DNA from: a virus
IMG/VR virus record: IMGVR_UViG_3300049847_000068
Location: 1-49,835 of that record
Direction: 5' to 3' (one strand)
Length of the DNA: 49,835 nt
This document shows, one piece after another, positions 1 to 49,835 of this stretch. The notes below the pieces were generated by a model. It searched no databases. It saw only the letters and a program-made list of their open reading frames with translations, and was not told the DNA's origin. The position numbers and the translations under genes were made by a program. The first letter of the stretch is position 1; every line of letters starts with the position of its first letter.

Positions 1-215
1 CTGATCGACACTGAGACGGGGTATACAATCGTCATTCCTTGGCGCGGCGAAGTCAGCGAGTACGGGGACAAAGCGTTCAACAAAGCGACGACAGGCGCGA
101 CGAAGTATCTGCTTCGAACACTGTTCTTGCTCCCGACTGATTCTGACGAAGACCCTGACAAGACAGGCGGAGATCGACCGTCTAGGCTCTCGGCTCCGCG
201 CTCGAATCAGCCCGC
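1..215. repeat. terminal direct repeat, left copy
   Basis: Bases 1-215 are repeated at 49621-49835. The only difference I see is A at 88 versus G at 49708, which changes an ERF codon from ACG (Thr) to GCG (Ala). The reading frame is continuous through both copies. This is the signature of a circular or circularly permuted genome cut inside erf with a short assembly overlap; a true short terminal repeat is less likely because it falls in mid-gene. Confidence 0.95.
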
Positions 216-855
216 CCCTGTTCAGACAGCACAACGTCAGCAGACCGCGCCAGTCGACCCAGAAGCCTTGTTGAAGCGAAAGAACATCGAGCTGATGAAG
301 TCGCTCGCTCTCGATCAAGACGCTGAGGGGCTCGAAGAGTTCAAAGTAATAGCGAAGAAGCACAATCGCGACGCCATGACGCTGTTCGGGTTCTTGCACG
401 CTAGGGACAAGACCTTGAATACGTGGTCGAAATTCATGCTCTGCTTCGACGAGATGCTCCTTGAAGAAAAGAAGGTCAAGCTCGACCCAAAAGCAGACAG
501 CTCGGCGTCATCGAGCGCGAAGTCCTCAGACGACGACAGCTCAGCGACTTCGAGCGAAGAGCAGAAGACGCCGTCAAGCGACGACGCCCAAACGGGCTCA
601 ATCGCGTCAACTCCGACAGATGGAGTCGACTCAAAACAGGCGAACAGCTCCTCAGAGAACTCTTCCCCGAAGCTCGAAGCTCTGGTTCTTGAAGTTCAGA
701 ACTCGAAACACGTCAAAGACTTGACAGCCAGAGCCAAGGCTCTCGACATGACTCTTCTTGAGCTACTCGCAGAGACAGCATCGAGAGTCGCTGAGCCGAA
801 ACTGTTGCACGTTCTCGACGTCGCGAACCTGCTCAAACAAGAGATGGGCAAGTAA
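1..855 (+). CDS. erf: ERF-family single-strand annealing recombinase, C-terminal part (gene continues from 49243 across the contig junction)
   Basis: The frame is open from base 1 and ends at the TAA at 853-855; its 5' part lies at 49243-49620, giving a 410-residue protein when joined. The stretch reading GDKAFNKATTGATKYLLRTL followed by PTDSDEDPD is the conserved C-terminal end of the ERF core (YGDKA-N-KA--A-KY-L---F-IPT). ERF proteins anneal complementary single strands in phage recombination. After the core come a Pro/Gln-rich linker, a helical segment, a Ser/Asp/Glu low-complexity linker (roughly 481-660) and a final helical domain that may contact a partner such as SSB. ATG 127 is internal to the core and is not the real start. 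The gene sits 3 bp ahead of the replication initiator, in the usual recombination-replication order. Confidence 0.88.
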   Translation: MIDTETGYTIVIPWRGEVSEYGDKAFNKATTGATKYLLRTLFLLPTDSDEDPDKTGGDRPSRLSAPRSNQPAPVQTAQRQQTAPVDPEALLKRKNIELMKSLALDQDAEGLEEFKVIAKKHNRDAMTLFGFLHARDKTLNTWSKFMLCFDEMLLEEKKVKLDPKADSSASSSAKSSDDDSSATSSEEQKTPSSDDAQTGSIASTPTDGVDSKQANSSSENSSPKLEALVLEVQNSKHVKDLTARAKALDMTLLELLAETASRVAEPKLLHVLDVANLLKQEMGK

Positions 856-858
856 TCA

Positions 859-2019
859 ATGGACAGCCCAAGATACTGCTCTTGGGCCCCTGATTCGCTT
901 CTTCGCTCCCCCGTCGTCAGACGGATGAACGCCGAAGCTTTCGGGGGCTACTGTTCCCTTCTCGTCGAGATGTGGTTCGACCCGGCTGGGTCACTGCCAG
1001 ACGACGACATCGAGCTGGCTCAACTCGCTCGAATGACCCCTTCTGCTTGGCTGATGCACGGAGATCAAATCAGGTCGATCACTGATCTAAGCTCGTCAGA
1101 CGGACGCCTCCGCTCTGAGATTGTCGACGCCGCTCTTCAGAGAGCAGACCGATTATCGAGAGCAGGAAGCGTCGCTGTTGAAGCTAGAAAAGCGAAACAA
1201 TCATCGGTCGATCATCGACCGATCATCGACCGATCATCGACCGATCATCGACAGCAAAAATCTAGCGAATCGACCGATCATCGACCGATCATCGACGACA
1301 TAAACAGTCGATCATCCAAAGAGAAAGTAAAAGTAAAAGAGAAAGAGAATTATAATTCTTCTTCCTGTCCGGAAGAAGCAAGATCGAAGACTCCGAAAGC
1401 TCTTCAGAAAGGGGATCAGAAGAACGAATCGACGTGGGTTCAGTTCGACTCGATCTATCCGCGACCTTCGAACGGGCGCAAGCTCGAACGGGCGCAAGCT
1501 CGACTGACGTGGGACATTCTCGCTTCTGCTGGAGAGAATCTCGACGCTGTCATCGAGGGCGCGAAGAAGTACAGAGTCTGGGTCGACACGCTCAGCAAGC
1601 GAGAGTACGTCGCGATGATGACGACATGGCTCAATCAACGCCGCTGGGAAGAGAGCTACTTAATCGACAGCGACTCGACTGAAGGCAAGCTGGCAAGCGA
1701 AAAGAGCCGAGCTGAAGATCGCGAGCAACGCTCAGCGTATCAAGCAAGTCGACAAGCTGAGTACGACAAAGCTGTCGAGCAGATCGCCGCAGATCATGCT
1801 TCTTCAGCGGTCTTCATTCACGAATGGAAGAGAGCGACTGAAGCGTCGCTCGCGAAGCGAAAGCGAATGGGCATAGCAGGCCCTATCGCGCTCAGCGAGA
1901 AGCTGTTATCTGACCCTGCCGCCGCTCGCGAAGATCAGATCAGAGTCTGGAAAGAGCTGAACAGCGACAAGATCATCGACTTCTGGGAATGGGACAAAGC
2001 GAACAAAGGAGCAGAATGA
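859..2019 (+). CDS. phage replication initiator, DUF1376-type N-terminus (lambda O-like role)
   Basis: 386 residues, ATG 3 bp after the erf stop. The N-terminal ~100 residues look like DUF1376/YdaU: a short aromatic opening, RRMNAEAFGGYCSLLVEMW, then GSLPDDDIELAQLARM, a fold common in phage replication proteins. The middle (about residues 115-155) is a repetitive RPIIDRSSTDH tract encoded by 11-bp iterons, followed by a Lys/Glu-rich stretch. The C-terminal half has a YPRPSNGRKLERAQARLTWD segment and YVAMMTTWLNQRRW, which resembles the second conserved block of phage replication proteins. Such proteins bind origin repeats and recruit the host helicase. No phage DNA polymerase is visible, so host replication machinery is probably used. 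A 16-bp tandem duplication lies at about 1471-1502. Confidence 0.75.
   Translation: MDSPRYCSWAPDSLLRSPVVRRMNAEAFGGYCSLLVEMWFDPAGSLPDDDIELAQLARMTPSAWLMHGDQIRSITDLSSSDGRLRSEIVDAALQRADRLSRAGSVAVEARKAKQSSVDHRPIIDRSSTDHRQQKSSESTDHRPIIDDINSRSSKEKVKVKEKENYNSSSCPEEARSKTPKALQKGDQKNESTWVQFDSIYPRPSNGRKLERAQARLTWDILASAGENLDAVIEGAKKYRVWVDTLSKREYVAMMTTWLNQRRWEESYLIDSDSTEGKLASEKSRAEDREQRSAYQASRQAEYDKAVEQIAADHASSAVFIHEWKRATEASLAKRKRMGIAGPIALSEKLLSDPAAAREDQIRVWKELNSDKIIDFWEWDKANKGAE
1205..1372. other. putative replication origin: iterons plus AT-rich stretch inside the initiator gene
   Basis: The 11-bp unit CGACCGATCAT occurs in tandem at 1216-1226, 1227-1237 and 1238-1248, preceded by a one-base variant at 1205-1215. 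Two more copies lie at 1271-1281 and 1282-1292, and a degenerate copy at about 1307-1315. A purine-rich, then AT-rich segment follows at 1316-1366 (AAAGAGAAAGTAAAAG to AATTATAATTCTTC). Iterons next to an AT-rich element inside the initiator's own gene is the lambda O/ori arrangement. One turn of helix per unit suits an array of bound initiators. The origin call is inference from this architecture. Confidence 0.7.
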
Positions 2020-2105
2020 ACAAGTGGTTCAGCGCGATAGGACAGAGACACTTGAGGGCGATAAGCTCTCCCCGACCAAACCAAACAAGAAAGGACAATC
2101 CGAAC

Positions 2106-2732
2106 ATGAACAAGACAAACTCAAACCTACAAAACTTCACCCTCGAAGATGACCCGATCATCTTCTCGACAAGCGAAGCCGCTTATATCGCGTCGGCCCT
2201 GTCGACAGACAAGAATCGAAAGATGCTGTCAGTCGCGGCTCTGGTTTACTTCGAAGATGCTGTCAATCTCGTTTCGACTGATTCCCATCGCTTGCACGTC
2301 CTGCGGTTGGCAGACGCGAAAGAGCCGTTCGAGACGAAGACCGTTGACATCAAGCGACTTCTTTTCGAAGCTCGATTCTCGAAAAGAAAGCAAATCTTTT
2401 TGACTCGTGATCTCAGCTCAATAGCAGTCGGCGACACAACGAAAAAGACGTGGGAAATTAGCAACGTCTACGCCCCAATCTTCGACACAATCGAAGGAAA
2501 GTACCTAGATGTAATGCGAGTAATCCCGAAGACAAAGACGCCTCAGATCGAGCTGTTCGGTATCAACTCAAAGTATCTGATCGACGCCCTGAGATTGGCT
2601 CATCCCGACTTTTTCAAGACGGTGATCTTTCAAGAAGGCAGGGGTAAGCCTTTGCTCTTTCAGCCAGCTGAAGACAAGCCGCGCTGGCGTTCAATCATCA
2701 TGCCGATGTACTTCAACTGGGAGCCCAAATAA
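2106..2732 (+). CDS. short DnaN-like sliding clamp protein
   Basis: 208 residues from ATG 2106, chosen because AAAGGACAATCCGAAC precedes it; an in-frame ATG at 2016 (after AAAGGAG) would add 30 residues of poor character. Features of the bacterial beta clamp are visible: STDSHRLHVLRL resembles the ATDGHRLA motif, YLDVMRVIP resembles YPDYxRVIP, and GINSKYLIDALRLA with a closing RWRSIIMPMYF resembles the final domain (NxKYLLDAL...YLIMPxR). A host clamp has three such domains and about 370 residues; this one is too short for three, so it probably forms a ring from more copies or modifies host clamp function. Its last codons overlap the ATG at 2732. Confidence 0.65.
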   Translation: MNKTNSNLQNFTLEDDPIIFSTSEAAYIASALSTDKNRKMLSVAALVYFEDAVNLVSTDSHRLHVLRLADAKEPFETKTVDIKRLLFEARFSKRKQIFLTRDLSSIAVGDTTKKTWEISNVYAPIFDTIEGKYLDVMRVIPKTKTPQIELFGINSKYLIDALRLAHPDFFKTVIFQEGRGKPLLFQPAEDKPRWRSIIMPMYFNWEPK

Positions 2733-2755
2733 TGCTGAACAGAGTAACACTAGTA
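2716..2755. repeat. 40-bp direct repeat, copy 1
   Basis: Forty bases from ACTGGGAGCCCAAATAATG to ...ACACTAGTA are identical to 3050-3089. The repeat covers the last four codons and stop of the clamp gene and the first eight codons of ssb. It brackets 294 bp of different sequence, so the second copy looks like a duplicated junction created by an insertion. Confidence 0.95.
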
Positions 2756-3025
2756 CAGGAGGATAAAACCGAACACGCCGAGCAGAACATCCATGAGCAA
2801 AGGATAGATCACAAGCCGATCAAGCTCACCATTCAGCAAGCATGCGAAGGCGATCCCGAGTTCATGGAAGAAGGAATCTTCGAGGTCGTACTCCTAAGCG
2901 AGTTTGATGACAGAATCTGTTCCCTGTCAACTGGATGCACTTTTGAAGGTGCCCATGAGGAACTGACGAACCATATAGCTTTCTTTAAGGAAAGAGGTTG
3001 TACGGTTGAGGTGGTGGCATGTTAA
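2732..3025 (+). CDS. small protein of unknown function inserted between clamp and ssb genes
   Basis: 97 residues. The first eight (MLNRVTLV) are a copy of the SSB N-terminus supplied by the 40-bp repeat; the remaining 89 do not resemble SSB or anything I recognise. The body is acidic, with EFMEEGIFEVVLLSEFDD and GAHEELTNHIAFFKERGCTVEVV suggesting a small alpha/beta fold. Base composition differs from its neighbours: TCGA, which saturates this genome, is nearly absent. Its original start is unclear; the ATG at 2793 opens only a four-codon frame. After the stop, codons from ATG 3025 run in frame to the duplicated clamp tail and stop. Best read as recently acquired DNA. Confidence 0.55.
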   Translation: MLNRVTLVQEDKTEHAEQNIHEQRIDHKPIKLTIQQACEGDPEFMEEGIFEVVLLSEFDDRICSLSTGCTFEGAHEELTNHIAFFKERGCTVEVVAC

Positions 3026-3049
3026 TGCCAAAACTCAAATGCGTCCAAT

Positions 3050-3089
3050 ACTGGGAGCCCAAATAATGCTGAACAGAGTAACACTAGTA
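3050..3089. repeat. 40-bp direct repeat, copy 2 (genuine ssb start)
   Basis: Identical to 2716-2755. This copy leads into the complete ssb gene, whereas copy 1 follows the complete clamp gene, so a clean excision between the repeats would restore a direct clamp-ssb junction. Confidence 0.95.
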
Positions 3090-3452
3090 GGACGCTTAGG
3101 GCGCGACCCTGAGCTTCGAACGACGACGACGGGTAAGTCAGTCGTCGAGTTCAGCATCGCCGTCACAAAGCGATTCAAGACGCCAGAAGGTCAAGACGCC
3201 GACTGGTTCAGAGTCCAAGCGTGGGGAACGACAGCAGAGTTCGTCTCGAACTACTTGACAAAAGGTCGACTCGTCTCTGTCGACGGTCGGCTCCAAACGC
3301 GCAAATGGACAGCGAATGACGGCTCGACGCGAGAAGTGATCGAGATCGTCGCTGACAACGTCGAGTCGCTCGACAGGCCACGCGACGACTATCAACCCAA
3401 GCAAGCTCAACAAGCGACAGCAGTGGAGGAATATGACCCATTCGCAGACTAA
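3066..3452 (+). CDS. ssb: single-stranded DNA-binding protein
   Basis: 128 residues from ATG 3066. It opens with MLNRVTLVGRLGRDPELR, the hallmark of bacterial SSB, followed by VEFSIAVTKRF, DWFRVQAWGTTAEFVSNYL and GRLVSVDGRLQTRKW of the OB fold (residues 1-105). A short Gln-rich tail ends in EEYDPFAD, close to the usual acidic tip (DDDIPF) that binds host partner proteins. The upstream ATG at 3006 would add residues that belong to the inserted segment. It coats single-stranded DNA during replication and ERF-mediated annealing. Confidence 0.96.
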   Translation: MLNRVTLVGRLGRDPELRTTTTGKSVVEFSIAVTKRFKTPEGQDADWFRVQAWGTTAEFVSNYLTKGRLVSVDGRLQTRKWTANDGSTREVIEIVADNVESLDRPRDDYQPKQAQQATAVEEYDPFAD

Positions 3453-3485
3453 GTGGGTCGACGCGCCGAATGGGGAGGATGAGAG

Positions 3486-3851
3486 ATGATCGAACAAGAG
3501 TACGTCGAAACACTGTCATGGCCCGACTATCGAAGTGAGAGCAACGACGGCCTTGTCGCTGGCGGGTTCTCACGTCTCGAAGAGCAAGGGTTCAGTTCAG
3601 GTGACGTCGTTCGAATAAGGCAAAGTATCACGCTAGAGCCGACTTCAGATCGACCGATCATCGACCGATCATCGACTCCAATCGTCGAGCGCGAAGTCGA
3701 GCTTGATCGAGCCCTGAGAAACTGCCTCGCTTATGCAATAAGAAAGCTCCCTCGCGGCTCAACAAGCCCCGTCGACGATCTGGCTCGAAACATTATCAGG
3801 TTCTGCAAAGAGGTTGGCGTCGAGCCCTCGATGCTCAGAGGCGACTCTTGA
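3486..3851 (+). CDS. hypothetical protein carrying two origin-type iterons
   Basis: 121 residues, preceded by GGGGAGGATGAGAG. Not recognised. The N-terminal half is polar; residues about 54-64 read SDRPIIDRSST, the same peptide that the iterons encode in the replication initiator and in the same reading frame. The C-terminal half (DRALRNCLAYAIRKL ... DDLARNIIRFCKEVGVEP) is predicted helical. Its stop overlaps the TTG of the next small gene (TTGA), so the two are translationally coupled. Confidence 0.7.
   Translation: MIEQEYVETLSWPDYRSESNDGLVAGGFSRLEEQGFSSGDVVRIRQSITLEPTSDRPIIDRSSTPIVEREVELDRALRNCLAYAIRKLPRGSTSPVDDLARNIIRFCKEVGVEPSMLRGDS
3651..3676. repeat. two extra copies of the 11-bp origin iteron
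   Basis: CGACCGATCAT at 3651-3661 and 3662-3672, followed by CGAC, exactly as in the array at 1216-1252 and about 2.4 kb from it. They could be a secondary binding site for the initiator. Confidence 0.85.
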
Positions 3852-3985
3852 AAGACAACGAGCTCGCTTTCCAGTGGCTCGCACACGGAATAGAAATGGG
3901 CTACTGCTCGCGTCCGTACTGCCAGACTCATGATATGCCGCCGCTCGACGAGATTGAAGTCGCTCTTGTCGCTGACTACCTCTGA
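3848..3985 (+). CDS. small phage protein with a GYCSxPYCxTHD motif
   Basis: 45 residues from TTG 3848, overlapping the previous stop as TTGA. It reads LAFQWLAHGIEMGYCSRPYC then QTHDMPPLDEIE. Small proteins with the pattern W-x-x-x-GI-x-x-GYCS-x-P-x-C-x-THD are widespread in phages; their function is unknown. The two Cys and the His suggest metal binding. Confidence 0.7.
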   Translation: MKDNELAFQWLAHGIEMGYCSRPYCQTHDMPPLDEIEVALVADYL

Positions 3986-4054
3986 CGACGACATCTGTCT
4001 ATCGTCAGTTCGTATTTACACTCGAATGTTCACGACACCGGAGGGGGAAGCTGA

Positions 4055-4336
4055 ATGAGTTGGATAGAAAAGAACCCTGACGCGACCCATGTCGAACGGA
4101 TCAAGGCATTGGCTCAAAGCCTGCGCGACACTGCTTCTGACCCGAACGAATTTCAGCTTGAGTATTTCGGGCTCCCGCTTGACTGGAACATCACGGATGA
4201 ACCCTTGGAAACGTGCCAAGCTTTCGACGCACTGGTTATGCGATGCGAGGCTTGCGATTGGTGGTATAACCCAGTCCACGGGGGCGACTCTGTCTGCAAA
4301 GAGTGTATTGCTGAAAGACGGAAGGAGGAAGAATGA
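4055..4336 (+). CDS. small zinc-ribbon-like protein
   Basis: 93 residues, strong Shine-Dalgarno (GGAGGGGG) about 12 bp upstream. The C-terminal part has CEAC followed 14 residues later by CKEC, a four-cysteine pattern typical of small zinc ribbons. The N-terminal two thirds are acidic and unrecognised. The stop overlaps the ATG of the following gene. Codon use is less TCGA-rich than most of the genome. Confidence 0.75.
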   Translation: MSWIEKNPDATHVERIKALAQSLRDTASDPNEFQLEYFGLPLDWNITDEPLETCQAFDALVMRCEACDWWYNPVHGGDSVCKECIAERRKEEE

Positions 4337-4836
4337 CAAGCGGCGATATTCAGCGTTACCTGATCGGCTGGGGCTCGGCATTATGGGAGCCGAACAAAGT
4401 AGTCGCGGCTAGGAACTCTGTCGGCGTAGCGGGCTGGGAAGCTGATCTTCTCGTTCTTCAGCCTAGCGGCTGGCTATGGGAGATCGAGATCAAAGTCTCA
4501 GTCGCTGACTTCAGACGCGAGCTGAGATCGAAGCTCGGCAAACATAAAGCTCTGACGACAGGTTTCACGCCTCGAAAGTACGGCATCGGCCCTCGCTCTG
4601 TTATTCGCAAGTTCTTCTTCGCGTTACCGATAGCGGTCTTCGAGAAAGTCAAAGAAGAGATTCCTAACTGGGCTGGGGTGATCGTCATCGACGCTGAACG
4701 AGTCGATAACTGGGGTCGAGTCAAGCCGTACATCGCGAAACAAGCGAAGCTCCTGAATGCCGAGAAAGCCCCTGCTGACACTCGAAGCAAGATGATCGAA
4801 GCGGTCTATTACCAATACTGGAAACTCAAGGGGTAA
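4333..4836 (+). CDS. putative PD-(D/E)XK-type nuclease-like protein
   Basis: 167 residues. The sequence EADLLVLQPSGWLWEIEIKV followed by SVADFRREL matches the core of PD-(D/E)XK folds: an acidic residue on one strand, then E-x-K (EIK) on the next and a following helix. MmcB-like and similar phage proteins share this arrangement, with a second half containing a strand-rich VIVID segment. I infer a DNA-acting enzyme; the exact activity is unknown. Overlaps the zinc-ribbon gene by 4 bp (ATGA-type coupling). Confidence 0.6.
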   Translation: MTSGDIQRYLIGWGSALWEPNKVVAARNSVGVAGWEADLLVLQPSGWLWEIEIKVSVADFRRELRSKLGKHKALTTGFTPRKYGIGPRSVIRKFFFALPIAVFEKVKEEIPNWAGVIVIDAERVDNWGRVKPYIAKQAKLLNAEKAPADTRSKMIEAVYYQYWKLKG

Positions 4837-4942
4837 ACTCGCTGTCTCTATGCTGTTCTTTCTTTTCTTGATCGGGTTCGCGCTCGGTATGCTCTTCGAG
4901 AGGGCAGGAAAGGCAGAAGCAAAGGGAGGATTCCAACTAATT

Positions 4943-5242
4943 ATGAGCTTACAACTAGACGCAACCCAACCTATCAAAATCACTGCTGTCGGCAAAGACG
5001 CCGAAGGAAACGTCATCGACCTCAGTTCGAGCGACTTGACGATCACTGCTGAAGCTACTACAGGGAACTTCGGAGAGATCAACGACGAGCAGGACACGTT
5101 CAACCCCGGCGAAGCTGGCGCGACAGGCACGATCAAGGGCTCTGTCACAATCGACGATGTCGAGTACGTCGCTTCTGTCGACGTCGAGCTAGTCCCCGGT
5201 GGCCTTGCTGAGATCAGTCTCGACTTCACCCCAACAGAGTAA
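4943..5242 (+). CDS. Ig-like domain protein
   Basis: 99 residues from ATG 4943, chosen because AAAGGGAGGA lies at 4921-4930. The body (LDATQPIKITAVGKDAEGN ... ITAEATTGNFGEI ... ATGTIKGSVTIDD ... LVPGGLAEISLDFTP) is a beta-sandwich of the bacterial Ig-like type commonly displayed on phage particles. The frame stays open to ATG 4850, which would add 31 residues with a hydrophobic segment (LFFLFLIGFALGMLF), making a membrane-anchored form; no Shine-Dalgarno is visible there. A terminator-like hairpin follows. Confidence 0.7.
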   Translation: MSLQLDATQPIKITAVGKDAEGNVIDLSSSDLTITAEATTGNFGEINDEQDTFNPGEAGATGTIKGSVTIDDVEYVASVDVELVPGGLAEISLDFTPTE

Positions 5243-5262
5243 AGTCGAAGCGAACGAACTCG

Positions 5263-5301
5263 AAGAGCCGTCTTTACTCTCAGGTCGAAGGCGGCTCTTT
5301 T
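5263..5301 (+). terminator. rho-independent terminator-like hairpin
   Basis: An 8-bp stem AAGAGCCG (5263-5270) pairs with CGGCTCTT (5292-5299), loop of 21 bases, followed by TT. It separates the Ig-like gene from the endolysin gene. Confidence 0.6.
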
Positions 5302-5316
5302 GGTATAACCTGAATT

Positions 5317-6087
5317 ATGGATACACGAACTCAGAAGAACATCGACTCGCTTCTACCCAACGCTCGCGACTGGGCTCTTGCTCATCTGCTCGCTATCGAA
5401 GACAGCGGCGTCTTGCCAGCTGGGTTCACCGTCAGAATCGTTTCAGGCAACAGATCATGGCAAGAGCAAGACGCGCTCTATGCGAAAGGCAGAACAGCCC
5501 CCGGCTCGAAAGTGACGAACGCTCGCGGCGGTCAGTCGAATCACAACTTCGGCATCGCGTGGGATATCGGCATCTTCGAGAAGGGCGAGTATCTAGGGAG
5601 CAGCCCGCTCTATGCTGAGATTGGCGCGATAGGCGAAGACATCGGGCTCGAATGGGGCGGGCGATGGAAGTCAATCACTGACTACCCTCATTATCAAGTC
5701 AAGACAGGGCTCTCGACGTCAGAGCTTCGCGCTCTCATTCTCAAGGGCAAACCGATACCTGTACCGCCCTACGGCGGTTCAGCGAAGAAGTCGTCGGGCG
5801 ATAAAGTGACGATCTTCGACAACAAGAACAAGACAGACATCGGCGCGTTCTTCGAAGGTGGTCGAGTATGGGTCGCTGTCAGGCTGTTCGTCGAGCGTTT
5901 CGGCGGCGAGATCGTCTCAGTCGACGGCGCGAACTTTACTGTCAACTTGCACGACGAATTGATCTCGATGTCAGGAACGACAAGAGACGGCGTCGGCTAC
6001 GTCAAGTTCGCTGATCTCAACAGGGTTACCCATTGGGGCTACTCTTATGAGGCGGGCGTCTTGACGATCAACTCGGAGATAGATTAA
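5317..6087 (+). CDS. endolysin, M15-family L-Ala-D-Glu peptidase with C-terminal copper-amine-oxidase-N-like domain
   Basis: 256 residues. The first ~140 match the VanY/M15 peptidase type used by T5 and Ply500: SGNRSWQEQDALYAKGR, then GQSNHNFGIAWDIGIF, then WGGRW and YPHYQ. The zinc ligands are H76, D83 and H125. These enzymes cut the peptide stem of peptidoglycan. After a Pro-rich linker (about 150-170) a second domain (ESKnot-like strands with VWVAVRLFVERFGGEIVSVD) resembles the copper amine oxidase N-terminal domain seen in cell-wall proteins, probably for wall binding. No signal peptide is visible, so export relies on the holin encoded 2 bp downstream. Confidence 0.9.
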   Translation: MDTRTQKNIDSLLPNARDWALAHLLAIEDSGVLPAGFTVRIVSGNRSWQEQDALYAKGRTAPGSKVTNARGGQSNHNFGIAWDIGIFEKGEYLGSSPLYAEIGAIGEDIGLEWGGRWKSITDYPHYQVKTGLSTSELRALILKGKPIPVPPYGGSAKKSSGDKVTIFDNKNKTDIGAFFEGGRVWVAVRLFVERFGGEIVSVDGANFTVNLHDELISMSGTTRDGVGYVKFADLNRVTHWGYSYEAGVLTINSEID

Positions 6088-6089
6088 CC

Positions 6090-6593
6090 ATGCCAATCGA
6101 ACGCCTTATTCAAGACTCGCCTGTCGCCGTTGCTCGCTTGTTCAGCTCAGAAGCAGACAGCGGTATATTCTTCAAGATCGCAGGAGCGACTCTAGGAGTC
6201 GCCTTGCATTATCTGTTCGATCAACCTAGCGAAGTCGACGCGGCGACAGGCGCATTCATTCTTCTCGTCGCTGACACAATTACCGGGTTTGCCGCGGCTG
6301 TAAAGCTCAAGAAGCCTCGAACATCGCTGAAGCTGTCGCGAGTCATCTCGAAACTGTTCGGATATCTTGCTGTCGTCGCTGTAGCGACAGTCGTCGAGAA
6401 CACGATCACGAAGGCCGCGAACATTCCCATCGTCGACGGCGTCTTGTGGCTCATCATCGCGACAGAAGGGTTCAGTATTCTTGAGAACGTCGAACGCATG
6501 GGGCTCGGTCGATTCAAGTCGCTTCGCTTGATTCTGGGTAAAGTGATGGACGAAGGAGAAGACGACAACGAAAGCAAAAGCGTCAAGGAGTAA
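6090..6593 (+). CDS. holin (phage holin family 4 / TcdE-like)
   Basis: 167 residues with several hydrophobic segments (about residues 27-45, 52-70, 90-110 and 115-130) and a charged C-terminus. ADTITGFAAAVK and TSLKLSRVISKLFGYLAVV match the phi29-type holin pattern (D-x-x-TG ... S-K ... K). EGFSILENVERMG matches the conserved ENxxRMG segment. It would form membrane lesions that release the endolysin encoded immediately upstream. Confidence 0.88.
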   Translation: MPIERLIQDSPVAVARLFSSEADSGIFFKIAGATLGVALHYLFDQPSEVDAATGAFILLVADTITGFAAAVKLKKPRTSLKLSRVISKLFGYLAVVAVATVVENTITKAANIPIVDGVLWLIIATEGFSILENVERMGLGRFKSLRLILGKVMDEGEDDNESKSVKE

Positions 6594-6601
6594 CCCGAAA
6601 A

Positions 6602-6973
6602 ATGTATCATCTCGTTCTCAAAGGAACCGTAACTTCGAAGAGATCAGTCGACGTACCAGTCTTCAGACATTGGCGTCTTGTCTTAGAGCGTCGCGAGCTG
6701 GGGACGAAAGTCGACAAGGTCGAGATCGACATTCCGATCACGTTCACGGCAGACGAAGACAGTAAGACGATCAAGCTGACGAACGATCTCTCTCTCGTCG
6801 TTAAGCTGACAGTGAAGACAATCGAGATCAGTCCTCTGTATAAGGGACAACTGATACCCGGCGTCAGAACATTCGCTATACCAACTCAAGTTCCGAAGCC
6901 GCTCGCGTGGCACAACTCGCCGTGGCGCGGCGTCAAGATCGACGTCGAAGGGTATTTTCGATGGGTCGATTGA
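6602..6973 (+). CDS. hypothetical beta-rich protein
   Basis: 123 residues, starting 8 bp after the holin stop. Not recognised. Alternating hydrophobic residues (VEIDIPITFTA, LSLVVKLTVKTIEIS) suggest an all-beta fold. It lies between holin and small terminase in the same transcription direction and may be a late gene. Confidence 0.65.
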   Translation: MYHLVLKGTVTSKRSVDVPVFRHWRLVLERRELGTKVDKVEIDIPITFTADEDSKTIKLTNDLSLVVKLTVKTIEISPLYKGQLIPGVRTFAIPTQVPKPLAWHNSPWRGVKIDVEGYFRWVD

Positions 6974-7034
6974 CCCTATGTCGACGCTATCGACACGTCG
7001 AAAAGTCAAGAGCAAAGCAGGGGCGTCGCATTAA

Positions 7035-7832
7035 TTGAACCCAAACGACTCAACAGACAGAGAGAAGAAGACGAAATTCAGGGGTCATCGCGCTCTGGGA
7101 AAGAAACAGATCGTCATCGGGGGTCATCGCGCTATGGGAAAGAAACAGATCGTCATCGGGGGTCATCGCGCTATGGGAAAGAAACAGATCGTCATCGGGG
7201 GTCATCGCGCTCTGGGAAAGAAACAGATCGTCATCGACATCGACGAAGGGCTGAACAAGGGCAAACGACCTTCAGCCGCTCAGCTTGAGCAGAGACAAGA
7301 AGAAGCGTATCGACTGAAGCTCTTAGGCATGACGCCTGAAGACATCTCCGAGAAATGGAACATCTCAGCTCGGCAGATTTACGACTACATTCGAGCCGCG
7401 AAGAAGCGGCGCGTCGACGAGTTGAGAAGCCTCGAAGGTCGAGCAGGTGTAATCAGACAGTTCGACGTATTGAATCACGTCATCGACGAGTCGCTGAAAG
7501 CCTACGAACGCTCGAAGGAGTCAAAGAAGACGAAGACGGCTGGCGTTCAGACGAAAGACGGCTCGAAACAGGTCGGAACCGAGACGACAAAGAAGTCGAA
7601 TCAGAAAGAAGAAGAGCAGATTGGCGACCCTGCTTATCTTGATCGAGTGATGAAAGCGTCGAAGGACATTCGGGAGCTTCTCGGACTCGACGCGCCCGAA
7701 GTGAAACGGCTACTTGTCAGCGACGATCTCGCTGTCAAAGACTTAAACTATGACGACCTCAAGTCTCTTTCCACCGAGGAATTGCTCAGACGCTATCGCA
7801 AGACGGCTGGCGTTGGTTCAGAACTGGAATAG
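7035..7832 (+). CDS. terS: terminase small subunit
   Basis: 265 residues from TTG 7035. Residues 17-68 are four near-identical 13-residue repeats (GHRAMGKKQIVIG), a basic N-terminal tract. Next comes a helix-turn-helix: AYRLKLLGMTPEDISEKWNI then SARQIYDYIRAAKKRR, typical of small terminases that bind the packaging site. A helical region (about 110-250) would drive oligomerisation. The gene directly precedes and overlaps the large terminase. The repeat tract may itself be the packaging recognition sequence. Confidence 0.82.
   Translation: MNPNDSTDREKKTKFRGHRALGKKQIVIGGHRAMGKKQIVIGGHRAMGKKQIVIGGHRALGKKQIVIDIDEGLNKGKRPSAAQLEQRQEEAYRLKLLGMTPEDISEKWNISARQIYDYIRAAKKRRVDELRSLEGRAGVIRQFDVLNHVIDESLKAYERSKESKKTKTAGVQTKDGSKQVGTETTKKSNQKEEEQIGDPAYLDRVMKASKDIRELLGLDAPEVKRLLVSDDLAVKDLNYDDLKSLSTEELLRRYRKTAGVGSELE
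7083..7236 (+). repeat. 39-bp tandem repeat, four copies, within terS
   Basis: Units begin at 7083, 7122, 7161 and 7200 with GGTCATCGCGCT(C/A)TGGGA; the fourth is complete for 36 bases. Units 1 and 4 carry C where 2 and 3 carry A. The near-perfect DNA identity suggests recent expansion or selection on the DNA itself, for instance as a pac site. Confidence 0.95.
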
Positions 7833-9549
7833 CGAACCTCAGTCGAAAGCGACGATGCTCCTTATCAGCGAGCGCGACCCGTCGTTCTTCGTCAACGAGT
7901 TTTGCTGGACTTATGACCCTCGCGAGCCCTCCCCGTTCATTCCGTTCGACCTGTACGAAGATCAGGCGAAAGCTCTGCTCTGGCTCAAAGACCTTTACGA
8001 ACGCGGGAAAGACGGAATCTTCGAGAAGAGTCGAGACATGGGGGCGACATGGCTGACAGCGGCGTTCGCTGTCTGGGCGTGGCTCTTCAAGCCCGGCTCA
8101 GCGATAGGCTTCGGCAGTAGAAAGCTCGAACTCGTCGACAAGATCGGCGACCCTAAAAGCATCTTCGACAAGATCAGATTCATCATTCGAAACCTTCCCG
8201 GCTGGCTTCTGCAAGCGAAAGCCCCCGGCTTCAACTTCAAGACTCATGACAACTTCTGTAAGATCATCAACCCAGCGAACGGAAGCTCGATCACAGGCGA
8301 AGGCGGTGACGAGATCGGGCGCGGTGGTCGGACGTCCATCTACTTCGTCGACGAAGCGGCGTTCTTGCCGCGACCTCTGCTCGTCGATCAAGCTCTGACA
8401 GCGAACTCGCGATGCAAAATACTAGTCTCGACTCCACGCGGCGCGAATAACCCATTCGCTGTCAAGCGGCTGAGTCAGAAGTTCCCCGTCTATACGCTTC
8501 ACTGGAAGAGCGACCCTCGCAAAACTGCTTGGCTCATCGTCCCTCTCGACTGGGAAGGGCTCATCGACTCAGACGGCGAGCTTGAGCTAGGGCAAGAAGG
8601 GGTCGACTTCATCGACTACGGTATCGGACGTCCGCCTGAGCCGCCAGCAGGTCATCGAGTCATATACCCTTGGTACGAAGAGTTGTGTCTCAAAGAGGAC
8701 CCGATCACTGTCGCGCAAGAGTACGACATCGACTACTCGGCGTCGCTCGAAGGGGTAATCATTCCTGCTCGCTGGCTTCGAGCCTGTGTCGGCTTGTCGC
8801 TTCCCGACGGTCTTTCAGTCGCTGGCTTCGACGTCGCGGCTGGTGGGGCAGAGAACGTCTATCTGATGCGAAAGGGGCCGAATGTATCGACGATCACTCG
8901 CTGGCGCGAAGAAGACCCAACGGCGGCGGCGTTTCGAGTTGTCCGAATGGCTGAAGCAGATCAGATCGAGCGGCTGTTCTATGACGCGATAGGCGTCGGT
9001 GCAGGTGTCGGCGGCGCGATGAAGCTCGTCAGAAGAGCCTTGACGTTCGTCTGGACAGCCGTCAACGTCGGCGTCCCACCTACCGAGACGCGCTGGCCTG
9101 ACAAGATGAAGAGCAAAGAGAAGTTCGCGAACCTGAAGGCTGAACTCTGGTGGCGCGTTCGAGCAAGAGCAGAGAGAACCTATCAGTTCGTCATGCTCGG
9201 CGTAAACCACCCGAAAGAAGACCTGCTGTCTCTTCCTCCCGGCCCAGATACTGAAGCTCTGATCTCTCAGCTGAGCGGCGTCAGATACTTCGAAACAGAA
9301 ACAGGGAAGATCATCGTCGAGAGCAAGAAAGAGCTGGCTCGTCGCGGCGTATCGAGCCCTGACATCGCCGAAGCCCTGATCTTGTCGTTCATGCCCTTGT
9401 CGTCGAGAAGCTCGACTCGATCAGGCTCGTCGATCACTGCAAAAGTCAGACCGTCACCGAAAGGCGCGTCAGTCAGAACAGCTCTCCCTTCTCCGATTCA
9501 GCCGACCATGAAACCTGTCGCTCGACGTCGACGAGGTATGTCAGCTTGA
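7813..9549 (+). CDS. terL: terminase large subunit
   Basis: About 578 residues if TTG 7813 is the start, overlapping terS by 20 bp; ATG 7855 is an alternative, and ATG 7750 would add residues that shadow terS. The ATPase domain has a Walker A variant KSRDMGATW (about residue 72) and Walker B IYFVDEAAF (D180, E181), with a coupling segment KILVSTPRG. The nuclease domain has RNase H-like acids in GFDVAAGG (D340), FYDAIGVGAG (D391) and SSPDIAEAL (D517). It pumps DNA into the prohead through the portal and cuts the concatemer. The C-terminus is basic. Confidence 0.95.
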   Translation: MVQNWNSEPQSKATMLLISERDPSFFVNEFCWTYDPREPSPFIPFDLYEDQAKALLWLKDLYERGKDGIFEKSRDMGATWLTAAFAVWAWLFKPGSAIGFGSRKLELVDKIGDPKSIFDKIRFIIRNLPGWLLQAKAPGFNFKTHDNFCKIINPANGSSITGEGGDEIGRGGRTSIYFVDEAAFLPRPLLVDQALTANSRCKILVSTPRGANNPFAVKRLSQKFPVYTLHWKSDPRKTAWLIVPLDWEGLIDSDGELELGQEGVDFIDYGIGRPPEPPAGHRVIYPWYEELCLKEDPITVAQEYDIDYSASLEGVIIPARWLRACVGLSLPDGLSVAGFDVAAGGAENVYLMRKGPNVSTITRWREEDPTAAAFRVVRMAEADQIERLFYDAIGVGAGVGGAMKLVRRALTFVWTAVNVGVPPTETRWPDKMKSKEKFANLKAELWWRVRARAERTYQFVMLGVNHPKEDLLSLPPGPDTEALISQLSGVRYFETETGKIIVESKKELARRGVSSPDIAEALILSFMPLSSRSSTRSGSSITAKVRPSPKGASVRTALPSPIQPTMKPVARRRRGMSA

Positions 9550-9582
9550 GAGTCGACTCGAATAACTAGTATATTTGCCAGC

Positions 9583-9612
9583 TTGACTTATCGTTAACGA
9601 TTATGCTATAAT
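9583..9612 (+). promoter_or_regulatory. sigma70 promoter with internal TCGTTAACGA palindrome
   Basis: TTGACT at 9583-9588 and TATAAT at 9607-9612, spacer 18 bp, with an extended -10 (TGC before TATAAT). A perfect 10-bp palindrome TCGTTAACGA occupies 9591-9600, between the boxes. It drives the gene at 9661. The same palindrome sits at the same place in three other promoters. Confidence 0.88.
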
Positions 9613-9660
9613 GTATTGTAAGCTCGAAAAACGAGCTTCGAAGGTAGGACTATCCGAAAC

Positions 9661-10014
9661 ATGGTCACTAACATTAAAATCGACCTCAGCGATTCAGATC
9701 GCGAGGCTATCGCCCTTCTCGTTACTGGCAAGAAGTCGCTCGCTACGCGCAAGCAGATCAACGACTTCGTCGTCAAGACTATCGCCGCCGCGATGAACCC
9801 CACTTCGAGCGGCCCCAAGACTCTCAAGAACTTCGTTTGCCCCAAATGCAACAAGCCCATCGCTCTCGCTGTTCCGACAGCCGAGCCCGCTGTCGTTGCT
9901 TCTGCTCCCGCCCCGTCCCCTGCTCTCGTCACGAAGAGCCCCGACACTGAGACGACAGCCGTCGTCGCCGCGCTGACAGCTCTGAAGAAAGCTCTCGCTG
10001 ACTTCAAGCTCTAA
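9661..10014 (+). CDS. hypothetical protein with single CxxC
   Basis: 117 residues, own promoter 50 bp upstream and AGGACTATCCGAAAC before the ATG. The N-terminal 45 residues are helical and could bind DNA or dimerise. A CPKCNKPI motif follows (about residue 60), then an Ala/Pro linker and a helical tail. One CxxC alone may bind zinc as a dimer. Function unknown; position between terminase and portal under its own regulated promoter suggests an accessory gene. Confidence 0.72.
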   Translation: MVTNIKIDLSDSDREAIALLVTGKKSLATRKQINDFVVKTIAAAMNPTSSGPKTLKNFVCPKCNKPIALAVPTAEPAVVASAPAPSPALVTKSPDTETTAVVAALTALKKALADFKL

Positions 10015-10040
10015 CTACTGAAACGACGAAGAGTCGAGAG

Positions 10041-10102
10041 CAAAAAGAAAATTCAAAAAAGTTCTCGAAGCTCTTGACTTTTCGTTAACGATAACACATA
10101 AT
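10041..10102 (+). promoter_or_regulatory. promoter cassette with A-rich upstream element and TCGTTAACGA
   Basis: TTGACT at 10074-10079, CATAAT at 10097-10102, spacer 17, palindrome at 10082-10091. The preceding 33 bases (CAAAAAGAAAATTCAAAAAA and onward) are nearly identical to those before the promoters at 41111 and 44788 and look like an UP element. Drives the gene at 10147. Confidence 0.9.
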
Positions 10103-10146
10103 CAAACAGTCGAGACACGAAAGAAAGCGTCCGACACCGAACAAAC

Positions 10147-10689
10147 ATGAAACTAGTAAACGTACCAATCGCCAATCTCGACGTCCAAGCTGTCAATCTC
10201 AGCGGCGTCGACACTATCATTCTCGGAACGCTCGTCGACTACGCGACGAAGCAAGTCGTCGCTAGAGAGCATCGAACGCTGAGCGTCTTTCTCTCGCGAA
10301 CAGAAGATCGCTCGGAGCTGATCGTCGAGACTGACGACTCAGCCAACCCTTGGGCTATCAAGCTCTTCACGGTTCGATGGTCGCGCTCTCGACGTCAGTA
10401 CGTTCTGACTCCGAACATCTTTCTCGGCGACGAGATCGCTGGACAGTTGACTCAAATCGCCGCGCTCGCCGCGATAGAGGGCATCGACAAGTATGAAGCC
10501 GAAGCTGTCGCGAACGCCGCCGCCGAAGCTGAGCTGAACCGCGCCGCTGTTCGAGAAGCTCGACTCGCTGACGCTGAAGCCGCTTTCACTGACGCTGAGG
10601 TTCTCGCCTCCGCGAAGATCAGAGCAGACGCGCTCGATGAACTAGCCCGCATCGACGCTGAAGACGCGAGAGCAGAGGCGACGATCTAA
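10147..10689 (+). CDS. hypothetical protein with Ala-rich helical C-terminus
   Basis: 180 residues. The N-terminal ~100 appear beta-rich (VDTIILGTLVDYATKQVVAR, FTVRWSRSRRQYVLTPNIF). Residues 105-180 are an Ala/Glu/Arg-rich helix likely to form a coiled coil. Not recognised. A strong hairpin follows the stop. High Ala content and separate promoter would fit an abundant product. Confidence 0.7.
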   Translation: MKLVNVPIANLDVQAVNLSGVDTIILGTLVDYATKQVVAREHRTLSVFLSRTEDRSELIVETDDSANPWAIKLFTVRWSRSRRQYVLTPNIFLGDEIAGQLTQIAALAAIEGIDKYEAEAVANAAAEAELNRAAVREARLADAEAAFTDAEVLASAKIRADALDELARIDAEDARAEATI

Positions 10690-10704
10690 AGCCAAGCTCA
10701 ACAA

Positions 10705-10736
10705 GAGCCGCGAAGTTCTAAACAGCTTCGCGGCTC
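10705..10736 (+). terminator. strong hairpin, terminator or processing site
   Basis: Perfect 11-bp stem GAGCCGCGAAG (10705-10715) and CTTCGCGGCTC (10726-10736), 10-base loop. No T-run follows, so termination efficiency is uncertain; it may protect the mRNA 3' end. Confidence 0.65.
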
Positions 10737-10763
10737 ATCTCGATTCAAAAGGAAGAACAAAAA

Positions 10764-11216
10764 ATGCAAAACCAAACGAACTGGACTCCGCTTGTCCCTG
10801 CGACTGTCAGCCATGAACTTTACTCTCTCGATCTCGACGGCGAAGCGTTCATCAACGACACGTATACCGTCTTTCGACGACGTCTCTCTCAAGGCGTCGT
10901 CCATCTTTCGATCAGGCGCAACGACCGAGAAGCCTGTCACGACTGGCGCGACTTTCAGCGTATCAAGAACGAACTCACTGGCCCTGAATGGGAAGCTGTC
11001 GAGCTGTACCCTGCGGAGAGCCGACTCGTCGACAGCGCGAATCAGTATCACTTATGGGCTGTCGATCAGAAGCTCGATCTCGGCTTCAGCTCTCGACTCG
11101 TCACTGACGGAGCTACAATCGACGGCGCGAAGCAACGACCGTTGCCCGATGACTGGGATCAGACATCGAGCGACGAAGTCTCTCGACAGATCGCCGAGAT
11201 GGTGCAAGCCAAATGA
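10764..11216 (+). CDS. conserved phage protein, DUF7694-like
   Basis: 150 residues, preceded by AAAGGAAGAAC. VVHLSIRRNDREACHDWRDF, then QRIKNELTGPEWEAVELYPA and ESRLVDSANQYHLWA, form a conserved block that I recognise from many phage hypothetical proteins. The role is unknown. Overlaps the next gene by 4 bp. Confidence 0.78.
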   Translation: MQNQTNWTPLVPATVSHELYSLDLDGEAFINDTYTVFRRRLSQGVVHLSIRRNDREACHDWRDFQRIKNELTGPEWEAVELYPAESRLVDSANQYHLWAVDQKLDLGFSSRLVTDGATIDGAKQRPLPDDWDQTSSDEVSRQIAEMVQAK

Positions 11217-11797
11217 ATGACTTCACTGGAGTTCAGATCACTGAGACGCGGCTCGGCGATGCGAGGGGCGTCGTCGAAGGGCCGACGCTGACGAACATGA
11301 AACCGCACCTCTCGACGACAGACGAGTTCGTCTACTCATTCGACATTCGCTTGAAGGGCGAACCAAGCAAGGCTCGAAGCGCGGCTTGGGCTCTCATTCC
11401 CCCACTGATCGACTCTCTGCCCGAAGCTCTGAAAGAAGGCATGAACGCTGGGTATCTGATGATGTCGAGCGCGATTCAGAACGCGAACGCCGAGAAGAAA
11501 GAACTAGCAGAACGCCACAACGCCGTCTATATCGAGCAACAAAAGTGGGAGAAACTGAACGTCGACCTCGAAGCGAAGATCGCCGAGAGCAAAGCTGAAG
11601 CTCAGAAGCTGGCTCGAATCAAGAAGGACTGGAAGCTCAGACTCGAAGCAAGTATCACTCGTCGCGTCGAGTCTCGGCGGTGTAACGCTGTCATCGAAGC
11701 GAATCGCTTGCGACGCGAACTCGCTGTCATCAAGAGAGAACACGCCCAGCTCAAGAACGCGCTCGCTGTGGTGGGCTCAGCGTTATTCAAGGAGTAG
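11213..11797 (+). CDS. coiled-coil hypothetical protein
   Basis: 194 residues. The N-terminal ~90 are mixed; residues about 95-190 are a long charged helix (EKKELAERHNAVYIEQQKWE ... ANRLRRELAVIKREHAQLKN) predicted to be coiled coil. Unknown function. Ends before a 13-bp hairpin that closes this accessory operon ahead of the portal gene. Confidence 0.72.
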   Translation: MNDFTGVQITETRLGDARGVVEGPTLTNMKPHLSTTDEFVYSFDIRLKGEPSKARSAAWALIPPLIDSLPEALKEGMNAGYLMMSSAIQNANAEKKELAERHNAVYIEQQKWEKLNVDLEAKIAESKAEAQKLARIKKDWKLRLEASITRRVESRRCNAVIEANRLRRELAVIKREHAQLKNALAVVGSALFKE

Positions 11798-11848
11798 CCG
11801 CCAAGCTGGGCTCGTCGGCTAACAACTCGACTCTTCAAAGAATCGAGC

Positions 11849-11879
11849 AACAGCCTCAGAGTGATTCTCTGGGGCTGTT
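11849..11879 (+). terminator. terminator-like hairpin before the portal gene
   Basis: 13-bp stem, AACAGCCTCAGAG (11849-11861) with CTCTGGGGCTGTT (11867-11879), one G-T wobble, 5-base loop, then CGTTTCG. The rest of 11798-11934 shows only a Shine-Dalgarno before 11935. Confidence 0.7.
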
Positions 11880-11934
11880 CGTTTCGTCTGACTGTTGACG
11901 CTCCATAATAATAGGGCAGGACGACGGAACGAAC

Positions 11935-13422
11935 ATGGACTTAAATACAATCAAAGCTCTCCCAGCGGTATCACGAAAGAAAGAGTTCCTGTCAGGGGGC
12001 TCGTCGACGATCTTTTCGCCGTTGCTCTCGAACGCGATACAAGTTCTGGCTCGCAACCAAGACGATCTCAATCAAGAGTATTCAGATGCGGCTTATGACG
12101 AGATGGTTCGCGACCCTGCTGTCGCCGCGTCTGTCGACATACTCAAAAGCCTGATCCTCTCCGAGCCCCTCCGTGTCGTTCCGAGAGTCAGCGACAAGAA
12201 GAGCGCGGACTATGAACAGTCGCGTCAGATCACTGAGTTCGTCGAGCGACAGCTCAGGAAGATGGCTCGGTCGACCCATGCTGTTCTTTGGGAAGGGCTC
12301 GAAGCTATTCAATACGGCTCGTCGATGATCGAGATCGTTTACGAAGACGCTATCGAAGAGGGCCGACCGATACTTCGACTGAAGGACTTGAAGACGCGAA
12401 GCCGAAAGAACTACGCTGTCGTCGTCGACAGGCATTTTAACATTCTAGGGGCCGTCTCAGCTGAAGCGGGCTCAGTAACGCCCGGAGTCTATTCAGGCTC
12501 GACGTCGCCTGATCCTGCGAGCATCATACCGAGAGAGAAGTTCTTGCTCTTGACGCTTCAGTCGAAGAACAGCGACCCTCGCGGCGTTTCGCTCATTCGC
12601 CCAGCATGGAACGCCTATTATCTGAAGACTCAAATCTGGCCCGCGTATCTTCGCTTCTTGATTCAGTTCGCGACCCCGTCTCTTGTGGGATACACGCCAG
12701 AAGGCGCGGAGGACGTTCAGTCTGTCGACTCTGACGGGAATCTTCTATACAGCTCCGACGGCTCGCCTCTGAGCATCCCAGCCGAAGAGGATATGCTGAA
12801 CACGTTGCTCGGCTTTCAGAACGGGACGGTCGCGGTATTGAAAGGCGGCTCGAAGCTCGATCTCGTTCAAAGCGTCGGTCACGGCGAAGCGTTCTCGGCG
12901 GCGGTCGATCTCTTCGACAGACAAATCGCCATGGCGATTCTCAAGACCCATCGAACGCTACTCGAAGCGAAACACTCGTCGAAGGCAGACAGCGAGAGCG
13001 CGGCTGATATTACTGACGTCTTTGTCTCAGGGCTTCGAGAAGTGATCGCTCAGGCGTTCGAGCGCGACGTCATCTATAATCTGGTCGCGATCAACTACGG
13101 GGTCGACGTCGCTGACAAGTTCGCGCCTGAAGTGTCGTTGAAGAGTATGCCGAAGCAGGACTTCTCGAAGTCTGCTGACGCTATCGCGAAGCTCTGGACG
13201 GCTGGATACCTTCACTCGTCGCAAGTCGCAGGAGCTGACGCGATGATCGGCTTGCCTGAACGTGATCTCGACGTCTGGCTGACTGAACAGCAAGACCAAG
13301 CGGCTCAGAAACAACTCGACGCGACGGAAAGAATGAAGCTGATGAATCCGGGGGCAGGTACGACGACGCCTCAAGCTGAAACAACTCCGAACCCGAACGA
13401 TGCGACGACGCCTCAGAACTAA
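11935..13422 (+). CDS. portal protein, DUF935 / Mu gp29-like
   Basis: 495 residues, ATG after AGGACGACGGAACGAAC. Features of the DUF935 portal: an opening with SGGSSTIFSPLL, AAYDEMVRDPAVAASVDILK (conserved in portal proteins), LWEGLEAIQYGSSMIEIVYE, and RFLIQFATPSLVGYTPEGA. A helical C-terminal region ends in a Thr/Pro-rich tail. It forms the dodecameric ring through which TerL packages DNA. Located upstream of MuF, protease and capsid genes, as expected. Confidence 0.92.
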   Translation: MDLNTIKALPAVSRKKEFLSGGSSTIFSPLLSNAIQVLARNQDDLNQEYSDAAYDEMVRDPAVAASVDILKSLILSEPLRVVPRVSDKKSADYEQSRQITEFVERQLRKMARSTHAVLWEGLEAIQYGSSMIEIVYEDAIEEGRPILRLKDLKTRSRKNYAVVVDRHFNILGAVSAEAGSVTPGVYSGSTSPDPASIIPREKFLLLTLQSKNSDPRGVSLIRPAWNAYYLKTQIWPAYLRFLIQFATPSLVGYTPEGAEDVQSVDSDGNLLYSSDGSPLSIPAEEDMLNTLLGFQNGTVAVLKGGSKLDLVQSVGHGEAFSAAVDLFDRQIAMAILKTHRTLLEAKHSSKADSESAADITDVFVSGLREVIAQAFERDVIYNLVAINYGVDVADKFAPEVSLKSMPKQDFSKSADAIAKLWTAGYLHSSQVAGADAMIGLPERDLDVWLTEQQDQAAQKQLDATERMKLMNPGAGTTTPQAETTPNPNDATTPQN

Positions 13423-13436
13423 GTAACATCAAGTTC

Positions 13437-14288
13437 ATGGTCGAAATTCTGAACACTGAAACGACGTTGGCCCCCGTCTCGTCGCTCATACCGCACCCTC
13501 AAAACCCGAACACGGGCGACGTCGACAAGATCAGCGAGTCGCTCGTCGCAAACGGATTCTACGGAACGATTGTAGCCCAACGCTCGACCGGGCGTATCAT
13601 CAAGGGGAATCATACGTACCTAGCGGCTGTCAAGCTGGGCGCGATACAAGTTCCTGTCTCGTTCGTCGACGTCAGTGACGAGAGAGCCTTGAAGATTCTT
13701 ATCGCTGACAATTACGTCGCTCAGTTCGGTCATCGAGATCAAGAGACAATCGCTCAAATGCTCAAAGAGATGAACGAAGGGCCTGAAGGTCTTCTGGGCT
13801 CCGGTTATACTCAAGACGAGTTCGACGCCCTGATCGAAGAGTTAAACGGTGGAGGCGACGGCTCAGGTGGCAAATCTGGGGGCCCTGACGATGACGGGCT
13901 CTCTGACAACTATGAGCGGAAAGTCGATACCCCGATTTATGAGCCGAAACGCGACGCGCCGCCGCCGATAGAGACGCTCGCCGACTTCTCGAAAGCTCTT
14001 GAGCTGACAGCTCGAATCGACTCAGCTGACATTCCTGAGAACCTGAAGAGATTCTTGATCGCGGCGGCGAATCGTCATGTCGTCTTCGACTATGAAGAGA
14101 TTGCTGAGTTTTACTCTCATGCTGACGCGAAAGTTCAGAGCCTCTTCGAAGAATCAGCTCTCGTCATCATCGACTTTGAGGCGGCGATAGAGAATGGGTT
14201 CGCCAAACTGGTCGGCTCTCTTGCTGAAGCCTATGACAAAGACGCGGAGGAACGAATTGAAGAAGACGAATCAGAAGACGAAGACTGA
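13437..14288 (+). CDS. ParB/sulfiredoxin-fold protein in the head operon
   Basis: 283 residues. Residues 1-115 are a ParB-like domain: PVSSLIPHPQNPNTGDVDKI, GFYGTIVAQRSTGRIIKGNH, TYLAAVKLG, VPVSFVDVSDERALKILIAD and N. The usual GxxR motif reads GNHTYLAA, so the Arg is replaced. A Gly/Asp linker (about 140-165) and helical region follow, with a very acidic tail (EDESEDED). Phage ParB-fold proteins next to portal genes are often nucleases or partners of DNA- or protein-modifying enzymes. The glycosyltransferase-like gene overlaps its 3' end. Confidence 0.85.
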   Translation: MVEILNTETTLAPVSSLIPHPQNPNTGDVDKISESLVANGFYGTIVAQRSTGRIIKGNHTYLAAVKLGAIQVPVSFVDVSDERALKILIADNYVAQFGHRDQETIAQMLKEMNEGPEGLLGSGYTQDEFDALIEELNGGGDGSGGKSGGPDDDGLSDNYERKVDTPIYEPKRDAPPPIETLADFSKALELTARIDSADIPENLKRFLIAAANRHVVFDYEEIAEFYSHADAKVQSLFEESALVIIDFEAAIENGFAKLVGSLAEAYDKDAEERIEEDESEDED

Positions 14289-15147
14289 GTTCGGAGCCTT
14301 GATCTTGTCTCACGGTCGAGCGGATAACGTTTACACTGTCGACACGCTGAAGAAGCAAGGCTATACAGGCCCGATCAAGTTCGTCATCGACGACGAAGAC
14401 GAGCAGGTCGAGAAGTATCGAGAGCGATTCGGAGCTGAGAACGTCATCGTCTTCGACAAGAAAGCGTCAGCGAGCTTGACGGACGTCATGGACAATCAGG
14501 GACATCTGAAGGGCGTCGTCTATGCTCGGAACGTCTCGTTCGAGATCGCGAAGAATCTCGGCTGGAAATACTTCATCATGCTCGACGACGACTATACAAG
14601 CTGGTCATGGGTTATCGGCTCAGATCGTCGGCATCATATTCCGATAGTCGTTTCACTCGACAGAGTCTTCGCCGCCCTGCTCGACTTTATGAAGTCGACC
14701 CCAGCGATTACAATCGCGACAATACAAGCTGGCGACTTGATCGGAGGGAAAGACTCTCGAACGATTCAGAACATCGACTTAGGCCAAGCAAAGAAAAGAA
14801 AAGCGATGAATACGTTCATCTTCGACGTTGACAAGCCGATGAGGTTTCTCGGACGAGTCAACGAAGACGTAAACGCTTATCTAGAGCAGGGGGTAAAAGG
14901 CGGACTGGTCTTCGCGACGAATTGCGTGAAAGTCATTCAGCCGCAGACTCAGAAGAACGCTGGCGGGCTGACTGACATTTATCTCGACCAAGGAACCTAC
15001 GTAAAGTCATTCTATTCAGTCATGTTCGCGCCTTCTTGCGTTAAGGTTCAACCGTTCATAACGAAGAATATGCGGTGGCATCATCGAATCAACTGGCGTC
15101 ACGCGATACCGAAACTTCTCAGCGAGAGCGTCAAGAAGAAGGCGTAA
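14257..15147 (+). CDS. GT-A-fold glycosyltransferase-like protein (TET/JBP-associated GT type)
   Basis: 296 residues from TTG 14257, chosen because GCGGAGG ends 6 bp upstream; it overlaps the ParB-like gene by 32 bp. The core is ALILSHGRADNVYTVDTLKK, GPIKFVIDDEDEQVEKY, VYARNVSFEIAKNLGWKYF and IMLDDDYTSW, where D110-D112 would bind metal and sugar nucleotide. A second block is RFLGRVNEDVNAYLEQG and a third ends in WRHAIPKLL. The opening and acidic triad resemble the phage TAGT family linked to glycosylation of modified bases. No TET/JBP oxidase or base hydroxymethylase is visible, so the acceptor is unknown: DNA or a virion protein. Confidence 0.72.
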   Translation: MKKTNQKTKTEFGALILSHGRADNVYTVDTLKKQGYTGPIKFVIDDEDEQVEKYRERFGAENVIVFDKKASASLTDVMDNQGHLKGVVYARNVSFEIAKNLGWKYFIMLDDDYTSWSWVIGSDRRHHIPIVVSLDRVFAALLDFMKSTPAITIATIQAGDLIGGKDSRTIQNIDLGQAKKRKAMNTFIFDVDKPMRFLGRVNEDVNAYLEQGVKGGLVFATNCVKVIQPQTQKNAGGLTDIYLDQGTYVKSFYSVMFAPSCVKVQPFITKNMRWHHRINWRHAIPKLLSESVKKKA

Positions 15148-15150
15148 ACC

Positions 15151-18100
15151 TTGGCGAACATTTACGACGTCGTCGACAAACAGAGAGCGGCTCTTCTCAA
15201 GAGAGAGTACGACACTGTCAAACGACTCGTTCGAGCCTACGAAGTGGCTCAGCTCAAAGTCGAGAAGTCGATCAAGCTCTTTCAGCTCAAGATCGAGAAC
15301 GCGCAAGCGGCAGGCTTGACCCCGTCGCTGTCGTGGTATTACCAAGAAGCTCGACTTGAGAACATACTCCGAGAGATCAGAGGTCATCTCGACGAGTACG
15401 CGAAAGATGCTGTCGAGTTCGCGTCGACAGCTCGCGACGACGCTTATCAGCTAGGGGCCGTCCATGCTCTTCGACTCGCAGAAGCTCAAGTTTACGGCGA
15501 CATCGCAGGGTTACACTCGACAGCGTTCGCGAACGCTCAGGCTCTGCTGTCCGGTACATCTCCACTCAAGAAGCTCTTCGATGACATAGGCCCGACAGCG
15601 ACGACGTCAGCGAGGGCTCTTTTCGCTGAAGCGATAGCAGAAGGGTGGAACCCTCGAAAGCTAGGAGTTCAGCTCGCGAGTCAGATCGACGGGCTCGTCA
15701 ACAAGCGCGGCGTCTTGATCGCTCGAACGGAGATCATTCGCTCATACCGGACAGCGAACACTGACGTCTACAAACGAAACGCTGACGTAATAAGGGGCTG
15801 GCGGTGGACAGCCGCTAAGACCGCCGCGACCTGCGCCATGTGTCTTGCGCTCGACGGTGAGATATTCCCTGTCGATCAGACGCTGTCGAGCCACCCGGCT
15901 TGTCGTTGCTCGATGGTTCCCCTACCTAATACTGACTTCGGCGGGCCTCAGCCGCAAAGCGGCGAGAAGTTCTTTCAGAATCTCAGCGAACGCGAGCAGA
16001 ACGCGACGCTCGGCAAAGGTAAAGCCGAGATGTATCGAGCAGGGCAGATCACGCTCAAAGATAACATTCATTGGGTCGACTCGCCTGAATGGGGTCGACA
16101 GCCAGCTTCTCGACGTCTTGATAATCTCAAAGCGAAGTATCTCTCGAATGAACTCCCTTCTCAGCGAGGGTATCTGAAGGTGTCGAGCTTCGAGCCGCGA
16201 CCTGCTCAGCTTCTGAGCGACTTACTGACAGAAGCAGAACGCTCAGCGAACGACCCTGTCGTCAAAGCTCTCGACAAGTGGGCTAAGGTTCCGACATTCA
16301 AGTCAGGCGACAAGAAGCTGACGTTCCCGACAGTAAAGAAAGCTCCGTATAAAGCTCTTGCTAAAGACTTGAAGTCACTCGACTCGACCATCGAAGACGT
16401 CGAGCTGTCGTCGATGACGTCGACGCTTCGCTGGATCGGCGACGACAAAGTTAAAGCGATGATCTCGAACTTAGGGGACGGCCCTGATCTCCCTGTAGTC
16501 TTTCGCTCGAACGGTCGACTATACATTCACAACGGCGACAGCGTCGCTCGATTGCAAGCTAAAGCGATGCTAGGGCAGACGAAAGCATCTGTCAGAGTCT
16601 TCGACGCCGACGCCCTTGTCGTCACGAAGAGCCCGCTCGATCTCGCGAAAGAAGCAGTTCAGGCTCTCGGTGTCAAGAAGATCGAGATCAGAGCAGGAGT
16701 ATCAGATGCTGATGCTGTCAAATCGCTCGAATGGGCGGCCGATCGGTTCAAGGTGACAGGCGTCGTTCCGAACAATCTTGAAGTCTGGAACGGCTCGACG
16801 ACAGGGGTCAGCGGAACGTCGATGGTCGTCGGGACTGACTTGTCAGACTACGTTGCTGAAGACATCGTCGACACTCTCAACAATTCATGGATGACGCGAA
16901 CCTCTGGCGACGCGACGATCAGACAGCTCAAGACGAAGACGGTTCAAGTCTCTCTCGACAGAGCTGAGAACACTGAGGCCAAGCTCTATGCTTCGCGATT
17001 CACTATCGACAGCGTAAAAGCTGAGCCGTTACTCGACGAGTTCGCCAAACAGCGTTACAATCTGATCTCTCACGATGCCTTCGCTCTTTCTGCTGTCGAC
17101 GACGCGGTCAAAGAAGCCGTCATTCTCTATCGTCGCGGCGAATACCGACTCGGCTCCTTGCCCGAAGAGATCGAGAAGGCGTTCTTGAAGCAAGCCCAGA
17201 CGATCATAGGCAAGAAGAAGACGCTCCCAGCGTTTACAGACTCAGAGAACATCTTATTCCACCAGATAGGTCAGCAAGCGGGCTCAAATCCGGGCGGCAA
17301 ATACTTGGGCATGGACGGCGTCGAGCGATACGTCAAGTTCTATGACAACCCTGAACGGTCAATGGTCGAGCTGATCGCTAACTCGATTTATGAGGCGAAC
17401 GGAATCAACGTTCCGAAAGCTCTGATCTTCGATCACGGCGCAAAGAAAGCGTTCGCGACAGAGATCATCGAGTCAAATCAGACAATCGCGTCGATGGGTG
17501 GCGTCTCAGGAGTCGACGTCGGCTTCTTGAAAGATGCTTTCGACGGGTATCTGACTGACGCCTTCTTATCGAACTGGGACGTCATCGGTACAGACGAAGC
17601 GAACATGGTGATCGCGGGTGGGAGAGTCTTTCGAATCGACAACGGCGGTACGTTCATCTTCCGCGCTCGCGGCGGCGACAAAGCTCAGTCGATCTTGACT
17701 TCGTTCGACGACTTCTGGACGCTCGCAGGGCCAAGCGGGCAATACGGCCCCGTTCTAAAACGTCTAGGCTTCGACACGCTCGAAGATGCTGAAGCTCTGA
17801 TTAAAGTTCAAGCGAAGAAGCTCTCGAAGACGCTCGACAAGATCGCGACGACAGATAGCGGCTGGCGAGCTTACTTCGACAAGCTGACAGGGGGAGCGTT
17901 ATCAGATACAGCAAAAGGGCGTATGGCTGAGATGATGATCGAGCGACGGAAACTTCTCGACGCTCAGATGACCCAGCTCGAAGCAAGAGCGAAAGCTCGC
18001 AAGGCCGCGCTTAAAGCGGCGGGCAAAGCTAAGAAGAAGCCGCTCAAGATGAAAGGCGCATACCTGCCTGACGGGACTCGATTCATGGACGCGAACAATA

Positions 18101-18867
18101 TTCAGTACGACGAGATTGTCAACCTGCCTATATGGGATCAACTCGACCCGGCTCTAACAAAAGCGGAAAACTATCTTACAGGAACAGGAACTCAAGACGA
18201 ATCTCTCAAGCAGATTATCGAACTACAAAATCGAGCAGGGAAGCCGAAGGCCGCGACTAAAGCCGATATCGACGTCGCTGACTGGGTCGCGTTTCGAGGC
18301 GTCAGCGAAGAGAAGTTCGCCAAAGATTACTACGACGGCGACTTGTTTCACGGGCTCGGCTATTACGGCAGTGGAACGTATACAGCTTCAATCAGAAAGA
18401 CAGCGGTCGGCTCGCTGAAGCCACATCGACCCGACGCGCTGTTGAGGGCTATCGACGAAGCGAAGGGCTACGCTGAAAGTCGATCAAACAATTTACGCGG
18501 CGTGAAGAAAGGGCTTATATCCATGCTCGTCGAGCCTGACGCGCTCGTCGTCAGCCATAACGATATGACGAAAATTCAATCCGCTCTTCAGAGGCTCATC
18601 ACATCGCTCGAACGTGCGGCGCACATTGCAGGTGATACAGCGACTATAGCTCGCCTTGCTAGTATTCATAGAATCGCACAAGACGAAGGTCGACTCGCCG
18701 CGATTCTAGGCTTCGACGGAATCGACTATTGGCAAGGAGAAGGCATGGGCTCTTATCTCGTTTTGCTTCATAGGCAAAAAGTTCGCGTCATGCACTCGAA
18801 CGCTTGGACTCACTTTTACAAGAAGATCATGGAGGCGATTGAACGATGGACATTCAAAGAACAGTAA
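15151..18867 (+). CDS. giant MuF minor head polyprotein with ParB-like, kinase-like and ADP-ribosyltransferase-like domains
   Basis: 1238 residues from TTG 15151; a typical MuF/SPP1 gp7 protein has 300-500. Residues ~1-265 are the helical minor-head region and MuF domain: IARTEIIRSYRTANTDVYKR, C228/C231 and HPACRCS (H248, C251, C253). Residues ~405-495 resemble a ParB/Srx fold (LPVVFRSNGRLYIHNGDSVA). Residues ~500-695 are unrecognised. Residues ~700-885 look like a HipA/PI-kinase fold with K729 (RYVKFY), D810 (SNWD), N818 and D830 (FRIDNGG). Residues ~1040-1225 look like an ADP-ribosyltransferase: R1049 (AFRG), a GSGTYTA motif (S1074) and a closing GFDGIDYWQGEG then YLVLLHRQ. Probably packaged in the head and injected. 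Overlaps the next gene by 22 bp. Confidence 0.8.
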   Translation: MANIYDVVDKQRAALLKREYDTVKRLVRAYEVAQLKVEKSIKLFQLKIENAQAAGLTPSLSWYYQEARLENILREIRGHLDEYAKDAVEFASTARDDAYQLGAVHALRLAEAQVYGDIAGLHSTAFANAQALLSGTSPLKKLFDDIGPTATTSARALFAEAIAEGWNPRKLGVQLASQIDGLVNKRGVLIARTEIIRSYRTANTDVYKRNADVIRGWRWTAAKTAATCAMCLALDGEIFPVDQTLSSHPACRCSMVPLPNTDFGGPQPQSGEKFFQNLSEREQNATLGKGKAEMYRAGQITLKDNIHWVDSPEWGRQPASRRLDNLKAKYLSNELPSQRGYLKVSSFEPRPAQLLSDLLTEAERSANDPVVKALDKWAKVPTFKSGDKKLTFPTVKKAPYKALAKDLKSLDSTIEDVELSSMTSTLRWIGDDKVKAMISNLGDGPDLPVVFRSNGRLYIHNGDSVARLQAKAMLGQTKASVRVFDADALVVTKSPLDLAKEAVQALGVKKIEIRAGVSDADAVKSLEWAADRFKVTGVVPNNLEVWNGSTTGVSGTSMVVGTDLSDYVAEDIVDTLNNSWMTRTSGDATIRQLKTKTVQVSLDRAENTEAKLYASRFTIDSVKAEPLLDEFAKQRYNLISHDAFALSAVDDAVKEAVILYRRGEYRLGSLPEEIEKAFLKQAQTIIGKKKTLPAFTDSENILFHQIGQQAGSNPGGKYLGMDGVERYVKFYDNPERSMVELIANSIYEANGINVPKALIFDHGAKKAFATEIIESNQTIASMGGVSGVDVGFLKDAFDGYLTDAFLSNWDVIGTDEANMVIAGGRVFRIDNGGTFIFRARGGDKAQSILTSFDDFWTLAGPSGQYGPVLKRLGFDTLEDAEALIKVQAKKLSKTLDKIATTDSGWRAYFDKLTGGALSDTAKGRMAEMMIERRKLLDAQMTQLEARAKARKAALKAAGKAKKKPLKMKGAYLPDGTRFMDANNIQYDEIVNLPIWDQLDPALTKAENYLTGTGTQDESLKQIIELQNRAGKPKAATKADIDVADWVAFRGVSEEKFAKDYYDGDLFHGLGYYGSGTYTASIRKTAVGSLKPHRPDALLRAIDEAKGYAESRSNNLRGVKKGLISMLVEPDALVVSHNDMTKIQSALQRLITSLERAAHIAGDTATIARLASIHRIAQDEGRLAAILGFDGIDYWQGEGMGSYLVLLHRQKVRVMHSNAWTHFYKKIMEAIERWTFKEQ

Positions 18868-19073
18868 CACCCGACGAGTCGCGGCTCGCGGCTCGAATCC
18901 TCAACAGCATCGAGAACAGCGATGACTACTTCAAAGCGAAGCAACTTCTTCAGAGCGGCTCGTTCAACGAGGGAGCGACAGCTCAGCGAAAAGAGATACT
19001 CGTCGAAGTCGCTCGACTCTCAGGCGAAACGCTCGCATTTTGGGTCAAAAATACGGGGTATCGCGTCGATTGA
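18846..19073 (+). CDS. small hypothetical protein
   Basis: 75 residues, preceded by ATGGAGGCGATTGAACG, which gives a Shine-Dalgarno inside the end of the MuF gene. Charged and helical, with no recognised domain. Its place directly after a toxin-like C-terminus makes an immunity or chaperone role worth testing, but nothing in the sequence proves it. Its stop overlaps the following TTG as TTGA. Confidence 0.65.
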   Translation: MDIQRTVTPDESRLAARILNSIENSDDYFKAKQLLQSGSFNEGATAQRKEILVEVARLSGETLAFWVKNTGYRVD

Positions 19074-19381
19074 ACATCTTCGAACAAGCTCTCGAAGACG
19101 CGAGAGATCGAGCGATTGTCGAGAAGATCGAAGAGAACTCTCAGCTCTTCGCCTACACGCTTGAACGAGTCGAGCGAAACGAAGGCGAAGCGGGCTGGTC
19201 GAATCACTTCAGGCCGATGTATCAAGGAGTCTTCGTCTACGGGCTCAAGCTGACAGTTCTCTCTCCTGAGCCGTTCGAGTTCGAAGTCGTCTACCCTTGG
19301 GTCATCATCGCTCGATACCCTTACTGGCTCGAATATCGTCACGGCGACAAGGTTCTTCGAATAACGTCGCGCCCGCTCTGA
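19070..19381 (+). CDS. small hypothetical protein
   Basis: 103 residues from TTG 19070, which overlaps the previous stop; ATG 19040 in the same frame would add ten residues. N-terminal helix, then beta-rich (YGLKLTVLSPEPFEFEVVYP, ARYPYWLEYRHGDKVLRIT). Not recognised. Coupled to the gene upstream. Confidence 0.65.
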   Translation: MNIFEQALEDARDRAIVEKIEENSQLFAYTLERVERNEGEAGWSNHFRPMYQGVFVYGLKLTVLSPEPFEFEVVYPWVIIARYPYWLEYRHGDKVLRITSRPL

Positions 19382-19446
19382 AAATCTTTTGATCGAAGCC
19401 GCACGTCTTAACGCTTCAGGTATCCTCAAAAAGGAGCTTGAACTCT

Positions 19447-20697
19447 ATGAAGAAGTCGTTCGAAGAAATCCGGTCTGAAGTGTACGACCAGCTTAAGATC
19501 ATGTATCCAGCCGATGGGCCTGAAGGGTGCATGGATTGCTACATCGAGAGCCTGTACTCTGACGAAGTGATCTACGCCGTCAAGGACAAGATGTTCCGCT
19601 CGTCGTATCGAATCAACGCTGACGGTGACGCTGAACTTTACGGGACGCCAATCGAGGTCGAGCGCGAAGTCAGCTACGCCCCGGTATTTACAGCTGAGCG
19701 ACTGTTCGTCGCGTTCAAAGAGTCAGCAGAGAACGACATGGTCATTCGACGCGGCAAGCTCTTCGAGGCTGGCGACTTCCCTGACAAGGGCGTCGCGTTC
19801 GACGAAGCTGATCTTGATCGAGCTGTCAGCTCGTTCTCTCCTGTCGACAACGATCTCGAACATAGCTCGACGATTCTCGACGGTCAACTGGGTCAGCTGA
19901 CGAAGATTTGGCGTCAAGGCTCAGAGCTGTTCGGCGACGTTCAACTCCCCAAGTGGCTCGACGACACTATCGGCGAAGCGGCGATTAAAGTCTCGCTTGC
20001 GTTCGACAGAAGCAAGAACATCGTCGGGAACGCTCTCGTTCTCAAGCCTCGAATCGAAGACGCGGCGATTCAAGCCGCTTTTTCTACTTTTTCGCGTTCT
20101 CGTCCGTCTGATATAACGAAGGGTGTCAAGCCCGGAGACAATAAACCTATGAAACTCAAAGACGCTCTCAAAAAGTTCTTCTCCGTGGAGAACGTTACCG
20201 ATCTCGAACAAGAGGTCACGCTGACACTCGCTGACGATGAGCTGATCGCGCCCGTCATCGACGAGCCTATCGTTCCTCCTGTCGTCGCCCCTGCTCCTGT
20301 CTTCAAAGAAGACCCGCGAGTCTCTGCTCTCGAAGCCGAACTCGTCAAAGGCAAGGGATACGCTTTCGCTGACGCTGTCATCACGTCGAGAAAAGCTCTG
20401 CCCGCTCAGCGAGAGCAAATCGCCGCGATGTATTGTCAAGCTGTCAAAGCTGACGCTTCAGGCGGCTCCGTATTCTCAGCGGCTGACGGTGTAGTTCAAG
20501 GGGCGCAAGTCAACGGGCTCAAGGCGTTCTTCGACTCAGCTCCTTCTCATTCACTTGTAGGCGAAGCGTTCGTCGACGATACGGCTGTTCTTCTGTTCGG
20601 AGATCGAGCGACGCAAGCCGTCGACGCCGCACGAACTCAGGACTTGCTGAACATGACTGATCTGGGCCGCAAAGCCGCAGAAGCATCAAAGAACTAG
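19447..20697 (+). CDS. prohead protease-scaffold fusion
   Basis: 416 residues from ATG 19447 (AAGGAG 10 bp upstream; TTG 19438 is too close to it). Residues 1-75 form a small domain (DCYIESLYSDEVIYAVKDKM then SSYRINADGDAELYG) that I recognise from the front of other phage protease-scaffold proteins. Residues ~75-215 resemble the prohead protease: FDEADLDRAVSSF, DLEHSSTILDGQLGQL (His-Ser pair) and IKVSLAFD. Residues ~235-416 are the scaffold: acidic, Pro/Val linker, helical. It lies between MuF and decoration genes, matching lambda C/Nu3 and Mu I/Z order. Confidence 0.82.
   Translation: MKKSFEEIRSEVYDQLKIMYPADGPEGCMDCYIESLYSDEVIYAVKDKMFRSSYRINADGDAELYGTPIEVEREVSYAPVFTAERLFVAFKESAENDMVIRRGKLFEAGDFPDKGVAFDEADLDRAVSSFSPVDNDLEHSSTILDGQLGQLTKIWRQGSELFGDVQLPKWLDDTIGEAAIKVSLAFDRSKNIVGNALVLKPRIEDAAIQAAFSTFSRSRPSDITKGVKPGDNKPMKLKDALKKFFSVENVTDLEQEVTLTLADDELIAPVIDEPIVPPVVAPAPVFKEDPRVSALEAELVKGKGYAFADAVITSRKALPAQREQIAAMYCQAVKADASGGSVFSAADGVVQGAQVNGLKAFFDSAPSHSLVGEAFVDDTAVLLFGDRATQAVDAARTQDLLNMTDLGRKAAEASKN
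20149..20697 (+). CDS. nested scaffold protein from an internal start
   Basis: In-frame ATG 20149 opens MKLKDALKKFFSVENVTDLE 8-10 bp after GGAG at 20133-20136. It would yield a 182-residue scaffold without the protease, as lambda Nu3 and Mu Z are made. Proposed from this arrangement; not directly proven. Confidence 0.55.
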   Translation: MKLKDALKKFFSVENVTDLEQEVTLTLADDELIAPVIDEPIVPPVVAPAPVFKEDPRVSALEAELVKGKGYAFADAVITSRKALPAQREQIAAMYCQAVKADASGGSVFSAADGVVQGAQVNGLKAFFDSAPSHSLVGEAFVDDTAVLLFGDRATQAVDAARTQDLLNMTDLGRKAAEASKN

Positions 20698-20735
20698 AAC
20701 CCTCTCTCAAACAAACAACCTCGGAGTAAAACACA

Positions 20736-21860
20736 ATGCCTTTCGTAGAACAGATCACTTTCACGCTCAACAAGCTGAACCCGTATATGCTCGCAGACCG
20801 AGCCATTACTTTAGCTCGACGCTTTCAAGCGTCTTCGACTTTTCTTAAGGGCGCGCCGCTAGGTCAAACGACGACTGGCGTCAACGCAGTTCAGACGTTC
20901 ACGGTCGCAGGAACGCCAACAGGCGGCTCGTTCAAGCTCTCATTCATGGGGCTCAAGACGACAGCTATCGCGTGGAACGCTTCAACAGCGACAGTACAGG
21001 CCGCGCTCGAAGCTCTCGCTTCAGTAGGAACAGGCGGTATCGTTGTAACAGGTGCGGGCGCGTTACCCAGCAATGCTCACACGTTCACGTTCTCAGGGAC
21101 TGCTCTCGCGGCGGCTCCGCAACCGCTTGTAGTCTTCGAAACTGCTGATAACTTGCTTACAGGTGGCACGTCCCCGACTGGAGCAGTAGCAAACACGACG
21201 ACAGGCGTCGCGGCAGGGGCTCTCAAAGCGTGGGTCGGTGATCTTATCACTCCGCCGACGATCCCGACTGTATCGACTGTCGCAGGTGGTTCAGTCTTCG
21301 GCGACGGTACGATCACAACCCCGTATACAGTGACAGTCACGTTCTTCAACGAAACTGGAGAAACGACAGTATCGCCCGCCGCTCAAGCTCTCGTCACGTC
21401 GACGAACAGAACGATTCGAGTCGCGGCTTACAGCTCTGTAAACGCGAACATTCAAGGGGCTCGCTACTATGTCAACGGAGCCTTCGCGGGCTCGACGAAC
21501 GTCTCAGGCGGTAACATCGCTCAGACTGACTTGACAGGCTTCTCTGCAACAGCAGGGCAAGCCGCCCCTGAGATTAACGGCTGTTTCGCTACTCGCGACG
21601 GTTCGCACGTTCTTCGAGGCTTCTCTCTCGCCGACTTCTCGACCGACTCTGGCGGTAACGTCACGTTCGGGCTCGACGCGATAGGTATGGAGCATGGGCA
21701 AGAGATGCGAGACGCTCCGTACTACGTCGACGGAATCTTCAGAATGGGCGACCTTTCTGGGATTACAGCGAACAACGGCCCGCAACTTTCCCGCTTTGGT
21801 CGGTTCATCGCAGGACTTTACTCCGATGCTGAGGGCATCTACCGTTTCGGTCAGCTATAA
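20736..21860 (+). CDS. head decoration protein with inserted Ig-like and FN3-like domains
   Basis: 374 residues, CTCGGAG upstream. The N-terminal ~45 and C-terminal ~95 residues (DAPYYVDGIFRMGDLSGI ... RFGRFIAGLYSDAEGIYRF) look like a lambda gpD-like decoration protein and lie between scaffold and major capsid genes as gpD does. Between them, residues ~50-155 form an Ig-like domain (TFTVAGTPTGGSFKLSF ... VQAALEALASVGTGGIVVTG) also found twice in the tail tube gene. Residues ~165-270 are an FN3-like domain (VTVTFFNETGETTVSPAAQ). The inserts would project from the capsid surface and may bind host or mucus glycans. Confidence 0.75.
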   Translation: MPFVEQITFTLNKLNPYMLADRAITLARRFQASSTFLKGAPLGQTTTGVNAVQTFTVAGTPTGGSFKLSFMGLKTTAIAWNASTATVQAALEALASVGTGGIVVTGAGALPSNAHTFTFSGTALAAAPQPLVVFETADNLLTGGTSPTGAVANTTTGVAAGALKAWVGDLITPPTIPTVSTVAGGSVFGDGTITTPYTVTVTFFNETGETTVSPAAQALVTSTNRTIRVAAYSSVNANIQGARYYVNGAFAGSTNVSGGNIAQTDLTGFSATAGQAAPEINGCFATRDGSHVLRGFSLADFSTDSGGNVTFGLDAIGMEHGQEMRDAPYYVDGIFRMGDLSGITANNGPQLSRFGRFIAGLYSDAEGIYRFGQL

Positions 21861-21905
21861 GAGCTTCATAAACTTTTAGAATCGACTTAGAGGAATACAA
21901 AAACT

Positions 21906-22922
21906 ATGAGCAACTTCGTTTTTCCAACAGCGGCAGAACTCCGCGCTATTGAGCAAATCAAGCTCCCCGTTCTCACGATGAACGACCCGATCTTTCAGAT
22001 CATGCCGATCAGGAATACCGAGAACTTTATCGTCATGTGGGAGCAGAAAGATTCTTTCACGGGTCTTCAAGGTCTTCGCGGGCTCGACGGTCAGCCAGCG
22101 AGAATCAACGCTGTAGGCGGCAAGCGATTCCAAATGGTCGCTGGCGTATACGGTGAGTTCTCTCAGGTGTCTGAAGAAGAGCTTACAGTTCGACGTCAGC
22201 TCGGTTCGTTCGGAACGCCGATCAATATCAGTGATCTCGTCACTGAGAGACAAGATCAACTTCTGAGTCGACGTATCGACCGGATTCGACAGATTGGCTG
22301 GAACGTTCTACAGGGCTCGTTCACCGTGTCAGGCCCTCAAGGGCTCGTTCACGCTGACGCTTACCCAGTATCACGCTATACAGCGTCTGTCGTCTGGGCG
22401 ACAGCGGCGACGGCGACCCCACTCAAAGACTTTCGAAACGTTCAGCTCTTCGAAGAAGGGCGTTCAGCGAGCTTCGGGCCAAACGCGAAAGCGTATATGA
22501 ACCGAAGAACGTTCAACGATCTCGTCTCGAACTTGAACGCGAATGACCTCGCAGGTCGACGAACGTCAGGCTTGAACAGCGTTCTGAACTTCGAAGAGAT
22601 CAACCGCGTTCTAATGGGCGAAAATCTTCCGCAGGTCGTCATCTATAACGACGGCTACATCAACGACTCAGGCGTCTGGACGGGCTTCATCCCGAACAAT
22701 CGCGTCATCGTTGTTGGCGCAAGAGCAGTCGGCACGACGATGGAGTATCAGATGGTTCGAAACGCCACAAACCCGAACATGGAGCCCGGAGCTTATACGC
22801 GAGTATGGGATTCAGCTCAAGAAGACGGCGGTCGACCTCCGAGAAAGATCGAAGTTCACGACGGTCACAACGGAGGGCCAGCTCTGTTGTTCCCCGGTGA
22901 CATCGTCAACATGACAGTCTAA
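21906..22922 (+). CDS. major capsid protein, lambda gpE-like
   Basis: 338 residues after CTTAGAGGAAT. It matches the phage major capsid protein E family: LPVLTMNDPIFQIMPIRN, ARINAVGGKRFQMVAGVYGE, RRIDRIRQIGWNVLQGSF, PNAKAYMNRRTFNDLVSNL and the C-terminal IPNNRVIVVGAR. HK97 fold expected. Directly follows the decoration gene and ends at a perfect 12-bp hairpin, which suits a highly transcribed gene. Confidence 0.93.
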   Translation: MSNFVFPTAAELRAIEQIKLPVLTMNDPIFQIMPIRNTENFIVMWEQKDSFTGLQGLRGLDGQPARINAVGGKRFQMVAGVYGEFSQVSEEELTVRRQLGSFGTPINISDLVTERQDQLLSRRIDRIRQIGWNVLQGSFTVSGPQGLVHADAYPVSRYTASVVWATAATATPLKDFRNVQLFEEGRSASFGPNAKAYMNRRTFNDLVSNLNANDLAGRRTSGLNSVLNFEEINRVLMGENLPQVVIYNDGYINDSGVWTGFIPNNRVIVVGARAVGTTMEYQMVRNATNPNMEPGAYTRVWDSAQEDGGRPPRKIEVHDGHNGGPALLFPGDIVNMTV

Positions 22923-22931
22923 AGCAAAAAG

Positions 22932-22970
22932 AACGCTGTTCGAAAGTTTTGAAGACTCTCGAACAGCGTT
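22932..22970 (+). terminator. 12-bp hairpin after the major capsid gene
   Basis: AACGCTGTTCGA (22932-22943) pairs perfectly with TCGAACAGCGTT (22959-22970); 15-base loop, then TCCCCC. With little T-run it may be a partial terminator or a 3' stabiliser. Confidence 0.72.
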
Positions 22971-23009
22971 TCCCCCATTATCAAAACTCTCAAACAGGAA
23001 CAAAACAAA

Positions 23010-23537
23010 ATGGAAAACCAAACCTTTGCAGTACAAGTCGACGCGCTCGGATTCGAATCAGGGTGTGCCCGTCGCGGTGAGATCGTCACGGCAGAACAGC
23101 TAGGCGTCGAGAACGTCGAGCGACTCCTGCTCGCGGCGGTCATTGTGCCTCACTTTGTCGAATCGCTCGAAGAGCCCGCTTCAGCTGAGACGGCCCCCGT
23201 CGAGCCGACTCTTCAAGAGCGTTTCGCTGTCGGGCTGACACCAGCAGAATCAGACCTGACAGGGCCTGAAGTCGACTGGATTCTCGACGTTCAAGCTGGC
23301 GTCACTGAGATCGCTTTCGACGACGCCGCGCTCGACTCGCTGACAATCGCTCAGATGGTAGAAAGAGCCGAAGCTCTCGGAGCAGAAGTCGTCAAGAAGC
23401 CGTCGAAGAAGATCGACGCTGTCTCGATGCTCAAATACGCTGTCGACACGTACATTCGCGACTGGGAAGTCGAGATCGAAGAGCCTGTCGAGACCGAATC
23501 AAAAACAGAAGAAGCAAGCGACGAAGGGGAAGGGTAA
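23010..23537 (+). CDS. hypothetical head-tail region protein
   Basis: 175 residues after AACAGGAACAAAAC. The N-terminal 50 residues (TFAVQVDALGFESGCARRGE ... VTAEQLGVENVERLLLAAVI) resemble short head-region proteins that follow major capsid genes. The rest is acidic and helical, ending in a Glu-rich tail. No enzyme motif seen. May be a head completion or accessory protein. Confidence 0.68.
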   Translation: MENQTFAVQVDALGFESGCARRGEIVTAEQLGVENVERLLLAAVIVPHFVESLEEPASAETAPVEPTLQERFAVGLTPAESDLTGPEVDWILDVQAGVTEIAFDDAALDSLTIAQMVERAEALGAEVVKKPSKKIDAVSMLKYAVDTYIRDWEVEIEEPVETESKTEEASDEGEG

Positions 23538-23618
23538 ACTTACTCTCGCCTTCGATTGTCCTTCCTTGGCTCACAACGAACGGGCTCCTGAGACGCAAGT
23601 CGACGGGGCCCTTCGTCC

Positions 23619-23624
23619 TATAAT
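23619..23624 (+). promoter_or_regulatory. candidate -10 box 6 bp from a start codon
   Basis: TATAAT at 23619-23624, then AGAATC and ATG 23631. No good -35 is visible 16-18 bp upstream. The rest of 23538-23618 shows no other signal. If active, transcription would start at or next to the ATG. Confidence 0.4.
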
Positions 23625-23630
23625 AGAATC

Positions 23631-23984
23631 ATGGCGACGACATATACATTCTCTTCAACGCTGATCGACCGCGCCCGTAGGCTCTTAGGCGACACGGGAG
23701 TCGATGGGTCGCTGTTCTTGCTGACTGACGAAGAGATACTCGCTGAGACGTCGACTTCGCCGTTCAACAAAGCCGTCGCAAATCTAGCTGACAGCTTAGC
23801 GACTCGATTCGCACAATACCCAGACGAGACAGACACCCCCGGAGGTCATACGCTGAAGTGGACGTCGCGAGTCAAAGCGTGGCAAGAGCTGTCGAAGCTC
23901 TTCAGAAAGACGTCGAATTCGAGTCGCGGCGGCGCGGCTCAACTCGCATTACTGACGAACCCGTCTGAGACTAAGCTGTTATGA
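23631..23984 (+). CDS. head-tail connector/adaptor protein
   Basis: 117 residues. STLIDRARRLLGDTG then LLTDEEILAE and ANLADSLATRFAQYPD are typical of gp6/gp16-like head-tail adaptors (R-x-x-LGD ... L-D-E-I). These assemble beneath the portal. Overlaps the next gene by 4 bp. Confidence 0.7.
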   Translation: MATTYTFSSTLIDRARRLLGDTGVDGSLFLLTDEEILAETSTSPFNKAVANLADSLATRFAQYPDETDTPGGHTLKWTSRVKAWQELSKLFRKTSNSSRGGAAQLALLTNPSETKLL

Positions 23985-24580
23985 GCATCCCCCAAAATGT
24001 CGGCATAAAAAGCGTACAGCATCGAAAAGCGATGGGGAACGCTCGAACAGAAGCGAGGGCGTTCATGCTCCCGATTCTTCGCGACGCTGTCGGCCCTGAC
24101 TATGTCGGGGCGACGAGTAACGCCTACGGCCCTGAGCGCGTCGACGCCGCTTATCAGTTAACCATCGACAAAGAGACGACTCAGAACATCATCGCATTCG
24201 GACGACTCGAAGCGTTCTCATCTGAGCAGGTGCAAGGCGACATTAGGCTCGCAAACAAAGAAGCATATCGACTTTATTGGCTCCCTGTCGCATATTCAGC
24301 AAGCGAAACAGACTACTCTCATAACCCGATGGTCTTACCCTCAGAGGTCAACCCCGTGTTTCCGCAGGCTGTCGATATGATCGCGGCTGGCATGAGAATC
24401 TGGATTGCTCTCGCGTCAGGATACATACCGGGGGCATCGACAGCAGGGGCTCTCGACGCTTCGACGGTGACCGAGTTCTTCGTCGTCGACGATTACTCTG
24501 ACTCGACAGGTGATCTCGTCGAGTTCGTCGCGACTGTAGTCAGAACAGACTCTCCGCGTCGACTGGTGGCTCTAGCATGA
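23981..24580 (+). CDS. head-tail connector region protein, function unclear
   Basis: 199 residues. Not confidently recognised. Position between the adaptor and the tail-terminator-like gene suggests a head closure or stopper protein. Strand-rich with QLTIDKETTQNIIAFGRLEA and a C-terminal FFVVDDYSDS segment. Confidence 0.65.
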   Translation: MSIPQNVGIKSVQHRKAMGNARTEARAFMLPILRDAVGPDYVGATSNAYGPERVDAAYQLTIDKETTQNIIAFGRLEAFSSEQVQGDIRLANKEAYRLYWLPVAYSASETDYSHNPMVLPSEVNPVFPQAVDMIAAGMRIWIALASGYIPGASTAGALDASTVTEFFVVDDYSDSTGDLVEFVATVVRTDSPRRLVALA

Positions 24581-25050
24581 AAGAACTCGCGATTATTGAA
24601 CGATATATCTTCGGGATTCTCAAGACGAGAGCTGACGTCTACGGATGGAAAGCAGAGATCGCGCCGTTCGACGTCCCACCGCCTGACAGTCATCTCCCTA
24701 TCATCGTTCCAGCTCTGTACTTTCGCTTCGTCAGTACAGGAGATCAGAACTCGATAGGGACAGGGCCGCGGCTTCTTTCGTGGGCAGACTATGAGATCGG
24801 AGTCTTTCACGCGAGCAATACATTCGGAGCAAGTCTCAAGACGACGGGCGCGGCTGTTCCTCTTCTGACTGTTCTCACGTTCATCGACGACGCTTTTCAG
24901 AACTATACGCCGCCCATCGTTCAGCCTTCTGATGGGACGATCTACTCTTCAGAGCGACTTTGGGCTGTTCGCGTTCCTGAGCGTGGCCCTGATGGGAAGA
25001 TTTACAATCGAGACGGCGGCGTCTACCGATTCATCGTCGAGGCGACTTAG
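24577..25050 (+). CDS. putative tail terminator / tail completion protein
   Basis: 157 residues, ATG overlapping the previous stop. The start IIERYIFGILKTRADVYGW, a strand YEIGVFHASNTFGASLKTTG, and the terminal VYRFIVEA have the size, order and shape of tail terminator proteins (lambda gpU / gp17-like). Assignment rests mainly on gene order. Confidence 0.6.
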   Translation: MKELAIIERYIFGILKTRADVYGWKAEIAPFDVPPPDSHLPIIVPALYFRFVSTGDQNSIGTGPRLLSWADYEIGVFHASNTFGASLKTTGAAVPLLTVLTFIDDAFQNYTPPIVQPSDGTIYSSERLWAVRVPERGPDGKIYNRDGGVYRFIVEAT

Positions 25051-25053
25051 CCC

Positions 25054-25572
25054 TTGTCTTATGTCTCGTCTGTCAAGGTTGAGCTGAAGAAGCTCGATCA
25101 TCTATCAAACACCATCGCGAAGACAGTGATCGACGCTTCTGCTCGCGAGCTGGCTGTCGAAGTTCTTCGTCGCTCGATGGTCTTCTTAGAACAACAGGTA
25201 TACACTCGACCGAACGCTCAAGTCACGTCAGAGAAGACGTCGACGACACCTGAGCCGACGGGTGCGATGATGAACAGCGGATATATCAGAACGTTCACAG
25301 GAGAGCTTCCTGTCGGTGCGAAAGACGAGAAAGCCGCGATGTCGTCAGCTCGTTCGAAGAACGCGAACGTCACATTCGGGCAAGCTCCCCCCGGCCCTCA
25401 TCGACTGGGGCAAGCTCAGGTTCTTTTCGCGGTAGAATACGCGCTCTATGTCGAGATGGGGACGATACTCGGCATGGTCGCTCGACCGTATCTTCGACCT
25501 GCCGCTGACGAAGTCCAACAGTTCGCAGAGAGGTTCGTCATCGCAAAGCTCAAAGCCGCAGGATTCTCTTAA
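25054..25572 (+). CDS. HK97 gp10-like tail component
   Basis: 172 residues from TTG 25054. VLFAVEYALYVEMGTI followed by VARPYLRPAADEVQQF matches the conserved YA-x-x-V-E-x-GT ... PFLRPA block of the gp10/minor tail family. The N-terminal region (ARELAVEVLRRSMVFLE) is helical, as in that family. Confidence 0.78.
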   Translation: MSYVSSVKVELKKLDHLSNTIAKTVIDASARELAVEVLRRSMVFLEQQVYTRPNAQVTSEKTSTTPEPTGAMMNSGYIRTFTGELPVGAKDEKAAMSSARSKNANVTFGQAPPGPHRLGQAQVLFAVEYALYVEMGTILGMVARPYLRPAADEVQQFAERFVIAKLKAAGFS

Positions 25573-25573
25573 A

Positions 25574-28500
25574 ATGCCCACGAAGACACTCGTTCCGACT
25601 ATTGCAAACGCGCTAGGAAGCTGGTCTGACGGCTTCAACTCGCTAGGCTACTATATTGACGGGCGCGGCGCGTATAACAGCGGAGCTGGCTTCCTAGCCG
25701 TCACGAACATGACAGGGCGTTTCGACTTGTCGACAGCAGACAGCGTCGCGGGCTTCGTGATCGACGTCGTCGCTCGATTGAATACGTCGCTCGCTGTTAA
25801 CGATACATTCACTGAGCCCGGTGTTTGGCTTCACAATCACGACGGAGAGATCAACGCTGATTGGCGTCGACCGTTTACAGGAGCAGACCCATCATATCAG
25901 GGGCTGAACGCTGAGGGCAGAACATACTACGCGGCTCAAAACGGAAGCGGCCCGACGACGAACGGAGCTGAACACTTCCTGAATCAGTTCGTTCCTGCTT
26001 CTGCTGACTACGCTGTCGAAGCTCGAATCGCCGCCGCTTCGGACGGAGGCTCAGGCGAATACGCGGAGATTTACGCGAGAGCAACGACGCCTTACTCGTT
26101 TTACATTCTCCAGTACGACGAAGGGGCGAACACATGGCGACTAGGAGTCTGGAACGCTGGGGCTCGTCTAGTCGGTCAGATGACTCAGCTCGCGTCATAC
26201 GCTGGCGACGTGATCTCTTCGCCCGGATCGAGGCTCGCGAAGCTCGAAGTTCAAGGGACGTCTATCAAAGGGTATGTCGACGGGGTTCTTCGAATGTCAG
26301 CGACTGACGCGACAATCGCTTCTGCAGGATATCCGGGGCTTCGTCTCGACGCTGGTGCAAGTCGAGTTTACGGCGTAGTCGTTACAGCTCTTTACGATCT
26401 AGGCTCAGCGAAGACAGTGACGCGAGTCAGAAAGCGAATCGGCTGGCTCGACAACGCTCAAGTCGAGATTATCATCGAGGGTTCAAACGACGGGACGTCA
26501 TGGGTCAACGCCTATACGGGGATTGCTGTCGCAGGGCCTCCGGGTACAGGCTCGTTTCAATGGCTCAGCGAGTTCGACACTACCGATATTACAGGAACAG
26601 CGTATCGCTATTGGCGAACATACGTCTATGACCCATCGACAACGGGGGCAGACGCAAGAATCGGAGACTTTCGACTCTATGTCGGCGGCGTTCTCGTCGA
26701 CGATCTCGACGTCGGCGTCGCGATGCGATACGGTCACAGGGTGGGTTCAACAGCTCATAACTGGTCAGAAGGTACGTCGACAGCTCTCTTCGAAGACAAC
26801 TCAGTCGGCGACAACTCGACATACATCGGAGGCACGATCTCAGGCGGTGGAATCGACCAGCAAGGTCTTCAGTTCGACACGTTTACAGTGTCGGACATCG
26901 TAAGCGGTTCTTTGAACGTCTATTTATCAGCGAATGGAACAACTGCAAGAGGTAACGCGAAGAACGTCATCTTGTCGTCGTCTTTCCAGACCTATCAACT
27001 CGGCGCGGCGAGCGACTTATGGGGTGGGGCATGGTCTGCTGACGACGTCAGAAGTCTTCTGTTCGGGCTACTGCTCGAACGGGGTTCAGTCGGATCGCTC
27101 GTCGAAGTCGACGCCATTCGTGCCACAATATATCACACGACGTACGGGAGTTCAAAAATGCCATTAAGAGAACAGGTCAGACAACAAATTCTAATCGGTC
27201 GAGAAGTCGGAACGAACGCCGCTCAGACTCTAACAATCACAGGAACGCCAACAGGCGGCACGTTCAAACTAACATTCAACGGAATCGAAACCGCTACGAT
27301 TGCATATAACGCGGCGGCGGCGGCTGTTCAGTCAGCTCTCGAAGCTATATCGACAATCGGAACGAATAACGTCTCATGCTCTGGCGGTGCATTGCCCGCG
27401 ACGCCTGTCATCATCACGTTCGTAAACCAGCTCGCGGCAGAACCCCAGAATCTTATCACTGTAACAAGTCCTGCATTTACAGGCGGCTCGTCTCCTGCTG
27501 GCGCGGTCACGAACACGACTACGGGCATTCGAGCTGTCGGGGCTGGCGCAACAGCGTCGATCAGGCTTCGACATACGCGGATGCAAATTCAGCCGTCGCC
27601 TGAGTTCGTCACTCATCGACCTGCTGGCGAAAAGCTGACGAATCATCAACTCGTCGTAAAAGAAGGCTCAGAAGCAAGCATCGACGGGCTCCCGACTTAT
27701 GACGAGATGGGCTGGCTCTTGTCGAGTCAGATCGCTCGACCTAACACGTCGACGCTTCAGACGTCAGTCGCATATCGACATGTATTCGCGTTCGACAATC
27801 GAGTTCGAGACGGCATCGCGACGTTTCAAGCAGAGTATGGAGATCAGTTCGCTCGCGCTCATAGAGTAAAGGGTCTGATCGTCAACTCTTTGAAGCTCGG
27901 CCTTCGTCAAGACGGCGTCGATCTCGGCGGCTCAGCTATCGCTCGAATCTTAGAAGATGGGATCGCGATGAACCCCGGAGTCGCAACGGTGCAAACGTTC
28001 GCGATGTCAGGTACAGGAACGTTTACGCTACGCTGGAAAGGCCAAGAAACGGCTGTTCTCAACGCCGCGACAGAAACGTCAGGAACTCTTCAGACCGCTC
28101 TCAGGGCGTTGGCAGGTATCAACAACTCGACTCAGCTGACTGTCACAGGCGCAGGAACCCCGTTCACGATCACTTTTGGAAACGGCGCGGGTGGCCCCTT
28201 CTTGGGCTTCCCTCAGCCGCTACTTGAGATCAGAACGATCAGTGGCTCTCCTGCTGTTACGATGACGATGACGACTCGCGGCGGTTACACTGACTTCCCC
28301 GGCGTGGTCATCTTGCCTCGACATATTGAATACTTCTTGTCGACGACGCTCGCGGCTCTTTCATCGTCGAAGCTGACGGACGCTTTCTCGACTTCGTTCG
28401 AAATGGCGAATCGAGCTATGCCCGTATACAATCTCGACAGAAGCGAGACGAGCTGGTTCAACTATGCAGAGAAGAGCGATATCGACATCAAGTTCGGTCT

Positions 28501-28777
28501 GGTCGCTCATGCTCAGAGTTCAGCCATGCAGTTCTTGACTCAGGCTCGAAGCGATACGATTCTCTTTCAGAGGATTCTAGCTACAGGCCCATTGATCGGA
28601 GCGTCAGCGTTTCCGCATCGACTTCAGATCGACTGTCCTGTCAAAATATCGAAGTTCGGGCCGTTCGAAGACAACCAAGAAGTCTACGCTTTCGACTATG
28701 AACTCGACGGCTGTCAAGACGACGCGACGAATACAAGTCTCGTTGTCACTCTCGACAACGGCGTCGCTTCTTACTAG
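25574..28777 (+). CDS. tail tube protein fused to a large N-terminal carbohydrate-binding-like region
   Basis: 1067 residues from ATG 25574; upstream in-frame codons overlap the previous gene. Residues ~1-280 look like a concanavalin-type jelly roll (VEARIAAASDGGSGEYAEIY ... RLAKLEVQGTSIKGYVDGVL). Residues ~280-375 look like an F5/8-type C domain (VEIIIEGSNDGTSW ... YRYWRTYVYD). Residues ~380-525 are another beta-sandwich ending VDAIRATIYHTTYG. From residue 529 (MPLREQVRQQILIGREVGTN) a major tail protein begins, with an Ig-like domain inserted at ~550-650 and another at ~805-905 (nt 27989-28290). Tube core includes KEGSEASIDGLPTYDEMGWL. A hairpin follows the stop. An internal start is likely (next entry). 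Confidence 0.75.
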   Translation: MPTKTLVPTIANALGSWSDGFNSLGYYIDGRGAYNSGAGFLAVTNMTGRFDLSTADSVAGFVIDVVARLNTSLAVNDTFTEPGVWLHNHDGEINADWRRPFTGADPSYQGLNAEGRTYYAAQNGSGPTTNGAEHFLNQFVPASADYAVEARIAAASDGGSGEYAEIYARATTPYSFYILQYDEGANTWRLGVWNAGARLVGQMTQLASYAGDVISSPGSRLAKLEVQGTSIKGYVDGVLRMSATDATIASAGYPGLRLDAGASRVYGVVVTALYDLGSAKTVTRVRKRIGWLDNAQVEIIIEGSNDGTSWVNAYTGIAVAGPPGTGSFQWLSEFDTTDITGTAYRYWRTYVYDPSTTGADARIGDFRLYVGGVLVDDLDVGVAMRYGHRVGSTAHNWSEGTSTALFEDNSVGDNSTYIGGTISGGGIDQQGLQFDTFTVSDIVSGSLNVYLSANGTTARGNAKNVILSSSFQTYQLGAASDLWGGAWSADDVRSLLFGLLLERGSVGSLVEVDAIRATIYHTTYGSSKMPLREQVRQQILIGREVGTNAAQTLTITGTPTGGTFKLTFNGIETATIAYNAAAAAVQSALEAISTIGTNNVSCSGGALPATPVIITFVNQLAAEPQNLITVTSPAFTGGSSPAGAVTNTTTGIRAVGAGATASIRLRHTRMQIQPSPEFVTHRPAGEKLTNHQLVVKEGSEASIDGLPTYDEMGWLLSSQIARPNTSTLQTSVAYRHVFAFDNRVRDGIATFQAEYGDQFARAHRVKGLIVNSLKLGLRQDGVDLGGSAIARILEDGIAMNPGVATVQTFAMSGTGTFTLRWKGQETAVLNAATETSGTLQTALRALAGINNSTQLTVTGAGTPFTITFGNGAGGPFLGFPQPLLEIRTISGSPAVTMTMTTRGGYTDFPGVVILPRHIEYFLSTTLAALSSSKLTDAFSTSFEMANRAMPVYNLDRSETSWFNYAEKSDIDIKFGLVAHAQSSAMQFLTQARSDTILFQRILATGPLIGASAFPHRLQIDCPVKISKFGPFEDNQEVYAFDYELDGCQDDATNTSLVVTLDNGVASY
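27158..28777 (+). CDS. major tail (tube) protein from a nested internal start
   Basis: ATG 27158 is in frame, and GGGAG at 27146-27150 ends 7 bp before it. It gives a 539-residue protein beginning exactly where the tail tube homology begins. In most phages the tube is an independent abundant protein, so I infer that this start supplies most tube subunits and that the long form is a minor, displayed variant. Confidence 0.6.
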   Translation: MPLREQVRQQILIGREVGTNAAQTLTITGTPTGGTFKLTFNGIETATIAYNAAAAAVQSALEAISTIGTNNVSCSGGALPATPVIITFVNQLAAEPQNLITVTSPAFTGGSSPAGAVTNTTTGIRAVGAGATASIRLRHTRMQIQPSPEFVTHRPAGEKLTNHQLVVKEGSEASIDGLPTYDEMGWLLSSQIARPNTSTLQTSVAYRHVFAFDNRVRDGIATFQAEYGDQFARAHRVKGLIVNSLKLGLRQDGVDLGGSAIARILEDGIAMNPGVATVQTFAMSGTGTFTLRWKGQETAVLNAATETSGTLQTALRALAGINNSTQLTVTGAGTPFTITFGNGAGGPFLGFPQPLLEIRTISGSPAVTMTMTTRGGYTDFPGVVILPRHIEYFLSTTLAALSSSKLTDAFSTSFEMANRAMPVYNLDRSETSWFNYAEKSDIDIKFGLVAHAQSSAMQFLTQARSDTILFQRILATGPLIGASAFPHRLQIDCPVKISKFGPFEDNQEVYAFDYELDGCQDDATNTSLVVTLDNGVASY

Positions 28778-28793
28778 CGACCCTCGACTTTCT

Positions 28794-28827
28794 GAGCCTG
28801 AAGATACGTAAAAAGCTCTTCAGGCTC
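28794..28827 (+). terminator. 10-bp hairpin after the tail tube gene
   Basis: GAGCCTGAAG (28794-28803) pairs with CTTCAGGCTC (28818-28827), 14-base loop, no T-run after it. Same style as the hairpins after the capsid gene and the 10147 gene. Confidence 0.65.
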
Positions 28828-28862
28828 TCGACGAATCCCCCTAAAATCTCACAGGAACAAAT

Positions 28863-29255
28863 ATGCCTACACTCAAATCTATTCTTCGCCCGTTCGAGAC
28901 TGTCGCGGTGTCGTTCGGGTCAGAGAACGTCTCGGTCACGTTTCGCCCTCAGTATCTAACACCTGAGTTCGAAGACAAGCTCAAGGGGCTTAACGAAGAA
29001 GACAAGGCTACAGAAGCCTTTCTGTCGATGTTTATCAGCTTGATCGACTCATGGGACTTGAAGCTCGATGACGAAGACAAGAGCCCCATTCCGATCACGC
29101 TCAAAGCTCTGAAGTCTATCCCTTACGATGTACTAGGCGAGATACTTGACAAAGTTCAGGAGGCCGCAACCCCAAAATCCAAGAAGGGAGCGAACTCAGA
29201 CGATACATCGCTTCCTCTGGACGATTCGGATCAGTTCCCGACTGGTACGGACTAA
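28863..29255 (+). CDS. tail assembly chaperone, short form (lambda gpG-like)
   Basis: 130 residues. Small, acidic, between tail tube and tape measure: the invariant position of gpG. The opening LKSILRPFETVAVSFGSENVS and helical core (DKATEAFLSMFISLIDSWDL) fit the chaperone family. The slippery heptamer C CCA AAA at 29171-29177 is in the correct phase to allow a -1 shift into the overlapping frame. Confidence 0.85.
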   Translation: MPTLKSILRPFETVAVSFGSENVSVTFRPQYLTPEFEDKLKGLNEEDKATEAFLSMFISLIDSWDLKLDDEDKSPIPITLKALKSIPYDVLGEILDKVQEAATPKSKKGANSDDTSLPLDDSDQFPTGTD

Positions 29256-29413
29256 TCAGAGCGGCGAAGTATCTCGGCGTTCCTCCGTGGGAACTCGCGA
29301 AGAAGCCGCTTTACTGGAAACAAGTCGCGATGCTCGCTGAAGCGGCAGAAGCGAACGGAAGAGCAGACGCGCAAAGAGCCGCTGAGAAGAAGATGAAACC
29401 TGTATCGTCCTGA
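28863..29413 (+). CDS. tail assembly chaperone, -1 frameshift product (lambda gpGT-like)
   Basis: Reading 105 codons in frame, then slipping -1 at C CCA AAA (29171-29177), continues without stops to TGA 29411-29413, about 183 residues. The extension reads ELRRYIASSGRFGSVPDWYG then LIRAAKYLGVPPWELAKKPL and YW, with the VPPWELA motif of T-type extensions. No independent start precedes this extension. G and GT together recruit tube subunits around the tape measure. Confidence 0.85.
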
Positions 29414-29432
29414 CACGTAGGAAGTATTCAAA

Positions 29433-32400
29433 ATGTCGTCGACCGTTGCTAGAATATCAGCTGAAATTGATCTCAAAGATCGACTGACTAAGCCCCTCAA
29501 AGACGCGGGGACGAACGTCAAGAAGTTCGCTGACAAAGCTGACGCTGATCTCAAACGGTTCAGCGAATCAGCGGCTAAGTCTTGGAAGTCGTTCGGCGAA
29601 CACATGGGCGTAGCCGCCAAGAAAGCTCAGGTCGCGGGTCTTGCTCTTTCTGTCGGCGTCACTGCTCCGCTCGCCGCCATGGCGGCGAAGGCAGTCAAGA
29701 GCGCGTCAGACTTGAACGAATCGTTCACGAAGACCGAGCAAGTCTTCGGGAAAGCGTCAGCAAGTGTCGTGGCCTTCTCGGAGGCGAGCGGAAACGCGAT
29801 GGGGCTGTCAAAACAAGCCGCGCTCGACTACGCTTCGTCATTCGGTCTTATTCTCGAAGCAGGGGGCAAAACAGAAGAACAGTCAGCTCGAATGAGCCTC
29901 GTCTTGTCAAAACTGTCAGCCGACCTCGCGTCGTTCTATAATGTCGACGTCTCAGAAGCGGCTCTGAAGATCAAAAGCGGGCTGGTCGGAGAAGCTGAGC
30001 CTCTCAGGGCGTTCGGTGTCTTGCTGTCTGAAACTGCTGTCAAAGCCCGCGCTCTCGCGATGGGGTTCACTCTTCAAGCGGGACAGCTATCAGAAGCGGC
30101 GAAGGTTCAAGCTCGATACGCTATCATTCTCGATCAGACGAAGAAGGCTCAGGGTGACTTTGCTCGAACAAGCGACGGGCTCGCGAACTCGTCTCGAATC
30201 GTCAAGGCGAACCTTGCTGATCTCTCTGCTGAGCTAGGGACTGTTCTTTTGCCGTATGCTCAAGGGGCTGTCAAGTGGATAAGTTCTCTCGTCGAAAAGT
30301 TCAAGGCTCTTTCCCCTGCTCAGAAGACGCTCGCTGTCTCGATGCTCGCTATCGCGGCGGTTACAGGGCCAGTTCTCGTCGCGCTCGGCGCGATAGGGAA
30401 CATGGTGTCAGCATACGCGGCGATGACGACAGCGTCGGCGGCGGCAGGTGTCGCGTCAATCGGGCTCAAAGCGACGCTGATCGGCTTTCTCGTTCCGCTT
30501 GCAGAGATCATCGCTGTCGGTGCGGCTGTCGCGCTCGTCATCTACGGGCTGAAGAAAGCGTTCGACTATCTCACTGGCGCGTCTGAAAATGCGGCTGGCG
30601 CGATTCAAGACGAGATCAACGCAAGCACGGCTTCAATCAGAGCGAAAGCAGAGAACACTCAAAAGACAGCAGAGCTTTCGCGAGAGTACGAGATACTGCT
30701 GAACAAGAAGAAGCGAACAGCGACAGAAACTGAGCGGCTGAACAAGCTGTTCAGCGAGATCGCGGCGACGAACCCTGATCTCGTCAAAGGCTACAACGCC
30801 CAAGGCGAAGCGATTCACGGCTTAACTAAGAGCTACTACGACTTGGCAAATGCGGCGTCGACAGCGGCAGAAGAACAGCGAAAGTCGCTCTTGACAGCTA
30901 CGTTCACGCCAAAGCTCGACTCGATCTTGACAGCATTGTCAGACGCAAGAGCGAAGCGAGACGACATTGTCGCAAACGGAGTTCCTGTAACGACAGGTCA
31001 GCGTCCTGATACTTATGGCGTCGCTGTTCGATTGGCGAAGTCTGGAGCAGAATACAATCAAGCTCTAGGGCAAGCGACGACGACGCTTCGCGACCTTGAG
31101 ACTCAAGCGGCGGCTGTCCGAGAGCAGATCAAGTCGGCGTCAAGAGCTTCGAAGCTTCTCGGCCCTATCGGTGACGGCTCAGGTGGAGTCAGCAGTACAG
31201 GCTCAGGCAACAAGCATGGCGGCAAGAATCTCGAAGACGTCGCGCCGCTCAACCCGTTTGACGCTGACCCAACTCTTCGAGATCGCATGGAGGCGATGAA
31301 GAAGCTGATCGAAGATACCGCTCAAGCGACTCGCGACCTCGTCATCGCTCGAATGAAAGCGTCGGGCGCGGCTATCGGTGATCTCATATCGATGGAGCGA
31401 TTCGGCAAGCTATACAGCGAGCTAACAACCGACGAAGAGAAAGCGTTCGTACATCGAACTCGCGACTTGCAAGTCTTTCAGACTGAACAAGAAGCTCTCT
31501 CGAAAGCGACTGAAGAGAACGTTCAGCGATTGCAAGCCGCTCAGCGAGCAAGAGAAGAGCTGAACAAAAGCGTCTTCGCTTCTGCTTCGGCGTACAAAGC
31601 AGAGAGGGAGCAACTTTACTTCACCACTGAACTTGACAAAGCAAGATGGGAGATCACTTCTGGCGGTCTTCGCGAAGCGACGAATCTGTCAAAGGCGTTC
31701 TATCTGACTCAAGCGGCTCTTCTCGATCAGAGCAGGCAAGCGAAAGACGCTGTCGCTCGATGGGCGGCGTATTGGTCGAAGATCGTCACTGACAATAAAG
31801 AATGGATTAAGTCTCAGAGGGCGACGGCGAATGAGCGGTATCAAGACTATATCAAAGAGCTGACGAAAGACCTTCTCAAGCTGAGCGGGGCTCAGAACAA
31901 GGTTCTTACGTCAGAGCTGTTCGATCAGTTCAAGGGCGCGGGAGCAGGTATGCCGGGACTTCAAGGGGCTCTTCAAGTGATGAAGATGGTCAAGAAAGTC
32001 ATGGACGATATCAAGCGAAACAAAGACATCGAAGAGAAGCTGGCTGTCATTCAGAAGATCGCTCGCGGTATCGAAGACATATTCAACAAAGCCCTAAACG
32101 ATCTTCTTGAGAACGGGTTCAAGAACTTCTTTCAGTCTGTTCTCGACGGTTTCAGAAACTTAGCGAGGGAGATGGCTATTCAGTTCCTTAAAATGCAACT
32201 GATGCGGGCTCTTCTATGGGGCGTCGGTGCGTTATTCGGCTCTGGCGCGAGAGCAGATATGCGAAACGGGATACCGGGGCTCGCGACAGGCGGGCAAGCG
32301 TTCGCAGGTCAGCCGTATCTAGTCGGCGAACGAGGCCCTGAGCTGTTCGTTCCTGACGTCGCGGGTCAAGTTCATCGAAACGATGAGGGCGCGTCTCGAA

Positions 32401-32540
32401 ACGCAAAGACAGACAGCTCGACTCATGTCGTCATCAATATGTCGGTTCCGAACTACAGCGCGTTTCGAAAGTCCGAGACTCAGATGATCGCTCAGGTATT
32501 TGGTCGAGCGGCAAGAGCGCAAGCGAGGCAGGGTAGATAA
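29433..32540 (+). CDS. tape measure protein
   Basis: 1035 residues, the longest tail gene of normal type. N-terminal coiled coil (LTKPLKDAGTNVKKFADKAD), a hydrophobic block at about residues 290-385 (AVSMLAIAAVTGPVLVALGA, LIGFLVPLAEIIAVGAAVAL), a charged helical middle and a C-terminal FATGGQ-like segment (GLATGGQAFAGQPYLVGERG followed by PELFVP) common at the end of tape measures. It sets tail length; at ~0.15 nm per residue this predicts about 150 nm. Start ATG 29433, 19 bp after the GT stop. Confidence 0.95.
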   Translation: MSSTVARISAEIDLKDRLTKPLKDAGTNVKKFADKADADLKRFSESAAKSWKSFGEHMGVAAKKAQVAGLALSVGVTAPLAAMAAKAVKSASDLNESFTKTEQVFGKASASVVAFSEASGNAMGLSKQAALDYASSFGLILEAGGKTEEQSARMSLVLSKLSADLASFYNVDVSEAALKIKSGLVGEAEPLRAFGVLLSETAVKARALAMGFTLQAGQLSEAAKVQARYAIILDQTKKAQGDFARTSDGLANSSRIVKANLADLSAELGTVLLPYAQGAVKWISSLVEKFKALSPAQKTLAVSMLAIAAVTGPVLVALGAIGNMVSAYAAMTTASAAAGVASIGLKATLIGFLVPLAEIIAVGAAVALVIYGLKKAFDYLTGASENAAGAIQDEINASTASIRAKAENTQKTAELSREYEILLNKKKRTATETERLNKLFSEIAATNPDLVKGYNAQGEAIHGLTKSYYDLANAASTAAEEQRKSLLTATFTPKLDSILTALSDARAKRDDIVANGVPVTTGQRPDTYGVAVRLAKSGAEYNQALGQATTTLRDLETQAAAVREQIKSASRASKLLGPIGDGSGGVSSTGSGNKHGGKNLEDVAPLNPFDADPTLRDRMEAMKKLIEDTAQATRDLVIARMKASGAAIGDLISMERFGKLYSELTTDEEKAFVHRTRDLQVFQTEQEALSKATEENVQRLQAAQRAREELNKSVFASASAYKAEREQLYFTTELDKARWEITSGGLREATNLSKAFYLTQAALLDQSRQAKDAVARWAAYWSKIVTDNKEWIKSQRATANERYQDYIKELTKDLLKLSGAQNKVLTSELFDQFKGAGAGMPGLQGALQVMKMVKKVMDDIKRNKDIEEKLAVIQKIARGIEDIFNKALNDLLENGFKNFFQSVLDGFRNLAREMAIQFLKMQLMRALLWGVGALFGSGARADMRNGIPGLATGGQAFAGQPYLVGERGPELFVPDVAGQVHRNDEGASRNAKTDSSTHVVINMSVPNYSAFRKSETQMIAQVFGRAARAQARQGR

Positions 32541-32541
32541 T

Positions 32542-33183
32542 ATGGCGTTTCACAATGTCGTCTTTTTCGAAGATTATGCCCAAGGAGTGGTAGGGGGGCC
32601 GGAATTTCGAACAACTGTTGTATCGACCAGTTCCGGGTACGAACAGCGAAATGTAGACTGGGCGACAGCGCGGGGGCGTTGGGACCTTTCCCGGCTCCTC
32701 TACGACCCAACCGCAAGGGATGCGACGATTGCTTTCTTTCGCGCTCGAAAGGGTCGCGCTCATTCATTCTTATTCAAAGACTGGAACGACTACTTTGTCG
32801 GCATGACATGGAATCTCGTCACGAAGACGCTCGATCACAACGGCGCGCATAACTTCGCGACAGGCGACGGCTCGACGACCATCTTTCAGATTTATCGAAT
32901 CTACAGCTCAGGCGGGTTCACTGAGAGCAGAAAGATCACGCGACCGAAGTCAGCTATCAAAGTTTACAAGAACGGAGTCGAGCAGACTCAGCCGGGTCAG
33001 TGTTCGGTCGACTACTCGACGGGCTTGATTACTTTCGTCGCGGCTCCTGCGGCGGCGGCTACGGTGGGTTGGAGCGGCGAGTTTTACGTTCCTGTTCGTT
33101 TTGATACTGACTCTCTAAACGTCGACTATATGTCGCCGACAGCGGGAAACGCTCCGCTCCCTGTCGTTGAGGTTCGAGAATGA
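32542..33183 (+). CDS. DUF2460-family distal tail protein (GTA-like)
   Basis: 213 residues from ATG 32542, overlapping nothing; in-frame ATG 32500 lies inside the tape measure gene. FFRARKGRAHSFLFKDWNDY is the hallmark of DUF2460, present in Rhodobacter gene transfer agents and many siphophages. Residues following the tape measure at the tail tip. The first ~200 bases use different codons from the rest (few TCGA), suggesting recombination. Confidence 0.88.
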   Translation: MAFHNVVFFEDYAQGVVGGPEFRTTVVSTSSGYEQRNVDWATARGRWDLSRLLYDPTARDATIAFFRARKGRAHSFLFKDWNDYFVGMTWNLVTKTLDHNGAHNFATGDGSTTIFQIYRIYSSGGFTESRKITRPKSAIKVYKNGVEQTQPGQCSVDYSTGLITFVAAPAAAATVGWSGEFYVPVRFDTDSLNVDYMSPTAGNAPLPVVEVRE

Positions 33184-34058
33184 AGACGATACCCGGCCCG
33201 ACTCTTGCTCACCTGCAAGGCGAAACGACGAACTTCGCGCTCTGCTGGCTCATAGAGCGGCGCGACGGAACGATCAAAGGATTTACGAGCAACGTTGACG
33301 ATCTCGTCTGGCTCGACCCGGTAGGCCCCACGAATCGTACATTCAAAGCGGCGACGGGCGCAGGAGTGTCGAATCTGCAAGCGTCGACAGGGCGCGGAAT
33401 CGACAATATGACAGCTCTCGGCGTGATCTCTTCTCCTGACATCACTGAAGCCGATCTTCTTCGCGGGCTGTACGATGACGCGAAAGTTCAGATACTGCTC
33501 ATCAACCATCTCGACACGACTCAGTACATCGTTCTTCTGAAAGGGTATCTCGGAGAAGTGAAAGTCGGGCGCAAGAGCTTCGAGACTGAAGTTCGTTCGC
33601 TCATTCAGCGAGCGTCGCAGACAATCGGGAAAGTATGCTCCCCTTTGTGTCGAGTCAAGGTTCTGGGTGATAGCGAGTGTACCGTCAACCTAGCGGCGTT
33701 CACGTTCACGGCTCAGACGGTGTCGACAGTAGTCAGTCGCTCGAAGTTCAAGACAGCGAGCGCGGGCGTAGTGGGAAAGCCAGCGTATTACTTCGCATAC
33801 GGCAAGCTGACATGGACAAGTGGCGCGAACGCAGGCAAGAGCGTCGAAGTTCGTTCTCACGATACAGCTTCACCGTGTCAGCTTACGCTTGCTGAGATTA
33901 TGCCTTTCGACATTGTCGCAGGAGATCAGTTCACGATCATCGCAGGATGCGACAGGCTCTCGTCGACGTGCAAGAATACATTCAATAACATTCTAAACTT
34001 TCGAGGCGAGCCGTTCGTTCCGGGCTCTGACTCTGTCTTGAAGATAACATCGGTATGA
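33180..34058 (+). CDS. DUF2163-family tail tip protein (GTA-like)
   Basis: 292 residues. CWLIERRDGTIKGFTSNVDD, the SPLCRVKVLGDSEC segment with paired cysteines and a C-terminal AGCDRLSSTCKNTFNNILNF RGEP region match the DUF2163/BR0599 family of baseplate hub proteins. The four cysteines probably bind a metal. Overlaps both neighbours by 4 bp, as in GTA clusters. Confidence 0.9.
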   Translation: MKTIPGPTLAHLQGETTNFALCWLIERRDGTIKGFTSNVDDLVWLDPVGPTNRTFKAATGAGVSNLQASTGRGIDNMTALGVISSPDITEADLLRGLYDDAKVQILLINHLDTTQYIVLLKGYLGEVKVGRKSFETEVRSLIQRASQTIGKVCSPLCRVKVLGDSECTVNLAAFTFTAQTVSTVVSRSKFKTASAGVVGKPAYYFAYGKLTWTSGANAGKSVEVRSHDTASPCQLTLAEIMPFDIVAGDQFTIIAGCDRLSSTCKNTFNNILNFRGEPFVPGSDSVLKITSV

Positions 34059-34540
34059 AGTCTGTTCACGATCCTGAAACTATCGTTCGCCTAGCTCGAA
34101 GCTGGGTCGGGACGCCATACGTGCATCAAGCGAGAGGGCCGAAGGGCGAAAACGGCGGGACGGATTGCGTCGGGCTCTTGATCGGCGTCGCGGTCGAGCT
34201 AGGCATCATCGAAGCGAGCTATGACCCGACAGGCTACTCTTGGGAGACAGACGGCTCTCAGCTCAGAGCTGAGCTTGAAAAGTGGGCGACGCTCGTCGCG
34301 TTCTCTGACGTTCGACAGCCGCTCGACTTCTGGCTCGAATCACTCAGCGCGGGCGACATAGCAGTATTCAAAGTCGTCGGCTTGCCTCAACATACAGCGT
34401 TCGTCTCTGAGATCGACTACGGTGTCAGCGGTTCGTTCTTCGGCATGATTCACGCTTACAACCCAGCCGAGAAAGTGATCGAGCATATCTTAAGCGACAG
34501 ATGGGTCGGTCGACTGATCGAAGTCTGGAGGCTCAAGTAA
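34055..34540 (+). CDS. NlpC/P60-type tail peptidase
   Basis: 161 residues. RLARSWVGTPYVHQ and GGTDCVGLLIGVA carry the catalytic Cys38; LPQHTAFVSEI supplies His113, and MIHAYN has a third polar residue (H133). This is the GTA gp14-like cell wall hydrolase placed between DUF2163 and TipJ-like proteins. It would open the peptidoglycan during entry. Confidence 0.92.
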   Translation: MKSVHDPETIVRLARSWVGTPYVHQARGPKGENGGTDCVGLLIGVAVELGIIEASYDPTGYSWETDGSQLRAELEKWATLVAFSDVRQPLDFWLESLSAGDIAVFKVVGLPQHTAFVSEIDYGVSGSFFGMIHAYNPAEKVIEHILSDRWVGRLIEVWRLK

Positions 34541-36931
34541 ATGGCTGAGCTTGCTCTCGGCGTAGCGGGTATCGCTGTCGCAGGTATCCCCGGAATGGGA
34601 TTGACAGCTCTTGCGGGCTTTCAGATCGGCGTCACGCTGGGCTCGTTGCTCTTCCCTCCTAGCGGGCCTCATCTTGATCGAGGTCGAATCGACGAGATGC
34701 GAATCCAAGGGGCAGGACAAGGCTCTCCGATTCCTATCGTCTACGGTCGAAACAGAGTCGCTGGAACGATCATCTGGGCGACAGGCTTGAAAGAGACGAA
34801 GAAGACGTCGTCGGCAGGTGGCAAGGGCGGCGGCGGGGGCGCGACAACAACAGATTACAGCTACAAGACTTCGCTCGCTGTCGTTATCTGCGAAGGAACA
34901 CTGACGAAAGTTCGTCGAATCTGGGCGAACGAAAAGGTCATTTACGATTGGAGATCAGGGGGAAGTCCGACTTATGCCGCTTGGCTCGACACGACGAAGG
35001 TGAGAGTCTATCTAGGAACGCAAGTCGTCGCAGATGCGGCGATAGAAGCAGACAAAGGGGTCGGCTTCGTTCCTGCTCATAAGGGCTTGGCCTATGTAGT
35101 CTTCGAAGATATGCCGCTGTCGGAAGTCGGGAATCAGATACCGAACTTTACGTTCGAAGTCGAGTCGAGCCATGCAAATCTTCAGACCGCGCTCGATGAC
35201 GTCGCGAGTCGATGCGGCTTAACAGGTGACGTCGACTTTTCTGCTGTTTCGAGTTATCCAACTCGCGGGCTTGTCGTCTCAGCTCGAACAGAAGCGTCGA
35301 GAGTAATGGAAACGTTCGCAAAAGCTAACTGGTTCGAGATCGTCGAGACAGGCGGGCAGATAAAAGCCGTTGTCAGAACAGGCGTCACAGCGATGACGAT
35401 CCCGTCGACAGATGTCGGCGCGTCGTCAGACGGCGAAGTCGTCCCTTATGTCGAGTCGACGAGAGCTGAAGAGACAGAGCTTCCTCGCGAGATCGCTGTC
35501 AGCTATCAGTCAGAAGCGATTGACTTTCTTACATGGACTCAAACAGCAAGAAGAACCGTTCGCTGGTCAGAGAATCAAGAGCAGGTCGCGTTTCCTATGT
35601 CGCTTGGCGATGCATGGGCTCGCTATCTAGCCGACTCGTTTCTGATGGAGACATGGGCTTCAAGATCGAGACATTCTTTCACGCTTCCTTACAAGTATCT
35701 TCAACTCGATCCCGGCGACGTGATAACGATACCGGACGAAGGCGGCTCGACTCGCGACGTCAGAATCGTCGAGATGTCGATGGGTCTTCTTGCTCAGATC
35801 GAAGTTCGCGCTGTCGACGACAACCCGATCATCTACGTCGACCCCGTTCTTCCTGCTTCTGTCCCGACTGGCGGCGGCGCGGGCATCTCAGCAACGACGA
35901 ACGCTGATCTGCTCGCGTTCGAGGTTAACGCCGTTTACGACGATCTCGCTGACTCGCCTCAGATCGGGCTCGTCGCAGGTCGAGCGGCGGCTGGCTGGCA
36001 CGGCGGCGAAGCTCAAGTCGACCCTCGACTGACAGCTTTCGGCTCAGGCCCTGTCGTCAAGCTCGCGACGTTCACATCGTCGAGCGACTTCGGCTATACA
36101 ACGAACGACGCTTTCGGCATATTGGGCCACGTCGGGACGACAGCTCTTCCGTACAAGCTCGACACGGTGAACACTGTCAGGGTCACGATGACAAGCGGGA
36201 CACCAGCAAGCGTTACCTACGATCAGATGATCCAAGAAGGGCGCAACCTTTGCATAGTAGGGAAAGAGATTCTTCAGTTCCAGACAGCGACACTCGTCAG
36301 CGGCACGACATACACGCTCTCGAACCTGCTTCGCTTCAGACGAGGGACTGACTACTTACTGACACTCTTGAGTCTCGGCTTATGGGATTCAGTCGCGAAC
36401 GAAGGGTTCATCATCGTTAACACTCAAGCGAAGAACTTCGCCTACGAGCCTTCTCAGATCGGAGCAACAAGCTCTTTCAGAATGATCGAGACAGGCAAAG
36501 ATTACAGCGCGGGGCTCCCTGCTTTTAACGAGCCGCTCGTCTTAGCGGGTAACGCTCGCAAGCCTTACGGCCCTTGCGACATTCGCTATTCAGGCGACAG
36601 ATCGAGCGGGAACGCTGATCTTGTCTTCAACTGGACTCGTCGAGTCAGAAAGAAAGGCGAGCTTGACAACTACGTCGACGCGCCGCTCGACGAGATCGTC
36701 GTCGTCTACAACGTCGAGATTTGGAAGAACGATCTCACTGTCAAGTATGCGACTTATCAGGTGACGTCAGTCTTGCCTTGGACGTATACCATCGCTCAGC
36801 AGACAACAGACACTGTCAACGCTTCGAGCTTCTATGTCATCATCAGGCAGGTTTCAGCAGAAGCGGGCATCGGCGAAGGCCACCCTTCAGCCTTGAAACT
36901 CGTCTTAACGAGTAACGACATCGACTATTAA
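34541..36931 (+). CDS. TipJ-like tail tip / host-specificity protein
   Basis: 796 residues. Begins with a Gly/Ala-rich hydrophobic segment (about 5-45), then MRIQGAGQGSPIPIVYGRNR and VAGTIIWA, DYSYKTSLAVVICEGTLTKV and RRIWANEKVIYDW, the signature of GTA gp15/TipJ and lambda J-type hubs. Contains a Gly-rich loop (KGGGGGAT). The C-terminal half is beta-rich and ends in an FN3-like segment. It forms the central tip that follows DUF2460, DUF2163 and the peptidase. Confidence 0.88.
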   Translation: MAELALGVAGIAVAGIPGMGLTALAGFQIGVTLGSLLFPPSGPHLDRGRIDEMRIQGAGQGSPIPIVYGRNRVAGTIIWATGLKETKKTSSAGGKGGGGGATTTDYSYKTSLAVVICEGTLTKVRRIWANEKVIYDWRSGGSPTYAAWLDTTKVRVYLGTQVVADAAIEADKGVGFVPAHKGLAYVVFEDMPLSEVGNQIPNFTFEVESSHANLQTALDDVASRCGLTGDVDFSAVSSYPTRGLVVSARTEASRVMETFAKANWFEIVETGGQIKAVVRTGVTAMTIPSTDVGASSDGEVVPYVESTRAEETELPREIAVSYQSEAIDFLTWTQTARRTVRWSENQEQVAFPMSLGDAWARYLADSFLMETWASRSRHSFTLPYKYLQLDPGDVITIPDEGGSTRDVRIVEMSMGLLAQIEVRAVDDNPIIYVDPVLPASVPTGGGAGISATTNADLLAFEVNAVYDDLADSPQIGLVAGRAAAGWHGGEAQVDPRLTAFGSGPVVKLATFTSSSDFGYTTNDAFGILGHVGTTALPYKLDTVNTVRVTMTSGTPASVTYDQMIQEGRNLCIVGKEILQFQTATLVSGTTYTLSNLLRFRRGTDYLLTLLSLGLWDSVANEGFIIVNTQAKNFAYEPSQIGATSSFRMIETGKDYSAGLPAFNEPLVLAGNARKPYGPCDIRYSGDRSSGNADLVFNWTRRVRKKGELDNYVDAPLDEIVVVYNVEIWKNDLTVKYATYQVTSVLPWTYTIAQQTTDTVNASSFYVIIRQVSAEAGIGEGHPSALKLVLTSNDIDY

Positions 36932-36940
36932 CGAACAACC

Positions 36941-37783
36941 ATGAGCCTATCCCCTGTCTTAGCCGTCACTCAGATGACCCAATCTCAGAGTAACAAGGAC
37001 GTCACTGTAAACGATCACTTGAAAGCTCTTGAAAAGCAAGCGGGGTATCTCTCTCTCTCGATTGCTGGCGCGGCAGGGACTCAGAATCTCTCAGCTGACG
37101 ATGCTCGATACGGCGTCATCGAGTTTACAGGCGTTCTTACAGGTAATCGAGTCGCGAATCTTCCGTCTGGGTTCGACAGCGCGGCGGTCTATATCAACTC
37201 GACGACAGGCGCGTTCACTCTCTCTGTTCAGTACAACGGCGGGACGTCGATTCTTATCCCTCGCGGATGCGCTGTTCCTGTTCGCAAGTTCGCGGCTGTC
37301 GCCGCTTATGACTATCGAGCTGGGATGCTCAAGCTCCCTGAAGTCATCGCGACACGAATCACGTCGACGCAAGCCATGACGAACAACGCCGAGACAGTCA
37401 TTCAGTGGAACTCTGAGACTCGCGACACGGCAGATTCATTCGACTCGACGACGAACTGGCGATTCACTGCCCCCGTCGCGGGGCTCTATCGAATCGACGC
37501 GACAGTCGAGATCGACATCTCAGGCGCGGTAGCAGGAAACTACAACGGGCATATCGCAATTCGAAACAACGCGACAGTCGTTCGGCGCGGAGAGCAGTCG
37601 AACACAGGAACGCAAGCCGCAGGGACAACGTGCAGACATTCAGTATCAGCCCTACTTCAGCTTGCGGCGAATGATCTCATCGACGTAGTATTCAGTAACA
37701 CTCATTCGGCTGGGACGCTCGTCGCTGACTTCGGAGCTGAGAAGACCTACTTTCAGCTCGACTGTATCAGGCTAGGGACTTAA
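36941..37783 (+). CDS. tail fibre protein with C1q/TNF-like C-terminal domain
   Basis: 280 residues. An N-terminal attachment segment and a beta-rich region (residues 55-130; NLPSGFDSAAVYINSTTGAF) typical of collar-attached fibres. Residues ~140-280 are a C1q-like jelly roll: NWRFTAPVAGLYRIDATVEI, ATVVRRGEQ, LLQLAANDLIDVVF and a closing KTYFQLDCIRL. Such trimers bind cell-surface sugars. Confidence 0.82.
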   Translation: MSLSPVLAVTQMTQSQSNKDVTVNDHLKALEKQAGYLSLSIAGAAGTQNLSADDARYGVIEFTGVLTGNRVANLPSGFDSAAVYINSTTGAFTLSVQYNGGTSILIPRGCAVPVRKFAAVAAYDYRAGMLKLPEVIATRITSTQAMTNNAETVIQWNSETRDTADSFDSTTNWRFTAPVAGLYRIDATVEIDISGAVAGNYNGHIAIRNNATVVRRGEQSNTGTQAAGTTCRHSVSALLQLAANDLIDVVFSNTHSAGTLVADFGAEKTYFQLDCIRLGT

Positions 37784-37784
37784 A

Positions 37785-38030
37785 ATGGCGAACGAATACA
37801 TCGAACACACCGACGGGCTCGAATATGTTCTCTCACCTCCTTCGGTGCGAATCAAGTATCAAGCGGCGTCGACGCTACTCGGTCGCGGCTCGTCTGGCGG
37901 CACAGGCAAAGTCGAAGTCATCACGCTCGGAAGCGGCTTGACGATGACAGGAACAGTCTTGTCGTCTTCTGGCGGTGGCTCAGGGCTCAGCTCTGCAAAG
38001 GTCGGGGCAAGGACGGTGGGCTCTCTATGA
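37785..38030 (+). CDS. short tail fibre segment protein
   Basis: 81 residues. AASTLLGRGSSGGTGKVEVI then TLGSGLTMTGTVLSSSGGGS is the short repeat found in phage fibres (LxGRxSSGxG...ItLGxGLxMxGxxLS). Here it stands alone as a tiny gene between two fibre genes and overlaps the next start. Possibly a linker or a remnant of a longer fibre. Confidence 0.7.
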   Translation: MANEYIEHTDGLEYVLSPPSVRIKYQAASTLLGRGSSGGTGKVEVITLGSGLTMTGTVLSSSGGGSGLSSAKVGARTVGSL

Positions 38031-39346
38031 TTATTATCGACGGCGTAGCAGAGAAGATTCAAGTCGTTCTAAGCGGCGCGATTACAACGAATCAGCTTCA
38101 GTTCAATACAAGTTATGCTCAACTCGCGTCGACTGATCTCGATCTCTATGACGGGACAGCAGGTCTGACGAATAACACGACAGACGTCGACGTCGTCACA
38201 GGCATCGCGGCGAAGCAGATACTGCTCAAGAGCATGAGCGTTTACAATAACGACACGGTTCCTGCGACGATAACAGTCAAGAAAGACGTCAGCGGAACAG
38301 ATTACACGCTATTCAAGACGACGCTCGCTGTCGGGGCTCTTGCTCATTATGAAGACGGGCTGGGCTGGACGACATACGGAAACAGCTCGATCACGAATCT
38401 TCAGAGCTTCTTAACGGCGGGCGGGTTCACATGGACAAAGCCGACGGCGTTCGTCCCGACATTCGCGCTCGTCATCGCATACGGTGGCGGTGGCTCAGGG
38501 GCTGGCGGCTCTTCGAACACAGGAGCAGTCGTCAGAACGGGAGGATGCGGCGGCGGCGGGGGTGCAAGAGCTGAACGATTTTATCTTGCGGCTGATCTCG
38601 CTTCGACTGAGTCGATCACTGTCGGGGCTGGCGGCGTAGCAGGAACAGCAGGGGCGTCAGGCGCGTCAGGCGGTAACGGTGCGACGGGCGGGAACACGAC
38701 ATTCAGCTCAGGCTCGAAACTGCTCTCAGCTTTCGGCGGCGGCGGCGGCTGTCAAGGTCAGAACTCAGCTCTCGCAGGGGCTGGAGGCTCAGGAGGCGGG
38801 TTGAATGCGGCTGGGGCTATTGGCACAACGTCAGCGGCGACAGGCGGGGGTCCGGGGGCTCCGTCGACGCCTAGCGGCGGTTGTGGCGCGAACTCTCTCG
38901 CGGCGGCGACAGCTCCTGTCTGTTCAGAGTACGGGGGCGGGGCTGGCGGTGGACATACGTCGACGCCGGGTAACGGGGTCGGCGGCGGCTCGCTGTTCGG
39001 CGGGAGCGGGGGAGGGTGCGGCGGTGGTGCGACTGTTACCCCTGCTCTCATCAACGCAACGGCTGGCGGGACGAATCTCGTCGCTGGCGGCTCAGGCGGT
39101 GCGGCTGGAACGTCAGGCGTAGCCCCGACGAACGGAACGAACGGGACGGCAGGAAGTCTTCAGAAAGGGGGCGACGGTGGCGGTGGCGGTGGCGGGACGA
39201 TCTCAGCGAACACGAACGGAGGAAACGGAGGAAACGGCGGGTTCCCTGCTGGTGGTGGCGGTGGCGGTGGTGTCGGTTCGAACACGGGCACGGGCGGGGC
39301 TGGCGGTACAGGCGCGGCGGGGGCTGTCTACGTCCTTTGCTGGTAA
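38027..39346 (+). CDS. glycine-rich tail fibre tip / adhesin
   Basis: 439 residues. Residues 1-130 are beta-rich (QILLKSMSVYNNDTVPATIT, GLGWTTYGN) as in attachment domains. From about residue 150 to the end there are many Gly-rich blocks (AYGGGGSGAGGSSNTG, GGGGGTISANTNGGN), the pattern of poly-glycine II sandwich adhesins such as T-even gp38. A switch of receptor specificity usually maps to such loops. Ends in VYVLCW. Confidence 0.85.
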   Translation: MIIIDGVAEKIQVVLSGAITTNQLQFNTSYAQLASTDLDLYDGTAGLTNNTTDVDVVTGIAAKQILLKSMSVYNNDTVPATITVKKDVSGTDYTLFKTTLAVGALAHYEDGLGWTTYGNSSITNLQSFLTAGGFTWTKPTAFVPTFALVIAYGGGGSGAGGSSNTGAVVRTGGCGGGGGARAERFYLAADLASTESITVGAGGVAGTAGASGASGGNGATGGNTTFSSGSKLLSAFGGGGGCQGQNSALAGAGGSGGGLNAAGAIGTTSAATGGGPGAPSTPSGGCGANSLAAATAPVCSEYGGGAGGGHTSTPGNGVGGGSLFGGSGGGCGGGATVTPALINATAGGTNLVAGGSGGAAGTSGVAPTNGTNGTAGSLQKGGDGGGGGGGTISANTNGGNGGNGGFPAGGGGGGGVGSNTGTGGAGGTGAAGAVYVLCW

Positions 39347-39368
39347 CTGAGCCGTCTATACTTAAGCG

Positions 39369-39623
39369 ATGATTACTCAATGGCTGGCGACCGGAATCAC
39401 TCAAACAGCGACGGGCTCGAAAGTCGACCCGTATCCGTCGCCGAAGATCGCTCGAACGGCTGTCTTCGTCTGCAACGCTTCAGGCGGCGATGTAAACATT
39501 TACATCGACGATCTTCTTGCTTATGTCATCGGCGCGAACGATACAAAGCTCTTGCCTATCGGCGTCAAAGCGTTTACTTTGACAGGCTCAGGCTCAGTCA
39601 ATCTCTGGGAAGTGGTCGCTTAA
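39369..39623 (+). CDS. small tail-region protein
   Basis: 84 residues, beta-rich (ARTAVFVCNASGGDVNIYID, KAFTLTGSGSVNLWEVVA). Not recognised but typical of small fibre-associated proteins. TATACT lies 6 bp before the ATG (39357-39362), so a leaderless start is possible. The stop overlaps nothing; the spike gene starts one base later. Confidence 0.7.
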   Translation: MITQWLATGITQTATGSKVDPYPSPKIARTAVFVCNASGGDVNIYIDDLLAYVIGANDTKLLPIGVKAFTLTGSGSVNLWEVVA

Positions 39624-39624
39624 C

Positions 39625-40890
39625 ATGACAGATCAAATCGACAACAACTATAACGGCTCTTTCAGGCGAAACATCGCGACAGCTGGAATCACTGCAACGC
39701 TCGCAGAGCTTCAAGCTCTCGTCGACGCGACGCCCGACGGCTATGAGCTGGTTCTTCCCGAAGCTGAGTACGTTCTTCGAACAGGCGGCGAGCTGATGAC
39801 AGCAGACCCCGGCTACTTGACGATCAACAAGAACATCAAGATCACAGGTCGACGAACGAGCAACGTGAATTACACGTCAAACGGCACGATTGTAAGGAAC
39901 ATCGCGAAGAGTACGATCTCGAACTGGGTTTCGGTCGGCTCTGACGTCTGGGAAGTCGCTCGACCGGGCGGTATAACAGCCATTTTCTGGGAAGGGCAAG
40001 TCTCAGGCTTTCGTCGCTTCTTACAGTTCTACGTAGAAGACAACGCTTCAATTACGGCGGCGACAGTCCCGACGTGGGGAACGACGGGCGGGAACATGAG
40101 AGTCAAGCTCGGCGCAGGCATCAACCCGAACAACGAAGTTCTATACTTCGGCTCAGTGAACAATAGTAATTACGGGGATCAAGTGATTCTTTTCGGGGCG
40201 AACGTGCAAGAGTTCGAGATGACCGATATCGACCTTCTCGGCGGGGCTCAGCGATGCATATCGTGGCAGTCATTGAACCAAGCGAACGCTCCTAAAGCTA
40301 GGTTCACGAACGTTCACGTTCGACATTGCGGCGTGCAACGTGTCGGCGGCTTTCTCGTCGTCAATCAGGGGCAAGGGTTCCAAATGGGCGGCTCAGGTCG
40401 TTTCGAATATGACGGGTGCGTCGTCGAGGCTTGCGGCTGGGACGGTTTCAACTTCAAATACGGCGGGTTACATAAGATGCAAGCCTGTCATTCAGCCTGG
40501 GTCGGGGCGACGGCGGCGATGCATACTCTCGCGGCTGTCGCGTCGTCATCGAACGCTGTCTCGCCTCACTACGGATCGGTGGTCGAAGCTCAAGACTGTT
40601 ACTTCGGCCCATCGTCAGCGGCTCTTGTCGCTCCGGTGTCAGGCGCGATATTCACTGCTGACGGGTGCGTGATCGAAGGGGACGCGACGAACATGGTGTC
40701 CCCGTGCGGTGTCGACGTCTTCGACGCGAACTCGTCGAAGAACGCGGGGTATGCGAATCTTCAGTCATGCATCGTTACAGCTTGCACCGTCGGGCTTCGA
40801 ACAGCTCATGGCTCGCGAATCTTCACGAAAGCGACCTCGAACGATTGCGCGACGCCGACGTCAGGTACAGGGATTCTCGTTCGAACGTAG
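39625..40890 (+). CDS. tailspike, pectate-lyase-like parallel beta-helix
   Basis: 421 residues. ATLAELQALVDATPDGYELV and LPEAEYVLR open a right-handed beta-helix; repeating turns with N, G and short strands continue to the end (CISWQSLNQANAPKARFTNV, CHSAWVGATAAMHTLAAVAS, GAIFTADGCVIEGDATNMVS). Such spikes bind or cleave capsule or exopolysaccharide. Conserved catalytic acids cannot be placed from sequence alone. The 3' end overlaps the convergent minus-strand gene by 30 bp. Confidence 0.82.
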   Translation: MTDQIDNNYNGSFRRNIATAGITATLAELQALVDATPDGYELVLPEAEYVLRTGGELMTADPGYLTINKNIKITGRRTSNVNYTSNGTIVRNIAKSTISNWVSVGSDVWEVARPGGITAIFWEGQVSGFRRFLQFYVEDNASITAATVPTWGTTGGNMRVKLGAGINPNNEVLYFGSVNNSNYGDQVILFGANVQEFEMTDIDLLGGAQRCISWQSLNQANAPKARFTNVHVRHCGVQRVGGFLVVNQGQGFQMGGSGRFEYDGCVVEACGWDGFNFKYGGLHKMQACHSAWVGATAAMHTLAAVASSSNAVSPHYGSVVEAQDCYFGPSSAALVAPVSGAIFTADGCVIEGDATNMVSPCGVDVFDANSSKNAGYANLQSCIVTACTVGLRTAHGSRIFTKATSNDCATPTSGTGILVRT

Positions 40891-41049
40891 GCCAGCCTCT
40901 CGCTTTTCCTTCGCCATTGCTTTCTTATAAACGTAACGGACCCATGACGCGCTCGGTCTTCCGATAGCTTCTGCTATCTCTCGAAACGAGTATCCGTCAT
41001 CGCGTAGCTTCTTGATGGTTTCAGTCTCTGTGTCGGTGTAGTCACTCAT
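40861..41049 (-). CDS. small helix-turn-helix protein, the only minus-strand gene
   Basis: 62 residues. ETIKKLRDDGYSFREIAEAI followed by GRPSASWVRYVYKKA is a compact HTH of the resolvase/sigma-region-4 type (D-G-x-S-x-x-E-I-A-x-x-x-G-R). The C-terminus is basic. It diverges from the promoter cassette at 41077-41139 and is convergent with the tailspike. No Shine-Dalgarno is evident upstream of its ATG. A regulator of that promoter is plausible. Confidence 0.75.
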   Translation of the reverse strand: MSDYTDTETETIKKLRDDGYSFREIAEAIGRPSASWVRYVYKKAMAKEKREAGLRSNENPCT

Positions 41050-41076
41050 ACTTGGAGGACGTTAGAGACTCGCTCT

Positions 41077-41139
41077 CAAAAAGAAAATTCAAAAAAGTTC
41101 TCGAAAGCTCTTGACTTTTCGTTAACGATAACGTATAAT
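41077..41139 (+). promoter_or_regulatory. promoter cassette with TCGTTAACGA, start codon 6 bp downstream
   Basis: TTGACT at 41111-41116, TATAAT at 41134-41139, spacer 17, palindrome 41119-41128, A-rich block 41077-41101. ATG 41146 follows after six bases (CTTTCT), so the transcript should begin at or within a base or two of the start codon. Confidence 0.92.
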
Positions 41140-41145
41140 CTTTCT

Positions 41146-41364
41146 ATGGTAACCCGAAACGTTCCTAAATCATCTCATCATTCTCGACCGCTCTGGGCTC
41201 GACGCTTGTCAGCTAAGCAGTGGAAACACCTTCAAGAAGCTCAGGCCCCACGTCGACCGTCGCTGTCTCAGCTTCAGCGCGACCTCGCTTTCCAAAAAGA
41301 AGCTGACGTCCCTTGCTTCGATTGTCTGTCTTGTGCCAGCGTATTGCTGAAGAGGGAGTTCTGA
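41146..41364 (+). CDS. small basic hypothetical protein, probable leaderless gene
   Basis: 72 residues beginning MVTRNVPKSSHHSRPLWARR, with two CxxC-like cysteine pairs near the end (PCFDCLSC). Basic N-terminus and cysteines could suit nucleic-acid binding. First gene of the early block. Its TGA overlaps the next ATG. Confidence 0.65.
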   Translation: MVTRNVPKSSHHSRPLWARRLSAKQWKHLQEAQAPRRPSLSQLQRDLAFQKEADVPCFDCLSCASVLLKREF

Positions 41365-41747
41365 TGTTGAACGACAAAGAACTCAAGTTCGAAGCCGAGC
41401 AGAAACGCGAGCAAGCCCAGCAAGCTCAGCGCGACGGCGACATCGCCCTCATCATCCAACAGCAGTTAGGTCGACAGTTCTTCTTCATGACAGGGGCTCA
41501 TACCCTGATATGCGGAAACGTCGACGGGCTCAGCTATCTTCAGTTCCGATTTCCGATGAACCCGAAGATGTATATCGCTCGAATCTTGCTCGACTCTGAT
41601 GACACCTACACGCTGACTTTTTACGGGGGTAGGCAGTTCCCGAAAGTCGTCGTCGAAGAGAGTCACGTCTATTGTGACCAGCTCCACGAACGCTTCGAAG
41701 CTATTACAGGGCTTCGCGTCCAAATGCCGAGAGTGGTTCGAAGATGA
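41364..41747 (+). CDS. hypothetical protein
   Basis: 127 residues from ATG 41364 (TGATG overlap; AGGGAG upstream). An N-terminal charged helix (KFEAEQKREQAQQAQRDGD) is followed by an alpha/beta region (LSYLQFRFPMNPKMYIARIL, TYTLTFYGGRQFPKVV, VYCDQLHERFEAITGL). Resembles uncharacterised phage proteins; function unknown. Confidence 0.7.
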   Translation: MLNDKELKFEAEQKREQAQQAQRDGDIALIIQQQLGRQFFFMTGAHTLICGNVDGLSYLQFRFPMNPKMYIARILLDSDDTYTLTFYGGRQFPKVVVEESHVYCDQLHERFEAITGLRVQMPRVVRR

Positions 41748-41971
41748 ACGCTCTCAAGTCAAGAATCTCCGCTCTGCTCAATATGACAGAGCGGAACGGA
41801 TGCACCCCTGACGAATCAGCTCAGTATATGAAGTTTAAGTTCACGATCAGAGCCGCGCCGCGCCAAAGACGCTCTTTGGATAAAGATAGCGTCGCCTTCT
41901 TCAACGGCACAATCGCAGGTCGAGCAGTATCTGTCACTAAAGCCAAGAAGCTCGAAGGGGGCTCGATATGA
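41744..41971 (+). CDS. small protein with DUF2786-like start
   Basis: 75 residues. RISALLNMTERNGCTPDESA then QYMKFK resembles the helical DUF2786 motif. Basic middle (APRQRRSLDKD). Coupled to both neighbours by 4-bp overlaps. Confidence 0.6.
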   Translation: MNALKSRISALLNMTERNGCTPDESAQYMKFKFTIRAAPRQRRSLDKDSVAFFNGTIAGRAVSVTKAKKLEGGSI

Positions 41972-42192
41972 AAGTGTATCGGTACGGGCTCGAACGACGC
42001 CCCCTACAGCTAGGGGCTCAGCCGAGAGGGTTCATCATCGACTCGACGCTTATTCGACCCTACGGTCAGCCTGACATCGAGAACCCGCTTCGTCGATTTG
42101 GATGCATCGACTACGCCGAGAAGCTGTCAGACGAAGACGTTCGAGCGTATGAGCTGAACTTCTTAGGTGAAGTCGAGAGGGCTGAGTTATGA
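41968..42192 (+). CDS. small hypothetical protein
   Basis: 74 residues, no recognised domain; aromatic and charged (RPLQLGAQPRGFIIDSTLIR). ATGA overlaps on both sides show tight coupling within the early operon. Confidence 0.62.
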   Translation: MKVYRYGLERRPLQLGAQPRGFIIDSTLIRPYGQPDIENPLRRFGCIDYAEKLSDEDVRAYELNFLGEVERAEL

Positions 42193-42659
42193 GCTTGATA
42201 CGCGATGAAGCTCAGTTCATTCGAGACGTCTGGGGAGATAGGCCGAAGCCGAAAGAGCGTCGCTATCTCTCAGCTCTCGATCTCGTCATCGCTGAAGGTC
42301 GAGCGTTCACGCCTGAGCTGTCAGCAGATCGCGGCCCTGCCAAGCGATGCTACGCGAACGCTGGCGGCTACGCGCTCTTTCTTGACCCTTCTCGCTACGT
42401 CTATGTCGAAGGCTTCGCTGTCATGCCGAAAGTCCCTCTCTGCTGTTCTCATGCATGGGTATGGGACATCGAAGAGCAGAAAGCTCTTGAGGTGACATGG
42501 AAGACCGTCGGGCTCGAATACATCGGCGTTGCGTTCTCGACTGACTGGTTCAGAGCATGGACGCAAGCCGTCGAAGTCTGGGGCGTTCTCGACAATCAAA
42601 TTATGATGACGACGCGAGTCGACGCGAGTAAGTATCTCTTTCCGTTTGGAGCCAAGTAA
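42189..42659 (+). CDS. conserved phage protein with CYANA...HAW motif
   Basis: 156 residues. KRCYANAGGYALFLDPSRYV, YVEGFAVMP, HAWVWD and ALEVTWKTVGLEYIGVAFST form a pattern I know from many phage hypotheticals (C...YVEG...HAW...D-x-TW). The Cys, His and Asp could form a papain-like triad, but this is unproven. Second codon choice and overlap support ATG 42189. Confidence 0.72.
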   Translation: MSLIRDEAQFIRDVWGDRPKPKERRYLSALDLVIAEGRAFTPELSADRGPAKRCYANAGGYALFLDPSRYVYVEGFAVMPKVPLCCSHAWVWDIEEQKALEVTWKTVGLEYIGVAFSTDWFRAWTQAVEVWGVLDNQIMMTTRVDASKYLFPFGAK

Positions 42660-42661
42660 CT

Positions 42662-43060
42662 ATGAATAGATCACAAGTAAACCCATCGTTCCCCGTAGTC
42701 CCTGAAGGGACGACTCCACCTTGTTTCAAATGCTCGACGTCGACCGCCGGGCTGACTGTCTCTCAGAGTTCATCGAACGAATTTCCGCTCGAAGTGTATT
42801 GTCGATCTTGCAATTGCTGGACACTGTTCAAGCTCGGCGAAGTCGATGTCGATGATCGAGCGTACGTCATACGCTTCGACAGATCGAAACTCCCGAAGAC
42901 GTATCTTCGACCTGACGGGTTCGAGACTGAGAACCCCGTTCGAGCTGTTCAGCATACAAAAGAAGTGGCGAAGGTCGTCGCGGCGAAGCTCGTCGAGAAG
43001 AGAATTGTAGAAGCTGAAGTCGAAGTCGAAGTCGTCATGTTCGACAAGGAGAATCTATGA
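42662..43060 (+). CDS. putative zinc-ribbon protein
   Basis: 132 residues. CFKC and, 23 residues later, CRSCNCW give a four-cysteine zinc ribbon in the N-terminal half. The C-terminal half is helical and Val/Glu-rich (VAAKLVEKRIVEAEVEVEVV). Function unknown. Overlaps the next start. Confidence 0.7.
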   Translation: MNRSQVNPSFPVVPEGTTPPCFKCSTSTAGLTVSQSSSNEFPLEVYCRSCNCWTLFKLGEVDVDDRAYVIRFDRSKLPKTYLRPDGFETENPVRAVQHTKEVAKVVAAKLVEKRIVEAEVEVEVVMFDKENL

Positions 43061-43803
43061 ACGGGGGTCAACCTCGCGGCTGTGGCGACAGTCGAGACGC
43101 TGGCGGTATTTACATCGAGTGCGGCTCTTCAGGCGGTTTCGGAACGCCGATGTATACGCTCATCAAAGACCCTGTCGAAGTGTTTGACCCAGCCGAGATC
43201 GGCCTCTCAGCTGTCGGCGTCAAGATCATCGAGGTCGACGGAGTGTATCACGTCTTCGACTGGGTCGGCGCGTCTCACTACCCGAACGCCGCTGACTTTC
43301 TTGAAGAAGCTGTTCGACTGGGGCTCTCGCGACGGATATCGAAGACAGCAGACTTCGAGAAACTCGACTCTCGAAGTCGACTCGTTCTCGTTCACCCGAA
43401 AGCCTATATCGAAGCCCCGTTTACATTCTTCGATGATGACGACGTTCCTTGCCCGACTGGACTTCATCGCATCGGTCGACCACTCGGAGAAGCTGGGGCT
43501 CTCTGGCTCGTCGGAGATGTCGGATGCACGACTGAGCGGACGAACGAGAAACCGTTCCCTGAGTGGGCTCCTTGCCCGTCCTACGAGTCGAAAGGCGTAA
43601 GGCGTCGAGATATGCCCGCTTTCGACTATCTGCTCCGAGAGCGTCGTCCTGATGACCCTATCAAGCTATGGCCCGGAATCATCATGATCGCGCCCATCGA
43701 GCGACTCGCTGTCGTCATCGACCCTAACGATCAAGAAGCAACGAACGCCGCGCTCGACGCGGCAGAGGCTTCCAAAATCCCCGTCACGCTCGACGAAGAG
43801 TAA
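43057..43803 (+). CDS. conserved phage protein with RGCGxxxxGGIYIECG motif
   Basis: 248 residues. Residues 1-40 read QPRGCGDSRDAGGIYIECGS, then GFGTPMYTLIKDPVE, an N-terminal module seen in other uncharacterised phage proteins. The rest is mixed alpha/beta with WVGASHYPNAADFLEEAVRL and several Cys. No enzyme motif is evident. Confidence 0.68.
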   Translation: MNGGQPRGCGDSRDAGGIYIECGSSGGFGTPMYTLIKDPVEVFDPAEIGLSAVGVKIIEVDGVYHVFDWVGASHYPNAADFLEEAVRLGLSRRISKTADFEKLDSRSRLVLVHPKAYIEAPFTFFDDDDVPCPTGLHRIGRPLGEAGALWLVGDVGCTTERTNEKPFPEWAPCPSYESKGVRRRDMPAFDYLLRERRPDDPIKLWPGIIMIAPIERLAVVIDPNDQEATNAALDAAEASKIPVTLDEE

Positions 43804-43812
43804 AGGAGAATA

Positions 43813-44646
43813 ATGAGAAAGACAAAGAAGAAAGAAGTAGAAGTAGAAGTTCAAGCGTCGCTGATTCCTGAATCATGGCCCACCATCTGGAGCGAGACAA
43901 TTCCGATTGAGCTAATCGAGAGCCTCTCAGCTGGGGCTGACCCTAATGCTGAGCTTGTGAATTCGATCAGGCGTTTAGGCATACTGACGCCGATCATCGT
44001 TCAGAAGAAAGACACGTCGGCAGAAGTGTATACAGTCGTCGACGGTCGACGTCGACTCAAAGCCGCGCTGATCTCGAAGTTGGCGTTCGTGCCGTGTAGG
44101 GTTCTTGACTATCGAATCGAGAACCCTGAAGCGTTCACGATTCAGAGCAACCTGACGCGGACATCGAACCCTGTCTCAGAGTTCATCGCTATTCGCGACT
44201 TGATCGCGAAAGGCTACAGCGAGAAGCAGATCGTCTCGACTCTCGGAATAAAATCGGCTATCGTCACGAAGCGGCTGTCGCTCGGTCGACTCGTCTCAGC
44301 TCTCTTCGAGCTACTCGAAGCAGGTCGAATCGCCGCGTCAGTGGGTGAAGCGGCGTCGAAACTGCCTGTTTCGCTACAAGCCGATCTGATCGAAGTGTAT
44401 CTTGAGACTGACAAGCTGACACTCGCTGACGTCGCTTGCGCGAAACGAATCAAGAACAGCGCGGCGACGAGCAAGCTGAGTAGCCTGTTCGGAGCAGAAG
44501 AGAAGAAGCGTATCGACGCGAAGACTTCGCTGTCATATCTCGACGCGCTCGACGATCTGACGTATTCGCTAGGACTTGACAAGGTAGACTCGACTTGCCT
44601 TCGTGAAAAGCTCTCGACACTTATCGCAGAAGATGTCGGAGCATAA
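43813..44646 (+). CDS. ParB/Spo0J-like DNA-binding protein
   Basis: 277 residues after AAAGGAGAATA. Residues ~25-105: DPNAELVNSIRRLGILTPII, VYTVVDGRRRLKAALIS with the canonical GRRR-x-x-A motif. Residues ~115-180 are the HTH part: NPVSEFIAIRDLIAKGYSEK QIV then KSAIVTKRLSLGRL. Phage ParB-like proteins without a ParA partner often act as transcription or replication regulators; no parA is visible here. The gene precedes a 176-bp gap with a promoter. Confidence 0.85.
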   Translation: MRKTKKKEVEVEVQASLIPESWPTIWSETIPIELIESLSAGADPNAELVNSIRRLGILTPIIVQKKDTSAEVYTVVDGRRRLKAALISKLAFVPCRVLDYRIENPEAFTIQSNLTRTSNPVSEFIAIRDLIAKGYSEKQIVSTLGIKSAIVTKRLSLGRLVSALFELLEAGRIAASVGEAASKLPVSLQADLIEVYLETDKLTLADVACAKRIKNSAATSKLSSLFGAEEKKRIDAKTSLSYLDALDDLTYSLGLDKVDSTCLREKLSTLIAEDVGA

Positions 44647-44754
44647 GTTCATAACAGCTCCGGGGAACTAAGGCTCATGGATTGAGCCATACCGGAATTC
44701 TCCCTTGGGGCTCTGACTTTTGGTTCGGCAGAAGAAGGGGCCCCAAAGCAATTT

Positions 44755-44816
44755 CAAAAGAAAATTCAAAAAAGTCTCGACTGACTATTGATTTTTCGTT
44801 AACGATAACACATAAT
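44755..44816 (+). promoter_or_regulatory. promoter cassette with TCGTTAACGA, start codon 6 bp downstream
   Basis: TTGATT at 44788-44793, CATAAT at 44811-44816, spacer 17, palindrome 44796-44805, A-rich block 44755-44775. ATG 44823 follows after AACTTC, again predicting a leaderless mRNA. The stretch 44647-44754 holds no gene; it has a short hairpin (GGCTCA/TGAGCC, about 44672-44688) and a larger imperfect one (TTGGGGCT/GGCCCCAA, 44705-44746). Confidence 0.9.
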
Positions 44817-44822
44817 AACTTC

Positions 44823-45683
44823 ATGGTAACCGAAAACGCCAACATCGTCATCGCTCAGCTTCAAGCTGACATCACTACTGGGAAGGTCTATAACGCTCGA
44901 TTCAAAGAGTACAAGGATCGTCTGAGCTGGATCATCTGGAAAGACAAGGCTCTTTGCGACTTACTCTTGAACTCAGGCGACGGGTCGGGCGGTCGAACAG
45001 ATAACAGAACCTACCCCGGAATCTCGAAGCTCTATAACGCTCTTCCTTCGAACGTTCACGAAGTCGCCTCAGCCGCGAAGGTGTACGCGAAACTCCAGAA
45101 CGAACTACCAGCAACGATTATCGAAGTCGCTACGCCCTACTTTGAGTACTGGCTTAAAGTGAGAGAGCTTCTTGTCAAAACCAAGCCTTTGATCGTCATG
45201 GGTCGACAGCCTAGCGCGAACGTCAGCGAAGCAGATCGACGAACGCTTGAGAATACTGGCACGTGCCCCGTCTGCGAACGGAATCACAAGCTCAACAGAG
45301 GGACGATGGTCGCTCACGGCTACGTCGTCGAAGGTCGCGAGTTCGTGGGTCGATGCTTCGGCGTTGGAGAGCTACCTTGGGAAGTGTCGAAAGACGGCGC
45401 GATTAAGTTCGCGAATCTTCTTGCTCGACGGCTCTCGAACAAGCAGAACCTGCTCAGAGAATATCGCTCGGCGAGCGACAGCCCTGATCCTATCTTCGAT
45501 AGCAGAACCAGAAAGTACATTCACAAGAGCGATGTCGGGTACGAAACGCTCTTGAAGCAACTGATCGCCGCTCTCGATTATGAGATCAAAGTCGATACAA
45601 GATACTTCGACAGAATCCGTCTCAAGATCGAGGGCTGGGAGCCTTCGACGCTTCCCGGCATACTCGCGGGCTTCGCTCGCTGA
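44823..45683 (+). CDS. hypothetical protein with zinc-binding CPVC motif
   Basis: 286 residues from ATG 44823; the upstream ATG 44682 lies before the promoter. Begins MVTENANIVIAQLQ. A central NTGTCPVCERNHKLNRGTMV followed by AHGY resembles the CxVCx...HGY segment of uncharacterised phage and plasmid proteins; a later C (GRCFG) may complete the site. Rest is helical. Its promoter is under the shared operator. Confidence 0.72.
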   Translation: MVTENANIVIAQLQADITTGKVYNARFKEYKDRLSWIIWKDKALCDLLLNSGDGSGGRTDNRTYPGISKLYNALPSNVHEVASAAKVYAKLQNELPATIIEVATPYFEYWLKVRELLVKTKPLIVMGRQPSANVSEADRRTLENTGTCPVCERNHKLNRGTMVAHGYVVEGREFVGRCFGVGELPWEVSKDGAIKFANLLARRLSNKQNLLREYRSASDSPDPIFDSRTRKYIHKSDVGYETLLKQLIAALDYEIKVDTRYFDRIRLKIEGWEPSTLPGILAGFAR

Positions 45684-45695
45684 TCGACATTCACG

Positions 45696-45716
45696 GGGGA
45701 GCAGACTCTGCTCCCC
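45696..45716 (+). terminator. 9-bp GC-rich hairpin, possible terminator
   Basis: GGGGAGCAG (45696-45704) pairs with CTGCTCCCC (45708-45716), loop ACT. No T-run follows. It may mark the 3' end of the 44823 transcript. Confidence 0.55.
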
Positions 45717-45744
45717 GACGACCTTCTCTCAAAAGAATCCGAAC

Positions 45745-45987
45745 ATGAATAAACTACCCATATCCAAACTCTTCACCATCCCGAAGTCGATGATCGTTCG
45801 TCGATGTCGGGAAAATATCGCTCCCGGCGACGAAGTCCTCGTCGTTCGCGGAGATCAGTATCTCAGCGTCGTAGTTCTCAACGTCAGAATCTACGCTCAT
45901 GGCTCGACTGAAGTCGACGTCTGGAACCACTCGTTTCGCGGATGGGTCAGCATCGAGACGGTCATTCCTCACGGGGTGACGCGATGA
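45745..45987 (+). CDS. small hypothetical protein
   Basis: 80 residues from ATG 45745 with CAAAAGAATCCGAAC upstream, the same ATCCGAAC start context as the clamp gene at 2106. Beta-rich (GDEVLVVRGDQYLSVVVLNV), resembling a small SH3-type or KOW-like barrel. Stop overlaps the Gam-like ATG. Confidence 0.68.
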   Translation: MNKLPISKLFTIPKSMIVRRCRENIAPGDEVLVVRGDQYLSVVVLNVRIYAHGSTEVDVWNHSFRGWVSIETVIPHGVTR

Positions 45988-46655
45988 TCGACGCGACCGC
46001 AACAGAGTATATCGAAGGCTTCGGCCTAGTTGACTCGGAGACAGGCGAGCTGATCCAAGCCCAAGGGGAAACACCCTCAACAATCGCGAAGCTCTTGTCC
46101 GACGGAATCAAAGAGTTTGAAATGGCAGAAGCTGAAGTCGAGTGGGCTCTTCGAAAGCTCGTCAAGATCGACAGCCAGCTCGTCGCGAACAAAGCTCGAC
46201 TCGACGCGGAGCTGTCAGCTATCAAAACGAACTGGGAACCTGAAGTCAACAAGCTCAAGAGAGCGAAGGAAGGCTTTCTTCGCTGGCTGAAACCGTCGCT
46301 CGATCAGTACGCTCGACGAACGCTCGCAACGATGAACGCGAACAAGAAGACCCCAACGAAGACCGTAAAGTTCCCCTTCGGCTCGCTGTCGTTCAGAGCA
46401 ACGCAAGCGAAGCCCGCGACTGTCGTCGTCAAGGCGGGCGTCAGTCAAGCCGAGCTGATAAAGTGGTTCGAAGAAAACTGGGTTCAGCGCGTCATGAAAA
46501 TCGTCGACCTGAACTTCACTGCCCAAGAGATCGACGATCTTCGAAAGTGGCTTGACGCGACGACTCACGTCACTGCGGTGACGCCCTGCCCGCTTGAGAT
46601 CGTCGACGGCGAGCCCGCTGGCGAAGAGTTCTACGTCAGAACAGGAGTCAAATAA
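45984..46655 (+). CDS. Gam-like host nuclease inhibitor
   Basis: 223 residues from ATG 45984. The helical pair LDAELSAIKTNWEPEVNKLK and GFLRWLKPSLDQYARRTLAT followed by TKTVKFPFGSLSFRATQAKP is characteristic of Mu Gam-type proteins, which bind DNA ends and block host exonucleases. The C-terminal part (FEENWVQRVMKIVDLNFTAQ) is an alpha/beta extension. It belongs with erf, ssb and the RuvC-like gene as a DNA-end handling set. Confidence 0.82.
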   Translation: MIDATATEYIEGFGLVDSETGELIQAQGETPSTIAKLLSDGIKEFEMAEAEVEWALRKLVKIDSQLVANKARLDAELSAIKTNWEPEVNKLKRAKEGFLRWLKPSLDQYARRTLATMNANKKTPTKTVKFPFGSLSFRATQAKPATVVVKAGVSQAELIKWFEENWVQRVMKIVDLNFTAQEIDDLRKWLDATTHVTAVTPCPLEIVDGEPAGEEFYVRTGVK

Positions 46656-46659
46656 ACCC

Positions 46660-46860
46660 ATGAATCAAGATCAAAAGATCGACGAGCTGTTCGCTCGAAT
46701 CAAAGCATCGAGCGAACTTCTATGTCATCGACGAAACGCTGAAGCGATGACGTGGGCTCTTCTCGCTGTCTTCGCTTTCGTTCTTGCCTACCTTCACGGT
46801 GGGTATGTCGAGTCGAATCGAGAGTGGCATAACAACAAGATCGAGAGAGGGCCGCGATGA
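46660..46860 (+). CDS. small single-pass membrane protein
   Basis: 66 residues from ATG 46660. One hydrophobic segment, about residues 31-51 (WALLAVFAFVLAYLHGGYV), with a charged N-terminal helix before it and a short polar tail. Function unknown; could be an early membrane-acting protein. Overlaps the next gene by 4 bp. Confidence 0.68.
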   Translation: MNQDQKIDELFARIKASSELLCHRRNAEAMTWALLAVFAFVLAYLHGGYVESNREWHNNKIERGPR

Positions 46861-47084
46861 CGCGCTGTCGTTTTACTGACAGCGCAGGTCACGTCATCGA
46901 AGAGCGTCAGCTTCACTCCGTTCCCCGGAATGGCGAAGGGGTCGACATCGACGACGTAATTTACTACGTCGGCTCAGTCGTTCACTTCATCGACAATCGA
47001 GCAAACGACACGTTCGTCGTTGTTTCACTATTGAGCCGCGAACAGGCGGCTCGCTTTCTAGGAGGCATCAAACCAAATGAGTAA
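46857..47084 (+). CDS. small hypothetical protein
   Basis: 75 residues. RQLHSVPRNGEGVDIDDVIY then YVGSVVHFID resembles short phage proteins with a central beta hairpin. Unknown function. Overlaps neighbours by 4 and 8 bp. Confidence 0.65.
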   Translation: MTRCRFTDSAGHVIEERQLHSVPRNGEGVDIDDVIYYVGSVVHFIDNRANDTFVVVSLLSREQAARFLGGIKPNE

Positions 47085-47484
47085 CACAGATAAGACCCCG
47101 ATTCTTATGTTTGACGAGAGTGACAATATCTTCGCGCTTGCGGCGCGAATGAATAACCAGAAGCAGATCGAAAAGCGAAACAAAGCTCTCGGCCCGCCTC
47201 TTTCACGCGAAAGCATACAACAGCGGTTCAGGAGGTTCCACGCGAGCAACCCTGAAGTCTACAACGAACTCGTCTCGCTTGCTCGACGACTGAAGTCGTC
47301 AGGGGTAACGAGATACGGCATCGTCGGGCTCTATGAGGTCATTCGGTACGACAGATTCATCAAGACAGACGGAAAGCCGTACAAGCTGAGCAACGACTTC
47401 CGCTCGCGTTATGCTCGACTGATCATGGAGAACGAGCCTGATCTCGTCGAGTTCTTCCGTACAAGGGAGCTGACGGCGTTATGA
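47077..47484 (+). CDS. conserved phage protein
   Basis: 135 residues. FHASNPEVYNELVSLARRLK, RYGIVGLYEVIRYDRFIK, YKLSNDFRSRYARLIMEN and EPDLVEFFRTRE form the well-conserved block seen in many phages (L-A-R-x-L-K ... G-I-x-x-L-x-E-x-I-R ... YKL-N-x-Y-S-x-YARL). The biochemical role is not known to me. Confidence 0.78.
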   Translation: MSNTDKTPILMFDESDNIFALAARMNNQKQIEKRNKALGPPLSRESIQQRFRRFHASNPEVYNELVSLARRLKSSGVTRYGIVGLYEVIRYDRFIKTDGKPYKLSNDFRSRYARLIMENEPDLVEFFRTRELTAL

Positions 47485-47837
47485 CGACAGCGTCGAAGAA
47501 TCCGACAGTCACGACGTCGACAGATGACACGGGGCTACGCGGCTGGCCTCAAAGTCTATGGGTCATCAAGTTCGGCTCAGGTCGTTTCGCTTGTCATAGC
47601 GTCAACACCTTTGGGATGGAGCGCGACCCTATGCCTCAAATCAGGGGCATCTCGACCCATCGAACTCAAGAGTCGGCGAAAGCGTATCTTGAGGCGTTCG
47701 TCTTGGAGTCGGAGATCAAGCCTTCTATCTGCTCTTTGCTCCTTTACCAGATCAGAGCTATCGCGAAGTCGAAAGACCTTGACGCGATACTTCTCTTCGA
47801 GAAAGACCGTTGCATCGACGCGGAGTTCATCAAGTGA
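47481..47837 (+). CDS. hypothetical protein
   Basis: 118 residues, unrecognised. N-terminal Thr/Ser-rich segment, then mixed alpha/beta (SLWVIKFGSGRFACHSV). Coupled to both neighbours (GTGA at its 3' end). Confidence 0.65.
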   Translation: MTTASKNPTVTTSTDDTGLRGWPQSLWVIKFGSGRFACHSVNTFGMERDPMPQIRGISTHRTQESAKAYLEAFVLESEIKPSICSLLLYQIRAIAKSKDLDAILLFEKDRCIDAEFIK

Positions 47838-48298
47838 TTCAGCCGACAGAGAAACAGCAGAAGATTCTCGACTTCATCATCGAGTTCAGGGAGAAACGAT
47901 CGTACTCCCCGACTCTTCGAGAGATCGGGAAAGGCTCAGGCATCTCGTCGCTTCGCGGCGTTCGCTGTAATATCGACGCGCTCGAAGCGAAAGGCTATCT
48001 GCGAACAGAGCCGCATATCAGCAGAGGCATCATTCCGACGCCGTCGGCTCTTCCTCGATTCAAAGACAGCAAGTTTCGAATCATCACGGACGGAATGAAG
48101 CATCGAGTCTTTTTCGGCGACGTCGACGTATCGAGCGCGATTCTTTCTATAACGGTCAAGATCGAGCCGCATGAGGTCGCGAAGGCAGAGCTGACACTCG
48201 TCGCTGACGCTGATCTTGTCGTCTTGCCTTTGAACGTTACAGCCTACAGTCAGATCATTCGAGGCGTCGTAAGCGTTAACGATAAGGGGGTAAACTGA
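47834..48298 (+). CDS. LexA-type winged-helix protein lacking a peptidase domain
   Basis: 154 residues from GTG 47834 overlapping the previous stop (GTGA). Residues 1-65 match the LexA DNA-binding domain closely: TEKQQKILDFIIEFREKRSY, SPTLREIGKGSGISSLRGVR, CNIDALEAKGYLR and GIIP. The remaining ~90 residues are beta-rich (HRVFFGDVDVSSAILSITVK) and carry no LexA Ala-Gly cleavage site or Ser-Lys dyad that I can see, so it is unlikely to respond to DNA damage by self-cleavage. A candidate repressor for the TCGTTAACGA promoters; note GCGTTAACGA at 48274-48283 inside its own 3' end. Confidence 0.82.
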   Translation: MIQPTEKQQKILDFIIEFREKRSYSPTLREIGKGSGISSLRGVRCNIDALEAKGYLRTEPHISRGIIPTPSALPRFKDSKFRIITDGMKHRVFFGDVDVSSAILSITVKIEPHEVAKAELTLVADADLVVLPLNVTAYSQIIRGVVSVNDKGVN

Positions 48299-48304
48299 AT
48301 CGGT

Positions 48305-48484
48305 ATGACAACAAACAAAAAGACAGGTCGACCGTACAAGCTCAGCATCGACGATCATCGCGACATGATTCGACGTTACCAGTCGGGGCAGAGGGTGAGA
48401 GACTTTCCTGATCGTTACAAGATTGGCCTGATGACAGTGTATCAGTACCTGAAGCTCGACCCTGAGAAGAGGCTAGACGTATGA
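48305..48484 (+). CDS. small HTH-like protein
   Basis: 59 residues. RPYKLSIDDHRDMIRRYQSG, then VRDFPDRYKI and MTVYQYLKLD, look like a short HTH (RPxKL ... D-x-x-x-M-x-x-x-Y-x-x-G). ATG 48305 lies 6 bp after the previous stop; its TGA overlaps the next ATG (ATGA). Easily missed because of its size. Confidence 0.65.
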   Translation: MTTNKKTGRPYKLSIDDHRDMIRRYQSGQRVRDFPDRYKIGLMTVYQYLKLDPEKRLDV

Positions 48485-48669
48485 TAAAGCCGAAGCCTGT
48501 CGACATCGAGCAAGCTCGACTTCAGCAAGCGAATCTTCAGAAGGTCATCGACGTTCATGACCACTTCATCAAGCGAATACCATCGCTCGATCTTCCTCCA
48601 GCCGTGACGCTCAGCATGATCGGAGAGGGAGAGAAGATCATCGAACAGCTGAGACGGGGGCTCGCGTGA
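48481..48669 (+). CDS. small helical hypothetical protein
   Basis: 62 residues with an amphipathic helix (EQARLQQANLQKVIDVHDHF). Unknown function. Sits between the HTH gene and the resolvase gene with overlaps at both ends. Confidence 0.6.
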   Translation: MIKPKPVDIEQARLQQANLQKVIDVHDHFIKRIPSLDLPPAVTLSMIGEGEKIIEQLRRGLA

Positions 48670-48695
48670 TCGTCTTTCCGTGGGAGGTCGGCGTC

Positions 48696-49199
48696 ATGTA
48701 TATCGGAATCGACCCGTCGACGAAAGCGACCGGAGTCGCCGTCAGAGGCGCGTCGAAAGAGACGGGCAAGATCGAGCAGTTCAGTTATTCAGTCAAAGAC
48801 ATTCTCGACTCGAACAAGGTCGTCGACTTTCTTGAGTACGTATCTCAGATCATCGAGTTCGACCGAGTCGTTCTCGCTATCGAATACCCGTGTTGGAACG
48901 CGGGCGCGGCTCAGACGATCAGAGCGTCAGCGAACACGTACATTCGACTGGTGCGGCGAATGTGGTCGAACGCTATCGTCGAGAAAATCGACCCGAATAC
49001 ATGGCAGGGGTTCTTTTCGTTCCGAGGGCGCGGTAGCGCGTCGACGAAAGACTTCTCGATGAAGCTGACGAAGCTAGTGTATTGCTGGCCTACCGTCTCG
49101 ACTCATGACGAAAGCGACGCCGCGCTGATCTTGGAGTACGTGAGACATCGACCTTTGCCAGAAAAAAAGAAGAAAAAAGATATCGTTAACAAAAAGTAG
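48696..49199 (+). CDS. RuvC-like Holliday junction resolvase
   Basis: 167 residues from ATG 48696 (GGGAGGT at 48682-48688); an upstream GTG at 48666 overlaps the previous stop but leaves ten odd residues before the fold. YIGIDPSTKATGVAV gives D6, VLAIEYPCW gives E63, and THDESDAALI gives D138 and D141: the four acids of RuvC. It would resolve branched DNA before packaging. Ends in a Lys-rich tail (EKKKKKDIVNKK). Confidence 0.9.
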   Translation: MYIGIDPSTKATGVAVRGASKETGKIEQFSYSVKDILDSNKVVDFLEYVSQIIEFDRVVLAIEYPCWNAGAAQTIRASANTYIRLVRRMWSNAIVEKIDPNTWQGFFSFRGRGSASTKDFSMKLTKLVYCWPTVSTHDESDAALILEYVRHRPLPEKKKKKDIVNKK

Positions 49200-49240
49200 A
49201 GTATCATAAAAATCGCCTGAGATTATCTCAGCGGAGGGCT
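49181..49240 (+). promoter_or_regulatory. erf leader: operator half-site and small hairpin
   Basis: TATCGTTAAC at 49181-49190 matches most of the TCGTTAACGA operator. CTGAGA-TTA-TCTCAG (49217-49231) forms a 6-bp hairpin just before the Shine-Dalgarno GGAGGG at 49233-49238. TATCAT at 49202-49207 could be a -10, but no -35 at the right distance is seen. Confidence 0.4.
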
Positions 49241-49242
49241 AA

Positions 49243-49835
49243 GTGAAACCGAACATAGACAATCAAATAATTGACCCAGAAACAGGGGAAGTTATTCATC
49301 ATATATCGTCGACAGTCGCAGGGTGGCCTCGCGTCGTTGTCGGCATCGACCCGATCAAAGAGCTTGAGCTGAGAGGCAAGATCGCTCTCAAACTGTCGAC
49401 AGCTTACGGGGAAATAGAAGCTGTCGCTCATGACGACAAGAACCTCGAACACAAGTATTCCTTCGCTTCGGCTGAAGTGATCTATCGAGCAGTTCGAAAG
49501 GGTCTGACGAAAGTTGGGCTCGCCATTATTCCTCTTATGGGGGGTTATGAAGAGACTCCGATCTTGAAGCCTGACGGGACTCGGCGCGGGGCGTATCTCG
49601 TTCTCGACTTCGACTTCTGTCTGATCGACACTGAGACGGGGTATACAATCGTCATTCCTTGGCGCGGCGAAGTCAGCGAGTACGGGGACAAAGCGTTCAA
49701 CAAAGCGGCGACAGGCGCGACGAAGTATCTGCTTCGAACACTGTTCTTGCTCCCGACTGATTCTGACGAAGACCCTGACAAGACAGGCGGAGATCGACCG
49801 TCTAGGCTCTCGGCTCCGCGCTCGAATCAGCCCGC
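49243..49835 (+). CDS. erf: ERF-family single-strand annealing recombinase, N-terminal part (continues at base 1)
   Basis: GTG 49243 after GCGGAGGGCTAA. Residues from about 36 on contain the ERF core: ELELRGKIALKLSTAYGEIE, HKYSFASAEVIYRAVRKGLT, GLAIIPLMGG, then YLVLDFDFCLIDTETGYTIV and IPWRGEVSEYGDKAFNKA. The frame runs off the end at 49835 and continues after base 215 of the window; joined, the protein is 410 residues. At 49708 this copy encodes Ala where base 88 in the left copy encodes Thr. Confidence 0.92.
   Translation, partial: MKPNIDNQIIDPETGEVIHHISSTVAGWPRVVVGIDPIKELELRGKIALKLSTAYGEIEAVAHDDKNLEHKYSFASAEVIYRAVRKGLTKVGLAIIPLMGGYEETPILKPDGTRRGAYLVLDFDFCLIDTETGYTIVIPWRGEVSEYGDKAFNKAATGATKYLLRTLFLLPTDSDEDPDKTGGDRPSRLSAPRSNQP
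49621..49835. repeat. terminal direct repeat, right copy
   Basis: Same as 1-215 except G at 49708 (A at 88). See the left copy for interpretation. Confidence 0.95.

Follow-up and report, generated by a model that had tools for sequence, protein, structure and literature searches.

The window analysed here, the whole 49 835-nt stretch of viral DNA in IMG/VR record IMGVR_UViG_3300049847_000068, carries at 25574-28777 on the plus strand a single uninterrupted frame encoding 1067 aa, with a calculated mass of 113.1 kDa. As the earlier note had described, the frame is open throughout and places Met529 at 27158. Ahead of this methionine lie beta-rich, adhesin-like domains spanning some 528 residues, and behind it what reads as a complete tail tube (major tail) protein, nested in the same frame at 27158-28777 (+; 539 aa, calculated mass 57.2 kDa). 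The upstream neighbor encodes a neck or tail-completion protein of the HK97 gp10 type (25054-25572, +; PHROG phrog_5, E = 1.7e-9), and its TAA stop is followed immediately by the ATG of the long form at 25574. Downstream lie a small gene in the position of a tail-assembly chaperone (28863-29255, +), weakly similar to L009:3185-3697, and a tape measure gene (29433-32540, +) that matches PHROG tape-measure families such as phrog_1535 (E = 2e-20). The order is thus neck, tube, small gene and tape measure. A promoter scan gave a result near shuffle expectation.

Several other genes of the window are worth recording. A tail-tip module of the gene-transfer-agent type (32500-36931), comprising DUF2460, a BR0599/Gp84 hub and an Rcc01698-like host-specificity protein, has distant relatives in Caulobacter, Rhodobacter and a Microcystis phage, and is followed by a tail-fibre-like protein (36941-37783) whose C-terminal domain resembles C1q at a sub-threshold score. 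Between the portal and head genes, 14194-15147 encodes a TET-associated glycosyltransferase (Pfam TAGT, E = 5e-40), which suggests that the phage DNA is hypermodified. The 1238-aa product of 15151-18867 has a head-morphogenesis domain near its N-terminus only, and some 900 further residues match almost nothing.

The same in-frame fusion is found in a second virus, L001 (IMG/VR IMGVR_UViG_3300020195_000059), in which a gene at 5041-7629 encodes 862 aa with no stop between the two parts. It occupies the same slot between the neck genes and the tape measure, its start overlapping the neck stop as TAATG, and an internal ATG at 6001 is the equivalent of the Met529 site. The two fused proteins are about 66% identical, with 75% identity in the tube part and 51% in the N-terminal region where the two can be aligned. 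Divergence is ~0.6 at third codon positions, i.e. near saturation, and lower, 0.1-0.4, at first and second positions, indicating that the N-terminal region has been kept by selection as protein. The linker differs between the two viruses (GSSK vs GGRR), yet the frame is still open. The earlier note had allowed for a sequencing error hiding a stop or frameshift near the junction; a matching junction that stayed open through such divergence in an independent contig excludes this, and an artefact of sequencing or assembly that joined two genes by erasing a stop or frame break, for which we found no supporting point, can be set aside with near certainty. A programmed frameshift at the junction was also rejected, as the frame contains no stop in either the window or L001 and no canonical slippery heptamer was recognized by eye. 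Scans of viral sequences and genomes, together with tblastn of phage records, yielded no further fused relatives, and the fusion is carried within these sets by the window and L001 only.

To place the C-terminal part, stand-alone tube genes were collected in scans that used the neck protein as the first query and afterwards the tubes so obtained (L009, L010/L017, L018, L019, L020 and L013/L021). Met529 aligns with the start of these six free-standing genes, which share the motif M-x-x-R...G-x-E, and in the genomes where the slot was checked the stand-alone tubes sit after neck and terminator genes. An AlphaFold model of residues 529-1067, built from eight sequences, reached medium confidence (mean pLDDT 61). 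Its best Foldseek match in the PDB is the P74-26 tail tube (E = 4e-7); further matches are the T5 pb6 and DT57C tail tubes, tail-tip proteins, and the major tail protein of SH-Ab15497, the top matches being tail tubes with E-values of 4e-7 to 7e-4. Matches in the viral library include several annotated major tail proteins. Taken from alignment and model, the part from Met529 is a complete tail tube of the T5 pb6/P74-26 type, so the earlier proposal of a complete major tail protein at this position holds. The tubes of Mwe-JY26 and a Desulfofustis phage are syntenic with the window tube but show no detectable sequence relation to it. In the tail-tube slot of the Rhodobacter phage RcTitan, gp17 (L024:10535-12748, 737 aa), annotated as hypothetical, is a weak structural match and may represent a tube enlarged by long insertions.

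The window tube is enlarged by a beta domain of the phrog_2839/phrog_10909 type, inserted past the N-terminal arm (27215-27532, +) and absent from the L009-L021 tubes. A second copy lies at 27977-28282 (+) and matches the first with E = 3e-7 in BLASTP and 2.5e-8 in hhalign; it too is missing from the stand-alone relatives. The PHROG matches cover only this inserted domain, which is common to several phage proteins, and hence do not by themselves prove a tube. The label 'tail sheath' that comes with phrog_2839 was rejected likewise, as the match spans the inserted domain only and the domain is also present in 20736-21860. The latter gene, which immediately precedes the major capsid gene, has it at 52% identity (E = 4e-25), so that head-region and tail proteins have a module in common.

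The N-terminal region contains four segments. Residues 1-69 (25574-25780, +) are 40% identical to residues 1-72 of L001. Residues 70-267 (25781-26374, +) form a 198-aa block that falls in an alignment gap, being absent from L001; the front part therefore behaves as a swappable cassette. The earlier note saw a lectin-like domain here. The ConA/LamG-like character of the block was recognized by eye, as a pattern, and is putative; the block matches nothing in Pfam and nothing meaningful in the PDB, and what it does resemble is a free-standing, unannotated 206-aa protein of Rhizobium phage RHph_X3_15 whose gene adjoins the portal gene (26% identity over 194 aa; pairwise E = 9e-9, database-wide E = 0.09). 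The next segment (26375-26698, +) is 63% identical to L001 and is a candidate F5/8-type galactose-binding-like domain. This second proposal of the earlier note finds matches to Pfam F5_F8_type_C_2 (PF22633) in both viruses, at 14.6 and 16.0 bits against a cut-off of 27.8 (E = 0.05 and 0.02), i.e. below the curated threshold in each. The third beta-rich domain (residues 376-524; 26699-27145, +) is 47% identical to L001 and shows strands in a low-confidence model, with no profile match. A model of the N-terminal region from two sequences had a pLDDT of 30 and no confident fold. We also considered that the region might substitute for a missing tail terminator. This is unlikely, since the 157-aa product of 24577-25050 is itself weakly terminator-like (hhalign E = 0.012 against terminators, low probability).

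A Shine-Dalgarno sequence, GGGAG, lies at 27146-27150 (+) within Gly-Ser codons, 7 nt before the tube ATG, where the earlier note had placed it, and GGAGG stands 7 nt ahead of the ATG in L001. DNA conservation steps up at this ATG, from 7 of 15 identical positions before it to 13 of 15 after. To compare the site with other potential starts, we scored every in-frame ATG inside 12 large genes of the window and 6 of L001 by taking its best anti-Shine-Dalgarno pairing energy and subtracting the folding energy of the surrounding 50 nt; the score is simple and reads sequence signals rather than expression. ATG 27158 ranks first of 126 in the window (-4.3), and ATG 6001 first of 45 in L001 (-4.7, the runner-up being at +1.9). 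These values are level with those of the decoration gene starts (-3.7 in the window and -4.5 in L001) and the capsid gene starts (-3.4 and -4.3); the start of the long form scores less well (-1.0 and +3.1). When Shine-Dalgarno energy is taken by itself, about 7 of 128 in-frame ATGs in the window and 2 of 46 in L001 are equally strong; it is the combination with low mRNA structure that makes the internal start stand out. The idea that the tube is also made separately thus gains support in both viruses, and an excess of plain tube is plausible from these signals.

We propose, with a probability of roughly 0.6, that this is a nested tail-tube gene whose plain product is the major form and whose long form is a minor one that decorates the tail, incorporation and carbohydrate binding being the parts that we infer. 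Ribosomes initiating at the strong, unstructured start at 27158 would produce the plain 57-kDa tube, the bulk of the tail. Others, initiating at 25574, probably through coupling to termination of the neck gene, would read through to give the minor 113-kDa form. The long form would most likely co-assemble with the plain form, with its beta-sandwich, adhesin-like domains outside the tail, where they would aid reversible attachment to cell-surface glycans. The ratio of the two forms and the outward display are deduced in the same way. Deleting the N-terminus of the T5 tube protein abolishes tubes (PMC8718954), and Met1 of the P74-26 tube protein packs in the subunit and ring interface and helps to control assembly (PMC10034513). 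A load of 528 residues on the N-terminus of a tube subunit may thus hinder assembly, and an N-terminal role in assembly would be consistent with a requirement for plain subunits, in which Met1 is free.

As tube N-termini sit in ring interfaces, the long subunits may be few or confined to a special ring. In the latter case they would occur only at the tip of the tail or beneath the neck, in the manner of a collar or whiskers rather than along the shaft, perhaps because they fit only where one side is free. The long form also starts directly 3' of the neck gene, whose product is normally required in few copies. We regard this arrangement as unlikely though deserving attention: no sequence feature marks a special ring, and in its tube part the long form does not differ from the plain tube. 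It is less probable still that the fusion product is no tail component, its N-terminal region being cleaved off or the whole acting as a soluble assembly regulator or by-product, so that tails contain plain tube only. A large N-terminal load could indeed block tube polymerization; however, an independent N-terminal protein would need only a stop codon to end it, and neither virus has one, even though third positions are nearly saturated and the linker has changed. Although the open frame would permit every tube subunit to be long, with the internal start idle, this is very improbable, as the internal start has the best signals among in-frame ATGs in both viruses and Met529 corresponds to the gene start in stand-alone relatives.

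Mixed tubes of this general kind have precedents, to which we compared the proposed nested gene. In SPP1, a ribosomal frameshift yields a C-terminally extended tube form at a long-to-plain ratio of 1:3 (PMC8718954). There, too, the tube protein has two lengths (gp17.1 and gp17.1*), and the longer, minority form adds a beta-sandwich domain on the tail; it differs in that the addition is a single C-terminal FN3 domain made by frameshifting, whereas the window has ~528 N-terminal residues and an upstream start. Some lactococcal 936 phages (MTP-TpeX) likewise add binding modules C-terminally by programmed frameshift (PMC6669499), so that a portion of their tube subunits carries host-binding carbohydrate-binding modules; binding by the window domains is only predicted, and no relation between the two sets of domains was detected. 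The extension in the window is N-terminal and in the same frame as the tube, and candidate signals for both starts are present at the locus. T5 pb6 and P74-26 gp93, the best structural matches of the tube part, are two-domain subunits as well, but neither an N-terminal adhesin fusion nor a nested start is described for them in the literature surveyed, and in the T5 tube, unlike the proposed layout, every subunit bears a single Ig-like domain at its C-terminus. The lysA gene of mycobacteriophage Ms6 is known to yield two products (Lysin384 and Lysin241; PMC3111421), one of them initiated in frame at an internal site that follows a consensus ribosome-binding site; it is an endolysin gene with neither a structural nor a display role. 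The earlier note had not seen such a dual-expression display described in this form. Two-form tube display as such is known from SPP1 and the 936 phages; the novelty lies in the N-terminal position of the extension and in the nesting of the start, as no such tube extension was found in the open-access literature searched.

We lean somewhat towards a new layout of tail decoration, in which the tube gene is nested in an adhesin-tube gene and start strength, rather than frameshifting, sets the share of subunits with a swappable N-terminal adhesin; in the two-form decorated tubes found in the literature, the binding domains are C-terminal and arise by frameshifting. The presence of the lectin-like cassette in one of two related viruses and its absence from the other suggests an exchange site for attachment modules. 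If the reading is true, tube subunits would cope with a large addition at the N-terminus even though this end is believed to gate assembly, and the locus would offer a natural model of how display on a tube can be graded.
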